From Oxalicibacterium flavum (GTDB lineage Bacteria > Pseudomonadota > Gammaproteobacteria > Burkholderiales > Burkholderiaceae_D), in contig NZ_BMCG01000002.1 in assembly GCF_014635065.1 (NCBI RefSeq), positions 558,001 through 622,000 on the forward strand: a stretch of 64,000 nt of DNA, in the 5' to 3' direction. This document shows positions 1 through 64,000 of the stretch, one piece after another; position 1 is the stretch's first letter, and each line of letters opens with the position of its first letter. The position numbers and the translations under genes are program-made. The notes below the pieces were generated by a model. The model was given only the letters and a program-made list of their open reading frames with translations, searched no databases and was not told the DNA's origin.

Positions 1-516
1 GAGAAGCAACCCCACAGCACCGTCGTCCTGCTGATCGTCACGCCGCAGGGACAGGCGATCTGGGGACATGCGGGAGATTCGCGGCTTTATCATTTCTCCG
101 GCCCGAACTGCACCACGCGCACCAGGGATCACACGTATCAGGCGCATCTGGCGGCGCAGCATCCCGATGGCAAAGTGCCGGCCGTTGCCCCGGAACAGGC
201 GCACATGCTGGTCAATTTCCTGGGCGGCAAGCCGATCGCGCCCGGCCTGACGATCGATCGGCGCGATGTGCTGCAGGCGGGGGATGCCTTCCTGCTCTGC
301 ACCGATGGCCTCTGGCAGTATTTCAAGGAAGCCGAACTGGGCGCGGCAATCGCGGCCCATTCGCCGCGCAAGGCCTGCGAAATGCTGATCGACAAGGCGC
401 GCATGCGGGCAAACGGCAGCAGAGCCGATAACTGCACGCTCGCCATCATCAAGTTCACGCCTCCGGACCCCACGGTGCGGGAATACACGGCAAAGACCAT
501 GCGCCGCGCCGTCTGA
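1..516 (+). CDS. PP2C-family Ser/Thr protein phosphatase, C-terminal part (5' end outside window)
   Basis: The frame is open from base 1 to the TGA at 514-516, so only the C-terminal 171 residues are present. Family motifs seen are HAGDSRLY (fragment residues 23-30, with a metal-binding Asp), GDAFLLCTDGLW (94-105, second Asp) and ADNC (142-145, third Asp). PPM/PP2C enzymes remove phosphate from Ser/Thr of proteins using Mn/Mg and act in the cytoplasm, usually opposite a Hanks-type kinase. No kinase is visible here; one could lie upstream of the window. All metal-site motifs in the visible part are intact, so it is probably active. Confidence 0.88.
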   Translation, partial: EKQPHSTVVLLIVTPQGQAIWGHAGDSRLYHFSGPNCTTRTRDHTYQAHLAAQHPDGKVPAVAPEQAHMLVNFLGGKPIAPGLTIDRRDVLQAGDAFLLCTDGLWQYFKEAELGAAIAAHSPRKACEMLIDKARMRANGSRADNCTLAIIKFTPPDPTVREYTAKTMRRAV

Positions 517-695
517 TGCCAGGATGATCATTTTCCATGTCTTGTCCGCATCACGTTATTTCAAGGAAACTCTTTTCGTTGCGAACCGGTCTCATCATCT
601 TGAGCCGCAGCACGGCAGGCATGGCATCCGCTCTCCATATAGATTAAATTGAACCGCGCAGACGATCCGCACTGCGCCACAGACCGGCAAACAAA

Positions 696-3536
696 GTGGC
701 CCTGAAAAATTCCTTTCTCCAGCGTTTCAATTTCGACAGCCTGCGCATCCGGCTGCTCGTGCTCGTGCTGCTGGCCATCATCCCGCCCGTGATTCTTACC
801 GTCTATGGCGCCTGGAAGGAGCGCCAGCAGGCGATCTCGATGGCCGAGGACAATCTTCAGCAACTGACGCAGCTGGCCGCCACCAGCGAGGCGCGCCTGC
901 TCGAAGGATCGCGGCAGCTGCTGAGCGTGCTATCCACCGTGCCGGAACTGCGCGGCAATCCGCGCACCTGCGAACGGTTCCTGGCCGGGGTGCAGAAACG
1001 CAACGAGGGCTACGTCAATTTCGGCCTCATCCAGTTGAACGGCGAGGTCACCTGCAGCGCCTACCCGCTGACGGAAAAGGTCAATCTCGCCAATCGGGAT
1101 TATTTCCAGCGTACCGTGGCCGAAGGTCGTTTCGTTGCAGGCGATTATGTGTTCGGCAACCGTACCCGCAAGCACGTCATCAATCTCGGCTATCCGGTGC
1201 TTTCCGCCAAGGGCGAAGTGGCCGCCGTGCTGTTCGCCTCCATCGACCTCAGCTATCTGGACCGTTTCGTCAGCGATATCGCGCTGCCCGCGGGCGCGGT
1301 CCTGATCACGGCAGACAGCCGTGGCACCATCATCGCGCGGCGGCCCGAACCGGAAAAATGGATAGGCACGCGTACCGCCCCCTCGCTGTTCGACGTCATG
1401 ATCAAGGTCGGCTTCGGCACCTCGGAACTGACGGATGCAGACGGCATCACGCGGCTCCACGCTTTCGCCCCGGTCGGCACTTCCGATATTTCCGGCTACA
1501 AGGTCAGTATCGGCATTCCGATGAGCGACATCGTGGCGCCCGCCAACCGCCTGCAGATGATGGAACTGGCAACCCTGGCGATCATTGCCCTGCTGGCGCT
1601 GGCAGCCGCCTGGTTCGTCGGCGACGTCATCATCCTGCGTCGGGTCAAGGCACTGGTGCGCACCGCCAACCAGATCGCGGCCGGCAACCTGCACGCGCGC
1701 ACCGGCATCCGCCACGGCAAGGAAGAAATCAGCCAGCTCGCGCGCGCCTTCGACACCATGGTGATCTCGCTGCAGCAGAACGAGGCCGACCGCGCACAGT
1801 CGGCGGCGGTGCTGTTCATGGAAAAGGAACGCGCGCAGGTCACGCTGGAATCGATTGCCGACGCCGTCATCACCACCGACCGCCGCGGCCATATCGAATA
1901 CATGAATCCGGTCGCGGAGCAGCTGACCGGCTGGACCAAGGCAGAAGCCGAAGGCCTGCCTTCGTCGGTGGTATTCCGCATCGTCAACGGCTTCACGCGC
2001 GAACCGGTCGCCAACCCGGTGGAAGCAGCGCTGGAGCTGCAGGACAGCGTGGAACTCAGCAAGGACACCGTGCTCTTGAGCCGCGACGGGCTCGAATATG
2101 CGGTGGAAGATTCGGCGGCACCGATCCGCGACCGCGACGGCCGTCTGACCGGCGTGGTGCTCGTATTCCACGACGTCACCGATTCGCGCAAGCTGGCGAT
2201 CCAGTTGTCGCACCAGGCCGCGCACGATCCGCTGACCGGCCTCTTCAACCGCCGCGAATTCGAACGCCGGCTCGGCCTTGCCATCGAGGGACTGGCGCGG
2301 CAGTCGCGCCAGCATGCGCTGCTCTATCTCGATCTCGACCAGTTCAAGATCGTCAACGATACCTGCGGCCACAGCGCCGGCGACGAACTGCTGCGCCAGA
2401 TCACGGCGCTGCTGCAACCGCTGGTGCGCGACAGCGATACGCTGGCGCGTCTCGGCGGCGACGAGTTCGGCGCCTTCCTCGAGAACTGCTCGCCGGAATC
2501 GGCCTCGCGCATCGCCGAGAAGCTGCGTCGCACCATCTGCGACTTCCAGTTCGTCTGGCAGGACAAGATCTTCCCGATCGGCGTCTCGATCGGTCTCGTC
2601 AACTTCAGCACCAACCAGTTGTCGCTGCCCGATCTGCTGAGCGCGGCCGATACCGCCTGCTACATGGCGAAGGATGCCGGCCGCAACCGCGTCCACATCT
2701 ATCATCCGGAAGACCACCTGGTTTCGCGCGAGGGCGAGGTCAAGTGGAACGAGCGGATCCAGAAGGCATTCGAAAACGACCGTTTCCGCCTGCTGTCGCA
2801 GCGCATCGTCAATCTGCGTCCGGGCGGCGACGAGCATCTGTTCGACGAACTCTGCCTGTACCTCGAAGACGACAACGGCAAGCTGATCCCGCCGTCCGCC
2901 TTCATTCCGGCCGCCGAACGCTATCATTTCATGCCGACCATCGACCGCTGGATCGTGCGCAACGCCTTCGAGCGGCATGCAGCCACGCTGCATGCGGCGG
3001 GCGGCATCGGCCATCACCTGCTGATGATGCGCATCTCGGGCACCTCGCTGGACGACGAACACTTCCTCGATTTCATCCACACCCAGTTCGACGAATTCGA
3101 TCTGCCCTACGAATCGATCTGCTTCGCGCTGGCGGAAACCACGGCCATCACCAACCTGACGCGTGCACTGGCGCTGATCGGTGCGCTCAAGCAGCGCGGC
3201 TGCCGCTTCGCGCTCGACGACTTCGGCAGCGGCATGTCGTCGTTCGCCTATCTGAAGCATCTGCACGTGGATTTCCTGAAGATCGACGGCAACTACATCA
3301 AGGGCATCACGACCGACCCGGTCGACTATGCCAAGGTCGAAGCCATCGAGCGCATTGCCACCGTGATGGGACTGAAGACCATCGCACAGAAGGTCGACGA
3401 TCCGGAAACGCTGACCCAGTTGCAGCACATCGGCATCAGCTATGCACAGGGTGCAGTGATCGGTGCCGCCACCCTGTTCTATCCGCCTGTGGCAGCTAAC
3501 AACGTCATCGACATCCCACAAGCAAAAACGGCCTGA
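696..3536 (+). CDS. membrane dCache-HAMP-PAS-GGDEF-EAL protein with a degenerate EAL domain
   Basis: A 946-residue c-di-GMP signalling protein. It has TM1 at about 17-38, a periplasmic dCache-like sensor at about 40-285, TM2 at about 289-313, HAMP at about 311-365, PAS at about 378-500, GGDEF at about 508-668 and an EAL-like domain at about 684-935. The start is GTG at 696: an in-frame TAA at 645-647 leaves no better start. The cyclase motif GGDEF (about 587-591) is intact. The EAL domain reads ELC at 718-720. By alignment to canonical EAL proteins the Asn of VNLS is Arg779, the first Glu of ExTE is Ala811, and the Glu of AEGVE is Gln898. DDFGSG and the following KID motif remain. I infer a functional diguanylate cyclase with a phosphodiesterase-dead, possibly regulatory, EAL domain. 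Confidence 0.92.
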   Translation: MALKNSFLQRFNFDSLRIRLLVLVLLAIIPPVILTVYGAWKERQQAISMAEDNLQQLTQLAATSEARLLEGSRQLLSVLSTVPELRGNPRTCERFLAGVQKRNEGYVNFGLIQLNGEVTCSAYPLTEKVNLANRDYFQRTVAEGRFVAGDYVFGNRTRKHVINLGYPVLSAKGEVAAVLFASIDLSYLDRFVSDIALPAGAVLITADSRGTIIARRPEPEKWIGTRTAPSLFDVMIKVGFGTSELTDADGITRLHAFAPVGTSDISGYKVSIGIPMSDIVAPANRLQMMELATLAIIALLALAAAWFVGDVIILRRVKALVRTANQIAAGNLHARTGIRHGKEEISQLARAFDTMVISLQQNEADRAQSAAVLFMEKERAQVTLESIADAVITTDRRGHIEYMNPVAEQLTGWTKAEAEGLPSSVVFRIVNGFTREPVANPVEAALELQDSVELSKDTVLLSRDGLEYAVEDSAAPIRDRDGRLTGVVLVFHDVTDSRKLAIQLSHQAAHDPLTGLFNRREFERRLGLAIEGLARQSRQHALLYLDLDQFKIVNDTCGHSAGDELLRQITALLQPLVRDSDTLARLGGDEFGAFLENCSPESASRIAEKLRRTICDFQFVWQDKIFPIGVSIGLVNFSTNQLSLPDLLSAADTACYMAKDAGRNRVHIYHPEDHLVSREGEVKWNERIQKAFENDRFRLLSQRIVNLRPGGDEHLFDELCLYLEDDNGKLIPPSAFIPAAERYHFMPTIDRWIVRNAFERHAATLHAAGGIGHHLLMMRISGTSLDDEHFLDFIHTQFDEFDLPYESICFALAETTAITNLTRALALIGALKQRGCRFALDDFGSGMSSFAYLKHLHVDFLKIDGNYIKGITTDPVDYAKVEAIERIATVMGLKTIAQKVDDPETLTQLQHIGISYAQGAVIGAATLFYPPVAANNVIDIPQAKTA

Positions 3537-3550
3537 CGGCCGTTTTTTTT
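3524..3550. terminator. bidirectional intrinsic terminator
   Basis: A 10-bp stem (AAAAACGGCC / GGCCGTTTTT) with a TGAC loop is followed by eight T's. The loop contains the stop codon of the upstream GGDEF-EAL gene. On the minus strand the same hairpin also ends in a T-run, so it can serve the convergent DUF883 gene too. Confidence 0.85.
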
Positions 3551-3588
3551 GGAACATCATGGCGCACCGAATGCGCCGCTGGTCATGC

Positions 3589-3888
3589 TTACTTGCGCGA
3601 GAACAGCACGCCGAGCACCAGACCGACACCCGCCGAAATCGCCACCGCGCGCCATGGATTCTGGTGCACGTAATCATCCGTGGTGGCTGCCACTTCCTTG
3701 GTGCGTGCCGCAGCCACGGTCGGAACCTCGCGCGCAGCTGCCAGTGCCGACTGGAACAGCTCGGCGCACTTGGTGCTGAGCTCGTTCGCCTTTTCCTCCG
3801 CTGCCGCCTGCGCATCGCGTGCGAGTGCCTTGGCATCCTTCTCAAGGTTCTTCACATCGTCCGCCAGGTCTTCGACTTTTGCATTCAT
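3589..3888 (-). CDS. DUF883 (ElaB/YqjD/YgaM) family membrane-anchored protein
   Basis: A 99-residue protein. The first three quarters is a charged, Ala-rich helix (VEDLADDVKNLEKDAKALA...). A C-terminal membrane anchor with Gly repeats (AISAGVGLVLGVLFSRK) follows a QNPWRAV motif. This is the ElaB/YqjD layout, tail-anchored inner-membrane proteins that in E. coli bind ribosomes in stationary phase. AAGGAG lies 6 nt before the ATG at 3888; another ATG at 3891 is only 3 nt from it and less likely. It is followed by a bidirectional terminator, and the PA2169-like stress gene lies upstream on the same strand. The ribosome-binding role here is only inferred. Confidence 0.85.
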   Translation of the reverse strand: MNAKVEDLADDVKNLEKDAKALARDAQAAAEEKANELSTKCAELFQSALAAAREVPTVAAARTKEVAATTDDYVHQNPWRAVAISAGVGLVLGVLFSRK

Positions 3889-3966
3889 CATTGACTCCTT
3901 TTCACAATAAATGACCGGACGCCCGCTTCTTTCGGAAGACAGGCGGCCGGTCTCACAAAACAACGA

Positions 3967-4422
3967 TCAAAGCGAAGCGACGCGGCTGCGGTCACGCAGC
4001 TTCTTGACCACGTCGTGGTTTTGCAGCACGCCCTGGAACTGGCGTTCCACAACCGCCTTCACATCCAGCGGCAGCGGTTTTTCCAGCGCCTCGCGATAGC
4101 TGCGCACGGCCACATCCTCGCCGCGTTCGCATTCATTGAGAATGGCTTCGTCATCCTTGCCCATGATGGCCGACTTGATATCGACCCAGCGGCGATGCAG
4201 GGTGCCGCTGAGGCTGCCCTTGGTTTCCGGCGTACCGCCATGGGCGATGACCAGCCCCTTCAGTTCCTGCGCCGCTGCCGCACAACCGGCTGCCAGCGTC
4301 AGGAAAGGCTGCTTGAACTGACCGTCGCTGATATCTTCTGCACAAGTCTTGAAGCCCAGCTCGCCATCCTTGCAGGTTTCAATCAGGTCGTTGAGAGTGG
4401 AGATCACGTCTTCGTTTTTCAT
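3967..4422 (-). CDS. PA2169-type four-helix-bundle protein (DUF2383)
   Basis: A 151-residue soluble helical protein beginning MKNEDVISTLNDLIETCKDG and containing GFKTCAEDI and ERGEDVAVRSYREAL, typical of the PA2169/DUF2383 ferritin-like bundle family. The family often sits among general-stress genes, and its biochemical role is not established. The start at 4422 is chosen for AAAGGAAG just upstream; the frame runs further 5' but that part looks unlike protein. It lies 78 bp upstream of the DUF883 gene on the same strand, so co-expression is plausible. Confidence 0.82.
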   Translation of the reverse strand: MKNEDVISTLNDLIETCKDGELGFKTCAEDISDGQFKQPFLTLAAGCAAAAQELKGLVIAHGGTPETKGSLSGTLHRRWVDIKSAIMGKDDEAILNECERGEDVAVRSYREALEKPLPLDVKAVVERQFQGVLQNHDVVKKLRDRSRVASL

Positions 4423-4775
4423 GTCGCTTCCTTTCGAGAGTTTGCCCGGTCCGCCTGCGCGGACTGGCAAAAGGTTCGTGGGGCCCGGCCGGAACAGAAG
4501 TACCCTGCCAGCAACGGATTTCTGAAGAAGCATGCGCATCGAAAGACACGCCAACAGTGAAAACCACTATGCTACAAAGCCCCTGCTGCCTCTGTTCGAC
4601 AACACACATTCGGCCGCGCCAAAGGTTGCCTGCTGGGCACCACAGTTAAGGAAGATTTACATTCGCGCCCCGCGTAATATCATGCGTCACGGTACAATCG
4701 CGCAAGCCTCATTCATTTCCCAATGGAAACTTTCATACATCCCGCGTCACTACCGGCCTCGGCGCACCGGTAAGA
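4423..4775. other. intergenic region between divergent genes
   Basis: A stretch of 353 bases separates the PA2169-like gene (minus) from the MHYT gene (plus). It must carry both promoters. I see no convincing operator, hairpin or RNA gene in it. Confidence 0.5.
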
Positions 4776-6902
4776 TTGATTTCCCCGTCCACGCCGCTTT
4801 TCTCCGACACCGCTTCCATGTTGACCGCGCATCATGATTTGCTTCTCGTGGCAATCTCCATTCTGGTTGCCTTTCTCGCCTCCTATACGGCGCTCGACAT
4901 GGCTGCGCGCATCCACTCCACCACGCCCAGAGCAGCCATGCTCTGGCTGGCCGGTGGTTCGGTCGCGATGGGAATCGGTATCTGGTCCATGCATTTCGTC
5001 GGCATGCTGGCATTTCGCCTGCCGATTTCACTCGGCTACGACATCGGCCTCACCCTGCTGTCGCTGCTGATCGCCATCATTGCCTCCGCCTTTGCCCTGT
5101 GGCGTGTCAATCAGCCGCAGCTATCGTGGCGACAATTGGGCGCAAGCGCACTCCTGATGGGTTCCGGCATTGCCGCCATGCATTACACCGGCATGGCGGC
5201 AATGCGCATGACACCCGGCATCGAGTACGATCCCTTGCTCTTCGCCCTGTCGGTCCTGATCGCCGTCGCCGCTTCCGGTGCCGCCATCTGGATCGCCTTC
5301 AAACTGCGCAGGAATACGCCGCACGTGCTGATCACACGTATCGCCGCAGCGCTGGTCATGGGACTGGCCATCAGCGGCATGCACTACACCGGCATGCAAG
5401 CGGCGAGTTTTCCGATCGGCAGCATCTGCGGCGCGGCGACCGCCGGCGTTACGCCTGGCTGGCTGGCGCTGGTGGTGATCATCGTCACGCTCGCGGTGCT
5501 GGCGATCGCCCTGCTCACCTCGGTGCTCGATGCGCGGCTCGAGTCACAGACCAGCCTGCTGGCCCGTTCGCTGGCCGTCGCCAATCAGGAACTGGTGCAG
5601 CAGGCGCTGCAGGACAACCTGACCAAGCTGCCGAACCGCACCCTGCTCGAGGATCGACTCGACCAGATGCTGCACAAGGCCGTGCGCATGCAGACGCGCT
5701 TTGCACTGATGTTCATCGATCTCGACGGCTTCAAGGCCATCAACGACTCGCTCGGCCATCATGTCGGCGATCTGCTGCTGGTCGAGGTCGCGCAACGCAT
5801 CAAGCACGACATCCGCGGCCAGGACACCGCAGCCCGGCTCGGCGGCGACGAGTTCGTGGTGCTGATCGAGGTACGCGATCCGGAAGACGCGGCAACCGTG
5901 GCCGACAAGCTCTGCAATGCCATCGGCGAACCCTTCCACATACAGAATCATCCGCTGACCGTGTCTGCCAGCATCGGCATCTCGATCTATCCCGAGGATG
6001 GACGTACCGCGCATGAGCTACTGGTCAATGCCGACGCCGCGATGTATCACACCAAGGGCAGCGGTCGCAATGGCTACCATTTCTTCGAAGCCTCGATGAA
6101 TACCAATGCGCACAATCAGCTCCAATTGATTCAGGACCTGCGCCATGCGCTCAAGCACGGCGAATTCCGGCTCCATTACCAACCCAAGCATAACGCACCG
6201 GACAACAGCATCATCGGCGTCGAGGCGCTGCTGCGCTGGCAGCATCCGACACGCGGCCTGCTGGCCCCGGCCGACTTCATTGCGGTGGCGGAAAAGACCG
6301 GATTGATCGTCCCCATCGGCGACTGGGTGCTGGACGAGGCATGCCGGCAGATGCGCGAATGGCGCGACCAGGGCTACACCAACTGGAAGATGTCGGTCAA
6401 TCTGTCCGCGGTGCAGTTCACCAACGGCCATCTGACCGATCACGTCGCAGCCACATTGAAGAAATACGAACTGCCGCCACAGAGCCTGATGCTGGAAGTG
6501 ACGGAGTCAACCGCCATGCAGGACGTCGAGGCGAGCATGACGATCCTTACCGAACTGGCCGTGCTGGGTGTCGATATTTCGATCGACGACTTTGGCACCG
6601 GCTATTCGAGTCTGCTCTATCTGAAGCGCCTGCCCGCCTGCGAGCTCAAGATCGACCGCGGTTTCATCAAGAACCTCGCACAGAATGCCGACGATGCGTC
6701 GATCGTGTCGGCCATCGTGGCGCTTGGCCACTCACTGAACCTGAATATCGTGGCCGAAGGCGTGGAAACCGAAAAGCAGCAGGCGCTGCTCAAGTCCCTG
6801 GGTTGCGACACGCTGCAAGGCTATCTGCTGGGACGGCCGATGGAGCCTTCCCAACTCATGCGACAGATGAAGAACGCGGCATGGCTCCCTTCCGGAGCAT
6901 GA
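4776..6902 (+). CDS. MHYT-GGDEF-EAL bifunctional c-di-GMP protein
   Basis: A 708-residue integral membrane regulator. The N-terminal about 250 residues form a seven-helix MHYT sensor with repeats MHFVGM, MHYTGMAAM and MHYTGMQAA, a proposed metal-linked O2/CO/NO sensor. GGDEF follows at about 270-430 (RLGGDEF intact) and EAL at about 445-700. All usual phosphodiesterase motifs are present: GVEALLRW, VNLSAVQF, LEVTES, DDFGTGYSSL, KIDRGFI and AEGVET. It may therefore both make and degrade c-di-GMP. The start is TTG 4776 behind a weak purine-rich GGTAAGA; ATG 4818 (MLTAHHD) is the alternative and would lose 14 residues before the first helix. Confidence 0.93.
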   Translation: MISPSTPLFSDTASMLTAHHDLLLVAISILVAFLASYTALDMAARIHSTTPRAAMLWLAGGSVAMGIGIWSMHFVGMLAFRLPISLGYDIGLTLLSLLIAIIASAFALWRVNQPQLSWRQLGASALLMGSGIAAMHYTGMAAMRMTPGIEYDPLLFALSVLIAVAASGAAIWIAFKLRRNTPHVLITRIAAALVMGLAISGMHYTGMQAASFPIGSICGAATAGVTPGWLALVVIIVTLAVLAIALLTSVLDARLESQTSLLARSLAVANQELVQQALQDNLTKLPNRTLLEDRLDQMLHKAVRMQTRFALMFIDLDGFKAINDSLGHHVGDLLLVEVAQRIKHDIRGQDTAARLGGDEFVVLIEVRDPEDAATVADKLCNAIGEPFHIQNHPLTVSASIGISIYPEDGRTAHELLVNADAAMYHTKGSGRNGYHFFEASMNTNAHNQLQLIQDLRHALKHGEFRLHYQPKHNAPDNSIIGVEALLRWQHPTRGLLAPADFIAVAEKTGLIVPIGDWVLDEACRQMREWRDQGYTNWKMSVNLSAVQFTNGHLTDHVAATLKKYELPPQSLMLEVTESTAMQDVEASMTILTELAVLGVDISIDDFGTGYSSLLYLKRLPACELKIDRGFIKNLAQNADDASIVSAIVALGHSLNLNIVAEGVETEKQQALLKSLGCDTLQGYLLGRPMEPSQLMRQMKNAAWLPSGA

Positions 6903-6924
6903 ACCTGTCTGGCGGCGCCAGCGC

Positions 6925-7146
6925 TCAACGCGCGCACACCATGTCATGCCCGGGAGCCGTACCTGCATGCCAGGACTCATGCAAGGCGATATAGATGCCG
7001 AAATCCGCGCGCTGCGCCTGGTGCGCAACATCGACCGCCACCGCTTCCGGAACGACCGGCGACCATGCCACGATGACGGCTACCGCAAACATGCACAACA
7101 ACAGAACAGCCGCCCCTGCCAGATAAGCGGAACGCATTGCCTTCAC
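6925..7146 (-). CDS. small membrane protein of unknown function
   Basis: A 73-residue ORF with one strong N-terminal hydrophobic segment (AGAAVLLLCMFAVAVIVAW) and a short hydrophilic tail. I do not recognise a family. It is supported by GGGAGG five bases before a GTG start at 7146; ATG 7137 is possible but too far from the SD. It lies alone, tail-to-tail with the MHYT gene and upstream of nothing obvious. Confidence 0.45.
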   Translation of the reverse strand: MKAMRSAYLAGAAVLLLCMFAVAVIVAWSPVVPEAVAVDVAHQAQRADFGIYIALHESWHAGTAPGHDMVCAR

Positions 7147-7239
7147 AGCAACCTCCCTGTCCGGATTGTTCCTGATGAAATCCTACTCCGGCTGTCGGTG
7201 TGATCTGTGCGTTACGTCACCTAACTTTCCCGGACGAAA

Positions 7240-7272
7240 ACAAAAAGGGACTTGCATGATGGCAAGTCCCTT
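7240..7272 (-). terminator. intrinsic terminator after pssA
   Basis: An 11-bp perfect stem (AAGGGACTTGC at 7245-7255 with GCAAGTCCCTT at 7262-7272), a 6-base loop, then TTTTTGTTTT reading on the minus strand, 20 bp past the pssA stop. Confidence 0.85.
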
Positions 7273-7291
7273 CAGCAAACGATAGGCCGCG

Positions 7292-8173
7292 TCAGTGTTC
7301 GTCGGGCGCTTCCGGCTTGGTCTGCACGATGCTGACCGGACGTCCCTTGGCCCAGCGCCAGAAATAGACGCCGTAGCCCGACAGGCCATACAGCACGAAC
7401 AGGCCGAACAATACCTTGGGCGGATCACTCGAGATCGCGACGAAAGCCAGCACGATCAGGAACACCGCGATGAACGGTACCGACTTGCGGTAGTTGATGT
7501 CCTTGAAGCTGTAGAACGGTACGTTGGTCACCATCGTCAACCCCGCGTAGAGCGTGATGATCCATGCCGGCACGCTGAGTTCGGGGCCGGCGTAGCCGAG
7601 GTCTTGCATGAGCCAGATGAAGCCCGCCACCAGCGCTGCGGCCGCCGGGCTAGGCAATCCCTGGAAATAGCGCTTGTCGACCACCTGGATGTTGGTGTTG
7701 AAGCGCGCAAGCCGCAAGGCGCCACCCGCACAATAGACGAAAGCGGCCAGCCAGCCCAGCTTGCCCAGATCATGCAGCGCCCATTCATAGACCACCAGCG
7801 CCGGCGCCGCACCGAACGAGACCATGTCGGCCAGGCTGTCGTACTGCGCGCCGAACTCGCTCTGCGTATTTGTCAGGCGCGCCACACGGCCATCGATCGC
7901 ATCGAGCAGCATGGCCGCGAAGATCGCGATCGCGGCATTCTCGAACTGCTGGCCCATCGCCATCACGATCGCATAGAAGCCGCAGAACAGGCCGGCAGTG
8001 GTGAAGGCATTCGGCAGCAGGTAGATGCCGCGCCGGCGCGCGCGTGGCGGCAGAAGCGTTTCCTCCGCTTTGACCTCACGCACGACATGATTGGTGCGTG
8101 CGAGTTTGCCCAGAGGACGCGGCTTGACATGAGGAGAGGGTTTCTTCGCCTTGCGACGATTGAAGCTGGACAT
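7292..8173 (-). CDS. pssA: CDP-diacylglycerol-serine O-phosphatidyltransferase
   Basis: A 293-residue inner-membrane enzyme that makes phosphatidylserine from CDP-diacylglycerol and serine, the first step to phosphatidylethanolamine. The CDP-alcohol phosphotransferase signature is complete (DG-x2-AR-x8-G-x3-D-x3-D; seen as DGRVAR...GAQYDSLAD). A basic N-terminal stretch of about 45 residues precedes the first of several TM helices. In related bacteria pssA follows ilvC with psd; here psd is absent and a SIMPL gene lies between. A terminator closes the gene. Confidence 0.93.
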   Translation of the reverse strand: MSSFNRRKAKKPSPHVKPRPLGKLARTNHVVREVKAEETLLPPRARRRGIYLLPNAFTTAGLFCGFYAIVMAMGQQFENAAIAIFAAMLLDAIDGRVARLTNTQSEFGAQYDSLADMVSFGAAPALVVYEWALHDLGKLGWLAAFVYCAGGALRLARFNTNIQVVDKRYFQGLPSPAAAALVAGFIWLMQDLGYAGPELSVPAWIITLYAGLTMVTNVPFYSFKDINYRKSVPFIAVFLIVLAFVAISSDPPKVLFGLFVLYGLSGYGVYFWRWAKGRPVSIVQTKPEAPDEH

Positions 8174-8284
8174 GCGAGTTCCGCTGAGAAGGTGGCGCGT
8201 TGAGGATGAAAATCAGGATGCGTAGTGTAGCAGACACTCTTCCAATCTCTTGCCTTTCGCAAACTCGCGCAGCACAACGCCAGC

Positions 8285-8320
8285 AAAAAGGGCACCGCCG
8301 TCCCATGACAGGCGATGCCC
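8285..8320 (-). terminator. intrinsic terminator after the SIMPL gene
   Basis: The stem GGGCATCGCC / GGCGGTGCCC (one G-T pair, 8290-8299 with 8311-8320) is followed on the minus strand by TTTTT, 43 bp past the stop of the SIMPL gene. Confidence 0.7.
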
Positions 8321-8362
8321 CTCCATATCCCGATGCCGCCCTGCCAGGACGGCATGTTTTTC

Positions 8363-9121
8363 TCAGCGGAAGCGCACCTTGCCAACCACGCGCATCGTCA
8401 ACGTGGTTTCGCCAGGTTCGAAACTTGGCTCCTCGACCTGCGGCGCGCCATCGGCCACCATGGCCGCACGCATCATCTTGGGTGCGGCAGCTTCCTGCGC
8501 ATAGTTGCCCGAACCTTCGAAGTCGACCGTATCGAGCACGGCATCAGCCGGGTTGCGGCCCATGGCGCGCGCAATGGCGACGATGCGCTCGTTCAGGTTG
8601 CGGTAGGTCGCTTCGATGCGCTGTGCATCGAGCTTGCGCGTGGTCTCATCGGTCAGGCCGAACTGCAGGCCGTTCAGCGCCAGCACACCCTGCGCAGCCG
8701 CCACCGTTTTCGGCAGGCCAGTCAGATTGGTGGTCTTCACGTCCAGATACTGGCCGACGCGCCAGCCGACGATCTGGCGCTGCTTGCTCGTGCTGCGCGG
8801 CTGAGGCTGTTCATCCGCATACACCGCATACGTGTAATAACCACGCGTGCTCAACACGGCATTCGGATCCTGCTTGCGCACGATATCCATGCCCTGCCTC
8901 ATCTTCTGATTGACGCGGGACGCTGCTGCCGCCTTGTCCTTGTCCTGCTCCTCGATGGTCAGCGTCAGTACCGCCTGATCGTTCGCATGCTTGACTTCGC
9001 CATAGGCAGGCACGATCACCAGGGTACCGCTGGTCTGCACCGGTGCCGGCACCTGCGCAATGGCGGCGGCACCTGCGGTGGCGCACAACAGGCCGACGAA
9101 TAGGGTTTTGAGTCGTGACAT
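8363..9121 (-). CDS. SIMPL/DUF541 domain periplasmic protein
   Basis: A 252-residue exported protein. It has a signal peptide (MSRLKTLFVGLLCATAGAAAIAQ, cleavage after about residue 22) followed by a SIMPL (DUF541) domain with the conserved start GTLVIVPAYGEV and the internal NLNERIVAIARAMGRNPADA block. E. coli YggE is the best-known relative, linked to oxidative stress tolerance; the function is otherwise unclear. The start ATG 9121 has GGAG seven bases upstream. It lies between the duplicated ilvC tail and pssA and has its own terminator. Confidence 0.85.
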   Translation of the reverse strand: MSRLKTLFVGLLCATAGAAAIAQVPAPVQTSGTLVIVPAYGEVKHANDQAVLTLTIEEQDKDKAAAASRVNQKMRQGMDIVRKQDPNAVLSTRGYYTYAVYADEQPQPRSTSKQRQIVGWRVGQYLDVKTTNLTGLPKTVAAAQGVLALNGLQFGLTDETTRKLDAQRIEATYRNLNERIVAIARAMGRNPADAVLDTVDFEGSGNYAQEAAAPKMMRAAMVADGAPQVEEPSFEPGETTLTMRVVGKVRFR

Positions 9122-9254
9122 CGTGATCTCCGTAAGTATGATGATGATCGAAGGCGGCATCTGCCGCTGCGTGGATGAGACACGAATCGCAAGGGAATAG
9201 TTCTTTCCCGAAAGGAAAGACGGCTCCAGTTTAGTGCAAGCAAATGTAAAAACG

Positions 9255-9391
9255 AAAAGCCACGCAAGTGCGTGGCTTTTCGTCCGAGCGCTGTGTTCGC
9301 TTGCAAGCGAACACAGCATGATGCCCTACTGCTTTCGAAATGAATTAGTTCTTCGTTTGATCGACGAGTTTGTTCTTGGCGATCCAAGGCA
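9255..9391 (-). repeat. second copy of the ilvC 3' end plus terminator (duplication remnant)
   Basis: Bases 9255-9326 are identical to 9406-9477 (offset 151), and about 9346-9391 match 9494-9539 (offset 148). On the minus strand the latter part encodes [14 protein letters not shown] and a stop, the last 14 residues of IlvC. The unit holds two perfect palindromes: 9255-9280 (terminator-like, AAAAGCCACGCA.. stem) and 9290-9317 (28 bp). The middle 20 bases differ between copies. It is not translated as a gene. Confidence 0.9.
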
Positions 9392-9405
9392 CGTGAGGAC
9401 GATAA

Positions 9406-10554
<1,149 letters not shown>

Positions 10555-11046
10555 TTAGATCTTGAGGATGCGTTCGCCGCGGCCGATGCCCGAACCGCCG
10601 GTACGCACGGTTTCGAGGATCGCGGTGCGGTCGATCGAATCGATGAAGGCATCGAGCTTGGACTTGTTGCCTGTCAGTTCGATGGTGTAGGTCTTGTCGG
10701 TGACGTCGACGATACGGCCGCGGAAGATATCGGTGGTGCGCTTGATTTCCTCGCGCTCCTTGCCGACGGCGCGGATCTTGATCAGCATCAGTTCGCGTTC
10801 GATGAACGCGCCCTCGGTCAGATCGACGACCTTCACGACCTCGATCAGGCGATTCAAGTGCTTGGTGATCTGTTCGATCACGTCGTCCGAACCGCTGGTG
10901 ACGATGGTCATGCGCGACAGCGTGGCGTCCTCGGTCGGCGCCACCGTCAGCGTTTCGATGTTGTAGGCGCGTGCCGAGAACAGGCCGACCACGCGCGACA
11001 GTGCGCCCGCTTCGTTTTCAAGCAATACAGAAATGATGTGACGCAT
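10555..11046 (-). CDS. ilvH: acetolactate synthase small (regulatory) subunit
   Basis: A 163-residue regulatory subunit with an N-terminal ACT domain (MRHIISVLLENEAGALSRVVGLFSARAYNIE, valine-binding fold) and a C-terminal ALS small-subunit domain. It activates IlvI and gives valine feedback inhibition in the family. Its ATG shares one base with the ilvI stop (TAATG), so translation is coupled. Confidence 0.97.
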   Translation of the reverse strand: MRHIISVLLENEAGALSRVVGLFSARAYNIETLTVAPTEDATLSRMTIVTSGSDDVIEQITKHLNRLIEVVKVVDLTEGAFIERELMLIKIRAVGKEREEIKRTTDIFRGRIVDVTDKTYTIELTGNKSKLDAFIDSIDRTAILETVRTGGSGIGRGERILKI

Positions 11047-12788
11047 TACAGTTCCTCCGAGCCCAGCAGCATTTCGGTCAGGCCCTTGCCGGTCTTGACC
11101 ATGGGCCAGACATTCTCGGTTTGATCCGTAATGATGTTCATGAATACCAGGCGATCCTTCATGTCGAACGCTTCTTTCAGCGCGCCGTCGAGATCGGCCG
11201 GCTTGTCGATGGTCATACCGACGTGGCCGTACGATTCGACCAGCTTGTCGAAGTCGGGCAGCGAATCCATGTACGACTCGGAATAGCGCGAACCGTACTC
11301 GAGCTGCTGCCACTGGCGCACCATGCCGAGGAAACGGTTGTTCAACAGGATGATCTTGGGCGTCAGGTGATACTGCTTGCAGGTGGCGAGTTCCTGGATG
11401 CACATCTGCACCGAGGCTTCGCCGGTGATGCAGGCAACCGTCGCATCCGGGTTGGCCATCTGCACGCCCATCGCGTACGGCAGGCCGACACCCATGGTGC
11501 CCAGGCCGCCGGAGTTGATCCAGCGGCGCGGCTTGTCGAACGGATAGTACTGCGCAGCCCACATCTGGTGCTGGCCGACATCGGAGGTGATGAAGGCATC
11601 GCCCTTGGTGACCTGCCAGACCTTTTCGATGACCGACTGCGGCTTGATGACCTCGGTCGACGGCGTGTATTTCAGGCACTCGCGCTTGCGCCATTCGTTG
11701 ATCTGCTTCCACCAGTCGGACAGCGCGGCGCTGTTCGGCTTGGCTTCGGCGGCGTCGAGCTGTGCCAGCAGTTCCTGCAGCACTTCCTTGACGTTGCCGA
11801 CGATCGGAATATCGACCTTGACGCGCTTGGAGATCGACGACGGATCGATGTCGATGTGGATGATCTTGCGCGGGTTCAGCGCGAAATGCTTGGGATTGCC
11901 GATCACACGGTCGTCGAAGCGCGCGCCGATGGCGATCATCACGTCCGAGTGCTGCATCGCCATGTTGGCTTCGTATGTGCCGTGCATGCCGGGCATACCG
12001 ACGAACTTGTCGCTGGTGGCCTTGTAGGCGCCAAGACCCATCAGGGTATTGGTGCACGGATAGCCGAGCTTGTCGACCAGGCGATTGAGTTCTTCCGATG
12101 CGTTGGCGAGAATCACGCCGCCGCCGGTATAGATCATCGGACGCTCGGCCTGCAGCAGCAGTTGCACTGCCTTGCGAATCTGGCCCGAGTGGCCCTTGTC
12201 GACCGGCTTGTACGAGCGCATCTCGACTTCCTTCGGATAGGCGAAGGTCGTCTTGTGCATCGTGATGTCCTTCGGGATATCGATCAGCACCGGGCCGGGA
12301 CGGCCGGTGGTGGCGATATAGAAGGCCTTCTTCATCGTCTCCGCCAGGTCCTTGACGTCCTTGACGAGGAAGTTGTGTTTGACGCATGGGCGCGTGATGC
12401 CCACGGTGTCGCACTCCTGGAACGCATCGAGGCCGATCGCGTGCGACGGCACCTGACCCGAGATGATGATCATCGGGATCGAATCCATGTAGGCGGTGGC
12501 AAGGCCGGTGATGGCGTTGGTCACGCCGGGACCCGAGGTCACGATGCAGACGCCGACCTTGTTCGAGCTGCGCGAATACGCGTCGGCGGCGTGGACGGCG
12601 GCCTGTTCGTGGCGCACCAGGATGTGCTGGAATTTGCTGTGGCTGAAGATGGCGTCGTAGATGTAGAGCACTGCGCCGCCGGGATAGCCGAACACGTGTT
12701 CGACACCTTCTTCCGCGAGACAGCGTACGACGATTTCCGCCCCGGTGATTTCTTCACCGATGGCGTTGTTGCTTGTTTCCGAGGTCAT
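11046..12788 (-). CDS. ilvI: acetolactate synthase large subunit
   Basis: A 580-residue thiamine-diphosphate/FAD/Mg enzyme catalysing the first common step of branched-chain amino acid synthesis. The catalytic Glu61 lies in RHEQAAVHAADAYSR. The C-terminal ThDP motif is GEASVQMCIQELATCKQY...LNNRFLGMVRQWQ; it has Glu in place of the Asp of the usual GDG, a variant I recall from other betaproteobacteria. AAAGGA precedes the ATG. First gene of ilvIHC, with a 513-bp region upstream. Confidence 0.97.
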   Translation of the reverse strand: MTSETSNNAIGEEITGAEIVVRCLAEEGVEHVFGYPGGAVLYIYDAIFSHSKFQHILVRHEQAAVHAADAYSRSSNKVGVCIVTSGPGVTNAITGLATAYMDSIPMIIISGQVPSHAIGLDAFQECDTVGITRPCVKHNFLVKDVKDLAETMKKAFYIATTGRPGPVLIDIPKDITMHKTTFAYPKEVEMRSYKPVDKGHSGQIRKAVQLLLQAERPMIYTGGGVILANASEELNRLVDKLGYPCTNTLMGLGAYKATSDKFVGMPGMHGTYEANMAMQHSDVMIAIGARFDDRVIGNPKHFALNPRKIIHIDIDPSSISKRVKVDIPIVGNVKEVLQELLAQLDAAEAKPNSAALSDWWKQINEWRKRECLKYTPSTEVIKPQSVIEKVWQVTKGDAFITSDVGQHQMWAAQYYPFDKPRRWINSGGLGTMGVGLPYAMGVQMANPDATVACITGEASVQMCIQELATCKQYHLTPKIILLNNRFLGMVRQWQQLEYGSRYSESYMDSLPDFDKLVESYGHVGMTIDKPADLDGALKEAFDMKDRLVFMNIITDQTENVWPMVKTGKGLTEMLLGSEEL

Positions 12789-13301
12789 GCTTTAACGTCC
12801 TTTCAAGGTCCATTGGAAATTGATCGGATGCTCTCTCCTGGTGACACCGCAGCCGGTACCAGTGTTCGGATGTCCCTTTATTGTGCGGTCACGCCGATTC
12901 TTCACACATCTGTAGATGTGCTGCAAACCAGCGCTGGACGCGACTCGTTCGACCCGAGGTACTGGAACAGGTATTTGCGGAATCTCGCGCTTGTGGCGCG
13001 GGTTAGAGCAAACAGCTTTCAAAGTGAAGCGCATTTCCGACAACATTGCATGATGAGCAACACGCCGAAAACGAAGAGGCCTTCGCGATGGCGAAGGGAA
13101 CGATACGTTACTGCGTTGCACCATCATGGTCAAGTCAAATCGCCGGAAAGCGGCGCAAATCGGGCGTTTTCGCACAAATCCACGCCACAAACGAGGCTTT
13201 TTTGCTAGGATGCGTGGCAACCACAGAACACCCCTATTCAACTCCACTACCCGTCCCCTTCCCACCTTCCCGGCAGCGCTGTTTCCTTGCACTGCACCGC
13301 A
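12789..13301. other. divergent intergenic region between ilvI and the ECF sigma gene
   Basis: 513 bp without a convincing gene. It holds a 16-bp perfect palindrome at 12905-12920. On the minus strand, an 80-codon ORF (13034-12792) ends just before ilvI and has an Ile/Val-rich patch (IPQIPVPVPRVERV). I see no T-run terminator that would complete an attenuator. Promoters for ilvIHC and the sigma operon must lie here. Confidence 0.5.
12905..12920. promoter_or_regulatory. 16-bp perfect palindrome upstream of ilvI
   Basis: CACATCTGTAGATGTG, 117 bp upstream of the ilvI start. It could be an operator or a small hairpin in the leader; no regulator can be named. Confidence 0.3.
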
Positions 13302-13868
13302 ATGGCAACCGACAAAGAACTTTCCGATTTTCTTGAAGATGTGGAGCGTCGCGCCTTCAAGCAGGCGCTGTATGCGGTACGCAAGGAAGAGTCCGCGCTC
13401 GACGTGGTGCAGGACGCGATGATCAAGCTGGCCGAGAAATACGGTGACAAGCCGGCCGCCGAACTGCCGATGCTGTTCCAGCGCATCCTGCAGAACACGA
13501 TTCGCGACCACTTCCGCCGCGAAAAGGTGCGCAGTTCGTGGATCAGCCTGTTCTCCGCCTTCGGCCGGCAGGACGAGCAGGAACACTTTGACGCCCTTGA
13601 TATCATAGAAGCGCCGGAAGACAGCTACGGCGGCGAAAACGGACAGAACCGGCTGGAACGCAGCCAGATTCTTGCCATCATTGAAAGCGAAGTCCAGAAT
13701 CTGCCGCCGCGTCAACGCGAAGCCTTCCTCATGCGTTACTGGCAGGACTTGAGCGTCACCGAGACCGCCGCCGTGATGGGATGTTCGGAAGGCAGCGTCA
13801 AGACGCATTGCTCACGTGCCACCCATGCCTTGGCCGCCGCCCTCAAGGTCAGAGGAATCACCCTATGA
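13302..13868 (+). CDS. ECF-family RNA polymerase sigma factor
   Basis: A 188-residue sigma-70 family protein with region 2 (about 20-90; AFKQALYAVRKEESALDVVQDAM, FQRILQNTIRDHFRR) and region 4 (about 125-180; LPPRQREAFLMRYWQDLSVTETA followed by a helix-turn-helix GCSEGSVKTHCSRA). It directs RNA polymerase to a dedicated promoter set. ATG 13302 begins MATDKELSDFLED; TTG 13287 upstream is less likely. The stop overlaps the next gene by four bases (ATGA), so the DUF3619 protein is translationally coupled and is a candidate partner. Confidence 0.93.
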   Translation: MATDKELSDFLEDVERRAFKQALYAVRKEESALDVVQDAMIKLAEKYGDKPAAELPMLFQRILQNTIRDHFRREKVRSSWISLFSAFGRQDEQEHFDALDIIEAPEDSYGGENGQNRLERSQILAIIESEVQNLPPRQREAFLMRYWQDLSVTETAAVMGCSEGSVKTHCSRATHALAAALKVRGITL

Positions 13869-14278
13869 ATGCAGAAAAAGAGCTCCGTACCGCCTATCGC
13901 CTGCGTCATGCACTGGATGAACGCAGCAACGACCTGCCGCCTGCCACGCGCGAGCGGCTGGCCGCCGCACGCCGCACCGCGCTGTCGCGCAGGAAGGCCG
14001 AAACCGAGGCCACGCAATATGCCATGCAGGCAGCCGGCATGCCACGCCTGCGCCTGCCCTCGATGGGCGACCCGCGCGCCTGGTTCGGCCGCCTCGGACT
14101 GGCCCTGCCGCTGGCAGCCCTGGTGTTCGGCCTGATCGGCATTTACCAGCACGAGCAGCGCCAGCAGATCATCGATACCGCCGAGCTCGACGCCGAGGTG
14201 CTGACCGACGAATTGCCGATCTCTGCCTGGCTCGATCATGGCTTCGAGGCTTTCGTGAGCCGCGAAGGGCAGGATTGA
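13865..14278 (+). CDS. DUF3619 single-TM protein, candidate anti-sigma factor
   Basis: A 137-residue protein with a basic cytoplasmic N-terminal region (about 1-76, Arg-rich helices), one TM helix (about 77-95, LALPLAALVFGLIGIY) and a short acidic periplasmic tail with LPISAWLDHGFEAFV. I recognise the DUF3619 family, whose biochemical function is not established. The overlap with the ECF sigma gene and the N-in/C-out topology fit a membrane anti-sigma factor; this is inference, as no known anti-sigma motif is seen. It also overlaps the following DUF3106 gene (TGATG). Confidence 0.8.
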   Translation: MNAEKELRTAYRLRHALDERSNDLPPATRERLAAARRTALSRRKAETEATQYAMQAAGMPRLRLPSMGDPRAWFGRLGLALPLAALVFGLIGIYQHEQRQQIIDTAELDAEVLTDELPISAWLDHGFEAFVSREGQD

Positions 14279-14952
14279 TGACACAAGGCCTTGCCCAGCG
14301 CCCGGCCCGGCATCGCGTCGCCATCTGGCTGCGCGCCTGCCTGCTGTCGGCCGTGCTAGGCATGACAGGCATTGCGCCAATACCATCGGCGCTGGCGCAA
14401 ACCGGCAAGAATGCCAAACCGGCCGCTGCCAGCAGTACCGACTGGAAGAAGCTGACACCTGTCCAGCGCCAGATACTGCAACCGTTGCAAAAGGATTGGC
14501 ATCGCCTGGACACCTTCCGCCGCGAAAAGTGGCTGGAACTCGCCAACCGCTTTGCGACCATGAGTCCAGCCGACCAGGCCCGCATGCAGGAGCGCATGCG
14601 CGACTGGGCCGCACTCTCGCCCGAGCAACGCAAGCTGGCGCGCGAACACTACCAGCGCGTCAAGAAACTCAATGTCGAGAAGAACCGGCGGTGGGAGCAG
14701 TACCAGCAGTTGCCGGAAGAAAGAAAAAAGGAACTGGCCGACAGCGCCCCGACGAAGAAGCGCCTGACCAATCCGCCGCGCGCAAAGTCCTCGGCATCCA
14801 AGCCCGAGGCCCTGCCCCAGACGCCTGCGACACAGGCCGCGTCCGCCGTACCGCCGGCTGCCGGCGAAACGCCTGCCGTGACACCACCGCCGCAGCCGGA
14901 TCTGCCGCAAGCCGAATCACTCCCTGTACAATCGTCGTCATCTTCGCCCTGA
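14278..14952 (+). CDS. DUF3106 exported helical protein
   Basis: A 224-residue protein with a signal peptide (hydrophobic core about 14-33, ending ALAQ). A Trp/Arg-rich helical domain follows at about 55-150 with repeated LTPVQRQIL, MSPADQARM and LSPEQRKLAREHY units. The tail is a Pro/Ala-rich disordered region. The repeats recall the LTxxQ motifs of periplasmic Spy/CpxP chaperone-sensors, though homology cannot be claimed. It is encoded in the sigma operon and is likely a periplasmic partner or sensor. Confidence 0.8.
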   Translation: MTQGLAQRPARHRVAIWLRACLLSAVLGMTGIAPIPSALAQTGKNAKPAAASSTDWKKLTPVQRQILQPLQKDWHRLDTFRREKWLELANRFATMSPADQARMQERMRDWAALSPEQRKLAREHYQRVKKLNVEKNRRWEQYQQLPEERKKELADSAPTKKRLTNPPRAKSSASKPEALPQTPATQAASAVPPAAGETPAVTPPPQPDLPQAESLPVQSSSSSP

Positions 14953-14962
14953 ACCGCGACGC

Positions 14963-15481
14963 ATGCGACCGACAACGACCGATCCTTCCATCCCCACCAT
15001 CAAGCGCCGCCTGACCGTCATGCTGTACGAGGCGGTCCTGCTGTTCGGCGTGCTCGCGATCGCCGGCCTGCTGTTCTCCATTCTGTTCCAGCAGCGCCAT
15101 GCGCTCTACCTGCGCCATGCGATGCAGATCTGGCTGCTGATCGTGGTCGGTGTCTATTTCGTCTGGTTCTGGACCCATAGCGGCCAGACGCTGCCGATGA
15201 AGACCTGGCGTCTGCGGCTGGTCACGGCCGATGGCCATGCGCTGCCGCTCAGGCAAGCCGTTGCACGTTACCTGCTGGCATGGCTGTGGTTCCTGCCGGG
15301 CCTGGCAATCGCGTGGGTGCTCGGCGCCAGAGGCTGGATGGCGGTCGCCATCATCGGTGCCAACATGGCGGCATGGATACTCTCGGCGCACCTGCATCCG
15401 AGCCGGCAGTTCCTGCACGACCGCATCGCCGGCACACGACTGATCCAGTTACCCAAAAACCCGCCCGTCGCGCAACCATAG
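14963..15481 (+). CDS. RDD family integral membrane protein
   Basis: A 172-residue RDD protein. It begins RRLTVMLYEAVLLFG (a variant of the R..A..D start), has TM helices at about 22-42 and 52-70, and the block GQTLPMKTWRLRLVTADG is typical of the family. Two more helices lie near the C-terminus. Transport of small solutes or ions has been proposed for the family. Eleven bases after the DUF3106 stop, so part of the sigma operon. Confidence 0.85.
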   Translation: MRPTTTDPSIPTIKRRLTVMLYEAVLLFGVLAIAGLLFSILFQQRHALYLRHAMQIWLLIVVGVYFVWFWTHSGQTLPMKTWRLRLVTADGHALPLRQAVARYLLAWLWFLPGLAIAWVLGARGWMAVAIIGANMAAWILSAHLHPSRQFLHDRIAGTRLIQLPKNPPVAQP

Positions 15482-15506
15482 CCGACGGCCACATCCGATT
15501 TTGCTC

Positions 15507-16109
15507 ATGAACATCCAATCCATTTGCGTCTATTGCGGCTCCTCTTTCGGTAATCAGACCGTGTATGCAGAAGCGGCGCGCTCACTGGCCGGCGCGCTGG
15601 CCGCGCGTAACATCGGCCTCGTCTATGGCGGCGGCAACGTCGGCCTGATGGGCGTGATCGCCAATGAAATGCTGCGTCTCGGCGGCGAAGTCACGGGCGT
15701 CATCCCGCAGGCGCTGATGGACAAGGAAGTCGGCCACAAGGGACTCACGCACATTCATGTGGTCAAGGACATGCACGAGCGCAAGGCCATGATGGCGGCG
15801 CTGTCGGACGGCTTCATCGCGCTGCCCGGCGGCATCGGCACGCTGGAGGAACTGTTCGAGATGCTGACGTGGTCGCAGCTCGACTTTCACCAGAAGCCGA
15901 TCGGCGTACTGAACGTGGAAGGGTTTTATGCGGGGTTGATCTGCTTTCTGCAGAACCTCGTCGATACCGGCTTCGTCAAGGCTGAGCAGGCCGCGCTGAT
16001 GATGCACGAGGACAACGCAGACGCTCTGCTGCAACGCCTGCAGACCTGGGTGCCGCAGAAGAGCACCAAGCTGCGCGACGCCCTCGCCGCGCAGGCGCTG
16101 TTTCCCTGA
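15507..16109 (+). CDS. LOG family protein (cytokinin riboside 5'-monophosphate phosphoribohydrolase-like)
   Basis: A 200-residue cytoplasmic Rossmann-type protein. It starts MNIQSICVYCGSSFG, has LVYGGGNVGLMG near residue 40 and the family signature PGGIGTLEELFE with conserved ERK (HERKAMM). LOG enzymes release a base from nucleoside monophosphates; bacterial LOGs act on AMP-type nucleotides. ATG 15507 is preferred to TTG 15501. It is 25 bp after the RDD gene and convergent with the PLP enzyme gene. Confidence 0.92.
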   Translation: MNIQSICVYCGSSFGNQTVYAEAARSLAGALAARNIGLVYGGGNVGLMGVIANEMLRLGGEVTGVIPQALMDKEVGHKGLTHIHVVKDMHERKAMMAALSDGFIALPGGIGTLEELFEMLTWSQLDFHQKPIGVLNVEGFYAGLICFLQNLVDTGFVKAEQAALMMHEDNADALLQRLQTWVPQKSTKLRDALAAQALFP

Positions 16110-16124
16110 TCAGATTTGATGGAC

Positions 16125-17366
16125 TCAGGCGTCCAGCGCCTGACGGAAGTCCTCGACCAGATCCCCGGTATCCTCGATGCCGACCGACACGCGGATCAGC
16201 GATTCGGCGATGCCCATGCTGGCGCGGCGCTCGGGTCCCATCTCGTAGAAGATCGTGTGCGCGACCGGGATCACCAGCGTGCGCGTGTCGCCAAGGTTGC
16301 TGGCCGATACGCCGAGCTGCAGGCGGTTCAGGTAATCGAAGCAGTCGATGCCCTCCTTCAGCTCGAAACTGAACAGACTGCCGAAGCTGCGGAACAGGCG
16401 CTTGCTCAGCGCATGCTGCGGATGCGAAGCCAGGCCCGGATAATGCACGGCCGCCACGCGCTCGTCGGCTTCCAGCATCTGCGAGATTGCCAGCGCGTTC
16501 GCGCATTCGCGCTCCATGCGCAACGCCATCGTTTCCGATCCGACCGCCAGATGATGCGCGGCCTCCGGCCCCAGCGAGGCGCCGAAATCGCGCAGCGCCT
16601 TGGCACGGATCTGCGCCATGCCCCAATTGGCAGCGGGATTCTTTTTGTACGTATCCAGGATGTTCGGGAAGGTCTTCCAGTCGAACTCGCCGGTATCGGT
16701 CAGTGCACCGCCCAGCGCATTGCCGTGGCCGCCGATCGACTTGGTCAGCGAATTGATGACGATGCCGGCGCCGACCGTCTTTGGCTTGAACAGGTAGGGC
16801 GAGGTCATCGTGTTGTCAACCACATACAGGATGCCGCGCTCGGCGCACAGCTTGCCGATGCGTTCGAGGTCGGCCACTTGCGTGCGCGGATTGGCGATGG
16901 TTTCGACGAACACGATCTTCGTCTGCGGCGTCAGCGCCGCTTCGACGTTGGCGACATCGGTCGCATCCACCATCGCCACATCGACACCCTGCAACGCCAC
17001 CGTCTGCCACAGGCTGTTGGTATTGCCGAACAAAAAGGCCGACGACACCACATGGTCGCCGGCGCGCAGCAGCGCCTGCGCCAGCGCGCCGATGGCCGCC
17101 ATGCCGGTGGCAAAGCAGATCGTCATCGTGCCTTCTTCCATGCGCGTGATCTTGTCCTCGAGCGCCGATACCGTCGGGTTGCCCTGGCGGCCGTAGCGGT
17201 AGCCGGGCTGGCGGCCCTGGAACACCGTCGCCAGATCGCGCGCGTCGTCGTAGCCGAACGCGACCGAGGTGTGAATCGGCTTGTGCAGCGAGCCGTGCTC
17301 GATGCCCTTCTGGCGGTCGCTGTGCAGCGTGGTGGTGGTGAAGCCGTATTTTTTCTTGTCGTTCAT
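16125..17366 (-). CDS. cystathionine gamma-synthase family PLP-dependent enzyme
   Basis: A 413-residue Cys/Met-metabolism PLP enzyme. It has the aromatic/Arg site GYRYGRQGNPT and the PLP lysine K209 in SLTKSIGGHGNALGG. Its position after purF is where metZ is usually found. However, the N-terminus (KKYGFTTTTLHSDRQKGIEHG) differs from typical MetZ, so I leave the substrate open (O-acyl-homoserine sulfhydrylase, cystathionine synthase or lyase). The start ATG 17366 lies just downstream of a terminator hairpin, which could attenuate expression. Confidence 0.9.
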   Translation of the reverse strand: MNDKKKYGFTTTTLHSDRQKGIEHGSLHKPIHTSVAFGYDDARDLATVFQGRQPGYRYGRQGNPTVSALEDKITRMEEGTMTICFATGMAAIGALAQALLRAGDHVVSSAFLFGNTNSLWQTVALQGVDVAMVDATDVANVEAALTPQTKIVFVETIANPRTQVADLERIGKLCAERGILYVVDNTMTSPYLFKPKTVGAGIVINSLTKSIGGHGNALGGALTDTGEFDWKTFPNILDTYKKNPAANWGMAQIRAKALRDFGASLGPEAAHHLAVGSETMALRMERECANALAISQMLEADERVAAVHYPGLASHPQHALSKRLFRSFGSLFSFELKEGIDCFDYLNRLQLGVSASNLGDTRTLVIPVAHTIFYEMGPERRASMGIAESLIRVSVGIEDTGDLVEDFRQALDA

Positions 17367-17380
17367 GGTGGTCCGTAAAA

Positions 17381-17422
17381 AAGAAAAAGCCTGATTGCAC
17401 ACAACGCCGTGCGCAATCAGGC
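17381..17422 (-). terminator. intrinsic terminator between purF and the PLP enzyme gene
   Basis: A 10-bp perfect stem (GCCTGATTGC 17389-17398 with GCAATCAGGC 17413-17422) is followed on the minus strand by TTTTTCTTTTTT. It is 21 bp past the purF stop and only about 15-20 bp before the next start codon. Confidence 0.85.
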
Positions 17423-17442
17423 CTCGAATCAGCAAGGCGTGA

Positions 17443-18960
17443 TCAGTCGACTTGCGCCAGGTTCAGGTCCAGTTGCGAGCGGATGCTTTCCTCTGTCGAC
17501 GATTTCGAATTATTACGCGCAAACTCGATACGGTCGAGATAGTCGCGCGTAATGTCGCCAGTCACATAGACGCCGTCGAAGCACGATGCCTCCAGGCTCT
17601 TCAGCGCCGGGTTCACGTCCGAGATCGAACGGCGCAGCGCCTCGATGTCCTGGTAGATCAGCGCATCTGCCGTGATCTCGCGGCAGACTTCCTCTTCGGT
17701 ACGGCCGTAGGCGATCAGTTCGGCGCGCGTCGGCATGTCGATGCCATAGACGTTCGGATACTTGACCGGTGGCGCAGCCGAGGCAAAGATTACTTTCTTG
17801 GCGCCCGATTCGCGCGCCATCTGCACGATCTCGCGACTCGTCGTGCCGCGCACGATGGAATCGTCGACCAACAGCACGTTCTTGCCCTTGAACTCGGCGC
17901 TGATGGCGTTGAGCTTCTGACGCACCGATTTCTTGCGCGTGCCCTGTCCCGGCATGATGAAGGTACGACCGATGTAGCGGTTCTTGATGAAGCCTTCGCG
18001 GTACTCGATACCGAGCTTGTGCGCCAGTTCCATCGCAGCTGGGCGCGAGGAATCGGGGATCGGCATGACGACGTCGATGTCGCCAAGCGGAAACTCGCGC
18101 GCGATCTTCTCCGCCAGGTATTCGCCCATTTTCAAACGCGTCGCATAGACCGAGGCGCCGTCGATGACCGAATCCGGACGTGCGAAATAGACGTATTCGA
18201 AGGCGCACGGATTGAGCGAAGGATTCTCGGCGCACTGCTGGTTGTAGAGCTTGCCCTCGGTATCGATGAAGATCGCCTCGCCCGGCAGCACGTCGCGCAG
18301 GAAGCGGAAGCCCAGGCCCTCGAGCGCCACCGATTCGCTGGCGATCAGGTATTCGGTGCCCTTGTCGGTCTCGCTGAAGCCGATGCACAGCGGACGGATG
18401 CCAAACGGATCGCGGAACGCCAACAGGCCATGGCCGGCGATCTGCGCCGTCACCGCATAGGAACCGCGCACGCGCTTGTGCAGCACCGACACTGCCTTGA
18501 ACAGCGCGGCCGGATCGAGCGAGTAGCCGGTGGTGGCCTGCTGGATTTCGTGCGCCAGCACGTTCAGCAGGACTTCCGAATCGGAGGTCGTATTGATGTG
18601 GCGGCGGTCGTTCTTGAACATCTCGATCTTGAGCTGTTCCCAGTTGGTCAGGTTGCCGTTGTGCGCGAGGATGATGCCGAACGGCGCATTGACGTAGAAC
18701 GGCTGCGCTTCCTCTTCGCTGGACGAACCGGCAGTCGGATAGCGCACCTGGCCCACGCCCGAGGTGCCGGGCAGCGAACGCATGTTGCGAGTACGAAACA
18801 CATCGCGCACCAGGCCGTTGGCCTTGTGCATGGCGAACGCATGGCCGCTGTCGGTGGCGATGCCGGCGGCATCCTGCCCGCGGTGCTGCAACAGCAGCAA
18901 TGCATCGTAGATGAGTTGATTAACAGGGTTGTGGGAAACGACGCCGACAATGCCACACAT
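17443..18960 (-). CDS. purF: amidophosphoribosyltransferase
   Basis: A 505-residue glutamine PRPP amidotransferase, the first committed step of purine synthesis. The N-terminal Ntn glutaminase domain starts MCGIVGVVS with nucleophile Cys2. The C-terminal phosphoribosyltransferase domain has the PRPP loop VLLVDDSIVRGTTS. It follows cvpA by 62 bp, the usual cvpA-purF pairing, and ends at a strong terminator. Confidence 0.97.
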   Translation of the reverse strand: MCGIVGVVSHNPVNQLIYDALLLLQHRGQDAAGIATDSGHAFAMHKANGLVRDVFRTRNMRSLPGTSGVGQVRYPTAGSSSEEEAQPFYVNAPFGIILAHNGNLTNWEQLKIEMFKNDRRHINTTSDSEVLLNVLAHEIQQATTGYSLDPAALFKAVSVLHKRVRGSYAVTAQIAGHGLLAFRDPFGIRPLCIGFSETDKGTEYLIASESVALEGLGFRFLRDVLPGEAIFIDTEGKLYNQQCAENPSLNPCAFEYVYFARPDSVIDGASVYATRLKMGEYLAEKIAREFPLGDIDVVMPIPDSSRPAAMELAHKLGIEYREGFIKNRYIGRTFIMPGQGTRKKSVRQKLNAISAEFKGKNVLLVDDSIVRGTTSREIVQMARESGAKKVIFASAAPPVKYPNVYGIDMPTRAELIAYGRTEEEVCREITADALIYQDIEALRRSISDVNPALKSLEASCFDGVYVTGDITRDYLDRIEFARNNSKSSTEESIRSQLDLNLAQVD

Positions 18961-19022
18961 GGTGGACTCCTCAACAAGAACAACAAATGGGTGCAGCCGA
19001 AACCGGCCGACTGCCTGAAACC

Positions 19023-19517
19023 TTACTGACCGAAACGGATGTGCTGCGTGAACTCACCCGGCAGGAACGGCATCACCGTCTGTGCCGCGGTTTCCGCCAT
19101 CGGACTGAACAATGCATCCTTCCACAATGGCTGTTGCGGAATCTCGGTCATGCCGCACAGCAGCACGGCCGCCATCACGATCACCAGCCCGCGCGCCAGA
19201 CCGAACAGGCCACCCAGGCCGCGGTCCGCCAGCGTCAGGCCGGCCGCCTTGATCACTGCATCCAGCGTCATCGACAACAATCCCATCAGGATGCGCACGC
19301 CGACGAACAGCGCCAGGAACGAAACGATCAGGCGCAAGGTATTGCCTTCGATCATCTGCGGCAGCCACGGCGCCAGCGTCTCGCCGTAGGCATTGGCGAC
19401 GACGAAGGCGACGATCCAGCTCAGCAACGACAATATTTCCTTCACCAGCCCGCGCAGCGTGCTGATCAGCACCGAGCAGGCGAGCACGAACAGCACCAGA
19501 TAATCGAAAACCGTCAC
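19023..19517 (-). CDS. cvpA: CvpA family inner-membrane protein
   Basis: A 164-residue protein with four predicted TM helices. It starts MTVFDYLVLFVLACSVLISTLRGLVKE, with the conserved RG...KE after helix 1 and DRGLGGLFGLARG before helix 4. The family is needed for colicin V production in E. coli and sits next to purF in many bacteria. 41 bp after the SPOR-domain gene. Confidence 0.93.
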   Translation of the reverse strand: MTVFDYLVLFVLACSVLISTLRGLVKEILSLLSWIVAFVVANAYGETLAPWLPQMIEGNTLRLIVSFLALFVGVRILMGLLSMTLDAVIKAAGLTLADRGLGGLFGLARGLVIVMAAVLLCGMTEIPQQPLWKDALFSPMAETAAQTVMPFLPGEFTQHIRFGQ

Positions 19518-19558
19518 GATCGATCAGCCGCATCCTGCCACTGCGCGCGCACACCGCA

Positions 19559-20434
19559 TCAGTGCGCCGTCATGGTGCCGCTCAGGCCGATCGCACTCAG
19601 CTTGGCGCGCGCCTTTTCCGCTTCGGCTTCGTTGGCAAACGGTCCCACGCGCACGCGGATGCGATCGCCGGCAGCGGTCGATACCTTCTGTGTATACGAT
19701 TTCAGGCCGGCTGCCTGCAATTTCTTCTGCAATTCATTGACCTTGTCCTGCGACGCAAGTGCCGCAACCTGCAGCGCAACCTTGCCGGAACCGGCCGGGG
19801 CGGCAGCCTGCGCCGGCGCGGCGGCGGGCTTGGCCGGCTTGTCGGCGGCCGGCGGCTTGCCTTCCAAGATGGCGCGCGCACGCGCGGCTTCAGCGGAGGT
19901 ATCGGATTTGTCGATGGCAGGTGGCTGCGGCGGCTTGGGCGGTTCGACCTTGGCGACCGGCGGCGGTGCCGGTGGTGCGGCAGGAACAGGCGCCGGCGCC
20001 GGTGTTGCCGTCACGGCAGGGGTCTCGGATGCAGGCTTGGCGGCCGGCTTGGGCGGCTCCACCACTTCCTCGCCGTCGCCCAGCGAGGCGCGCGAATCGT
20101 CTGCGGATGCCGCGGGCTTGCTGTCGGCCCTGGCGGTGACCGGCGGCGTATCTTTGGAAGGAATCTGGATGCTGATGTCGTCGGACAGCGGCCTGGGCTC
20201 GGAATCGAGGATCATCGGCAGGCCGATCACGGCCGCCAGCACCAGAGCGACTGCGCCAACCAGGCGGCGACGCGCGCGTTTCTTTTCGGGCAGCACCGGA
20301 TCGACGGGCTGGTCGCGCTTGCCCTTGCGTCTGCTGCGACCGGTTTGTTGTTCTTCATCAGCGCGGGAGTAAAAATCGCTGTCGCGTGCCGACGATTCCT
20401 GCCGGTCTTTACGAAAAAACGAGAACAAGCCCAT
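19559..20434 (-). CDS. SPOR-domain (DedD-like) cell division protein
   Basis: A 291-residue bitopic protein: basic cytoplasmic N-terminus, one TM helix (about 59-77, LVGAVALVLAAVIGLPMIL), a long Pro/Ala-rich periplasmic linker (about 90-210) and a C-terminal SPOR domain (about 215-288, KVALQVAALASQDKVNELQKKL). SPOR domains bind denuded septal peptidoglycan. The place between folC and cvpA matches dedD of E. coli. Confidence 0.9.
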   Translation of the reverse strand: MGLFSFFRKDRQESSARDSDFYSRADEEQQTGRSRRKGKRDQPVDPVLPEKKRARRRLVGAVALVLAAVIGLPMILDSEPRPLSDDISIQIPSKDTPPVTARADSKPAASADDSRASLGDGEEVVEPPKPAAKPASETPAVTATPAPAPVPAAPPAPPPVAKVEPPKPPQPPAIDKSDTSAEAARARAILEGKPPAADKPAKPAAAPAQAAAPAGSGKVALQVAALASQDKVNELQKKLQAAGLKSYTQKVSTAAGDRIRVRVGPFANEAEAEKARAKLSAIGLSGTMTAH

Positions 20435-20454
20435 ATGATTCAGTGGTCAATTCG

Positions 20455-21765
20455 TTAATGATGCGCTGAATTGCGGAATTCCATGACACCGGCAACGGTG
20501 AGGAAGGATCCGAAAACCGCAATTCTATCATTCTCCCCCGCTCGGCTCAGGGCATTTGCAAAAGCGAGTGCGGGGCTGGCGAAGCTCTGCACGGTGTGTT
20601 CGGAGCCGGTTTCGGCCAGTGCGCTGTCGGCCGCCAGCAAGGCCGCCTTGAGTTCCTCGCCGCTGGCGGCGCGCGGCAGCGGCAGATCGGTCACGCACCA
20701 GTGGTCGATACGGCCCTTGAGATGCGCGATGACGCCCTCGATATCCTTGTCCTGCATGGCGCCGAACACTGCGTAGGTATAGGGATGAAAGCCCATGTTG
20801 TCGAGGTTCTGCGCCAGCGTGGCGGCCGCATGCGGATTGTGCGCGACGTCGAGGATCACGACCGGCCTGCCCGGCAGCACCTGGAAGCGCCCCGCCAGTT
20901 CGACCGTCGCCAGTCCGCTGCGCACATCCTGCGCGCTGACCGGCAGACGCAGGCGCAAGGCCTCGAGTGCGGCCAACACCGAGGAGGCATTGAGTAACTG
21001 GTTGGCGCCACGCAGCGCCGGATAACCGAGCGCATTGCGACGGTTGCCGCGGCCGCTGAAGTTCCACTGCTGCTTGTCGCCCGCATAGTTGAAGTCGCGT
21101 CCGAACAGCCACAGGTCGGCACCGATCTTTTCCGCGTGCTCGACCAGGGTGGCCGGCGGCACCGGGTCGCCGCAGATCGCGGTCCGGCCGGCGCGGAAGA
21201 TGCCGGCCTTCTCGAAGGCGATCTTCTCGCGCGTGTCGCCCAGGTATTCGGTGTGATCGATATCGACGCTGGTGACGATCGCCACGTCGGCGTCGAGCAC
21301 GTTGACCGCATCGAGCCGGCCGCCGAGGCCGACTTCGAAGATCACGGCGTCGAGGCCCGCGTCGGCAAACAGCTGCATTGCCGCCAGCGTGGTGAACTCG
21401 AAGTAGGACAGCGACACTGCGCCGCGTGCCTGCTCGATCTTGCCGAAGGCGTCGATCAGGCCTGCATCGTCCACCGGCTGGCCGTCGATGCGCATGCGTT
21501 CGTTGAACACCAGCAGGTGCGGCGAGGTATAAAGCCCGACACGGTAGCCGGCACGCAGCAGGATGGTTTCCAGCATGGCGCAGGTGGACCCCTTGCCATT
21601 GGTGCCGCCGACGATGATGACCGGGCACGAAAACGCCAGTCCCATCGCATCCTTTACCTGCTGCACGCGGGCAAGGCCCATGTCGATGGCCTTGGGATGC
21701 ATGGCCTCGAGACGGGCCAGCCAGGCATCGAGAGTGACGGGAAGCGTATCCATGGATGAAGTCAT
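20455..21765 (-). CDS. folC: bifunctional folylpolyglutamate synthase / dihydrofolate synthase
   Basis: A 436-residue Mur-ligase-type ATP enzyme adding glutamate to dihydropteroate and folates. The P-loop is GGTNGKGSTCAMLE (about 53-66), followed by the omega loop region YTSPHLLVFNERMRIDG and the C-terminal domain motif LDVAHNPHA. 20 bp before the SPOR gene, and downstream of accD after a terminator. Confidence 0.96.
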   Translation of the reverse strand: MTSSMDTLPVTLDAWLARLEAMHPKAIDMGLARVQQVKDAMGLAFSCPVIIVGGTNGKGSTCAMLETILLRAGYRVGLYTSPHLLVFNERMRIDGQPVDDAGLIDAFGKIEQARGAVSLSYFEFTTLAAMQLFADAGLDAVIFEVGLGGRLDAVNVLDADVAIVTSVDIDHTEYLGDTREKIAFEKAGIFRAGRTAICGDPVPPATLVEHAEKIGADLWLFGRDFNYAGDKQQWNFSGRGNRRNALGYPALRGANQLLNASSVLAALEALRLRLPVSAQDVRSGLATVELAGRFQVLPGRPVVILDVAHNPHAAATLAQNLDNMGFHPYTYAVFGAMQDKDIEGVIAHLKGRIDHWCVTDLPLPRAASGEELKAALLAADSALAETGSEHTVQSFASPALAFANALSRAGENDRIAVFGSFLTVAGVMEFRNSAHH

Positions 21766-21802
21766 GTGCGGGAAGCCGTATATGCGGGCCGGTCGGTCAA
21801 AT

Positions 21803-21834
21803 AAAAAGCCCGAACCTGCGTGAGGTTCGGGCTT
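21803..21834 (-). terminator. intrinsic terminator after accD
   Basis: A 12-bp stem (AAGCCCGAACCT / AGGTTCGGGCTT) with a GCGTG loop, followed on the minus strand by TTTTTATTT. It lies 19 bp past the accD stop and upstream of folC, so folC may rely on readthrough or its own promoter. Confidence 0.85.
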
Positions 21835-21852
21835 GTCTTTTCAGCCATGCGC

Positions 21853-22725
21853 TCAGGCCAGGACGTCTGCCGACTGGTTCTGCAACAAGGCCAGCAGGCG
21901 CGCCAGTTCCTCGCGCAGCTTGCGACGGTCGACGATCATGTCGACGGCGCCCTTCTGCACCAGGAATTCGGCGCGCTGGAAGCCTTCCGGCAGTTTTTCG
22001 CGCACCGTGTTCTCGATCACGCGCGGACCGGCAAAGCCGACCAGCGCCTTGGGTTCGGCAATGACGACGTCGCCGAGGAAGGCGAACGAGGCCGACACGC
22101 CGCCCATGGTCGGGTCGGTCAGCACCGAGATGAACGGGATTTTCTTTTCAGACAACTTGGTCAGCATGGCCGTGGTCTTGGCCATCTGCATCAGCGACAG
22201 CAGACCTTCCTGCATGCGCGCGCCGCCGGTGGCGGTAAAGCAGATGAACGGCACCTTCTGCTCAAGCGCGGTCTGGGCTGCGCGCGCAAAGCGTTCGCCG
22301 ACTACCGAACCCATCGAGCCGCCCATGAATTCGAACTCGAAGCACGCCACCACCACCGGCAGGCTCATGATCGAGCCGCCCATGACGATCAGCGCGTCGG
22401 TCTCGCCGGTGGCTTCGAGCGCGGACTTCAGACGGTCCGGGTATTTCTTGCTGTCCTTGAACTTGAGCGTATCGACCGGCAGCACTTCCTGCGCGATGTC
22501 GTAGCGGCCGCCGGCGTCCAGCAGCGCGTCGAGACGGTCGCGCGCGCGGATGCGCATGTGGTGCGTGCACTTGGGGCAGACGTGGATGTTGGATTCCAGA
22601 TCGGTACGGTACAGCACCGATTCGCATGACGGGCACTTGACCCACAGGCCTTCCGGTACCGACTTGCGCGGCGCGCTGTCGGAACGCTGGATGCGTGGGG
22701 GAAGGAGTTTTTCTAGCCAGCTCAT
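21853..22725 (-). CDS. accD: acetyl-CoA carboxylase carboxyltransferase subunit beta
   Basis: A 290-residue subunit of the AccA2D2 carboxyltransferase that makes malonyl-CoA. The N-terminal zinc finger has two CxxC pairs (CPSCESVLY...CPKC, about 30-55), and the crotonase-like core has [10 protein letters not shown] and [12 protein letters not shown]. The start is ATG 22725, with GAGG six bases upstream; an earlier in-frame start at 22740 lacks support. It follows trpA. Confidence 0.97.
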
Positions 22726-22794
22726 CGCGACCTCTTTCAAATTTCGAGTTGCCGAATTGTACCGTTTGCACGGTCATTCGCAAAAAATGCGGTT

Positions 22795-22831
22795 CCTTGC
22801 GGAAAGAGCGGTATTTTACTGCTCCGCAAGG
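22795..22831 (-). terminator. stem-loop between trpA and accD, possible terminator/attenuator
   Basis: A 9-bp stem (CCTTGCGGA 22795-22803 with TCCGCAAGG 22823-22831) around a 19-base loop. On the minus strand a T6 run follows after 7 bases. The spacing is loose for a classical terminator. Confidence 0.35.
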
Positions 22832-22842
22832 ACATTGCCACC

Positions 22843-23640
22843 TTATTCGTCAAGCGCCTGGCGGATGCCGGCGATGAAGCTGCGCACCGCCTCGGTGGCG
22901 CGCTCGGGCGGCGTGTTCTCCAGCTCCTGGATGATGCGGCTGCCGATCACCACCGCGTCCGACACCGCCGCCACCGCCTTGGCGGTCGCCGCGTCGCGGA
23001 TGCCGAAGCCAACGCCGATCGGCAGCTTGACGTGCTGGCGGATGGCGGCGATGCGCGCTGCCACTTCCTGCGTATCGATATGGGCGGCGCCGGTCACGCC
23101 CTTCAGCGAGACGTAATAGCTGAAGCCGCTGCCATGGGCCGCCACCTGCCTGATGCGCTCCTCGGTCGAGGTCGGCGCCAGCAGGAAGATCGGATCGATA
23201 CCGACCGCCTTCAGCATGGCCGAGAATTCCTCGCATTCCTCGGGAGGATAATCGACCACGATGGTGCCATCGACGCCCGCTTCCTTTGCCGCCTGCACGA
23301 AGGCGGCCTGCCCCATGCGTTCGATCGGGTTGGCGTAGCCCATCAACACCACCGGCGTGGTCGCATCGGTCTTGCGGAACTCGCGCACGTAGCCGAGCAC
23401 ATCGCGCATGCCGACGTTGAACTTGAGCGCACGCTCGCAGGCGCGCTGGATCACCGGGCCTTCGGCCATCGGGTCGGAAAACGGCACACCCAGTTCGAGA
23501 ATGTCCGCACCGCCGGCCACCAGCGCGTGCATGAGCGGCACTGTCAGTTCGGGCGACGGATCGCCGGCCGTGATGAAGGGGATGAGACCTTTTCGTTTTT
23601 GCGCCGCCAGAGCGGTCAGCGTGGAATGGATTCTGGACAT
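22843..23640 (-). CDS. trpA: tryptophan synthase alpha chain
   Basis: A 265-residue TIM-barrel lyase splitting indole-3-glycerol phosphate to indole and G3P. Catalytic Glu is in [16 protein letters not shown] (Asp in the same segment family-wide), and the phosphate-binding GFGIRD and the VVIGSRI strand are present. Start ATG 23640 (MSRIHSTL) with AGGA upstream. It is downstream of trpB with a 96-bp gap. Confidence 0.97.
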
Positions 23641-23736
23641 GGGTTCCTGCAAATGATGCGAAATGGTGCTGCGGCAGTGCAAACGGTTCGCCGCTGTGGA
23701 CAAGGAAATGGCGGCCCGACTGACGGCCGCCATTCT

Positions 23737-25008
23737 TCAATCGAACTTCAATCCCATGCGCTGGGCGACGGTATGCATATCCTTGTCGCCGCGCCCCGAC
23801 AGGTTGGCCAGCACGATCTTGTCCTTCGACAGCGTGGCGACCAGCCTGGCCGCATAGGCCAGCGCATGGCTCGATTCCAGCGCCGGAATGATGCCTTCGG
23901 TATGGCAGCAGTCGTGGAAGGCCTGCAGCGCTTCCTCGTCGGTGACCGTCACATACTGCGCGCGTGCCGAATCCTTGAGCCATGCATGCTCGGGGCCCAC
24001 GCCAGGATAGTCGAGGCCGGCGGAAATCGAATGCGTCTCGATGATCTGGCCGTTGGCGTCCTGCAGCAGATAGGTGCGGTTGCCGTGCAGCACGCCCGGC
24101 GAACCGGCCGTCAGCGAGGCCGAGTGCTTGCCGGTTTCCAGGCCTTCGCCGGCGGCTTCCACGCCGACCAGTTGCACGCCCTTCTCTTCGATATAGGGAT
24201 AGAAGATGCCCATCGCGTTCGAACCGCCGCCGATGCAGGCGATCACGTAATCGGGCTGGCGGCCGGTCATTTCCGGCAGCTGTACCTTGCATTCGTCGCC
24301 GATCACGGACTGGAAGTCGCGCACCATCATCGGATACGGATGCGGCCCGGCCACCGTGCCGATGATGTAGAACGTATTCTCGACATTGGTGACCCAGTCG
24401 CGCATCGCTTCGTTGAGCGCGTCCTTGAGTGTCCTGGAACCGGACTCCACCGGCACCACCGTCGCGCCCAGCAGCTTCATGCGATAGACGTTCTGCGCCT
24501 GGCGCTTGACGTCCTCGCTCCCCATATAGACCACGCATTCGAGACCGAAGCGCGCGCAGATCGTCGCCGTCGCCACGCCATGCTGGCCGGCGCCGGTTTC
24601 GGCGATGATGCGCTTCTTGCCCATGCGGCGTGCCAGCAGCGCCTGGCCGATGACGTTGTTGATCTTGTGGGCACCCGTGTGATTCAGGTCCTCGCGCTTG
24701 AAATAGATCTGCGCGCCGCCCATCTTTTCCGACCAGCGCTTGGCATGATAGACGGGGCTCGGACGACCGACGAAATGCTTGAGGTCGTAGCGGAATTCCT
24801 CGAGGAAGGTCGGGTCCTTGCTGTAATGCGCGTAGGCCTTGTTGAGTTCGTCGAGCGCATGGCTCAGGGTCTCGGACACGAAGCTGCCGCCGTACTGGCC
24901 GAAATGCCCTTTCGCATCGGGAAAATGGTAAGGCGCCGTCTGCTGCACGGTAGTTTCCGTCACAGCCTGCCGCTCGGCGAAGTTGCCGAGCGCATTGATT
25001 TCTTTCAT
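23737..25008 (-). CDS. trpB: tryptophan synthase beta chain
   Basis: A 423-residue PLP enzyme condensing indole with serine. The PLP lysine is K115 in [11 protein letters not shown], and the phosphate-binding GGGSNAMG and ETGAGQHG loops are intact. The N-terminus has a 15-20 residue extension before the conserved core. 18 bp after trpF. Confidence 0.98.
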
Positions 25009-25026
25009 GCGTATTCTCTTTTGAAG

Positions 25027-25695
25027 TTAGTCCGGCTGCGCGGCGTCGGCCGCGCGCACTGCGCCGATGAAGGCGCGAATCTTTTCCGCATCCTTGATTC
25101 CCTTGGCCGCCTCGACGCCACTGCTGACATCGACCGCGTGGGGTCGGATACGGCGTACCGCCTCAGCCGCGTTTTGTGCGTTCAAGCCACCACTCAAAAC
25201 GACCCGAGGCGCGATGCTTTCCGGAATGAGAGACCAATCGAAGACCTTTCCGCCGCCGCCATAGCCATCGACAAAGGCATCCAGCAACAGGCTGGAAAAC
25301 AAGGGGCTGGCAGCGCGATATTGAGCCTCGTATTCTAGCAAATCGGCAGCGCTCATTTCCGCTTTTACACGCAGGGCGCGCATGAACGGCCGATTGACTG
25401 CCTGCGCGATGGCCGCGCACTCGGCAGCACGCTCGTCGCCATGAAATTGCAACAGGGAAACCGGCGCCTGCGCCAGCACCGCCCGCACCTCTTCCAGGCT
25501 TGCATTGACGAACAGGCCGGTGGTGGTGACAAAAGGCGGCAAGGCAGCGATCAGCCTGCCGGCATCCGCAGGCGCAATATAACGCGGGCTCTGTTGATAG
25601 AACACCAGGCCGATGGCATCCGCGCCAGCGGACACGGCTGCCTGCACGTCCTGTTCGCGCGTGAGGCCGCAGATCTTGATTCGGGTGCGATGCAT
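25027..25695 (-). CDS. trpF: phosphoribosylanthranilate isomerase
   Basis: A 222-residue TIM barrel catalysing the Amadori rearrangement in tryptophan synthesis. Catalytic Cys is in RIKICGLTREQDV and Asp in LLLDAFVDGYGGGGK; VLSGGLNAQN forms the phosphate site. Start ATG 25695 (MHRTRIKICG) rather than the longer frame. 38 bp after truA. Confidence 0.96.
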   Translation of the reverse strand: MHRTRIKICGLTREQDVQAAVSAGADAIGLVFYQQSPRYIAPADAGRLIAALPPFVTTTGLFVNASLEEVRAVLAQAPVSLLQFHGDERAAECAAIAQAVNRPFMRALRVKAEMSAADLLEYEAQYRAASPLFSSLLLDAFVDGYGGGGKVFDWSLIPESIAPRVVLSGGLNAQNAAEAVRRIRPHAVDVSSGVEAAKGIKDAEKIRAFIGAVRAADAAQPD

Positions 25696-25733
25696 TGTGA
25701 AGTCTTGTCTTCCGTCCTGAATGTCGTTGATGG

Positions 25734-26549
25734 TCAAATCGATGGCCACAAGGCATTGAACACCGGTGCCTGCGGCAGATTCCATTTGGGATCGTAATCG
25801 ATTTTAGCCAGATACAAGCCGTCGGGCATGAAGGTCGGCGCCGCCAGGGCACGGTCCCCGGTTGCCAGCACCTTGCCGATCCAGGCCGGCGGCTGGTTAC
25901 CCACGCCCACCACGATCAGCGAACCCAGGATGTTCCTGACCATGTGATGCAGAAAGGCATTGGCCTTCAGCGTGAACAGAAACAGGTCACCACGCTGCTC
26001 GATGGTGATCGCATGCATGGTCTTGACCGGAGAATTGGCCTGGCATTGCGATGAGCGGAATGCCGAAAAATCATGCTGCCCGATCAGGCAGGCTGCCGCA
26101 TCCCGCATGCGCGCCAAATCCAGCGGGCGGAACACCCAGCCGGCACGCGCTGCCAACAGGGGCGAACGTACCGGATGGTTATAGAGAACGTATTGATATT
26201 GCCGCGCACTGGCGCTGAAACGTGCATGGAAATCCGCGTCGTGCTGCCTTGGCACTTCGGCCGCCCAGCGCACCGCGATCGATGGCGGCAGGAAGGTATT
26301 CACGCCGCGCACCCACGAGTTCATGTCGCGCGTCAGTGTCGTGTCGAAATGCACGACCTGCTCCAGCGCATGCACGCCGGTATCGGTACGGCCGGCGCAC
26401 ATGGTATCGACGTTCTGCAGCGTGAAGGACTTGAGCGCGGCTTCCAGCCTGTCCTGCACGGTCAGGCCGTCGGGCTGGGTCTGCCAGCCACGCCATGGCG
26501 CACCGTCGTACTGCACACCGAGCACGATGCGTTTCGAGTCATTGGTCAT
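25734..26549 (-). CDS. truA: tRNA pseudouridine(38-40) synthase
   Basis: A 271-residue RNA-modifying enzyme for the anticodon arm. Catalytic Asp is in [18 protein letters not shown]. It begins [18 protein letters not shown] and has the family [17 protein letters not shown] motif. Placed between fimV and trpF as in many betaproteobacteria. Confidence 0.97.
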
Positions 26550-26570
26550 GAAGACGGAACATCCGATTGA

Positions 26571-26604
26571 AAGAAAACGGGCGCAAGCATAGCATTGCGC
26601 CCGT
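26571..26604 (-). terminator. intrinsic terminator after fimV
   Basis: A 10-bp perfect stem (ACGGGCGCAA / TTGCGCCCGT) with an 8-base loop and TTTTCTTTC on the minus strand. It separates fimV from truA. Confidence 0.8.
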
Positions 26605-26624
26605 CTCGATGTGGAGGGAAGCGA

Positions 26625-29402
26625 TCAGTCCAGCTTGCCCAGCAACTCGCTTGCCCTGGCCGACTGTTCGCCGTTGCCGCCCTTGAGGACTTCCTCGAGC
26701 AGTTCGCGCGCGCCTTCCTTGTCGCCAATCTCCTGGTATGCCAGCGCCAGATCGAGCTTGGTCGACATTTCGGCACTGCCCAGGTCGTCACCCTCGTCGA
26801 GTCCATCCAGCACCGGCAACTCACCGGAGGCCTTGGCGCCGTCCTGCGGGTCCAGTTCCAGCGAGATATCGGACAGATCGAAGTCCTGCGGCGAGGGCGT
26901 CGCGGCAGGCGCCGCTTGCTCGCCAGCAGATGGAAACTCGAGATCGAAGGATTCCGGCAGCAACACTTCCGGCGCCGCGGCACTTGGCTCGGCCTTGGCT
27001 GGCGCAGGAGGTTCGATCGTCGGCTCCGGCGAAGCAGCCGTATCGTCGGTTGCGGAGCCGGCAGATTGCGGCGCTTCAAGGAAATCGAAATTGATGGCGG
27101 TCACTTCCGGCGGCAAGCCCGGGTCCGTCACCGGCGCGCGCTGTTCCGGTGCCGGCTGGGTCTGGTCGCCAAAACCGTCGAGATCGAACTCGAGGTCGGC
27201 CACTTCCGGTGTCTTGTCCTCCACCCTTTCGGCGACAGGAGGCTCGACCTTCGACGTCGTCTCGGGCAGATCGGTCAGGTCGAAGTCCAGCGGCGCCTCG
27301 GCGCGGCTGCCCGTCCCCTCATCGGCGACATTGGTGTCGGCTTCCAGCGGCTGGGTCGGTGCAGTCAGTAATGCTGCCTTTTCCGCCAACTCGTCCGAAA
27401 CCGCGCCGGATGCATACAACGGATTGGACGGATCCAGGGCCAGCCCCAGCGCCGCCGCCTGCTTCCATTCCTCGCCCTCGCCGCGCGTCATGCTGTAGAG
27501 CTCGGTGGCAAGGATTTCGAAGGAGCGTACGTCGTTGCGGCTGGAATAGATTTCCAGCAGCTTGACGCGCACCGCATGGCGATCCGGCTGATTGCGCAAG
27601 GCTTCCTTGAGGATTTCCTCGGCCTGCGCATCGCGGCCGTAGGCGATATAGACGTCGGCTTCGGCGATCGGATCGACTTCGTTGGTGTCGAGCTGGCTGG
27701 CCGACGGCACGAAATTGGAATTGAAGACGCTGTTGTTGGTGTCCACGCTCTGGCCGCCGGTGGAACCGAACAGCGAGTTTGACTTGAGGCTGGAATCGGT
27801 GATGATGCTGTCTTCGAACGATTTGGCCGGCTGCTTGCGGCGACGCGAGCTATAGATACCGAGCGCAGCAAGCAGCGCCAGCAATGCGGCCGCACCCGGC
27901 AGGAACATCGGATTGTTGCTGAGGTCCTCGAAGAAACCGGGCGGCTGTGCCACCGGTGCCGGCGGCTTGGGCTTCTTCTTGGCCGGCGGCGGGTTGTCTG
28001 TCGCGGCATTCTGCGCTGCCGGTGACTGGGCACCTGCAGCATCTGCCACCGGCGGCGTTCCTGCTGCCGGCGTTGCCGCCTCGGACGACGGCTCGGCCAC
28101 AGGCGCGTCTGGCTGTGCGTCCGCTGCCGGTACCGCAGGCGCTGCGTTAGCCGGCGTCACTTCGGCCTGCCCCTGACGGGCAGCCAGATCCTGATTCTTG
28201 ATTTCGAGCAGTTTCTGCAGGTCGTTGACGTTCTTTTCCAGCTCGCGCACGCGCGCATTGGCATCTGCCAGCGCCTTGTCGCGCGCGATCAACTCTTCCT
28301 CGCCAACACCTGCCGTCCTGCCGGCCGCGCCACCGGTCTGGCCGGTCGCACCGGAGTTGGAAAGCTGGAGCCGGTCCTGGGGCGCACCTGACGCCGACTC
28401 TTCCTGCACACGGGCAGTGATGCTGCCGCTGGCCGCCTGACGCCCGACCTCGGAAGGACGTGCTTCGGACGCCGCAGTGCGGGCCGCCAGCTTGTCGCGA
28501 TAGGCGTTGAAGTCGGCCGCCTGCGCAACCACCACACCACGCGCTTCGGAGGTTTCGATAGTTTCGGCTTCGGTCGCCAGCGGGATCGACAGAATCTGCC
28601 CGGTACGCAGTCGATTCATGTTGCGATCGACGAAGGCGTCTGGATTGGCACGATACAGCGCGACCAGCATCTGGTCGAGCGATACGCCCGGTTCACGATA
28701 ACGGTTGGCGATCTTGGCCAGCGTATCGCCCTTGCGCACGGCGTGCTCATCTCGCGATTTTGCCGACCCGGACTGCGGCGCCGGTGCCCGCGCCGGCACG
28801 GCTGCCGGAGCAGGCGCGGATCGCGGCTCCGCAGCCGGTGCATTGGCTGCCGAAGCAGATGCCGACACCGGTGCGGGGGACGATGCGGCGGCAGGTGGTG
28901 GTGGCAGCGAAACCTGGCTGTTGACGACAGGCGCGACCGCCGCCGGACGCGCGGAGCGCATTTCCGGCGGATCGAGCAGGAAGGTGTATTCGCGGACCAG
29001 ACGGCCGGGCGTGCCGCCCAGTTCCAGCAGCATATCCACGAAGGGTTCATTGACCGGCTGGGTCGAGGTCACGCGTACCACCGGTCCGCCCGGACGCTGC
29101 TCGACTGCAAAACGCAACGACAGCAGGGTCGGATTGAGTTCGATATTGGCCTGCCGATAGGCTTCCGCCGGCGCCAGCCGCGGTGCCAGGTTACCCAGCT
29201 CATCCGGCGCTACCGAAGTCAGCTCGATCTCCGCGCGCAGCGGCTGTCCCAGCGACGACTGTACCGTCAACCGGCCGAGACCTGCGGCGTGAACGCTCGA
29301 CAGCACGGCAACCGATAACAGCGCCGCGCTCAGCGTCTTTAACTTGAATGAGGAAGGGGAGCGGAAGTTCGTCCGTGTTTTCGACCGTATTTTGAATGAC
29401 AT
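26625..29402 (-). CDS. fimV: FimV/HubP-type polar hub protein
   Basis: A 925-residue bitopic protein: signal peptide (about 20-40, ending SVHAAG), N-terminal FimV domain (GLGRLTVQSSLGQPLRAEIEL), Pro/Ala linker, LysM peptidoglycan-binding domain (about 220-285, VRKGDTLAKIANRY), coiled coil (about 385-425), one TM helix (about 520-540), then a very acidic cytoplasmic region and a C-terminal TPR-like FimV motif (LDLALAYQEIGDKEGARELLEEVLKGG). Such proteins organise cell poles for type IV pili and c-di-GMP signalling. Start ATG 29402 is chosen over TTG 29429, although neither has a clear SD. Confidence 0.93.
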   Translation of the reverse strand: MSFKIRSKTRTNFRSPSSFKLKTLSAALLSVAVLSSVHAAGLGRLTVQSSLGQPLRAEIELTSVAPDELGNLAPRLAPAEAYRQANIELNPTLLSLRFAVEQRPGGPVVRVTSTQPVNEPFVDMLLELGGTPGRLVREYTFLLDPPEMRSARPAAVAPVVNSQVSLPPPPAAASSPAPVSASASAANAPAAEPRSAPAPAAVPARAPAPQSGSAKSRDEHAVRKGDTLAKIANRYREPGVSLDQMLVALYRANPDAFVDRNMNRLRTGQILSIPLATEAETIETSEARGVVVAQAADFNAYRDKLAARTAASEARPSEVGRQAASGSITARVQEESASGAPQDRLQLSNSGATGQTGGAAGRTAGVGEEELIARDKALADANARVRELEKNVNDLQKLLEIKNQDLAARQGQAEVTPANAAPAVPAADAQPDAPVAEPSSEAATPAAGTPPVADAAGAQSPAAQNAATDNPPPAKKKPKPPAPVAQPPGFFEDLSNNPMFLPGAAALLALLAALGIYSSRRRKQPAKSFEDSIITDSSLKSNSLFGSTGGQSVDTNNSVFNSNFVPSASQLDTNEVDPIAEADVYIAYGRDAQAEEILKEALRNQPDRHAVRVKLLEIYSSRNDVRSFEILATELYSMTRGEGEEWKQAAALGLALDPSNPLYASGAVSDELAEKAALLTAPTQPLEADTNVADEGTGSRAEAPLDFDLTDLPETTSKVEPPVAERVEDKTPEVADLEFDLDGFGDQTQPAPEQRAPVTDPGLPPEVTAINFDFLEAPQSAGSATDDTAASPEPTIEPPAPAKAEPSAAAPEVLLPESFDLEFPSAGEQAAPAATPSPQDFDLSDISLELDPQDGAKASGELPVLDGLDEGDDLGSAEMSTKLDLALAYQEIGDKEGARELLEEVLKGGNGEQSARASELLGKLD

Positions 29403-29536
29403 GAAGAATATTCCGTTGGTCTGCGTCAAGAAATCGGGAGCCCGGTATCAACGCTCATTTATCGTTTTTGTAAGAACTTTCACCATAGCATTGCGGATTT
29501 TCCGGTGCAAGCGCAAGTATCCCGGCAAATAAATGT

Positions 29537-29578
29537 AAAACCCGCCGCTTACTCTCTGTCACAGAGTAAAACGGCGGG
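29537..29578 (-). terminator. intrinsic terminator after asd
   Basis: A long hairpin: CCCGCCG / CGGCGGG outer stem with a TTACTCT / AGAGTAA inner stem, followed by TTTTA on the minus strand, 40 bp past the asd stop. Confidence 0.75.
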
Positions 29579-29617
29579 CAAAATGTTGCGCCACGACAAC
29601 GCGGCGCCTGCACAGAC

Positions 29618-30724
29618 TTATTTGGCCAGAATGATGCGCAGCATGCGACGCAAGGGTTCTGCGGCACCCCACAGCAGCTGGTCTCCGATCACGAAGGCCG
29701 AAACGTATTCCGGTCCCTGGTTGAGCTTGCGCACGCGGCCGACGCCGATGTCTAGACCGCCGGTGATGGCGGCCGGCGTCAGTTCCTTGACGGTGACGGC
29801 GCGCTCGTTCGGCACCCATTTGACCCACTGGTTGCCGGAACGGATGATGGATTCGACCTCGTCCAGCGGCACGTCCTTCTTCAGCTTGATCGTCAGCGCG
29901 AGGCTGTGGCAGCGCATGGCGCCGATGCGCACGCACAGGCCGTCGACCGGAATCGTCTGCGCGGTGCCGAGGATCTTGTTGACCTCGGCCTGACCCTTCC
30001 ACTCTTCCTTCGACTGGCCGTTGTCGAGCTGCGCGTCGATCCACGGGATCAGGCCACCGGCCAGCGGCGCGCCGAAGAATTCGGTCGGCACGTCCTGACG
30101 GATCGCCTGCGCCACCTTGCGGTCGATGTCGAGGATCGCCGACGACGGTGTCGCCAGTTCACTCGCCACCGCGCCATGCACCACGCCCATGCCGGCCAGC
30201 AGCTCGCGCATGTGGTTGGCACCGCCGCCGGAGGCAGCCTGGTAGGTCATCGAGCTGACCCAGTCAACCAGGCCTTCGCGGAACAGGCCGCCGACGCCCA
30301 TCAGCAGGATGGAGTTGGTGCAATTGCCGCCGATGTAGTTCTTGACGCCCTTGCCCAGCGCATCTTCGATGACGTTGAGGTTGACCGGATCGAGCACGAT
30401 GACGGCATCGTCCTTCATGCGCAGCGTCGAAGCCGCATCGATCCAGTAACCGTCCCAGCCCGCCGCGCGCAGCTTGGGGAAAATCTCGGTGGTGTAGTCG
30501 CCGCCCTGGCAGGTGATGATGATCTCGCACTTCTTCAGTGCCTCGATGTCGTTGGCATCCTGCAGCGTGGTTTCGTTCTTCGCCAGTGCCGGGGCCTTGC
30601 CGCCCTTGTTCGAGGTCGAGAAGAATACCGGTTCGATATGGTCGAAATCGCCCTCTTCCTGCATGCGCTGCATGAGGACCGAACCGACCATCCCACGCCA
30701 ACCTACGAGACCAACTAGCTTCAT
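29618..30724 (-). CDS. asd: aspartate-semialdehyde dehydrogenase
   Basis: A 368-residue NADPH enzyme at the entry to lysine, methionine, threonine and diaminopimelate synthesis. [14 protein letters not shown] is the nucleotide loop, and the active-site Cys135 lies in GGNCTNS, the number used for E. coli Asd when the third of three tandem ATGs (30724) is taken. That ATG also has the best spacing from AAGGGA. It is 82 bp after leuB. Confidence 0.97.
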
Positions 30725-30805
30725 CATCATTTCCCTTGTAACGGACGGCGAACAACGCCGCCCTGTTAATCGAATGCCTGCCGCAGGGTTACCGCGCGAG
30801 CTGGA

Positions 30806-31876
<1,071 letters not shown>

Positions 31877-31928
31877 GTGGATGATTTCAGAAAGTTAAAA
31901 ATAAGTCGGTGCGCAGGTGCCATCGGGA

Positions 31929-32576
31929 TCAGATCGTGTTCGACAGCCACGGCTGCGTCGCCAGATGGCGTTCCTCGAAAGCACGAATCTTGTCGGCCTT
32001 CTGCAGCGTCAGGCCGATGTCGTCGAGGCCGTTGAGCATGCAGTACTTGCGGAAGGCATCGATCTCGAACGGATAGTTGGTGCCGCCGTCGGTGGTGCCG
32101 ACGAGCTGCTTGTCGAGGTCGATCACGAGGCGGAAGCCCGGGAACGCCTTGACCTCGTCGAACAGGTGATCGATCTGCGATTCGCCGAGCACGATCGGCA
32201 GCAGGCCGTTCTTGTAGCAGTTGTTGAAGAAGATGTCGGCGAAGCTCGGCGCGAGGATCGCGCGGAAACCGTACTGGCTCAGTGCCCACGGCGCATGTTC
32301 GCGCGACGAACCGCAACCGAAGTTCTTGCGCGTCAGCAGGATGGAGGCACCCTGGTAGCGCGGCTGGTTCAGCACGAAATCCGGGTTCAGCGGCCGGTTT
32401 GAATTGTCCTGGCCGGGCTGGCCGACGTCGAGATAGCGCCATTCGTCGAACAGGTTGGGACCGAAGCCCGTGCGCTTGATCGATTTCAGGAACTGCTTGG
32501 GAATGATGGCGTCGGTATCGACGTTGGCGCGATCCAGCGGCGCCACCAGGCCATCGAGAAGAGTAAATTTTTCCAT
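31929..32576 (-). CDS. leuD: 3-isopropylmalate dehydratase small subunit
   Basis: A 215-residue swivelling subunit of isopropylmalate isomerase, beginning [22 protein letters not shown] with [15 protein letters not shown]. It pairs with LeuC. Start ATG 32576; the SD is weak. 82 bp after the entericidin gene. Confidence 0.97.
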
Positions 32577-32658
32577 GCTATCCAACTCAACTAATATGAC
32601 GCCGCGACCAACCGCGAACGCCGGTCATGCGCCGGGCATCGGCGCACAGCGGGCAATC

Positions 32659-32775
32659 TCATTTGCCCTGGATTTTTTCGCCGGCGCGTTCGACGTCCTT
32701 GCCGAAACCATTCACCGTATTGCAAGCGGCCAGCAGCCACGCGGAAGCGATCAACAAAACCACGACTTTTTTCAT
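32659..32775 (-). CDS. entericidin A/B family lipoprotein
   Basis: A 38-residue lipoprotein precursor between leuC and leuD. MKKVVVLLIASAWLLAAC is a type II signal peptide with lipobox LAAC (Cys18); the mature part is NTVNGFGKDVERAGEKIQGK, the classic entericidin pattern. GGGGAG lies six bases before the ATG. Entericidins are small envelope lipoproteins of a stress-linked antidote/toxin pair in E. coli. Only one copy is here, and its presence inside a leu operon suggests co-transcription rather than shared function. Confidence 0.92.
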   Translation of the reverse strand: MKKVVVLLIASAWLLAACNTVNGFGKDVERAGEKIQGK

Positions 32776-32797
32776 CTTTTTCTCCCCGGTTCGAGAT

Positions 32798-34198
32798 TTA
32801 CAACTTGCGCACGTCGACGAAATGGCCTTCGATGCCGGCGGCAGCCGCCATCGCCGGGCTCACCAGGTGCGTGCGTCCGCCCGCACCCTGCCGTCCCTCG
32901 AAGTTGCGGTTGGAAGTCGAGGCGCAGCGCTCGCCCGGTTCCAGACGGTCGGCGTTCATCGCCAGACACATCGAGCAGCCCGGTTCGCGCCATTCGAAGC
33001 CGGCATCCTTGAAGATGCGGTCGAGACCTTCGCGCTCGGCCTGTTCCTTCACGAGGCCCGAGCCCGGCACCACCATCGCCAGCTTGACGTTGGAGGCGCG
33101 ATGCTTGCCGCGCACCACGGCCGCGGCCGCGCGCAAATCCTCGATGCGCGAGTTGGTGCAGGAACCGATGAACACCTTGTCGATGCGGATATCCTCGATC
33201 GGCGTGTTCGGCTTCAGGCCCATGTAGACCAGCGCCTTTTCCATGCCGTCGCGCTTGACCGGGTCCTTTTCCCTGTCCGGATCGGGCACGCGGCCGTCGA
33301 CCGGCACCACCATTTCCGGCGAAGTGCCCCAGGTGACCTGCGGCTTGATCTCGGCCGCGTCCAGCGTCACCACCATGTCGAACCTGGCGCCCGGATCGGA
33401 ATGCAGCGTGCGCCAGTAGGCAACCGCGCGATCCCAGTGCGGACCGACCGGCGAGAACGGACGGTTCTTGACGTAGTTGATCGTGGTGTCGTCGACTGCC
33501 ACCATGCCGGCGCGCGCACCGGCCTCGATCGCCATGTTGCAGATCGTCATGCGGCCTTCCATCGACAACCCGCGGATCGCCGAGCCGGCGAACTCGATTG
33601 CGTAGCCGGTACCGCCAGCAGTGCCGATCTTGCCGATCACGGCCAGCACGATGTCCTTGGCGGTCACGCCGGCCGGCAGCACGCCGTCGACCTGCACCAG
33701 CATGGCCTTGGATTTCTTCTGCAGCAGCGTCTGCGTCGCCAGCACGTGCTCGACCTCGGAGGTGCCGATGCCGTGCGCCAGCGCGGCGAATGCGCCGTGC
33801 GTCGAAGTATGCGAATCGCCGCAGACCACCGTCATGCCCGGCAGCGTGGCGCCCTGCTCGGGGCCGATCACGTGCACGATGCCCTGGCGCTTGTCGCGCA
33901 TGTTGAAGTAAGTCAGGCCGAAGGTGTTCGCGTTCTGGTCGAGCGTCTCGACCTGCAGGCGCGAGGTCGGGTCGGCGATGCCTTCGGTACGGTCGGTGGT
34001 CGGCACGTTGTGGTCGGCCACCATCAGGTTGGCGGACACGCGCCACGGCTGGCGGCCGGCCAGCTTCAGGCCCTCGAATGCCTGCGGACTGGTCACCTCG
34101 TGCAGCAGGTGGCGGTCGATATAGAGGACGGTCGTGCCGTCGTCGCCGGTTTCGACGACATGCGACTGCCAGAGTTTGTCGTAGAGCGTTTGAGCCAT
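32798..34198 (-). CDS. leuC: 3-isopropylmalate dehydratase large subunit
   Basis: A 466-residue aconitase-family [4Fe-4S] enzyme. Cluster cysteines are in FIGSCTNSR and [10 protein letters not shown]. It begins with [15 protein letters not shown]. First gene of the leuC-entericidin-leuD-leuB run; its promoter lies in the 198 bases between it and the M48 gene terminator side. Confidence 0.98.
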
Positions 34199-34352
34199 GA
34201 TTCGCGTGAAAATGAAGTCTAGTGACGATCTCGGGAAAACCGTCTGGAAAGCTCTCGATTATGCCATATTTGCGATAGGGTTATCTGCGGCAACCCCGAC
34301 GCGGCAAGTGATTCGACAGGATCAAGATGGGGACGATCCGCCTGTCATCAAC

Positions 34353-34378
34353 GGAAAAGCGGGCCGAAGCCCGCTTTC
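34353..34378 (-). terminator. intrinsic terminator after the M48 peptidase gene
   Basis: A 9-bp stem (AAAGCGGGC / GCCCGCTTT) with a CGAA tetraloop, followed by TTTTCC on the minus strand, 19 bp past the gene. Confidence 0.7.
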
Positions 34379-34396
34379 CTGCGCATGCCAAGCGTT

Positions 34397-35221
34397 TCAA
34401 CGCCGGGCCTGTTTATACAACGGCATGACTCTTTCCGAATACACGGTCAGGTCGCGGATACGATCCTGGCTGCTCGGGTGGGTCGACAGCAGCTTGGGCG
34501 GTTCGCTGCCGCCGGCCTGCCCCATTTTCTGCCACAGCGTGATGGCGGCGCGCGGATCGTAGCCGGCGCGGGCCGCGAGTTCCACGCCGATGCGGTCGGC
34601 TTCGGTTTCATGGCCGCGCGAGTTGGGCAATCCCATCAGCCCCATGTACGCATACTGCGCGCCCTGCTGTCCGAGGTCGCCCACGCCAAAGATGGCCGAG
34701 CCGATCGAGATCAGGCTACCCGCAACCGCCTGCTCGGATGCGCGCTCGCGCGCATGCTCGCGCAGTGCATGGGCGATCTCGTGGCCGATCACGGCCGCCA
34801 GTTCATCGTCGGTCACCTTCAACTTTTCGATCAGACCGGTATAGACCGCGATCTTGCCGCCCGGCATGCACCAGGCATTGACCTCATTCGAAGTCAGGAC
34901 ATTGACTTCCCATTTCCAGTTGCGCGCGTCCGGACGAAACACACCGGTCTGTGCAATCAGCCGGTCCGAGATGGTGCGCACGCGGCGTACCTGCGCGGCG
35001 TTGACGTTCAGTGCATTCTTTTTCTGCTGCTCTGCCAGCAGTTCCGAATACTGCTTGGTGGCAGCCTGGTCGAGTTCCTGTGCCGATACCATCATGCGCT
35101 GCTGGCGGTCGATGCCAACGGCGCCACCCTGAGTGGTCTGCACGGTTTCGCAGGCGGTAACGAGCAAGGCGGCTGCCACCACCAGCGGCGGGACAAGGCG
35201 TGAACGCAGGGATCGCTTCAT
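34397..35221 (-). CDS. M48 family metallopeptidase, lipoprotein
   Basis: A 274-residue exported zinc protease. The signal peptide has lipobox VTAC (Cys24). The catalytic HEIAH motif is at 147-151, with the third ligand region ETEADRIGVELAARAGYDP. LoiP/BepA-type M48 proteins act in outer-membrane protein quality control. Start ATG 35221 with GGAGGAG five bases upstream. It is 43 bp downstream of aroC on the same strand, so likely co-transcribed. Confidence 0.93.
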   Translation of the reverse strand: MKRSLRSRLVPPLVVAAALLVTACETVQTTQGGAVGIDRQQRMMVSAQELDQAATKQYSELLAEQQKKNALNVNAAQVRRVRTISDRLIAQTGVFRPDARNWKWEVNVLTSNEVNAWCMPGGKIAVYTGLIEKLKVTDDELAAVIGHEIAHALREHARERASEQAVAGSLISIGSAIFGVGDLGQQGAQYAYMGLMGLPNSRGHETEADRIGVELAARAGYDPRAAITLWQKMGQAGGSEPPKLLSTHPSSQDRIRDLTVYSERVMPLYKQARR

Positions 35222-35264
35222 TTTTCTCCTCCGAATGAATGACGAATGGGACGCGCCCGCCGCT

Positions 35265-36365
35265 TCAGGGACGGGCTGCGGGAATGCGCGGCGTGGAGAC
35301 CGAGACGTCGCCGCATTGCGCGCGATGACGCAGAGCATGATCCATCAGCACCAGCGCCAGCATCGCCTCGGCGATCGGCGTGGCGCGGATGCCGACGCAG
35401 GGATCGTGGCGGCCGTGGGTCTCGACCAGGACCGGATCGCCGCTCCTGTCGATCGAATGGCGCGGCGTGCGGATGCTGGAAGTCGGCTTGATCGCGATCG
35501 ATGCCGTGATGTTCTGTCCGGTCGAGATGCCGCCGAGCACGCCGCCGGCATGGTTGCTGGCAAAACCTTCGGGCGTGAGTTCGTCGCCGTGCTCGGTGCC
35601 CTTCTGCGCCACCGAGGCGAAGCCGGCGCCGATCTCGACGCCCTTGACGGCGTTGATGCCCATCAGCGCGTAGGCGATGTCGGCATCGAGCTTGTCGTAG
35701 ATCGGCTCACCGAGTCCGACCGGCACGTTCTCGGCCACCACCTCGATGCGTGCGCCGCAGGAATCGCCCTGCTTGCGCAGTTCGTCCATGTAGTCCTCGA
35801 GCTGCGGGATCATGCTGGCGTTGGCCGCGAAGAACGGATTCTGCGTCACGTGCGCCCAGTCCTCGAACGGCACCACCAGTTCGCCGAGCTGGCTCATGTA
35901 GCCGCGGAAGGTAGTGCCGTACTGCTGATGCAGCCATTTCTTGGCAACCGCCGCCGCGCCAACCACCGGCGCCGTCAGGCGGGCCGACGAGCGGCCGCCA
36001 CCGCGCGGATCGCGGATGCCGTACTTGTGCCAGTAGGTGTAGTCGGCATGGCCGGGACGGAAGGTCTCGACGATGTTGCCGTAATCCTTGCTGCGCTGGT
36101 CCTGGTTGCGGATCAGCAACGCAATCGGCGTGCCCGTGGTTTTTCCTTCGTAGACGCCGGACAGGATCTCGACCGTATCGGGCTCCTGGCGCTGCGTCAC
36201 GTGGCGCGAGGTACCCGGCTTGCGGCGGTCCAGATCGAGCTGGATGTCGGCCTCCGACAACGACATTCCCGGCGGACAGCCATCGATCACGCAGCCGATC
36301 GCGGGGCCGTGCGACTCGCCGAAAGTGGTAACGGTAAAGAGGGTGCCAAACGTGTTGCCGGACAT
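35265..36365 (-). CDS. aroC: chorismate synthase
   Basis: A 366-residue FMN-dependent lyase making chorismate from EPSP. Signatures are [34 protein letters not shown] and [22 protein letters not shown] (split), plus the C-terminal [17 protein letters not shown]. Start ATG 36365. Divergent from the GGDEF-EAL gene across 144 bp. Confidence 0.98.
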
Positions 36366-36509
36366 GGGAGCGTTTTCGTGAACCAATAAAGCGCACATTC
36401 TACCGTGGACGCAAAACCCACAGTTACATAAAAAACGTTGCCTCACGCCAAATCGGTGGGCACACTACCGAATCGAAATCAGATAACCATCCCGGGAGAG
36501 TTCGCAACA

Positions 36510-38756
36510 ATGCGCCATTCGCACAGCCTCAATCCACGCGAATCGGTACTTCCTCCCGCAGGCCCCTCTCCTTTCACCGCCGGCAAACCAGTCTGGCAAG
36601 TGATGATCGTCGGCAAGGATGCCGGCTTCCATACTGCCGTGAGCTTTGCGCTGGCCCGCCTCGACATGCGGGAACAGCCGCTCGACTTTCTGCACGTGCG
36701 CTCCTTCGCGCAGGCACAGGCCATGTGGGCCGACGTGCCGAAGCTCGCCATGCTCGTGCTGGACGACTGCTCGCTGCCACGCCAGGAAAGCATGCAGTTG
36801 CTGCACGCATTGCGCAATGCCGCGCATCTGCAGGACACGCGCATCGTCGTGCGCAGCGAGCATGACAAGCACGCGCCGGCCTATCGCACCTTCGGCGCAT
36901 TCGACATCAGCGCCTGCCTGCCCGGCGAAGAGATCGACCGTCAGGCCTGCATGCATGCCTTTTCCGACGCCCTGCGCGCCTATGGTCAGCTCGACGCCAT
37001 CCGGGCCGGCAACCGCGGTCTCGACAAGATCCTGCACGCGAACCGCGAGCTGACCGCATTGACCACGATCGAGGAATTCGCGCCGGAAGTGCTGCGCCAG
37101 CTGACCGACCTGCTGCAACTGCCCGAGGATGGCCTGATCTGCATCCGAGAAACCCTGCACGACCGCCGAACCGAATCGTTCGTGGTGGCAGCCACCGGCA
37201 ACTACAAAGCGTTGATCAATCATCCGGTCTCGACGCTGGATACCGGCGTGCAGGCCATCATCGAACAGGCCATGGAGGCACGGCACAGAGTGCAGGCGCA
37301 CGGTCTTGCCGCCCTCTACTTTGCAGGGGAAGGCGCACGCTGCCTGGTGGTGCTGATCCGCGTCGAACGTGCACTCGACGATGTCGAAACGCGACTGCTG
37401 GACGTCTTCGCCAGCATCGTGTCGATCGGCTTGACCAATATCCTGCTGGTGACGCGCCTGCACAATTCGGCCTATTACGATTCGCTGACCAAACTGCCCA
37501 ACCGTGTACGGCTGAAGGACATTCTCGACGACACACTCGAAGAAACCGCCTCTGCACCGGCAACCCTGGCCCTGATCGATATCGATCACTTCGCCGAAAC
37601 CAACGATGCGCTCGGCCATCGCTTCGGCGACTACCTGCTGCTTGCCATCGCCACGCGCCTGCAATCGCACCTGGGCCATCACCTGGTCGTCGCACGCATC
37701 GGCGGCGACACCTTCGGCGTACTCGGCGACGAGCAGCAGGTCACGCCGGAAGCCATTCTCGCGCAGTTCGAACGGCCGTTCGCCATCGACTCCCATCAGG
37801 TGCAGATTTCGGCCACCGTCGGCCTGCTGCGCCTGGCCGAGCATGCGGGCAGCGGTGCCGAAGCGCTCAAGAATGCGCATATCGCGCTCAAGCGCGCCAA
37901 ATCACGCCAGCGTGCCGGCCATCTGTATTTTTCGCGCAGCATGGACGTCGATATCCGCGAACGCGTCAACATGATGCATGCGTTGCGCCGAACCTTCGAA
38001 GAAAACCGGCTGTTCGTCGTCTATCAGCCGCAGATCGACATGGTCACGCGCGAACCGGTCGGCGCCGAAGCCCTGCTGCGCTGGCGCGGCGACGACGGCG
38101 CGATGATCTCCCCCGAGCGCTTCATCCCGATTGCTGAATATTCAGGCCTGATCGTCGAACTCGGCGAATGGGTGCTGCGGCAAGCCTGCCTGCAAACGGT
38201 ACGATTGCGCGAGCATGGCTTCGCCGACTTCATGATTGCGGTCAACGTCTCGCAGGTGCAATTGCGTCACCCGCAGTTTCTCGCCATGCTCAAACGCACG
38301 CTGGCCGAATCGCAGGCAGTGGCGCACTGCATCGAACTCGAAATCACCGAATCGATGGCCATGGACGATCCCGAGGCGCTGACGCACCTGCTCGACCAGA
38401 TCACGGCGACCGGCGTCAGCATCGCCATCGACGATTTCGGCACCGGCTTTTCTTCGCTCAGCCATCTGCAGAAACTCAATGTCGATCGCCTCAAGATCGA
38501 TCGCGCCTTCGTCGCCGAAATCACGGAATCGGCACGCGGCAGCAGCATTGCCGAAGCCATCATCCAGCTCGGCCGCAACCTCGACCTCGATGTGATTGCA
38601 GAAGGAGTGGAAAACGAACGCCAGGCCATGGTCCTGTCGGAACTCGGCTGCAGCTGCGCACAGGGCTATCTGTTCGCGCAGCCGCTGACGTCCGAGAAGC
38701 TGGAAGAATGGCTGCGGCTGAACAGCCGGAAAGAAGGCGGACGCCCTCTTTCCTAG
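36510..38756 (+). CDS. DUF3369-GGDEF-EAL protein with degenerate GGDEF motif
   Basis: A 748-residue cytoplasmic protein. An N-terminal receiver-like region (about 25-145) lacks the usual acidic pair (IVGKDAG) and keeps VLDDC. A DUF3369 sensor region follows at about 150-320, then GGDEF at about 325-485 with GGDTF at 398-402, and EAL at about 500-745. The EAL motifs are intact: AEALLRW, VNVSQVQL, LEITES, DDFGTGFSSL, KIDRAFV and AEGVEN. I expect phosphodiesterase activity with an inactive, perhaps GTP-sensing, cyclase domain. Start ATG 36510 has GGGAGAG upstream; TTG 36438 is less likely. Its stop codon overlaps that of the convergent MFS gene. Confidence 0.9.
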   Translation: MRHSHSLNPRESVLPPAGPSPFTAGKPVWQVMIVGKDAGFHTAVSFALARLDMREQPLDFLHVRSFAQAQAMWADVPKLAMLVLDDCSLPRQESMQLLHALRNAAHLQDTRIVVRSEHDKHAPAYRTFGAFDISACLPGEEIDRQACMHAFSDALRAYGQLDAIRAGNRGLDKILHANRELTALTTIEEFAPEVLRQLTDLLQLPEDGLICIRETLHDRRTESFVVAATGNYKALINHPVSTLDTGVQAIIEQAMEARHRVQAHGLAALYFAGEGARCLVVLIRVERALDDVETRLLDVFASIVSIGLTNILLVTRLHNSAYYDSLTKLPNRVRLKDILDDTLEETASAPATLALIDIDHFAETNDALGHRFGDYLLLAIATRLQSHLGHHLVVARIGGDTFGVLGDEQQVTPEAILAQFERPFAIDSHQVQISATVGLLRLAEHAGSGAEALKNAHIALKRAKSRQRAGHLYFSRSMDVDIRERVNMMHALRRTFEENRLFVVYQPQIDMVTREPVGAEALLRWRGDDGAMISPERFIPIAEYSGLIVELGEWVLRQACLQTVRLREHGFADFMIAVNVSQVQLRHPQFLAMLKRTLAESQAVAHCIELEITESMAMDDPEALTHLLDQITATGVSIAIDDFGTGFSSLSHLQKLNVDRLKIDRAFVAEITESARGSSIAEAIIQLGRNLDLDVIAEGVENERQAMVLSELGCSCAQGYLFAQPLTSEKLEEWLRLNSRKEGGRPLS

Positions 38757-40078
38757 GCTTCATTCCGGCGCAACAGCCACTGTCGAAAACGCTGCATGAA
38801 CTCCGGCATCGCCACGAATATCGCGGCGCCCACCACGGCATTGAGCACGGCTGTCACCATGAACAACTGCGGAATGCTCAATCCCAGATTGAGCAGCAGC
38901 ATCGCCAGCAGCGCCGCCGCCACCATGAACAATGCATTGAGAATGTTCATGCCGGCGATGGTGCGCGACAGGTGCGTGGGATCGCAGCGCGTCTGCACCA
39001 GTGCGAACAGCGGCACGATGTAAATCCCGCCGAACACGCCGATCATCAGGCAATCGAACAGAATGCGCAGACTGCCTGCCTGCCCCAGATAGGCGGCGAT
39101 ATCCACGGTGCCAGTGGCCACATAGCCGCCGCTGGCGAGATAAAGATCGAAGCAGAACACCGTCAGGCCGATCGTTCCCAGCGGCACCAGGCCGATCTCG
39201 ACACGATGATTGGACAGACGTTCGCACAACAGCGAACCGGTACCCACGCCCAGCGAAAACACCGTCAGCAGCAGCACGAAGATGCTGTGATCTCCTTGCA
39301 AGTATTCCTTGGCGTACAGCGGGAATTGCGCAAGCAGGATCGCGCCGTAGAACCAGAACCACGAATTGGCCAGCATGGCAATGAAGACCGGGCGGTTGCG
39401 GTACGAGAAGCGCAGGTTGGCGACCGTTTCCGACGCGATGTTCCAGTTGATTTTCAGCTCCGGCGCCGGCGGCGGCGAATCCGGCATCGCGCGTGCGAAC
39501 AGCCAGCCGGCCACCGCGATCGCGATCGTGCCGACCGCCACGTACTCGATACCCCACGGCCGCTGCGACACCAGCACCGCACCCAGCACTTCGCCGAGCA
39601 GGATGCCGACGAAAGTGCCCATCTCGACCAGTCCGTTGCCGCCAACCAGTTCGTGCGGTGCCAGCTTCTGCGGCAGGTAGGCATATTTGACCGGACCGAA
39701 CAGCGTGGAATGCAGCCCCATGCCGGCCACCGCCGCAATCAGCAGCCACAGGCTATGCGTCATCCAGCCAATCGCGGCCACACCCATGATGGCGATCTCG
39801 AGCAGTTTGACGTAGCGCGTCAGGCGCGACTTTTCGAACTTGTCGGCAAGCTGCCCGGACAGTGCCGAGAACAGCACGAAGGGTAGGATGAACAGACCCG
39901 GAATCAGGTTGTTCAACAGGCCACGATCCATGGTGGTCCAGCTCAGGGCATCGAAGGTCAGCGCCGTCAGCAGTGCGGTCTTGAAGACGTTGTCGTTGAA
40001 GGCACCAAGGAACTGAGCGCAAAAGAAGGGAGCGAAGCGGCGTTGCGCGAGCAGCGCGAATTGACTTGTTTTGCGCAT
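38753..40078 (-). CDS. MFS transporter, LplT-like
   Basis: A 441-residue permease with about 12 TM helices. It begins RRFAPFFCAQFLGAFNDNVFKTALL, typical of the lysophospholipid transporter LplT and the MFS half of Aas fusions. The substrate is thus possibly lysophospholipid, but no acyltransferase partner is present. Start ATG 40078; three short direct repeats lie just upstream. Convergent and overlapping by four bases with the GGDEF-EAL gene. Confidence 0.85.
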   Translation of the reverse strand: MRKTSQFALLAQRRFAPFFCAQFLGAFNDNVFKTALLTALTFDALSWTTMDRGLLNNLIPGLFILPFVLFSALSGQLADKFEKSRLTRYVKLLEIAIMGVAAIGWMTHSLWLLIAAVAGMGLHSTLFGPVKYAYLPQKLAPHELVGGNGLVEMGTFVGILLGEVLGAVLVSQRPWGIEYVAVGTIAIAVAGWLFARAMPDSPPPAPELKINWNIASETVANLRFSYRNRPVFIAMLANSWFWFYGAILLAQFPLYAKEYLQGDHSIFVLLLTVFSLGVGTGSLLCERLSNHRVEIGLVPLGTIGLTVFCFDLYLASGGYVATGTVDIAAYLGQAGSLRILFDCLMIGVFGGIYIVPLFALVQTRCDPTHLSRTIAGMNILNALFMVAAALLAMLLLNLGLSIPQLFMVTAVLNAVVGAAIFVAMPEFMQRFRQWLLRRNEA

Positions 40079-40082
40079 GAGT

Positions 40083-40124
40083 GGGCTTGTGAAAACGGGC
40101 TTGTGAAACGGGGCTTTCGAAAAG
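40083..40124. repeat. three tandem near-repeats of 13-14 bp upstream of the MFS gene
   Basis: GGGCTTGTGAAAAC (40083-40096), GGGCTTGTGAAAC (40097-40109) and a diverged GGGCTTTCGAAAAG (40111-40124) lie immediately 5' of the MFS start. They may be slippage products or regulator sites. Confidence 0.6.
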
Positions 40125-40210
40125 GCGCAGCAGGACGCAGGATAGCCCGCCGGTTGATGACAACCGGATTGTAAAGGATGCGGCGATGCGCTTGCCTCGT
40201 CTGACAAGAC

Positions 40211-40236
40211 CGCCCGCCGTCATGCGGCGGCGGGCG
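40211..40236. other. GC-rich hairpin after the CBS gene
   Basis: The 9-bp perfect stem CGCCCGCCG / CGGCGGGCG lies just past the CBS stop on the minus strand. No proper T-run follows, so termination is uncertain. Confidence 0.4.
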
Positions 40237-40244
40237 AACAGAGG

Positions 40245-40703
40245 TCAGCGTTCCTCTTCCGCTTCGACCGGCGAATCCTGGATGTAGGACTTCAACATGC
40301 GGTTCTCGAAACTCTGCGCCTCGAACACCGCCTTCGCCACGTCATAGAACGACATCACGCCCATCAGCGAACCATCGCGCTCGTCGCGTACCGGCACATA
40401 ACGCGCATGCTGTTCGAGCATCAGGCGCCGCACGTCGTTGAGGTCGGTATCGGGCGAAACCACGATCGGCTTGTCGTTCATGTGGTTGCGCACGCTTTCA
40501 CCGCCAAGTGCACCGCCGTTTTCATGCAGCGTAGAGATCACTTCGCGGAAGGTCAGCATGCCGATCAGCCTGCCGCCCTCCATCACGACAAGGGAACCGA
40601 TGTCCTTTTCCGCCATGGTGTTGACAGCATCGAGGATCGGGCTGTCTGGCGTCACGGTGAAGAGAATGTTTCCTTTTACCTTGAGTATTTCGGATACCTT
40701 CAT
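40245..40703 (-). CDS. tandem CBS-domain protein
   Basis: A 152-residue cytoplasmic protein made almost entirely of two CBS domains (about 8-60, DAVNTMAEKDIGSLVVMEGGRLIGMLTFRE; about 75-130, RRLMLEQHARYVPVRDERDGSLMGVMSFYD). Bateman modules bind adenosyl ligands such as AMP, ATP or SAM. The partner is unknown. Transcribed upstream of the MFS gene. Confidence 0.93.
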   Translation of the reverse strand: MKVSEILKVKGNILFTVTPDSPILDAVNTMAEKDIGSLVVMEGGRLIGMLTFREVISTLHENGGALGGESVRNHMNDKPIVVSPDTDLNDVRRLMLEQHARYVPVRDERDGSLMGVMSFYDVAKAVFEAQSFENRMLKSYIQDSPVEAEEER

Positions 40704-40923
40704 GGGACTGTCCTCGCACGTTATGGTTATACTTCGGACACTTGCACTCTAATCCCGCGTTCGCGAAAAAGCCATCTTTCGCTCTCGTCTCCTTTGCATT
40801 TCGAAAAACGCCACGCATGGCGGCAGACGAAATGTCTCGCGCAACGGCCGGGATGAAGCTATGACAATTTTTCCCACAAATAAATCCTGAGCCGACAACC
40901 GTTGCCGCCACGCAATCCCGCGA

Positions 40924-42225
40924 TCAGTAACTGGCGCTGATCGCGCAGGTTTCGCCCCGCTGCTCGAGTCGTAGGAAATAGCTTTCCAGCGTTTCTCCCA
41001 GGCCCTCCTCGACCGCCGTTTCCACCTCGCGCGCCAGCACTTCGTTGCCGGCCGCATTGAAGACGAACAGACGATAGACATCGGCCAGCGTCAGGTAGCG
41101 CGGATTGGCCAGCAGGACCCAGCTGTCCAGCCCGTCCGTGATGCGCTTGCCGAACTGCATGCGGCGCGGCGCCTCGGACTTGATGCGGCCGACCCAGCCG
41201 GCTTCCAGCATCTGCTGCAGCAGGGTTTCCGACTCGTCGAAGCCGAGACGCGTGCGCTCGCGCATCATGCGCGCATCGACCACCGCCGTATTCGGCGAAC
41301 GGCGTGCGTCGTGCAACACCTGCAGCAACGCCATCGCGTCCACGAAAGCACTGCCCGGTTGCGGCACGTGCCACCAGCGCTCGTACTTGACGATCGGCAG
41401 CGCCGCCGCCACCACCGCGCCACCGAGCGTGATCAGCCAGCCGAGATAGATCCACAGCAGGAAGATCGGAAACGCGGCGACCGCGCCATACACCACGGTA
41501 TAGGTCGGCACCTTGAGGATGAAGATGGCAAACAGGCGCTTGACGACCTCGAACGCCAGCGCAGCGAGCAGACCGCCGGCCAGCGCATCGCGCCATTCGA
41601 CCACCTTGTTGGGCACCACGATGTAGAGCGAGGTAAACGCCACCGTGGTCAGCAACACGGAGATGGAGGTAAAGAAGACGGCACCGATGAACGGCACGTT
41701 GCGCACCACGCCGTTGGTCATGGTGAACAGATAGGAGGTCAGCGTGATCGAGGCGCCGATCAGCAGCGGCCCGAGCGTGACGATGGCCCAATAGACGACG
41801 ATGCGCTGCGCGATCGGCCGCTTGGTCTTGACGCGCCAGATCAGGTTGAAGACGCGGTCTATCATCAGCATCATCGCCACCGCGGTGACGATCAATGCCA
41901 CCGCGCCGAGTGCCGACAGGCGCGTCGCCTTGCTCGAAAACTGCGTGAGGTAGCCGAGGATGGTGTTGGCGATGCCCTTGGGCATCAGGTTCTGCACGAA
42001 GTACGCTTCCAGCGAGGCACGGAAGGTATTGAACAGCGGGAAGGTGGTGAAGATCGCGAACGCGATCGTCAGTACCGGCACCAGCGCCAGCACGGTCGTA
42101 AAGGTCAGGCTGCCGGCCACCTGCGGCAATTGCTCTTCTGCCAAACGGCGGCCGGCGAAACGGAACAGGTCGCGCACCTGCGGCCAGGTCAGTTCGCGGA
42201 AGAAGGTAAAACGGGGAAGCTTCAT
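40924..42225 (-). CDS. YihY/BrkB family inner-membrane protein
   Basis: A 433-residue protein with about six TM helices in residues 30-290 and a soluble C-terminal extension (about 300-433). Family markers are EEQLPQVAGSLTFTTVLALVPV near the start and the WRDALAGGLLAALAFEVVKRLFA block. It was once annotated as ribonuclease BN by mistake; the real function is unknown. Start ATG 42225 (MKLPRFTFF); another ATG three codons upstream is possible. Confidence 0.9.
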   Translation of the reverse strand: MKLPRFTFFRELTWPQVRDLFRFAGRRLAEEQLPQVAGSLTFTTVLALVPVLTIAFAIFTTFPLFNTFRASLEAYFVQNLMPKGIANTILGYLTQFSSKATRLSALGAVALIVTAVAMMLMIDRVFNLIWRVKTKRPIAQRIVVYWAIVTLGPLLIGASITLTSYLFTMTNGVVRNVPFIGAVFFTSISVLLTTVAFTSLYIVVPNKVVEWRDALAGGLLAALAFEVVKRLFAIFILKVPTYTVVYGAVAAFPIFLLWIYLGWLITLGGAVVAAALPIVKYERWWHVPQPGSAFVDAMALLQVLHDARRSPNTAVVDARMMRERTRLGFDESETLLQQMLEAGWVGRIKSEAPRRMQFGKRITDGLDSWVLLANPRYLTLADVYRLFVFNAAGNEVLAREVETAVEEGLGETLESYFLRLEQRGETCAISASY

Positions 42226-42339
42226 GCTGCGCATCTCTTGTGCTTGTAAGGTTGTGCATCCGCGCGTCGATGCAGGCGGATCAGGCATCCGGGCCAATGC
42301 CGACGGCGCCGTGTCGATGGTCCGATTCGGACCGTCTGA

Positions 42340-43357
<1,018 letters not shown>

Positions 43358-43361
<4 letters not shown>

Positions 43362-44761
43362 GCGCCTTTCTCGATGCCTGCAGGCAGGTCGTTGGCGCAC
43401 AATACTTGCTGACCGATGCCGATGCGCTGGCGCCCTATCTGGTGGAACGGCGCGGCAACCTCAGCGGCAAGGCATGCGCGGTGGCCCGGCCCGGATCAAG
43501 CGCCGAAGTCGCGCAACTGGTACGGCTTTGCCACCAATATCGCGTCCCCGTGGTACCGCAAGGCGGCAACACCGGCCTCGTGCTCGGCAGCATTCCGGAC
43601 GACAGCGGCACCGCGCTGCTGCTCTCACTGCGCCGGCTGAATCGCATTCGCGATATCGATACCGTCAACGACACCATCACCGTGGATGCCGGCTGCATCC
43701 TCGAACACGTGCAACAGGCTGCCGCCGATGCCGACCGGCTGTTTCCGCTGTCGCTGGCGGCCGAAGGCAGTTGCACCATCGGCGGCAATCTGTCGTCCAA
43801 CGCCGGTGGCACCGCGGTCCTGCGCTACGGCAATGCGCGCGAACTGTGCCTGGGACTGGAAGTGGTGACGCCGCAGGGCGAACTCTGGGACGGGCTGCGC
43901 GGACTGCGCAAGGACAATACCGGCTACGACTTGCGCGATCTCTACATCGGTGCCGAAGGCACGCTCGGCATCATCACCGGCGCCGTGCTGAAACTCCACC
44001 CGCGCCCGCGTGCCGTGCGCACCGCGCTGCTGGCACTGCCCACGCCCGACCATGCATTGCAACTGTTGACGCTGACAAGACGGCATTGCGGCGCCGCCCT
44101 GACAGGTTTCGAGCTGATGTCAGCCTTTTGCATGGAACTGGTGCACAGGCATTTCCCCGACATGCAGTCTCCGTTCGCCATGCCCCATGCCCAGTATGCG
44201 CTGCTGGAACTGTACGACCACGAATCGGAACAGCATGCGACGGCACTGCTCGAAACACTCATCGGTACCGCACTCGACGAGCAAACCGTTGCCGATGCCG
44301 TGGTCGCCACCTCGCTCGCCCAGTCCGCCGCGCTATGGCAATGGCGCGAATGCATACCGCTGGCACAGGCCGCCGAAGGCAGAAACATCAAGCACGATAT
44401 TTCTCTGCCCATTTCGCGCATCGCCGATTTCATCCGCGTTACCGACGAAGCCCTGCAACAGGCATTTCCGGGAGTGCGCCTGGTGACCTTCGGTCATCTG
44501 GGCGACGGCAACCTGCACTACAACGTGGCGCCGCCTGCCGACGCCGGCGCCGATTTCTTCATGCACCAGGCGGCGATCAACCGCATCGTGCACGACAACG
44601 TGCATGCTTTCGACGGATCGATTTCGGCCGAGCACGGTATCGGCGCATTGAAGCGCGAGGAATTGCTGCGCTATAAATCGCCGCTCGAACTGCAACTCAT
44701 GTCCCGCATCAAGCAGGCACTCGATCCGCTCAATCTCATGAATCCGGGCAAGCTGCTGTAA
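43358..44761 (+). CDS. FAD-binding oxidase, D-2-hydroxyacid (2-hydroxyglutarate/lactate) dehydrogenase-like
   Basis: A 467-residue VAO/GlcD-family flavoenzyme. The FAD domain has VPQGGNTGLVLGS and SNAGGTAVLRYGN (about 135-155), then GAEGTLGIIT. The C-terminal cap has FGHLGDGNLHYNV with metal-binding His residues and ends in LDPLNLMNPGKLL. The substrate is a D-2-hydroxyacid by family; which one cannot be read from sequence. Third gene of the wrbA-DUF2069 operon. Confidence 0.9.
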
Positions 44762-44808
44762 GGCATCGGCCAAACCGGGCAAGTCCGCGCGAAAATTTCA
44801 TTCGCCTG

Positions 44809-44828
44809 AATTTGACCCATGTCAAATT
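44809..44828. promoter_or_regulatory. FNR/FixK/Dnr-like inverted repeat
   Basis: AATTTGAC-CCAT-GTCAAATT, a perfect 8-4-8 inverted repeat with the core TTGAC-N4-GTCAA used by CRP/FNR-superfamily regulators. It is 47 bp past the flavoenzyme gene and about 225 bp before the next start. Confidence 0.45.
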
Positions 44829-45052
44829 GCCGTCACATCAGTTCGCTACCATGCACGCATGCTCTTGCACGAGCCGTTCTGGCACCACGACAAATGCCAC
44901 TACCGGCGCTGGCGGTCGGGAAACATACCAGCACCAGATACAGCGGCCTTCGGGTCTGCAACGATCCTGCAAAAATGCTATAACAACGGCTGTCCGGCGA
45001 ACCCGCGGTTCGCCGACCTTCTTTGATCAACGCACTTTTTCATGGAGGCAGT

Positions 45053-45334
45053 ATGAAAATCAGTGAAGAATTCAAAGTCAAAAACGCCAACGGCGAGACC
45101 GCCACCCTGCAGAACATCGTGGCTGGCAAAACCTACCTCGATTACGGCTACACCACGCTACCGACCGGCTTCGTCGGCTACCGCATCAAGGACACCAACG
45201 GCACCGCCGAAAAACAGGGCGACGGAAGCTTCAAGCTGAACATGAACAGCGCCGAATTCGGACTGCACCCGTTGCGCGCCGAAGGCGACAAGGGTCACCA
45301 GGCAGGCGACAACGCAATCTATACCCGCGTCTAA
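45053..45334 (+). CDS. hypothetical small protein
   Basis: A 93-residue soluble protein (MKISEEFKVKNANGETATLQ...) with beta-rich, Gly/Thr-rich composition, no signal peptide and no family I recognise. GGAGG lies four bases before ATG 45053, giving good support for translation. Monocistronic; an FNR-like box lies about 225 bp upstream, and a 9-bp GC hairpin (45343-45371 area) without T-run follows. Confidence 0.7.
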   Translation: MKISEEFKVKNANGETATLQNIVAGKTYLDYGYTTLPTGFVGYRIKDTNGTAEKQGDGSFKLNMNSAEFGLHPLRAEGDKGHQAGDNAIYTRV

Positions 45335-45646
45335 CCTGTAAGGCAGGCGCGTACATTGCGGGCGCCTGCCCGTCATCAACCTATCCCGTCCGCACTTCTT
45401 CTTTTACACCTCGCGTTCGCGAACCATCTTTCTCGCATCGCTGCGCTGCTTCATTTGCCATTGTTTCCACATGGAAACAAAATCTGACGCAAAACGGATT
45501 CGGCGATATTTATTTGCAAAAGTTAACATCGTTTAGATTTGTCCAACCGCTTTCCCAGCCGCATTTCCCCCGCTATCCTTCGATAGATGCGAGAATCGCG
45601 CCACCTTCATGCTCTGCAACTCTTTCAGTCCACCAAGGTTCATGCA
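45335..45646. other. intergenic region upstream of the FecR-kinase operon
   Basis: 312 bp. It holds a GC-rich hairpin (GGCAGGCGC / GCGCCTGCC) just after the small gene, a 20-bp operator-like inverted repeat at 45461-45480, and an AT-rich stretch around 45500-45545 that probably contains the promoter of the downstream operon. Confidence 0.5.
45461..45480. promoter_or_regulatory. operator-like inverted repeat
   Basis: TTGTTTCC-ACAT-GGAAACAA, a perfect 8-4-8 inverted repeat, 167 bp before the FecR-protein start. Possible binding site for a dimeric regulator, such as the OmpR-type regulator of this operon; unproven. Confidence 0.4.
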
Positions 45647-47338
45647 GTGAAAAGTCTGTCTTTCGGTATCGCACTTTCTCTCGTCTTCTGCTTTCCCGCC
45701 ATCGCACAACCTGCGGATGGCAATTTGCGTGTGGCGCCGGAGGGCGTCTGGTACACCGTATCGCGCGATGAAACCCTCTCTTCCATTTCGCGCAAGTTCA
45801 CCGGCGATATCCGGCATTGGCGCACTATCGGCAACACCAACCGGATCGAGAACGAAAAGAAAATTCCGGTCGGGCGCATCGTTCTTATCCCGGCAGCGCT
45901 GCTGACACCGGTCTCGGCCTTCGCGCGCATTACCAGCTTCTTTGGCGATATCGCGATTCACGATCGCGAGGGCAAGCCGATCGAAGCCAGGATAGACACC
46001 CTGCTCAAGGAGGGCGACACGCTCGCCACCATGGCCAGGAGCTTCATTTCGCTGGTACTGGAAGACGGCAGTCAGATCACGGTGCCGCCCGACAGCATGC
46101 TGAACCTGCGCATGCTGCGCGCCACGCAATATCTGAACAGTCCGCGCACCCGCCTGTTCCTTGAAAAAGGACGCGTCGAATCCAGCGTCACGCCTTTCAC
46201 CAGACCGGACAGCCGCTTTGAAGTGCTGAGCCCGATGGCGGTCTCCGGCGTGCGTGGCACGCGCTTCCGCGTGCAGTACAGGGAACAGCGCACGCTCAAC
46301 GAGGTCATCGAAGGCAAGGTTGCTGTACAGCCGGGCAAAACCGTACGCAAGGACGGCGCGCAACTGGTTGCCGCCGGCTTCGGCACCATCGTCGAGAACG
46401 GACGCACCGCCAAACCGGTTCACCTGCTGCCCGCACCCGCAGCAGGCGACGGTTATGCGCGCCAGGAGCGGCTTCCGATCCGCTTTCAGCTGTCGCAGGC
46501 GGAAGCGTCGGCCTTCCATGCGCGCGTCTCGACCGATGCGCAAGGCACGAACAACATTGCCGAAACCGATATCACGGCTACCGAGGGTGCCGCCGTCGCA
46601 CGCTTCGCCGACCTGCCCGACGGACACTACTTCCTCCACGCGCATGCCATCGACCGCCATGGCCTGGGCGGCATCGTGCAGACCTTGCCGTTCGAAGTCG
46701 CGGCACGGCCATTCCCGCCGTTCCTGCTGGCACCCGGCAACCGCTTCCAGGGCAGCGGCAACGCCGACCTGATCGCGGTAACCATGCAATGGTCGCTATC
46801 GAGCAACGTCACCCGCTACCGCCTGCAGGTGGCGCAGGACGCCAGCTTCGCACAACCGGAAGTCGATCAGACCGTGGATGCCGGCGAACACGACGGCCGC
46901 GCCACCGTGTCGCTGCCCCCGGGCATGCACTACTGGCGCGTGGCCGCCATCGATACGCGAAGCGGCCGCCAGGGCCCCTTCAGCGACGCCCGCGAGGTGA
47001 ATGTCATGCAGGGCATGGCTGCACCGGCCGCCACGCTCGGCGAAAAGGATATCCACTTCACATGGACCAGCACCGCAGCCGGACAGCGCTTCACGTTCCA
47101 GCTCGCAGGCGATGCCGCGTTCTCGCAACCGCTGCATGAAGCGGACACCACCGCACCGGAAGCCACACTGCCGCGTCCCCAGCCCGGCACCTACCATGCC
47201 CGCGTTCGCAGCATCGATGCCGACGGCTTCATCGGCCCCTACTCTCCGCCGCAAAGGTTCGTGGTGCCACTGGTCTGGCAGAGCGGATACGGCCTTCCTG
47301 TGCAATCGCAGGAGCAGCCGCTCGGCACCGACTTCTGA
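45647..47338 (+). CDS. exported LysM-FecR domain protein
   Basis: A 563-residue protein: signal peptide (GTG 45647, MKSLSFGIALSLVFCFPAIAQ), a LysM domain (about 35-85, VSRDETLSSISRKFTGDIRHWRTIGNTN), a FecR domain (about 100-210, GDTLATMARSFISLVLEDGSQITVPP...VSGVRGTRFRV) and two or three Fn3-like repeats (about 250-540, FRLQVAQD-type ..YWRVAAID.. and ..YHARVRSID..). It is likely a periplasmic, peptidoglycan-bound sensor. Followed after 27 bp by the CHASE2 kinase, a pairing that suggests the two work together. Confidence 0.88.
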   Translation: MKSLSFGIALSLVFCFPAIAQPADGNLRVAPEGVWYTVSRDETLSSISRKFTGDIRHWRTIGNTNRIENEKKIPVGRIVLIPAALLTPVSAFARITSFFGDIAIHDREGKPIEARIDTLLKEGDTLATMARSFISLVLEDGSQITVPPDSMLNLRMLRATQYLNSPRTRLFLEKGRVESSVTPFTRPDSRFEVLSPMAVSGVRGTRFRVQYREQRTLNEVIEGKVAVQPGKTVRKDGAQLVAAGFGTIVENGRTAKPVHLLPAPAAGDGYARQERLPIRFQLSQAEASAFHARVSTDAQGTNNIAETDITATEGAAVARFADLPDGHYFLHAHAIDRHGLGGIVQTLPFEVAARPFPPFLLAPGNRFQGSGNADLIAVTMQWSLSSNVTRYRLQVAQDASFAQPEVDQTVDAGEHDGRATVSLPPGMHYWRVAAIDTRSGRQGPFSDAREVNVMQGMAAPAATLGEKDIHFTWTSTAAGQRFTFQLAGDAAFSQPLHEADTTAPEATLPRPQPGTYHARVRSIDADGFIGPYSPPQRFVVPLVWQSGYGLPVQSQEQPLGTDF

Positions 47339-47365
47339 TGACGATGCCGTCCTGCCCATCCACGC

Positions 47366-49726
47366 ATGCCGATCTCCTTCTCGCGCCGTAAGAACTCCTC
47401 TCCCCTCAAGTCGGAGTGGCGCATCTTTCTGCTGCTGATGCTGGCATGCGCGGCCGTGCTCGGCTATGTCAACGGCCTCGGCCAGTCGGACCGCTTCATT
47501 TACGACACACTGATCAAGAGCATGGAACGGCCGGCCGACGACCGCATCGTGATCGTCGCCATCGACAAGGACAGCATTGCCGGACTCGGCCGCTGGCCAT
47601 GGAACCGCACGATCCACGCCAGGCTGCTCGACATCCTCACGCAAGGCAAGGCCAGGGCGGTCGGCATCGACATCATCTTTGCCGAACCCGACCTCGTCTC
47701 GGGCAGCGACACGCTGCTGGCACAGGCCATCAGCAGGAATCGGCATACCGTGCTGCCGGTCCTGATCGAGCGCACCACCACCGGCCTGCAGCCGACCCTG
47801 CCGCTGCCGCAACTCATGGATGCCGCGCATGCCGTCGGCCACACGCACTTCGGGTTCGATGCGGATGGCGTGGTACGCAGCGTGCTGCTGAGCGAAACGC
47901 TGGACGACGCTTCCTGGCCGCAATTCGCGCTCGCCGTCTATCAGGCAGGCATGGCGTCGCCCGTCTCCGCAAGCGGCGCAAGAGCGCGGGTCGGCGCGCG
48001 CGAACGCATCGCCTTCGCCGGACCGCCGGGCCACTTCCATACGGTGTCCTACATCGACGTGTTGACGGGCAGGATTGCGCCCTCCTTCTTCGAAGGCAAG
48101 TACGTACTGGTAGGCGCCAACGCTTCCGGCATTGCCACCATGTTCCCGACGCCAGTGACGACCACCAGCCATGTCATGTCCGGCGCCGAGATCAATGCCA
48201 ATATCCTGGCCGGAATGCTGGAGGAGCACGGCATCCATGAAGCGCGGCCATGGCTCAACGCCCTGTTCACCGTTCTCTTTACCTGCCTTGCCCTGTTCGC
48301 CTGCCTGTATCTGTCGCCGTTCAGCGCGTTGGGCGCGACCTTTCTGCTGCTGGCGGCCGTCGGCGCCTCCACCTATGCCCTGCTGTCGGCCGAGATCTGG
48401 TTGCCGCCGGCGGCAGCGGCATTGATGGTAATCGCCGTCTATCCGCTCTGGAACTGGCGGCGGCTGGAGGCCACGATCTTCTATCTGAGTGAGGAACTGG
48501 CACGCCTCAACCGCGAAACCACCATCGTGCTGCGTCACGAAGCGCCGGCACCGACCACGCACGACGCCGATTTTCTCGATCGCCAGATCGCCGCCATGCG
48601 CGTGGCCGCCGACCGTTCGCGCGACATCCACCAGTTCATCAGCGACAGCCTCAACAACATGCCCGACGCAACGCTGGTGCTGTCACAGTCCGGCGAGCTG
48701 CTGATGTGCAACCGCGTGGCAGAAATTTATCTGGCAAGCATCGGCATCGAAGGCAACCGGACGCCATCGCTGGCCGCGATCTTTTCCCGCCTCGAACCGC
48801 TGCCGCGCAGTCTCGTGCACGGCGCCGCCTGGCACGAAGCCTTGCTGCACGAGTCGGCGACGCACACGACGGAAATCGAAACCCGCGATGCCGACGGCCG
48901 CGAGTTCCTGCTCAAATCCACCGCTTCCCGCACCACCGACGGCGCCATGCTGGGCTGGATCGTGTCGCTGATCGACGTCACCACGCTGCGCGCGGCCGAG
49001 CGGCGGCGCGAGGAAAGCCTGAACTTCATCTCGCACGATCTGCGCGTGCCGCAATCGTCCATCCTCGCACTGATCCAGCTGCAGAAGAATCCGGCTACCG
49101 CCTTCGGCATGCCTGAATTCCTTGCGCGCATCGAGAAATCGGTGGAGTCCACCCTGCATCTGGCGGAGAGCTTCGTCCACCTCGCCAAGGCCGAGTCTCC
49201 GGCCTACCAGTTGCAGGACTCCGACTTCTGCTCGATGCTGGCCGAAGCGGCGGATACCATGTGGGCCTTCGCGCACAGCCGCTCGGTCGAAGTCGTCATC
49301 GATGCCCCGACGGAACATCTGTGGCTCACGGCCGACCGTTCCCTGATGATTCGCGCCATCGGCAATCTGCTGTCCAACGCCATCAAGTTCAGCCCCGAAG
49401 GCGAACGCGTCCATTGCCGTGTCCAAGCCGATTCCGGCATCAATGGCCCCTGCGTGCGATGCAGCATCCGCGACCATGGTCCCGGTATTCCGGCTGCCAA
49501 GCAGACCTTGATCTTCTCGCCGTTCCTGCGCGCCGACGATCAGGGGCAGGACGGCATCGGACTCGGACTCGCATTCGTGAAAATGGTGGTCGAACGACAC
49601 GGCGGCACGATCGAGGTGGACAGCACGGTCGGCACGGGCAGCACCTTCACCATCGTGCTGCCGTGCGCCATCGAGGAAGAACAGGACAGGTCATTGATAG
49701 AAAAACAGGAAGGAAGCAATCCATGA
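47366..49726 (+). CDS. CHASE2-PAS histidine kinase
   Basis: A 786-residue sensor kinase. It has TM1 at about 20-38, an extracytoplasmic CHASE2 domain (about 45-285, ADDRIVIVAIDKDSI...GRWPWNR...), three TM helices (about 290-370), a PAS-like domain (about 420-530), HisKA with phospho-acceptor His557 in FISHDLRVPQ, and HATPase_c (N box NLLSNAIKFS, G boxes DHGPGIP and GIGLGLAFVK). Its stop overlaps the response regulator start (ATGA), so the two form a coupled two-component pair. Confidence 0.93.
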   Translation: MPISFSRRKNSSPLKSEWRIFLLLMLACAAVLGYVNGLGQSDRFIYDTLIKSMERPADDRIVIVAIDKDSIAGLGRWPWNRTIHARLLDILTQGKARAVGIDIIFAEPDLVSGSDTLLAQAISRNRHTVLPVLIERTTTGLQPTLPLPQLMDAAHAVGHTHFGFDADGVVRSVLLSETLDDASWPQFALAVYQAGMASPVSASGARARVGARERIAFAGPPGHFHTVSYIDVLTGRIAPSFFEGKYVLVGANASGIATMFPTPVTTTSHVMSGAEINANILAGMLEEHGIHEARPWLNALFTVLFTCLALFACLYLSPFSALGATFLLLAAVGASTYALLSAEIWLPPAAAALMVIAVYPLWNWRRLEATIFYLSEELARLNRETTIVLRHEAPAPTTHDADFLDRQIAAMRVAADRSRDIHQFISDSLNNMPDATLVLSQSGELLMCNRVAEIYLASIGIEGNRTPSLAAIFSRLEPLPRSLVHGAAWHEALLHESATHTTEIETRDADGREFLLKSTASRTTDGAMLGWIVSLIDVTTLRAAERRREESLNFISHDLRVPQSSILALIQLQKNPATAFGMPEFLARIEKSVESTLHLAESFVHLAKAESPAYQLQDSDFCSMLAEAADTMWAFAHSRSVEVVIDAPTEHLWLTADRSLMIRAIGNLLSNAIKFSPEGERVHCRVQADSGINGPCVRCSIRDHGPGIPAAKQTLIFSPFLRADDQGQDGIGLGLAFVKMVVERHGGTIEVDSTVGTGSTFTIVLPCAIEEEQDRSLIEKQEGSNP

Positions 49727-50436
49727 ACATCGCCTCGCTGGAAGACGATCCGATCGAGTCCAGGCTGATTCATCAGGTCGTGACCAATGCCGGTCATACC
49801 TGCGCCACCTATCACACCGGCGCCGCCTTGCTGGAAGCGTTGCGCCAGCCGCAGCACGCGTGCGACATGCTGATCCTCGACTGGCATCTGCCGGACATGA
49901 CCGGCAAGGAAGTCATCGAATGGGTGCGCGCCAACCTGGGCGACAGCATCATCGTCATGTTCCTCACCAATCGCGTGCTGGAAGAAAACATCGTGGCCGG
50001 GCTGATGGCAGGCGCCGACGACTACATGACCAAGCCGATCCGCGAGGCCGAGCTGTCGGCGCGCATCCACGCCCTGTCCAAGCGCATCCGGCGTCCCCTC
50101 AATGGCGGAACCCCGGCGCCGGCAGCCGCTTCCAATGTGCTGGAAGCCGGCGTCTACAGTTTCGATCTGTTCCGCAAGGGCGTGACCGTGCGCGGCGTGC
50201 CGGTCGATCTCAAACCCAAGGAATTCGACATCGCGGTGCTGTTCTTCCAGAACATCGGTCAGTTGATCTCGCGCGAACACATCATGGAAAGCATCTGGGG
50301 GCGCGAACTGGTCATGACTTCGCGCACGCTCGACACCCACATGTCGCAAGTCCGCACCAAGCTGCAGCTCAAGCCGGACAACAACGTGCGCTTGACCACG
50401 CTCTACACGATCGGATACCGGCTCGACATGTTCTGA
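49723..50436 (+). CDS. OmpR/PhoB-type response regulator
   Basis: A 237-residue regulator with receiver domain (acid pair EDD at 7-9, phospho-acceptor D53 in LILDWHLPDM, K104 in MTKP) and C-terminal winged helix (about 135-235, LKPKEFDIAVLFFQN, SRTLDTHMSQVRTKL, TLYTIGYRL). Partner of the CHASE2 kinase, with overlapping genes. Confidence 0.94.
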   Translation: MNIASLEDDPIESRLIHQVVTNAGHTCATYHTGAALLEALRQPQHACDMLILDWHLPDMTGKEVIEWVRANLGDSIIVMFLTNRVLEENIVAGLMAGADDYMTKPIREAELSARIHALSKRIRRPLNGGTPAPAAASNVLEAGVYSFDLFRKGVTVRGVPVDLKPKEFDIAVLFFQNIGQLISREHIMESIWGRELVMTSRTLDTHMSQVRTKLQLKPDNNVRLTTLYTIGYRLDMF

Positions 50437-50575
50437 CACGGCACGCGCATACCGCGAACGGCCTGCCATGCGCATGTACCGAAGCGCGCACCGGCCGGCA
50501 TGCTGAACTTCATGCATGGCAGCCGGTCTGTATGGAACGGTGGCATCCGCCATCCAACCAACGCAGGGAGGCACC

Positions 50576-50782
50576 ATGATTGCGCACCATCCATCATTGC
50601 AGGCCGGCACCCATCCGATGTCTTCAGGCAGGACCTGGCAACTGCACAAGGCTCCCGTTCCGCAGCCGGTGGAAGATCCGCTGCCCGACGAACAGCCGGT
50701 ACCGCAGGACGAACCGGTTCCTTCTCCTCATCCCGAAATTCCGGCCGCCGGATCGCACGCGCGTCCCGACAGGAGGCAATGA
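50576..50782 (+). CDS. hypothetical Pro-rich small protein
   Basis: A 68-residue ORF, about one fifth Pro, with an acidic PVEDPLPDEQPVPQDEPVP repeat-like centre and no hydrophobic segment. AGGGAGG stands seven bases before the ATG. No family recognised. It ends one base before the next gene start region and is co-directional with the two-component operon. Confidence 0.5.
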   Translation: MIAHHPSLQAGTHPMSSGRTWQLHKAPVPQPVEDPLPDEQPVPQDEPVPSPHPEIPAAGSHARPDRRQ

Positions 50783-50783
50783 C

Positions 50784-51041
50784 ATGGACCGACAGCAATC
50801 GTGGAGCACCGAGATCTACCGCGACATGGAAGTGCATGTCACCACGCTCGAAAAGCAGGATCATCCCGGCCTGTGGGATTACACGATCCGCATCTGCGAA
50901 CCCGGCGCCGATGCCGGCAGCGCCAGCGAACTGATCGCGCGCTCGGGCGACGATGCCGACTACGACAAGTCCGATGCAGCGCTGGCCGCCGGTTTCGCCA
51001 AGGGCTATGCGATGGTCGATACGTTGCGACAGCAGGATTGA
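50784..51041 (+). CDS. hypothetical small soluble protein
   Basis: An 85-residue acidic protein (MDRQQSWSTEIYRDMEVHVT...LWDYTIRICEPG...). AGGAGG is seven bases before ATG 50784, one base after the previous stop codon, so the two are probably translated together. Helical C-terminus, no signal or TM. Family not recognised. Confidence 0.6.
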   Translation: MDRQQSWSTEIYRDMEVHVTTLEKQDHPGLWDYTIRICEPGADAGSASELIARSGDDADYDKSDAALAAGFAKGYAMVDTLRQQD

Positions 51042-51138
51042 GCAGCACAACAGTCGTTGCCACCGGTTCGATTGAAACAGCGAGGCAAACCCGGCATAAT
51101 GCAGGGCCTCGCCCGCAAGGCGACACATCATTTCCGTT

Positions 51139-51215
<77 letters not shown>

Positions 51216-51292
51216 CCCCTTTTCCGTTCCGCCCCGAGATTACTTGCGCACGTGATGCGACATGCGCATGTCCACCGCCATCGCTCGTCATG

Positions 51293-51316
51293 AAAAAGGG
51301 CCACTGACGTGGCCCT
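51293..51316 (-). terminator. intrinsic terminator after the PEP-CTERM gene
   Basis: The stem AGGGCCAC / GTGGCCCT with a 4-base loop is followed by TTTTT on the minus strand, 57 bp past the gene. Confidence 0.8.
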
Positions 51317-51372
51317 CCCTGACATCCGCTTTCGGCAGCCATGGCGGCCGCCGAGACGCAAGGCATTGCACC

Positions 51373-51927
51373 TCACGCCATGGCTGGCTCCGCGCCCTCC
51401 TTCTCACGTTCTTCGTTCTTGCGACGGCGACGCGCCATGAAACCGAACACGCCAAGACCCGCCAGCATCATGGCGTAGGTTTCCGGTTCCGGAACCGCCG
51501 AGATCGAAAGCGTGCCGCTGTAGGCAGCCGCCATCGCCGAACCCACGGCAAGCGCAGGTCCGGCAATACCGAATACCTTGATCACCAGCGGCCCTTCGAG
51601 GAACGACACCGTCGTGAAGCCGTACTGGCCGCCGCCCTGATTGCCGAAGCTGAACGGTACGCCATTCAGGGTCGCCGAGGTGAACTCGATATCGTCATAG
51701 GCATTGAGACTCGTCGTGATCAGACTGCCCAATGCCCAGCCGCTGACGGCAGGCGTAAACGTGAAGGTGTCTTCAAAAGCACCAGCCACGGACTGCGTGC
51801 CTCCGAAGACACCCGAGTACGTTCCGTTCGGGGAAGGCGAACCCAGATCGACATCGTAATTTGCCGCATACGCCCCGACACACGAGACGGCCAGCACGCC
51901 AGCCAAAATCATTTCTTTCATTTTCAT
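51373..51927 (-). CDS. PEP-CTERM sorting-domain exported protein
   Basis: A 184-residue protein: signal peptide (about 1-21, ending AYAA), a beta-rich Gly/Ser/Thr body, and a C-terminal sorting signal of the VPEPETYAMMLAGLGVFGF + ARRRRK form (PEP motif, TM, basic cluster). Such proteins are cleaved by EpsH-type exosortase and are usually made by EPS/biofilm bacteria; no exosortase is in this window. AGAGAG precedes ATG 51927. The upstream region is very AT-rich. Confidence 0.9.
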   Translation of the reverse strand: MKMKEMILAGVLAVSCVGAYAANYDVDLGSPSPNGTYSGVFGGTQSVAGAFEDTFTFTPAVSGWALGSLITTSLNAYDDIEFTSATLNGVPFSFGNQGGGQYGFTTVSFLEGPLVIKVFGIAGPALAVGSAMAAAYSGTLSISAVPEPETYAMMLAGLGVFGFMARRRRKNEEREKEGAEPAMA

Positions 51928-52152
51928 GTTGAACTCTCTAAAAGTTTGAATAAGAAAGACAGAACTGCCTGCCCTTGTCGCTTTGCAACCCGCGCCAGCT
52001 CTTGGTTTGCACATTTTTCAGGTGTGAGAAGCGCAAGCTGGCACGTCATCGATCATAAATAAAAATATTATCTTTTTAATATCAAAATATTAACATTTAA
52101 CATATTTAACTACAATATTTACAGAAAAAATACAATCTCAAATAATTAATTT

Positions 52153-52206
52153 TTAGAAATATTTCCTTGCATAATTGATAACTTTTTTATTCTCGATTTT
52201 TAACAC
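52153..52206 (-). other. 17-codon ORF with a perfect Shine-Dalgarno
   Basis: AAGGAGG (52218-52212) sits five bases before GTG 52206, opening MLKIENKKVINYARKYF then TAA. It is Lys/Asn/Ile-rich, unlike the other genes. It may be a microprotein, a leader or a relic. Confidence 0.25.
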
Positions 52207-52244
52207 TTCCACCTCCTTAAAGGCCTGTAAAAACGGCAGACAAT

Positions 52245-52280
52245 GAAAAAACGCCGCACTGCACGAAGGCACTGCGGCGC
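52245..52280 (-). terminator. intrinsic terminator of the EPS cluster after manC
   Basis: The stem CGCCGCA / TGCGGCG with inner pairing is followed by TTTTTT on the minus strand, 26 bp past manC. Confidence 0.8.
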
Positions 52281-52305
52281 TGCATGAACTGAAGAAAAAA
52301 TAAAA

Positions 52306-53724
52306 TCAGGCGCGCTTATAGACATCGTCGAAACGCACGATGTCATCCTCTCCCAGATACGCGCCCGATTGCACCTCGATCAGGTGCAGCGGCACCATGC
52401 CCGGGTTCTCGAGACGGTGCGTGACGCCGATCGGAATGTAAATGGACTCGTTCTCGGTCAGCAGCTTCTCGACATCGCCGTTGGTGATGCGGGCAGTGCC
52501 GGTCACCACCACCCAGTGCTCGGCGCGATGGTGATGCATCTGCAGCGACAGTTTCTGCCCCGGATTGACGGTGATGCGCTTGACCTGGAAACGGTCGCCG
52601 CCATCGATGGATTCATAGCAGCCCCATGGCCGGTAGACGCGCGAATGATTCAGATGTTCGCTGCGCTCGCTGCCCTTCAGATGCTCGACCACGTTCTTGA
52701 CGCGCTGCACCTGATCCTTGTGCGTGATCAGCACCGCGTCCTTGGTCTCGACCACCACCACATCGTCGAGGCCGAGCACCGCCACGAAACGACTCTCGGC
52801 ACGGATCAACGAACCGCTGACATCTTCCGCATACACGTCGCCGCGAATCACGTTGCCGTTTTCGTCCGCGTCCTGCACCGCCGCCAGCGCCGACCACGAA
52901 CCGACATCGCTCCAGCCGATATCGGCCAGCACCACGACTGCATGGTCGGTATGCTCCATCACGGCGTAATCGATCGAGTCCGAAGGGCAGCCTGCGTACG
53001 AAAGCTCGTGCAGGCGGCAGAAGGTCATGTCCTTGTAGGCTTCGGCGATCGCCTTTTCGCAGCAGGCGGCGATTTCCGGACGCAGCCTGCGCAACTCTTC
53101 CAGATAGGCCGCTGCCGTGAAGACGAAGATGCCGCTGTTCCACGAATACTCGCCGCTATCGACGAATTGCCGCGCCGTCTCCAGATCCGGCTTCTCGACG
53201 AAGCGATCGACCTTGAATGCCCGATCCGAATCGGCTGCCACCTTGCCCCTGCGAATGTAACCGTAACCGGTTTCGGGACCGGTAGGCACGATGCCGAAAG
53301 TCACCAGCGATCCCTGCGCTGCCGCTTGCGTGGCGATCCGCACAGCCTGCTCGAAGGATGCGCCATCCGCGATCACATGATCGGCCGGCAGCACCAGCAT
53401 GACGGCATCCGGCGCAATGCCTTGCAGATAGGCCGCAGCCACGCCGACTGCCGGCGCGGTATTGCGTCCCTCTGGTTCGAGCAGGATGGCGGTCGGCGTC
53501 ACGCCGATCTGCCGCAACTGTTCGGCCACCATGAATCGATGATCGTTGCCGCAGACGATCAGCGGCGGCATGACCTCGCTCCATTCGTTCACGCGCAGCA
53601 CGGTTTCCTGCAACATGGTATTGGCGCCGACCAGCGGCAGCAGCTGCTTGGGCAAGGCGGAACGCGACAAGGGCCACAGGCGCGTGCCTGAACCGCCGGA
53701 AAGAATGACGGGATAGATTTTCAT
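52306..53724 (-). CDS. manC: mannose-1-phosphate guanylyltransferase / mannose-6-phosphate isomerase
   Basis: A 472-residue bifunctional type II enzyme (ManC/XanB/AlgA). The N-terminal nucleotidyltransferase has LSGGSGTRLWPLSR (8-21) with PKQLL and FVEKPD. The C-terminal cupin PMI domain has PGQKLSLQMHHHRAEHWVVV. It makes GDP-mannose, the donor for the GumH- and GumI-like transferases of this cluster. Start ATG 53724; last gene of the cluster, followed by a terminator. Confidence 0.96.
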   Translation of the reverse strand: MKIYPVILSGGSGTRLWPLSRSALPKQLLPLVGANTMLQETVLRVNEWSEVMPPLIVCGNDHRFMVAEQLRQIGVTPTAILLEPEGRNTAPAVGVAAAYLQGIAPDAVMLVLPADHVIADGASFEQAVRIATQAAAQGSLVTFGIVPTGPETGYGYIRRGKVAADSDRAFKVDRFVEKPDLETARQFVDSGEYSWNSGIFVFTAAAYLEELRRLRPEIAACCEKAIAEAYKDMTFCRLHELSYAGCPSDSIDYAVMEHTDHAVVVLADIGWSDVGSWSALAAVQDADENGNVIRGDVYAEDVSGSLIRAESRFVAVLGLDDVVVVETKDAVLITHKDQVQRVKNVVEHLKGSERSEHLNHSRVYRPWGCYESIDGGDRFQVKRITVNPGQKLSLQMHHHRAEHWVVVTGTARITNGDVEKLLTENESIYIPIGVTHRLENPGMVPLHLIEVQSGAYLGEDDIVRFDDVYKRA

Positions 53725-53839
53725 CTGGAACCTGCACTTTCTATAATGTGACATGAATATTCGGTACCGGCCGTCCGCGGCATCGCGCACGCGGTAACGG
53801 CGCACACGCCATGTCTGCGCATGGCATGCCGTGGCGCGC

Positions 53840-54577
53840 TCAAGCGCCCTCTCCCTGCCGATATCGATGGCAGAGCATGAAGAACACGAAGATATCGACG
53901 GTGTAGCGTCGCAGCAGCCGACGCGGCTCCAGCGCCAGCCGGTACAGCCACTCCATGCGCAGCCTGCGTACCAGCTTCGGTGCGCGCGGCTTGTTGCCGG
54001 CCCAGAAGTCGAACAGCGCACCGACGCCGGCTACCAGTCCCGCCTGCAGGCGGTCGCGGTTGGCGAGTATCCATTGCTCCTGCAAGGGATTGCCGAGCGC
54101 GACCAGCACCACGTCGGGCTGCGCCGCATTGATGCGGTCGACCAGCGCCGGATCCTGCATGCCGGCATAGCCGTCGCAGATACCGACCACCTGCTGCCCG
54201 AGACGGTTGCGCACATGCTCTTCCGCCCCGACCAGCGCCGTTGGCGTGCCGCCGATCAGGAACACGCGCAACGGATGCGGCGCACGACCGAACAGGTAGG
54301 GCGTGAAATCGGTGCCGTTCAGGTTGTCGGGGAAGCGCTGCCCATGCACCAGCCGCGCTGCCAGTTCCAGTCCGATGCCGTCGTTGGCGATGACGACACC
54401 CGGATCGTGCATGCGCGCCAGCCAGGGACGGCACTTGACGATGAAGTTGGTGTTGGCGAAGAACAGCGTGCGTGCCTGACCGTTCTGCAGCGCAGCCAGC
54501 AGTTCGGCAGCCAGCATGTCCGCCGTCGTCGCCCGTACCGGAAACCCGGCAATCGTCAACGTCTCGTGCATGGTCAT
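53840..54577 (-). CDS. WecG/TagA/CpsF (GT26) glycosyltransferase, GumM-like
   Basis: A 245-residue GT26 enzyme acting on a lipid-linked sugar at the inner membrane. Family signs are FFANTNFIVKCRP, NDGIGLELAARL, the GTDF motif near 88, LIGG and the C-terminal LGNPLQEQWI...GVGALFDFWAG...EWLYRLALEPRRLLRRY. In xanthan synthesis the GT26 GumM adds the second glucose to Glc-PP-undecaprenol. That role is inferred from the neighbours (GumK, GumH and GumL types). GGAGG is eight bases before ATG 54577. Confidence 0.85.
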   Translation of the reverse strand: MTMHETLTIAGFPVRATTADMLAAELLAALQNGQARTLFFANTNFIVKCRPWLARMHDPGVVIANDGIGLELAARLVHGQRFPDNLNGTDFTPYLFGRAPHPLRVFLIGGTPTALVGAEEHVRNRLGQQVVGICDGYAGMQDPALVDRINAAQPDVVLVALGNPLQEQWILANRDRLQAGLVAGVGALFDFWAGNKPRAPKLVRRLRMEWLYRLALEPRRLLRRYTVDIFVFFMLCHRYRQGEGA

Positions 54578-54607
54578 GGCAATATCCTCCGTGGCGTCAT
54601 CCGCGCG

Positions 54608-55930
54608 TCACCGTCGGCCGATCGCCACATACTCGATACCGCGCTCGCGCATGTGGCTGGTGTTGTAGAGATTGCGGCCGTCGAACACCAGTGGCGTCTT
54701 CAGCGACGACTTCATGAGGTTGAAGTTGGGTGTGCGGAATTCCTTCCACTCGGTGACGATCACCAGCGCATCCGCACCTTCGAGCGCGGCGGCCGCGGTC
54801 TTGGCATACGTCAGACGCGGGTCGTCACCGAAGATGCGCTGCGCTTCCGCCATCGCGACCGGATCGTAGGCCACCACGCTGGCGCCGGCCTGCCACAGGC
54901 CTTCGATCAGGACCCGGCTCGACGCCGCGCGCATGTCGTCGGTATTCGGCTTGAACGCCAGTCCCCACAGTGCGAACTTGCGGCCGCTCAGGTCCTTGCC
55001 GAAGCGCGCCGTGATCTTGTCGAGCAGGACCTTCTTCTGCGCCTCGTTGGCCGATTCCACCGCCTGCAGCACCTGCAGTTGCAAACCGCTCTCGTTGGCG
55101 GTACGGATCAGCGCCTGCACGTCCTTCGGAAAACACGAGCCACCATAGCCGCAACCGGCATACAGAAAGTCATAGCCGATGCGCGTATCGGAACCGATGC
55201 CGCGCCGCACTTCCTCGATGTCGGCACCGACCTTGTCGGCCAGATTCGCAAGTTCGTTCATGAACGAGATGCGCGTGGCGAGCATGGAGTTGGCCGCGTA
55301 CTTGGTCAGCTCGGCCGAGCGCACATCCATCACCATGATGCGGTCGTGATTGCGCGTGAACTGCGCGTAGAGTTCGCGCAACACCGAAGTCGCGCGCGCA
55401 TCGTCGGCGCCGATCACGATGCGGTCGGGCCGCATGAAGTCCTCCACCGCCGCGCCTTCCTTCAGGAATTCCGGGTTCGACACCACCGAGAATTCGAGGT
55501 CGAGCCCACGGCTGGAAAGCTCGTCGCGTACCGCCGCGCGCACCTTGTCTGCGGTACCGACCGGCACCGTCGACTTGTCGACGATGACCTTGTATTCGTT
55601 CATGTGGCGGCCGATGTTGCGCGCCGAAGCCAGCACGTACTGCAGATCGGCCGAGCCGTCCTCGTCGGGCGGCGTGCCGACCGCGATGAACTGCACGACG
55701 CCGAATTCCACGCTCTCGGCGACGTCGGTCGTGAAGCGCAGACGATCGGCCGCCACGTTGCGCCTGACCATGTCGAGCAGGCCCGGCTCGTGGATCGGCA
55801 TGCCGCCGTCCTTCAGGATCGCAATCTTGCGTTCGTCCAGATCGAGACACAGCACTTCATGGCCCATTTCGGCCAGGCAGGTTCCCGTAACGAGGCCGAC
55901 ATAGCCGGTACCGATGACAGTTATCTTCAT
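54608..55930 (-). CDS. ugd: UDP-glucose 6-dehydrogenase
   Basis: A 440-residue NAD-dependent enzyme oxidising UDP-glucose to UDP-glucuronate. The Rossmann loop is [12 protein letters not shown], catalytic Cys266 lies in [10 protein letters not shown], and the C-terminal domain has [13 protein letters not shown]. The product is the donor of GumK, encoded next door. 30 bp upstream of gumM-like; a 92-bp AT-richer gap separates it from gumK and may carry an extra promoter. Confidence 0.97.
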
Positions 55931-56022
55931 TGCTTACACTTTCGATAATTATTGAATTGACAACACTTCAGAGGAACACGTTTGAAAATGGTTCCGCACC
56001 ATGTAAAAAATTTCAGGTGGAT

Positions 56023-57180
56023 TCAGGCAACCTGGCTGTAGGCAAAGGCAGCGGCTTCCGTACGGCGCGCTTCCCCCGGCAATTGCGTATCCGCGTAATC
56101 CTGCGGTGCCAGCAGGCGGTCGACCACCTGCGACCATTCGAGCGGCGTGCGGAAAGTCTGGCGCGGCGCGGCCATGGCGGCGCGCATGGCGGCGGCGATC
56201 GAGTCGGCATCGTCCGGCGTGTAGCCGAAACGCGAACGGTAGTCACCGACGATGCCGCTCGGGCATACCGCCGGCAGCCCGAAGAAGTCGTACTGCATGA
56301 GCTTGAGCGAGGTGTCAGCCAGATAGGTCGGCAGCCCCGCCGCGCGATACGGCGCGAGGCCGATGGTCGCGTGCTTGATGTAGGGCAGCGTGGTCTTGTG
56401 CGGCATCTCGTCATGGACGTGCACGTTGTCGCCATAGCCGTCGTGGCGTCCGGTGCCGGAACCGATGATGTGGAAGGTCACTTCCGGGAACAGGCGCGAG
56501 GCGATCGCGAAGAAACCGGGATCGAACAGCATGGAGCCGACCGACACCGCGTGGATGCCCTCGCCGTACGGCGACGGATCGGCATGCTCGGCAATCGAGA
56601 AGTCGAAACCCTGCGGCACCACGTAGCGGTTGTCCGAACGCGGCATGCCATCGGCCATGAAACGCGACTTCAGGCACAGCGCATCCATCTGCGGTGCGAT
56701 GCGGTCGAAGGTGCGCTTGACGTAGGAGGCGACGTTGATCGTCTCCAGGTCATCCGAGGCGACGTAAATGGTGCGCGCGGCCGGATTCAGTTCGCGCACC
56801 AGCTCGAAGAACACCGGCGCGATGCCGCTTTCGAACACCACCGTGTCGGCTTCGCGTATCCATTCCACCAGCACCGGGCTGGGCCGGCCCACGTAGCGCC
56901 GGAACAGGAAGGATTCGAGCGGCTGGAACATCTCCTTGCGCATGTTGAACGGATGGATCAGCGTCTTCCACAGATAGCATTCGACACCCTCGTGCATCTC
57001 CTTGCGGTTGGCGAGCGAGCCGATCGACTTGCGCGGGTCCGACTTGAGATCAGACAGCAGGCTGTACTGGCACGAGAAGAAGCGCGTCGGCCCGCGCCTT
57101 GCCAGTTCTCCGGCAATGAAGTGCAAGCCGGCCTTGCGGCGACTGCGATAGTCATGCGCCGAAATCACCAGGTAGCTCAT
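56023..57180 (-). CDS. gumK: GumK-type beta-1,2-glucuronosyltransferase (GT70)
   Basis: A 385-residue membrane-associated transferase. Compared with X. campestris GumK from memory it matches over nearly its full length: YLVISAHDYRSRRKAGLHFI, VESGIA-type FESGIAPVF, GEGIHAVSVGSMLFDPGFF, FHIIGSGTGRHDGYGDNV, and SLKLMQYDFFGLPAVCP. Asp143 falls exactly where catalytic Asp157 does (14-residue shift), and Lys293/Gln296 where Lys307/Gln310 do. It would move GlcA from UDP-GlcA to the alpha-mannose of the lipid-linked trisaccharide. Start ATG 57180 with AAAGGA upstream. Confidence 0.93.
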   Translation of the reverse strand: MSYLVISAHDYRSRRKAGLHFIAGELARRGPTRFFSCQYSLLSDLKSDPRKSIGSLANRKEMHEGVECYLWKTLIHPFNMRKEMFQPLESFLFRRYVGRPSPVLVEWIREADTVVFESGIAPVFFELVRELNPAARTIYVASDDLETINVASYVKRTFDRIAPQMDALCLKSRFMADGMPRSDNRYVVPQGFDFSIAEHADPSPYGEGIHAVSVGSMLFDPGFFAIASRLFPEVTFHIIGSGTGRHDGYGDNVHVHDEMPHKTTLPYIKHATIGLAPYRAAGLPTYLADTSLKLMQYDFFGLPAVCPSGIVGDYRSRFGYTPDDADSIAAAMRAAMAAPRQTFRTPLEWSQVVDRLLAPQDYADTQLPGEARRTEAAAFAYSQVA

Positions 57181-57204
57181 GATATTTTCCTTTCCCAACG
57201 ACTG

Positions 57205-58671
57205 TCACGGATACGAGCGGCGCAAGATCAGACGTGCGGCGAAGCTTGCTGCCAGTGCGCGATACTCGCGCGCCATCACGAAATACAGCAGCAATGCATA
57301 GGACAGCGCGCCGATACCGATCAACAGTGTCAGCCGCAGCACCACCGGCAGGTCCTGCATCAGCGTAGCCGCGAACACCACCACCACCGCCATGAATGCC
57401 GACGCCACCAGCGCCGGCAGGATATTGAAGAAGTACTGCCGCCAGCCGACCGAGATCAGCGTGATGGCGCACCAGACCGAGACCGGGAACAGCAACAGCG
57501 CACGCAAGGAAAATGCCAGCGCGGTGGCGACCAGGCCGAAGCGCGTGAAGGCGACGAACGCACCGATATTGGTCACCGCGTACAGCAGCGCCAGGCGCGT
57601 CTGCCATTGCGGCTTGTTCTTCACCAGCATGATGCTCTGGTTGTAATAGCCGATCGAGGTCAGGAAGCCGATGATGGTGATGATCTGCATCACCGGCACC
57701 GACGGCAGCCACTTCTCGCCGAGCAACAGCAGCACCACATCGCGCGACAGGATGGCGAGGCCGACGAACAGCGGCGCCGTCACCATCGCCGTCAACGCGG
57801 TCGAGTGCAGGAAGGTCGCGCGCAACTGCTCGTCGTCGTCCTGCAGGCGCGAGAACGCCGGCAACGACACGCGCATCAGCGCGGTCGAGATCACGATGTT
57901 GAGCGTGTTGGTGATGCGCTTGCCGGTCGCATAGAAACCGGAAGCCGCCGCCCCCAGGTAATAGGTGACGAAGAAGATGTCGCTGTTCTGGTTGGCGAAG
58001 TTGGTGGCGGCGGTGGTTGCCACATACTTGCCATAGCGCACGATCTCGCGGAACGCGGTGCCTGAAAATCGCAGCGACGGCGTCCAGCCGGCCAGCGACC
58101 ACAACAGGACGAATTCGCACAGCGACGTCACGACCTGCTGCGCGATCAGGCTTTCGACGCCGTAGCCGTTGAACGCCATGCCGATGCCGACCGCGCCGCC
58201 GGCCACCACCGAGACGAAGGAGCGGATCGCCAGCGGACGGAAGTTCATCTGGTGCGTCAGGCGCGCCTCGTGGATGCGCGCCAGCCCGCTGCACAGGATC
58301 ATGAAGCTCACGCCGCGCACCACCTGCGACAGGCCCGGCGCATCCAGCCATTGCTCGAGCCACGGTGCCAGCACGAACAGGATGCCGAAGGCCGGCAGCG
58401 ACAGGCCGAGGCAGGTCCAGATACCGGTGCTGTAGTCCTCGTCGGTCGGCGCCTTCAGGCGCACGATGGCGGTCGCGATGCTGTCGAAGGCAATCGCCTT
58501 GAAACCCTGCACGATCAGGATCGCGGTCGCCAGCAGGCCGAACAGCGACGGCGCAAGCATGCGCGCCAGCACGATGAAGACCACCAGCGTGATCATCTGC
58601 CGCGCGAAATTGTCGATCAGCGACCACATGGTGCCGCGGTAGATCGCCTTCCTGACGGTGCCGGCTTCCAT
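57205..58671 (-). CDS. MOP-superfamily polysaccharide flippase (Wzx, GumJ role)
   Basis: A 488-residue integral membrane protein with about 12-14 TM helices. It begins GTMWSLIDNFARQMITLVVFIVLARMLAP (here shown in parts), the N-terminal pattern of the polysaccharide-export flippase family. It moves undecaprenyl-linked repeat units across the inner membrane. In the gum system GumJ has this job. Its ATG shares a base with the gumL stop (TGATG), so it is translationally coupled. Confidence 0.92.
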   Translation of the reverse strand: MEAGTVRKAIYRGTMWSLIDNFARQMITLVVFIVLARMLAPSLFGLLATAILIVQGFKAIAFDSIATAIVRLKAPTDEDYSTGIWTCLGLSLPAFGILFVLAPWLEQWLDAPGLSQVVRGVSFMILCSGLARIHEARLTHQMNFRPLAIRSFVSVVAGGAVGIGMAFNGYGVESLIAQQVVTSLCEFVLLWSLAGWTPSLRFSGTAFREIVRYGKYVATTAATNFANQNSDIFFVTYYLGAAASGFYATGKRITNTLNIVISTALMRVSLPAFSRLQDDDEQLRATFLHSTALTAMVTAPLFVGLAILSRDVVLLLLGEKWLPSVPVMQIITIIGFLTSIGYYNQSIMLVKNKPQWQTRLALLYAVTNIGAFVAFTRFGLVATALAFSLRALLLFPVSVWCAITLISVGWRQYFFNILPALVASAFMAVVVVFAATLMQDLPVVLRLTLLIGIGALSYALLLYFVMAREYRALAASFAARLILRRSYP

Positions 58672-59501
58672 CAGCGCAATGCCTCTTCCCACAGATCAAG
58701 CGGAAACGCCGCCAGCAGGCGCTGCGCGTCGAACACGGGCGGCGGCATGCCGCCCATCTCAAGCGCTTCCTCGATGCTGGACGCGGCCTCGATCGCGCCG
58801 CGTCCGGTACCCATCACGTAGTCGTTGTACTTGAAGATGTTTTCCTCGGGCGACAGGCGCAGGTAGCGCGCCGGAATGCCGTAGGCTTCGGCGATGATCA
58901 GGCCGTGCAGCGAACTGGCGATCACCATCTCGCCGCGCAGGATCTCGGCGATGCAACGGTTCCATGCATCGAGCGGCGAGACGATGTGCGCGATGCCCTT
59001 CTCACGCGCGATCTCCAGGTCGTGCAGGTTCGGCACGAACACGTAAGGCGATTGCGGATCGCGCGCGAAGCGGTCCGGGAACAGCGTCGGCATCAGCAGC
59101 GCCGGATCGCCATAGACCTCGGGCACGACGATGCCGCGCTGCTGCAGAAAGTCGCGCGTCAGCGGGCCGCGCACGGCGCGCACGTCGAGCGTCTCGAAGC
59201 GGTGTTCGGTGGCGGCGATCTTGCCATTCACGCCCGAGCCCCACACCACGTCGCCGCTCTGCGCGAAATGCAGGACCGAGCCGATCGCGAACAGCGTGTG
59301 CGCAGCGGCCGTCTCTTCTTCGAGCAGGTGCTGGTACGCGGCCAGAATCCTGGTCACGACCACGCGCGACAGGTGATCGCCGAAATTGAGGCGGCCACCC
59401 GACGGCGTCCAGTAAAACAGCTCCACGCGCGGAAACGCGCCCTGCCCACGCTCGTCGCCGGCGCCATTGGTCAGCCGATTCAGGATATTCATCAAACCCA
59501 T
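58671..59501 (-). CDS. gumL: GumL-type polysaccharide pyruvyltransferase
   Basis: A 276-residue enzyme of the polysaccharide pyruvyl transferase family, using PEP to make a ketal on a terminal sugar. Matches to X. campestris GumL recalled from memory are dense: FGDHLSRVVV, IGSVLHFA, VWGSGVNGKI, LDVRAVRGPLTR, VPEVYGDPALL, SSLHGLIIAEAYGIPARYL, FKYNDYVMGTGR, LAAFPLDLW. In xanthan it pyruvylates the terminal mannose. Start ATG 59501; an inner ATG at 59492 is possible. Confidence 0.9.
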   Translation of the reverse strand: MGLMNILNRLTNGAGDERGQGAFPRVELFYWTPSGGRLNFGDHLSRVVVTRILAAYQHLLEEETAAAHTLFAIGSVLHFAQSGDVVWGSGVNGKIAATEHRFETLDVRAVRGPLTRDFLQQRGIVVPEVYGDPALLMPTLFPDRFARDPQSPYVFVPNLHDLEIAREKGIAHIVSPLDAWNRCIAEILRGEMVIASSLHGLIIAEAYGIPARYLRLSPEENIFKYNDYVMGTGRGAIEAASSIEEALEMGGMPPPVFDAQRLLAAFPLDLWEEALR

Positions 59502-59559
59502 GTTCTGATCCGGAACGGGGCATGCCCGTATCCGGCCTGTGCTGTATTACCAAACGAAA

Positions 59560-60585
59560 TCATTGCGTGAGACCAAGCCGCTCGAATGTCATCGCCACAT
59601 GCGAATGAACGGATTGATCGGAGAAGTGCCCCTGCGTCACCGCCACGTCCGACGCGCTGATGTCGAACCGATGCTGCCGCATATGCATGACAAGGTCATG
59701 AAAATCGCCAGCCGCCACCACCATGTTGTCGTTGACGGTCTCGCGGAACCACGCGATGAAAGGCGTTTCGATGGCGAACACCGGCACGCCGAGCGAAATC
59801 GAATAGATGATGCTGCCGCTGACGATCATGTCGTCGTCGGCATGGCAGATCACCATGCCGGCCGACCGCACGATGAGTTCGCGCGCGAGCTCGTCGGAAA
59901 TGAATTCGGCGATCAGCGTCACGTTGGGACCGGCCAGCGACTGCAGACGTTGCAGATAATCGGGATCGGGACAGGAGCCGCAAACCACCACGTGCATGTC
60001 GGGCGGCAGGATCTCGAGCAGCCGGTCGATGTTCTTGTACGACAGCAGTCGGCCGAAGATCACGAAATAGCGCGACGGCAACCGCAGTTGCGCCACCGAT
60101 GCCGCTACCGCGTCGTCGACTTCGTACAGGGGATGCGGCACGTAGAACCGGTTGTCTTCCGCCAGATGGCCCGAATGCACCCAGCACAGGTCGAAGCACT
60201 TCTCATAGAGTGCGATGATGCGCCCCGCGAGGTCGCGGCTCTTGCCGACGGCGCTGTGCGGATAGACGTTGTGCCGCACGAAGATCGTGCGGCGCGAGAT
60301 GACGTTGTAGATCGCGATGCGCACGAACTCCTTGACCACGCCGAACGGACTGATGCGGCCGGTACGCGCATTGACGAAATTGTTGTCCGACCAGTTCAGG
60401 ATCAGGATGTCGAAGCGACGCTGGACGATGCTGCCCAGAATGCGCTTGAGCGGCGGCGCTTCGGCAATGTCACCGAAACCGGAGAGGATCTTCTTGAAAT
60501 TGTCTGTATAACGATTACCGTCGTTCTCGAAAGGAAAATACGCAATACGCAGGTTTTTCTTCAGGGGCTGCATCTTCATCACCAT
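59560..60585 (-). CDS. glycosyltransferase, GumI-like
   Basis: A 341-residue GT-B type transferase: N-terminal half with RTIFVRHNVYPHSAVGKSRD, C-terminal half with VIFGRLLSYKNIDRLLEILP and a donor-site region SAGMVICHADDDMIVSGSIIYSISLGVPVFA. The layout resembles GumI (beta-1,4-mannosyltransferase of xanthan), but the match is much weaker than for GumK, GumL and GumH, so the role is inferred from position. The start among several ATG/GTG codons near 60585 is uncertain. Confidence 0.75.
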   Translation of the reverse strand: MVMKMQPLKKNLRIAYFPFENDGNRYTDNFKKILSGFGDIAEAPPLKRILGSIVQRRFDILILNWSDNNFVNARTGRISPFGVVKEFVRIAIYNVISRRTIFVRHNVYPHSAVGKSRDLAGRIIALYEKCFDLCWVHSGHLAEDNRFYVPHPLYEVDDAVAASVAQLRLPSRYFVIFGRLLSYKNIDRLLEILPPDMHVVVCGSCPDPDYLQRLQSLAGPNVTLIAEFISDELARELIVRSAGMVICHADDDMIVSGSIIYSISLGVPVFAIETPFIAWFRETVNDNMVVAAGDFHDLVMHMRQHRFDISASDVAVTQGHFSDQSVHSHVAMTFERLGLTQ

Positions 60586-60646
60586 CTGGCAGGCTGATTG
60601 CCGTGAACTTTATGACAACATTCACGGCAAACTCGTTCACACCACG

Positions 60647-61702
60647 TCACTGAAAATATTTCTTGAGCACCGCCGCCTGCGGCTTGTCCACGCCGTCGCG
60701 CGGCTGAATGCTCATCGGATAATTGGCGGCCCACCACGCGCCTGCCGCCCAGTAGGTCCAGCCGCGCCACACGGTCGTGTCCGCCATTTGGGCCAGCATG
60801 GCATCCAGTGCCGCCAGGCAAGATTCGGAGCCCGGCGTGCCGAATTCGCCCAGGAACAGCTTCTGTCCATTCTGCTTCGCCCAGTCGGTCACGTTGGCGA
60901 AGATGCGGCCGAGACGATCGGGCTCCACGCATTCGGTGCCGGTTCCCGAATAGCCGGGATCGGCGTACTGGTGTGCCTCCAGCCAGGTACGTCCGAGCGG
61001 ATCGGTGAGCGCGGCGAACTCCCGGCCGTTGGATGTGCCGCCCTGGTCCTTGGTCCATTCGTGCGCGCCGCTCCAGCGTCCGCCGGCGACCAGGATCACG
61101 TTCTGCGCACCGGCTGCGCGCAATGCCTGCACGGTCTGGCGCGCAACAGGCGCCCACTGCGCGATGCTGATCTTGGCCGGCTCGTTCATCAGGCCGAAGA
61201 TGGCCTGCTGCGGATCGGGAAAGGCCGCCGCCAGCCGCTTCCACAGATCGACGAAGGCCGTTGCCGGCACCTCCGCCGAACCGATGGTCTTGCCGCGATA
61301 GGTGCCGTAGTTGTGCACGTCGAGAATCACGCACAGGCCGCGCGCGGCGGCCTGCTTGACCGTCTTGTCGATCTGCGCGAGTTCGGCCGTGCTGAGTTCG
61401 CCGTTCAACTCCGGCTGCACGCGCTCCCACAGAAACGGCAAGCGGATCGTGTTGCCTCCAAGCTGCTTCACGTAATCGAGATCGGCGTTGCGCGGATACA
61501 TGTAATCCTTGTTGAGCGTGCCCGGCAACTTGGAGCTGTTGAATTCGGCGCCCGCCAGATTCACGCCCTTCAACTGCCCGGTCGCCAAGCACTGGGCAGC
61601 CGCGCTGCCCGCCAACGCGAACAGCAGCATGCCTGCCATCCATCCGAACAGGGCAACGCCACCTCGCCTGTCACCACTTGCAGCCGGGAACATCTGTTTC
61701 AT
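60647..61702 (-). CDS. exported GH5-family glycoside hydrolase (endoglucanase-like)
   Basis: A 351-residue secreted enzyme: signal peptide (about 18-36, AGSAAA), then a (beta/alpha)8 GH5 barrel. The acid/base Glu174 is in GLMNEPAKI and the nucleophile Glu286 in LFLGEFGTP; VNLAGAEF, RLPFLWERVQP and DVHNYGTYRG are GH5 substrate-site motifs. AAGGAG is six bases before the ATG. A beta-1,4-glucanase would suit a cellulose-like gum backbone, so it may trim or release the polymer made by this cluster. Confidence 0.92.
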   Translation of the reverse strand: MKQMFPAASGDRRGGVALFGWMAGMLLFALAGSAAAQCLATGQLKGVNLAGAEFNSSKLPGTLNKDYMYPRNADLDYVKQLGGNTIRLPFLWERVQPELNGELSTAELAQIDKTVKQAAARGLCVILDVHNYGTYRGKTIGSAEVPATAFVDLWKRLAAAFPDPQQAIFGLMNEPAKISIAQWAPVARQTVQALRAAGAQNVILVAGGRWSGAHEWTKDQGGTSNGREFAALTDPLGRTWLEAHQYADPGYSGTGTECVEPDRLGRIFANVTDWAKQNGQKLFLGEFGTPGSESCLAALDAMLAQMADTTVWRGWTYWAAGAWWAANYPMSIQPRDGVDKPQAAVLKKYFQ

Positions 61703-61743
61703 TTCTTCTCCTTGTTAAACGAATTGCACGGCGATCACTTGCG

Positions 61744-62532
61744 CTAATGACGAACGATGTCGTCCGACAGGCGAATTCGCCGGTACCCGACGATCAGGTT
61801 CTTCAAGCCGCGTACGCGCCAGGCAACGATCCGCAAGTGATGCTGCCAGCGCGAACGGTCCGACCCATGTTCGATATCGCTGCCGTACCGCGTCTGCACC
61901 GTGCCGCGCACCAGATCGAACTTCGACTGCACGCACAGCGCCGGCACCGACTGGAAGACGCGGTGCCGTCTGGCGGCTGCCGACGAGCGCTTGTCGAACA
62001 GGAAGAAATCGACCGGGCTGTGACTCTTCACAGGCTCGACCAGCAACAGCCTGGCTGCGTCGCGCGTGATCGCGTAGGCACCGGCGCCCCAGCTTTCCGA
62101 GCGCACGCCGTACAGGCTGATCGGCAACACCGAAAGACTCTCCTTCATGTCCAGCAGGACCCGATGCCGGGTTCCCTCGAAACGCACGATGTCGAAATGG
62201 CCGAGGTGCTTGCCAAGATTCGTCAACACCATCGGCAAGCTGCTGCTGATATGCACATCGTCCTCGAACACCACGCCGAATCCGGCACTGTCTTCCGCAA
62301 TCCGGTTCCAGGCCTGGAAATGGCTGCGAAAGCAACCGATCGCGCCAGGCAGCCAACCATTGGCACGTGCCCGCAGCCGGGCAAACTCCATGCGCTCTTC
62401 CACGCTCATCGCCCTGCCGTCAACCGCATCGATGCGTTCGAACGGCAGACCCAGTTCGTCGAGCTTGCTGCGCATCGCCGCCAGCCGGTCGGTTGCACGC
62501 GCCAGATTGATCACATAAATCCTGAAATCCAT
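61744..62532 (-). CDS. glycosyltransferase family 25 (LPS-type)
   Basis: A 262-residue GT25 transferase. It begins IYVINLARATDRLAAM and has GAIGCFRSHFQAW and the acidic donor/metal motif VFEDD (E90-D92), then SWGAGAYAITRDAARLLL. GT25 enzymes add galactose or other sugars in LPS/EPS. The Xanthomonas gum cluster has no GT25, so it may add a sixth sugar or a branch here. GGAGAAGGAC precedes the ATG. Confidence 0.9.
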   Translation of the reverse strand: MDFRIYVINLARATDRLAAMRSKLDELGLPFERIDAVDGRAMSVEERMEFARLRARANGWLPGAIGCFRSHFQAWNRIAEDSAGFGVVFEDDVHISSSLPMVLTNLGKHLGHFDIVRFEGTRHRVLLDMKESLSVLPISLYGVRSESWGAGAYAITRDAARLLLVEPVKSHSPVDFFLFDKRSSAAARRHRVFQSVPALCVQSKFDLVRGTVQTRYGSDIEHGSDRSRWQHHLRIVAWRVRGLKNLIVGYRRIRLSDDIVRH

Positions 62533-62585
62533 GTCCTTCTCCCCGGCCCATGACCTGTATGGGCAACAGCGCTTCGACCAGATGC

Positions 62586-63725
62586 CTATCTCACCGCACT
62601 ACCTTCGCCTGCCAGCTTTCTGTAAATATCCACATAGCGGTCGGCGATATGCCGCCAGCTGTACTGCGCCGCAAAGCACTGCGCCGATTCGCGCCGCTGC
62701 GTGAAGGCTGCGGTGCCGCCGTCGTGCAGCGCCAGAATGCCCGCCACCTGTGCCGCGACATCGTCCCGGCCGATCAGCATGCCCAGGCCGGATTTCTCCA
62801 CCAGGTTGCGAAACGGCGGAATATCGCTGAGCAGCGGCGTCAGTCCCGCGCTCATCGCCTCGATCGGCGCAATGCCGAAACCTTCGTGGCGCGACAGGCA
62901 GATGTAATAGCCGGCCTGACCGATCAGACCGGCAAGCTCCTGTTCCGACGGGTTCTCGACGATCGTCACGCGCCCTTCCAGACCGGCGCTACGCACCCGC
63001 TCCTGCAGTTCGTCGCGCGTATGGTCGTATTCGCGGCCGGCGACGATGAGCCGCCACTCGGGCCGTGCGTTCGCCAGTTCCCTGAACAGCGCAATCGTTT
63101 CCAGCAACCCCTTGTTGACCGACCAGCGGCCGAAATAGATCATGGTCGGCGTCGGCGTGCGCGCGGCGCGATCGGCGTACTTCTCCACGTTCACGCCGTT
63201 CTCGATCACCGCCAGCCGCGGCGCATGCATGATGTGCGCGAATATCTCGCCGTCGTTCTCGCTGGTCCCCACCACGCGGTCGTAGGCCAGGGAAGTGCTG
63301 CGCGTGACGGTGTTGAAATAGACGCGCTTCAGACGCGAGGCAAAGGCCGTGTGAAAGAAGCCGCCATGGGTGGAAGCCACCAGCGGCTTGCGATGCAGCG
63401 GCTTGGTCAGCGCCAGATAGTCGTAGAAGAAATCGACGCCATGCACGTGCACCACGTCGGCATCGCGCACGTGCCGCAACACGCCCGGCGCCAGCGGATA
63501 ACGCGAGGAACCGCTGTACGGCAGACGCGTCACGCGTATGCCCTGCACCTCGTCCTCGGCCGGCAGGACCTGGTCCGAATTGCGGAACAGCCGGTCGAGC
63601 GTGACGATGCGCGGGCGATGTCCATGCTGCAGCAATTGATGGCGCGCGATGTTCTGCACCACATCCTCCATGCCGCCGACCGAAGGATGATACTGACGCA
63701 CCAGATGAACGACCTTAAGAGACAT
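62586..63725 (-). CDS. gumH: GumH-type alpha-1,3-mannosyltransferase (GT4)
   Basis: A 379-residue GT-B enzyme. VVHLVRQYHPSVGGMEDV starts the acceptor domain; VVHVHGVDFFYDYL, ASTHGGFFHTAFA, YFGRWSVNKGL, IVAGREYD and CLSRHEGFGIAPIEAMSAGLTPLLSDIPPF (here in pieces; E-x7-E motif) agree closely with GumH/AceC as I recall them. It would add mannose from GDP-Man to cellobiose-PP-undecaprenol. AAAGG precedes ATG 63725. The start overlaps the upstream polymerase-like gene by 11 bases. Confidence 0.9.
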   Translation of the reverse strand: MSLKVVHLVRQYHPSVGGMEDVVQNIARHQLLQHGHRPRIVTLDRLFRNSDQVLPAEDEVQGIRVTRLPYSGSSRYPLAPGVLRHVRDADVVHVHGVDFFYDYLALTKPLHRKPLVASTHGGFFHTAFASRLKRVYFNTVTRSTSLAYDRVVGTSENDGEIFAHIMHAPRLAVIENGVNVEKYADRAARTPTPTMIYFGRWSVNKGLLETIALFRELANARPEWRLIVAGREYDHTRDELQERVRSAGLEGRVTIVENPSEQELAGLIGQAGYYICLSRHEGFGIAPIEAMSAGLTPLLSDIPPFRNLVEKSGLGMLIGRDDVAAQVAGILALHDGGTAAFTQRRESAQCFAAQYSWRHIADRYVDIYRKLAGEGSAVR

Positions 63726-64000
63726 GACTTGCCTTTCTGTTTGCAGACTGCGGTGCCGGCGTATCGGCAAAGCCGCGCGCAACCGCAGGTTTTTCGCGCA
63801 GCGCGCAGCAGCCGATCAGGAACCACAGCACGCCGGCGGTCTTGAGCGCCATCAGCGAGGTGCCGCTGATGGCGAGGATCAGCGACATGTAGAGCGCCGC
63901 GTAGGCGCGGAAACGGATGCCCTGCTCGTCCTTCATGCGGATCATCCAGAAACCGATCCACAACGCCACGAAGAAAGGCAGGCCGAAACGCGTGAGCAGC
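63715..64000 (-). CDS. polymerase-like membrane protein, C-terminal end only (GumE/Wzy position)
   Basis: The frame is open to the window edge, so the N-terminus lies outside. The visible 95 residues hold two or three hydrophobic helices (LLTRFGLPFFVALWIGF, YAALYMSLILAISG, LKTAGVLWFLIGCC) and a hydrophilic tail. This matches the C-terminal end of O-antigen/EPS polymerases; in the gum order GumE lies upstream of GumH. The call rests on topology and position. Confidence 0.55.
   Translation of the reverse strand, partial: LLTRFGLPFFVALWIGFWMIRMKDEQGIRFRAYAALYMSLILAISGTSLMALKTAGVLWFLIGCCALREKPAVARGFADTPAPQSANRKASHVS

Follow-up and report, generated by a model that had tools for sequence, protein, structure and literature searches.

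Xanthan is chiefly known as a product of the Xanthomonas family. A stretch of 64,000 nucleotides from the betaproteobacterium Oxalicibacterium flavum (the window) ends in a run of genes that a preliminary description read as a xanthan-like cluster. Is this a gum locus, perhaps received from another lineage, or has a xanthan-type assembly line been joined to other machinery? The reading favoured here, with a probability of roughly two-thirds, places the locus among Wzx/Wzy-type exopolysaccharide operons of the XrtB/methanolan-type eps class, equipped with the xanthan sugar-assembly part, an exported, backbone-cutting GH5 enzyme and an XrtB-processed PEP-CTERM matrix protein.

Organisation of the locus

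The operon, whose gene set for a xanthan-like polymer looks complete, covers about 21 kb of the minus strand. Positions 52306–64000 hold its distal part, and it continues to window-equivalent 73573 (Table 1). All genes named in the preliminary description are present on the minus strand with open frames; the GT25 and GH5 genes lie inside the same stretch and were absent from its list, as was the PEP-CTERM gene just beyond the stretch. The TIGR01479 match to ManC spans residues 102–570 of ORF 52306–54021, and the true start of this frame, called from 54021, is probably near 53724. The GumH ORF as called also starts upstream of the likely Met. An intergenic stretch of 31% G+C precedes the PEP-CTERM gene.

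Table 1. Genes of the exopolysaccharide locus and its borders; positions marked w.e. are window-equivalent.
Feature	Position	Strand	Evidence or remark
tRNA-Arg(TCT)	51139–51215	+	Far-side border of island
FxDxF-family PEP-CTERM protein	51373–52014	-	Start likely near 51927; NF038126 116 bits (cut-off 50), TIGR02595 26 bits (cut-off 16), PF07589
ManC/AlgA-type GDP-mannose pyrophosphorylase / phosphomannose isomerase	52306–53724	-	TIGR01479 707 bits
GumM-type GT26, predicted beta-1,4-glucosyltransferase (second backbone glucose)	53840–54577	-	PF03808 178 bits
UDP-glucose 6-dehydrogenase Ugd (UDP-GlcA supply)	54608–55930	-	PF03721/PF00984/PF03720; TIGR03026 458 bits
GumK-type GT70 glucuronosyltransferase	56023–57198	-	GumK_N PF22059 226 bits; X. 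campestris GumK structure, PDB 2hy7, E 1.2e-140
Wzx flippase (GumJ role)	57205–58692	-	PF13440 237 bits
GumL-type ketal-pyruvate transferase	58671–59501	-	PF04230 (PS_pyruv_trans) 46 bits
Divergent GumI-type GT94, predicted terminal beta-mannosyltransferase	59560–60585	-	hhalign to GumI profile
GH5 endo-beta-1,4-glucanase, signal-like N-terminus	60647–61702	-	PF00150 165 bits
GT25 family glycosyltransferase, possible extra sugar	61744–62532	-	PF01755 79 bits
GumH-type GT4 (alpha-1,3-mannosyltransferase)	62586–63782	-	PF00534 etc.; 53% to Xanthomonas GumH
GumE-like Wzy polymerase, 3' end in window	63715–64000, on to w.e. 65055	-	27% to GumE
EpsI	w.e. 65055–65825	-	EpsI type B, NF045609 280 bits (cut-off 220)
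XrtB	w.e. 65761–66666	-	TIGR03113 399 bits (cut-off 275)
EpsG	w.e. 66666–67544	-	NCBIfam above cut-off
EpsF	w.e. 67569–68963	-	NCBIfam above cut-off
EpsE	w.e. 69016–69801	-	NCBIfam above cut-off
EpsD	w.e. 69827–70849	-	NCBIfam above cut-off
GumD/WcaJ-type transferase	w.e. 70873–72333	-	NCBIfam WcaJ above cut-off
EpsL	w.e. 72269–73573	-	NCBIfam above cut-off
tRNA-Pro(TGG)	w.e. 73880–73956		Other island border

Xanthan-type transferases

BLASTP identity to the Xanthomonas proteins is 57% for GumK, 54% for GumM (E = 2e-84), 53% for GumH (5e-150), 49% for GumL (2e-77), 41% for GumD, 27% for GumE (1e-27) and 25% for GumJ (5e-27). With the Pfam and NCBIfam matches, these values bear out the earlier claim that a betaproteobacterium carries a set of xanthan-type transferases: GumK, GumH, GumL, the GT26 in the GumM role, Wzx, ugd and manC are all real. 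The preliminary description had also equated GumK residues 143, 293 and 296 with Asp157, Lys307 and Gln310 of X. campestris, correctly when numbering starts from a later Met; in the ORF as called they are residues 149, 299 and 302. Asp157 is described as catalytic and Lys307 as a donor-site residue in the available text of PMC12768416. Both are kept, as are Arg29, Met231, Glu272, Tyr292 and Ser305, and Ser160, Glu192 and Met306 are altered. The same text places Ser160 and Glu192 in an interdomain hydrogen-bond network, and their alteration counts against the favoured reading.

An undecaprenyl-phosphate glucose-1-phosphate transferase, which had been sought nearby, is present as a GumD-type protein (TIGR03023, 514 bits; cut-off 410.75). 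Xanthomonas GumF and GumG matched none of the ORFs in the 86 kb surrounding the locus by BLASTP at 1e-10, which argues that the polymer is not classical xanthan.

The GumI-like protein has no Pfam match above cut-off, and BLASTP against Xanthomonas GumI gave nothing at 1e-3. Its identification is upheld by profile–profile comparison: hhalign aligned it with the GumI profile over 268 columns (probability 98.3, E = 2.1e-14, 19% identity), against probabilities of 0.15 and 1.4 for the GumH and GumK negative controls. Asn106 aligns with GumI Asn108, a residue discussed in PMC13104830.

The locus might instead build a Glc-Glc-Man-GlcA core with another side-chain end, the GT94, the GT25 or both adding a further sugar to give an acetan-like or new side chain that is pyruvylated there. 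Such a product would fit the failed BLASTP search and the 17–20% identity of the GumI-like protein to seven other GT94 rows of the alignment, as well as the position of GT25 between GumH and GH5 and its recurrence in four of the 29 other GumK+GumH+Wzy loci (L089, L107, L115 and L121). It is nevertheless unlikely, given the profile match to GumI and none to GumH or GumK, and the joint occurrence of GumI-type and GumL genes in the same nine of 30 GumK+GumH+Wzy loci (window included). Furthermore, the clusters of two congeners, G402 and G410, have no GT25 match yet retain GumI and GumL. Against the favoured reading stand the 19% identity behind the GumI call and the unexplained GT25, which could add a sugar.

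Export chassis

The preliminary description inferred a new gum variant and proposed looking past position 64000 for gumB, gumC, gumD and gumE. A GumD-type transferase was found there, and the polymerase-like end proved to belong to a GumE-like Wzy, which has no Pfam or NCBIfam match. In place of gum-type export (GumB/GumC without EpsG or EpsL), EpsE, EpsF, EpsG and EpsL scored above the NCBIfam thresholds of the XrtB eps system, as did EpsD, XrtB and EpsI. EpsF is 25% identical to part of GumC by BLASTP, the Xanthomonas stretch used having contained no GumB. Judged by sequence, the chassis is not gum-type but that of the XrtB eps system; the gum variant stands as a transferase set, not as a whole, with export through the EpsD-E-F-G-XrtB-EpsI-EpsL system. 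Within EpsG lies a c-di-GMP-binding domain of the MshE type (NF053729, 44 bits; cut-off 38), so c-di-GMP control is plausible.

Compared with Xanthomonas gumB–M, the locus shares the GumD, GumM, GumH, GumK, GumI (by profile only), GumL, GumJ and GumE roles. It differs in the missing GumF/GumG matches, in its OPX/PCP pair EpsE/EpsF, accompanied by EpsG as a distinct tyrosine kinase, in its added GH5, GT25, EpsD, EpsI, XrtB and EpsL, and in having Ugd and ManC inside. With methanolan-type XrtB/PEP-CTERM eps loci, as available text on Methylobacillus sp. 12S describes them (PMC1569441), it shares EpsL, a GumD/EpsB-type transferase, EpsD/E/F/G, XrtB (EpsH) and EpsI. Its eps gene order is that of the family's XrtB loci. 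Unlike the present locus, none of 12 fetched XrtB loci shows GumK, GumI or GumL, and in 11 neither a GumE-like Wzy nor a GH5 nor a close GumH is seen (one gives a 28% GT4 match).

Exosortase and PEP-CTERM protein

XrtB contains the stretches DACAG, NVIR and LHGF, which we take to hold the Cys/Arg/His triad. The FxDxF-family protein beside the locus is one of two PEP-CTERM proteins detected in the genome and a candidate XrtB substrate. Both XrtB and detected PEP-CTERM proteins occur in one of 13 congeneric genomes, in each case the source genome. PrsR/sigma-54 control is a usual, non-defining trait of PEP-CTERM genes. The search upstream of this gene showed no sigma-54-like site, such sites being at chance level across the window, and PrsR (TIGR02915) is above cut-off in none of the 13 genomes; the usual regulation is thus not seen, which weighs against the favoured reading.

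As a precedent, the available text of PMC9850573 reports that exopolysaccharide changed from soluble to bound when a PEP-CTERM protein was overexpressed in an rpoN1 mutant; its authors regard their system as distinct in type from that of Methylobacillus, and suppose that flocs may persist after loss of pepA alone. Disruption of the exosortase gene epsH in Methylobacillus left methanolan unaffected, as far as the accessible part of PMC1569441 reports, and XrtB is therefore not expected to be necessary for the polymer itself.

Whether the source species recently gained XrtB–EpsI, with EpsD and the PEP-CTERM gene, or two relatives lost them, was addressed with trees. A recent gain would suit the absence of XrtB from 12 of the 13 congeneric genomes and from the 29 other GumK+GumH+Wzy loci (EpsG, which XrtB would adjoin, is covered by 25 of the 30 stretches), and the single-gene trees of XrtB, EpsI and EpsD, which do not place the window firmly. 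In the EpsE+F+G tree, however, the window, G402 and G410 cluster with XrtB loci (support 98 with three of them; 87 for a 17-row XrtB group). An AU test gave p = 0.0085 against grouping this chassis with XrtB-less GumH chassis, the group having been named after the tree was seen. Correspondingly, Wzy+GumH+GumM unites the three with XrtB+GumH loci of genus g163 (support 96). From these groupings, the ancestor of the trio probably had XrtB, and a recent gain is doubtful.

A putative backbone-cutting endoglucanase

The closest PDB chains to the GH5 protein are 5hpc and 4w7u (about 1e-98), both from entries named cellulase. The motifs LMNEP and GEFG are present, and the N-terminus reads by eye as signal-like. 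GH5 lies within the same stretch in 43 of the 45 loci examined that pair GumH with a window-type Wzy: 28 of 30 with GumK and all 15 fetched without it. None of the 47 gum loci of Xanthomonas type had it, nor did any of the 11 XrtB loci that lack the GumH+Wzy pair, and so GH5 goes with the polymer genes, not the chassis. One Glaciimonas GumK locus, G476b, and one Rhodoblastus locus, L130, in which GH5 was not seen, count against its fixed place in the favoured reading.

The names of its solved relatives would also suit a plain secreted cellulase with which the bacterium feeds on plant material, present here by chance. This is improbable in view of the distribution across GumH+Wzy and other XrtB loci, and both catalytic motifs are kept in 49 of 50 GH5 ORFs (five are duplicates from the same contigs; the exception, G473, is cut short by its contig end). 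By its distribution, GH5 belongs to the locus; its predicted target is the cellulosic backbone. Elsewhere, deletion of an exported GH16 gene of an exopolysaccharide locus altered colony morphology, according to the available text of PMC11340318.

Eps-type loci with GumK and GH5 in Glaciimonas, Thiobacillus, Marinobacter, Cellvibrio and others, of which literature searches found no description, share the EpsG/F/E chassis, GumE-like Wzy, GumH, GH5, GumK and GumM with the present locus. They differ from it in that XrtB/EpsI were not found and in that most are without GumI and GumL. The acetan/gum-like clusters of Komagataeibacter, Kozakia and Gluconacetobacter share gumB, C, D, E, H, J, K and M homologues and ugd. 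In the available text of PMC5050591, a putative endoglucanase is described with the Kozakia cluster, and the acetan cluster differs from the present locus by rhamnosyl- and further glucosyltransferases. Gluconacetobacter tumulisoli (L138) has GH5 near GumK, with no XrtB, GumI or GumL found at the locus.

Transfer between lineages had been thought possible, and the 49–57% identity of GumK, GumH, GumM and GumL is high, but acquisition of the gum genes from Xanthomonas is very improbable and unsupported, because the window GumK falls inside a 17-row betaproteobacterial clade (support 100) separate from the Xanthomonas-type rows, and the chassis, GH5 and G+C (62.9% in the cluster, 62.0% in the flanks) are unlike a recent import.

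Proposed working of the locus

It is proposed that the GumD/WcaJ-type enzyme would place glucose-1-phosphate on undecaprenyl phosphate, to which GumM would attach a second glucose. GumH would next add alpha-mannose (GDP-Man from ManC) and GumK glucuronate (UDP-GlcA from Ugd); the GT94 would then attach the terminal mannose, which GumL would pyruvylate. The repeat unit would be flipped by Wzx, polymerised by the GumE-like Wzy and exported via EpsF/EpsG/EpsE/EpsL, plausibly under c-di-GMP control through the EpsG domain. Exported GH5 may cleave the beta-1,4-glucan backbone, either in the periplasm or outside the cell, and so set chain length or free chains. XrtB, with EpsI and EpsD, may process the neighbouring PEP-CTERM protein, which could then help to retain polymer at the cell surface. 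The likely product is a pyruvylated xanthan-type polymer, probably unacetylated, together with the exosortase-processed matrix protein.

Implications

In this locus and its relatives, the xanthan sugar-assembly part appears as a module riding on different export machines. Outside the Xanthomonas family, it nearly always (43 of the 45 loci examined) comes with an endoglucanase that fits its own cellulose-like backbone. This association suggests natural xanthan-type polymers trimmed by their own machinery, and through it a role in length control becomes testable. A broader proposal is offered tentatively, at slightly less than even odds: that outside the Xanthomonas family the GH5 backbone cutter is a standing part of xanthan-type machinery, Xanthomonas being a derived loser of it, and that this species alone also links the polymer to a PEP-CTERM matrix protein processed by an exosortase, as a xanthan/methanolan-type hybrid. 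With one XrtB, two detected PEP-CTERM proteins and a pair of XrtB-less congeners that have the same polymer genes, the exosortase version offers a compact natural comparison, which bears on the unsettled question of what exosortases contribute to exopolysaccharide.

Locus organisation and chromosomal site

The locus joins what looks like a complete set of xanthan-type assembly genes to an XrtB/eps chassis, the chassis being the EpsE/F/G-type assembly and export part and XrtB an exosortase. Coding is on the minus strand throughout 52306-64000, the downstream half of a longer gene run. In order of transcription, the run encodes EpsL, a GumD/WcaJ-type transferase, EpsD, EpsE, EpsF, EpsG, XrtB, EpsI, Wzy, GumH, GT25, GH5, a GumI-like protein, GumL, Wzx, GumK, Ugd, GumM and ManC, and their spacing and shared strand suggest a single operon. 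The preliminary description had proposed looking past 64000 for gumB, gumC, gumD and gumE; extension recovered the GumD-type transferase and the rest of Wzy there, with the run continuing to 73573.

Coordinates of the features discussed (window-equivalent numbering unless a contig is named; gene names of the flanking stretches assigned by eye)
Feature	Coordinates	Strand	Remarks
Window	G000:C2:558001-622000		in the 3.2 Mb genome
Xanthan-type gene run	73573 to 52306	minus	
PEP-CTERM gene	51373-52014		after ManC, from which an intergenic stretch of 31% G+C separates it (region: ~62% G+C)
Sensor-kinase-like gene	47366-49726		large
Stretch with the sensor-kinase-like and a response-regulator-like gene	45587-50436		beside the exopolysaccharide island
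Stretch without called genes	~91000-107000 (L011/L012, C2:649000-665000)		flanked by rmlA-like and UDP-sugar dehydrogenase-like genes
Second PEP-CTERM protein	G000:C4:155876-155956 (L171)		229 aa; away from the locus
Wzy in three pieces, genome G593	G593:C1:3016448-3017639 (L261)		

In 10 GumK-less congeners, tRNA-Pro(TGG) and tRNA-Arg(TCT), which follow glmM, are 834-1444 bases apart with no match to a locus protein in the gap; 22,664 bases separate the same pair in the window. A recent island was rejected on composition, as the cluster has 62.9% G+C and its flanks 62.0%. A genus tree of GlmM, a single gene, places the three carriers (the window and the congeners G402 and G410) on one side of a branch (support 95/96 for DNA, 99/97 for protein) and leaves the order within them open. 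This grouping fits either one gain or loss in the other congeners.

The sensor-kinase-like gene has a 68% identical counterpart near the island in G402, and it or its response-regulator-like neighbour is a candidate regulator of the island. Farther along the contig, gene calling by codon usage, with training on the remainder, yields no genes in a stretch that holds four PF13579 glycosyltransferase matches; this is probably an O-antigen or second polysaccharide island of atypical composition.

Xanthan-type transferases

Compared by BLASTP with the gum locus of Xanthomonas sp. LMG 31884, the identities are 57% for GumK, 54% for GumM, 53% for GumH, 49% for GumL and 41% for GumD, which bears out the earlier GumK, GumH, GumL and GumM-type assignments. 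Wzy matches GumE at 27% (1e-27) and Wzx matches GumJ at 25% (5e-27); the GumI-like protein has no match to Xanthomonas GumI at 1e-3. Against the GT94 GumI profile, it nevertheless reaches a probability of 98.3 over 268 columns (controls: GumH 0.15, GumK 1.4), and it shares the HN and H residues that are invariant in the GT94 alignment.

The match of GumK to the X. campestris enzyme of known structure has an E-value of 1.2e-140. Fourteen of 17 positions checked are unchanged (Arg29, Asp157, Thr161, Ser186, Met189, Met231, Glu272, Met273, Tyr292, Tyr300, Asp303, Ser305, Lys307 and Gln310), including the Asp157, Lys307 and Gln310 equivalents already read from the window; Ser160, Glu192 and Met306 are altered. 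In the parts of PMC12768416 consulted, Asp157 is the catalytic residue, Lys307 determines donor specificity and Ser160 and Glu192 belong to an interdomain network, and no mention of Met231 or Gln310 was found. Searches of the PDB found no relative of GumL, and matched the GT26 protein (GumM) to 7mpk, an N-acetylmannosaminyltransferase (3.7e-23), a match that says nothing on the donor. GT25 genes, 35-39% identical to that of the window, lie near four further GumK loci (L089, L107, L115 and L121), and GT25 may represent a recurrent side-chain addition.

Export chassis and the exosortase

EpsL, EpsD, EpsE, EpsF, EpsG, EpsI type B and XrtB all exceed their NCBIfam cut-offs. This is the eps system that Haft et al. 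linked to PEP-CTERM proteins (PMC1569441, seen in part). EpsG carries an MshE-type c-di-GMP-binding domain above cut-off, a domain mentioned for Methylobacillus exopolysaccharide biosynthesis in the portion of PMC5013675 consulted.

Among 13 genus genomes, that of the window alone has XrtB (1/13) and PEP-CTERM proteins (1/13, by a short model that can miss divergent members). It has two PEP-CTERM matches, one adjoining the operon; the gene for the second directly follows an ABC-transporter-ATPase-like gene. XrtB, EpsI, EpsD and GT25 are not seen in the cluster of G402, which is on a 2.06 Mb contig, or in that of G410. Only ~270 bases separate ManC from the flanking gene in G402, which therefore leaves too little room for a PEP-CTERM gene; in G410 the contig ends within ManC, and that flank is out of sight. 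Sigma-54 control of the PEP-CTERM gene was rejected: the window contains 8 sites with one mismatch, and 7.5 are expected. Six looser sites were found in 50500-75000, none in the stretch upstream of this gene, and a search for PrsR gave general response-regulator matches only, all below cut-off.

Loss of XrtB in the ancestor of G402 and G410 appears the better reading, on the evidence of gene trees built by a quick method. The window is sister to G402 plus G410 in the trees of GumK, Wzy+GumH+GumM, GH5 and EpsE+F+G. In the EpsE+F+G tree (49 loci), this trio joins XrtB loci from other genera of the family (support 98; larger 17-row group, 87), apart from the chassis of XrtB-less GumH loci in the same family; grouping it with the latter gave an AU p of 0.0085, the group having been named after the tree was seen. 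In the Wzy+GumH+GumM tree, which retains only 7 Xanthomonas-type loci, the trio groups with XrtB+GumH loci of genus g163 (support 96). Because both parts thus sit with XrtB loci, loss is favoured over recent gain in the window species, which was preferred at first (12/13 congeners lack XrtB) and is now disfavoured. Single-gene trees of XrtB, EpsI and EpsD, made by the same method, do not place the window firmly.

Distribution and origin of the gum-type genes

GumK (PF22059, E <= 0.001) occurs in 3/13 genus genomes, 11/392 of the family sample (10 above cut-off) and 6/399 of the order sample (5 above cut-off, 3 of these >200 bits). Two genomes with weak matches, G368 and G259, matched none of the locus queries. 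GumE-like Wzy occurs in 32/392 family genomes, and XrtB in 154/294 genomes at E <= 0.001 (113 above cut-off). The scan for relatives found 100 of them, and 80 loci were kept. No other GumK locus examined shows XrtB: among 30 GumK+GumH+Wzy loci of other than Xanthomonas type, the count is 1/30, the window, with EpsG outside the fetched stretch in 5/30. Each of three genomes of genus g170 (G476, Glaciimonas immobilis; G456; G492) has GumK at two or three distinct loci, and an XrtB match apart from these. Wzy is in pieces in G593, and a single in-frame stop interrupts it in G461 and in one G492 copy; these polymer loci are possibly decaying.

The preliminary description had allowed for transfer between lineages. 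Transfer from Xanthomonas was rejected on the GumK tree, which places the window in a clade with Oxalicibacterium-group, Herbaspirillum, Thiobacillus and Glaciimonas-group rows (17 rows, support 100). Xanthomonas-type rows form a separate group near Rhodoferax and G388, a genome of the same order, the loci of both having GH5; in the Wzy+GumH+GumM tree, G388 joins the Xanthomonas-type rows (support 100). The GumK tree used 63/96 rows, leaving out 7 same-contig duplicates and 26 Xanthomonas rows, and its outgroup was three alphaproteobacterial rows that are themselves not one side of a branch.

The transferases of the locus resemble those of xanthan synthesis, and its export and sorting parts resemble methanolan-type eps systems. 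Of the xanthan-like gum cluster first proposed, the transferase set stands; gum-type export was looked for and not found, nor were the acetyltransferases in the 86 kb around the locus, so the locus, for all its xanthan-type assembly, does not strictly count as a gum cluster. A literature search found no paper on GumK and betaproteobacterial exopolysaccharide, and no account of such a locus among the papers listed except the Kozakia gum-like cluster (PMC5050591). The consulted part of a paper matching exosortase and xanthan (PMC11340318) says nothing of a locus like this one. The consulted part of a paper on a Herbaspirillum exopolysaccharide locus (PMC4195743) mentions no gum-type genes.

The GH5 endoglucanase

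GH5, an endoglucanase gene within the locus, encodes a relative of solved cellulases in the PDB with a signal-like N-terminus. Both catalytic motifs are present in 49/50 GH5 ORFs (5/50 being duplicates); the exception, in G473, leaves its contig before the first motif. GH5 accompanies 28/30 of the other-type GumK+GumH+Wzy loci and 15/15 GumH+Wzy loci without GumK in the stretch, 5/15 of which have XrtB, all five in g163. It is found in 2/12 GumK loci without GumH or Wzy in the fetched stretch, which were set aside from the counts along with 7 dropped duplicates, in 0/11 XrtB loci without GumH+Wzy, and in 0/47 Xanthomonas-type GumE loci. The 15 and the 11 are samples, drawn respectively from the 32 Wzy genomes (G652 first reached through XrtB) and as the remainder of 12 XrtB loci. 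Xanthomonas-type loci (46/47 titled as Lysobacteraceae, the NCBI name for Xanthomonadaceae) reach just 10 kb upstream of GumK, which limits the absence of EpsG/EpsL to that reach; the absence of GH5 likewise applies to the stretches fetched.

Outside the Xanthomonas family, loci of this kind regularly include GH5. Since alpha-, beta- and gammaproteobacterial loci have GH5 whereas Xanthomonas-type loci are without it, the pattern suggests loss in the latter, in a tree with weak rooting and several long-branched rows. The partly consulted Kozakia paper draws its gum-like cluster with a putative endoglucanase (PMC5050591), and the presence of one in an acetic acid bacterium is therefore already on record. 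The literature search found no functional study of the endoglucanase in such loci; in a different exopolysaccharide locus, deletion of an exported GH16 gene changed colony morphology, according to the part of PMC11340318 consulted. Because GH5 tracks GumH and GumE-like Wzy and not the eps chassis, its substrate would most simply be the cellulose-like backbone of the polymer made by the locus itself.
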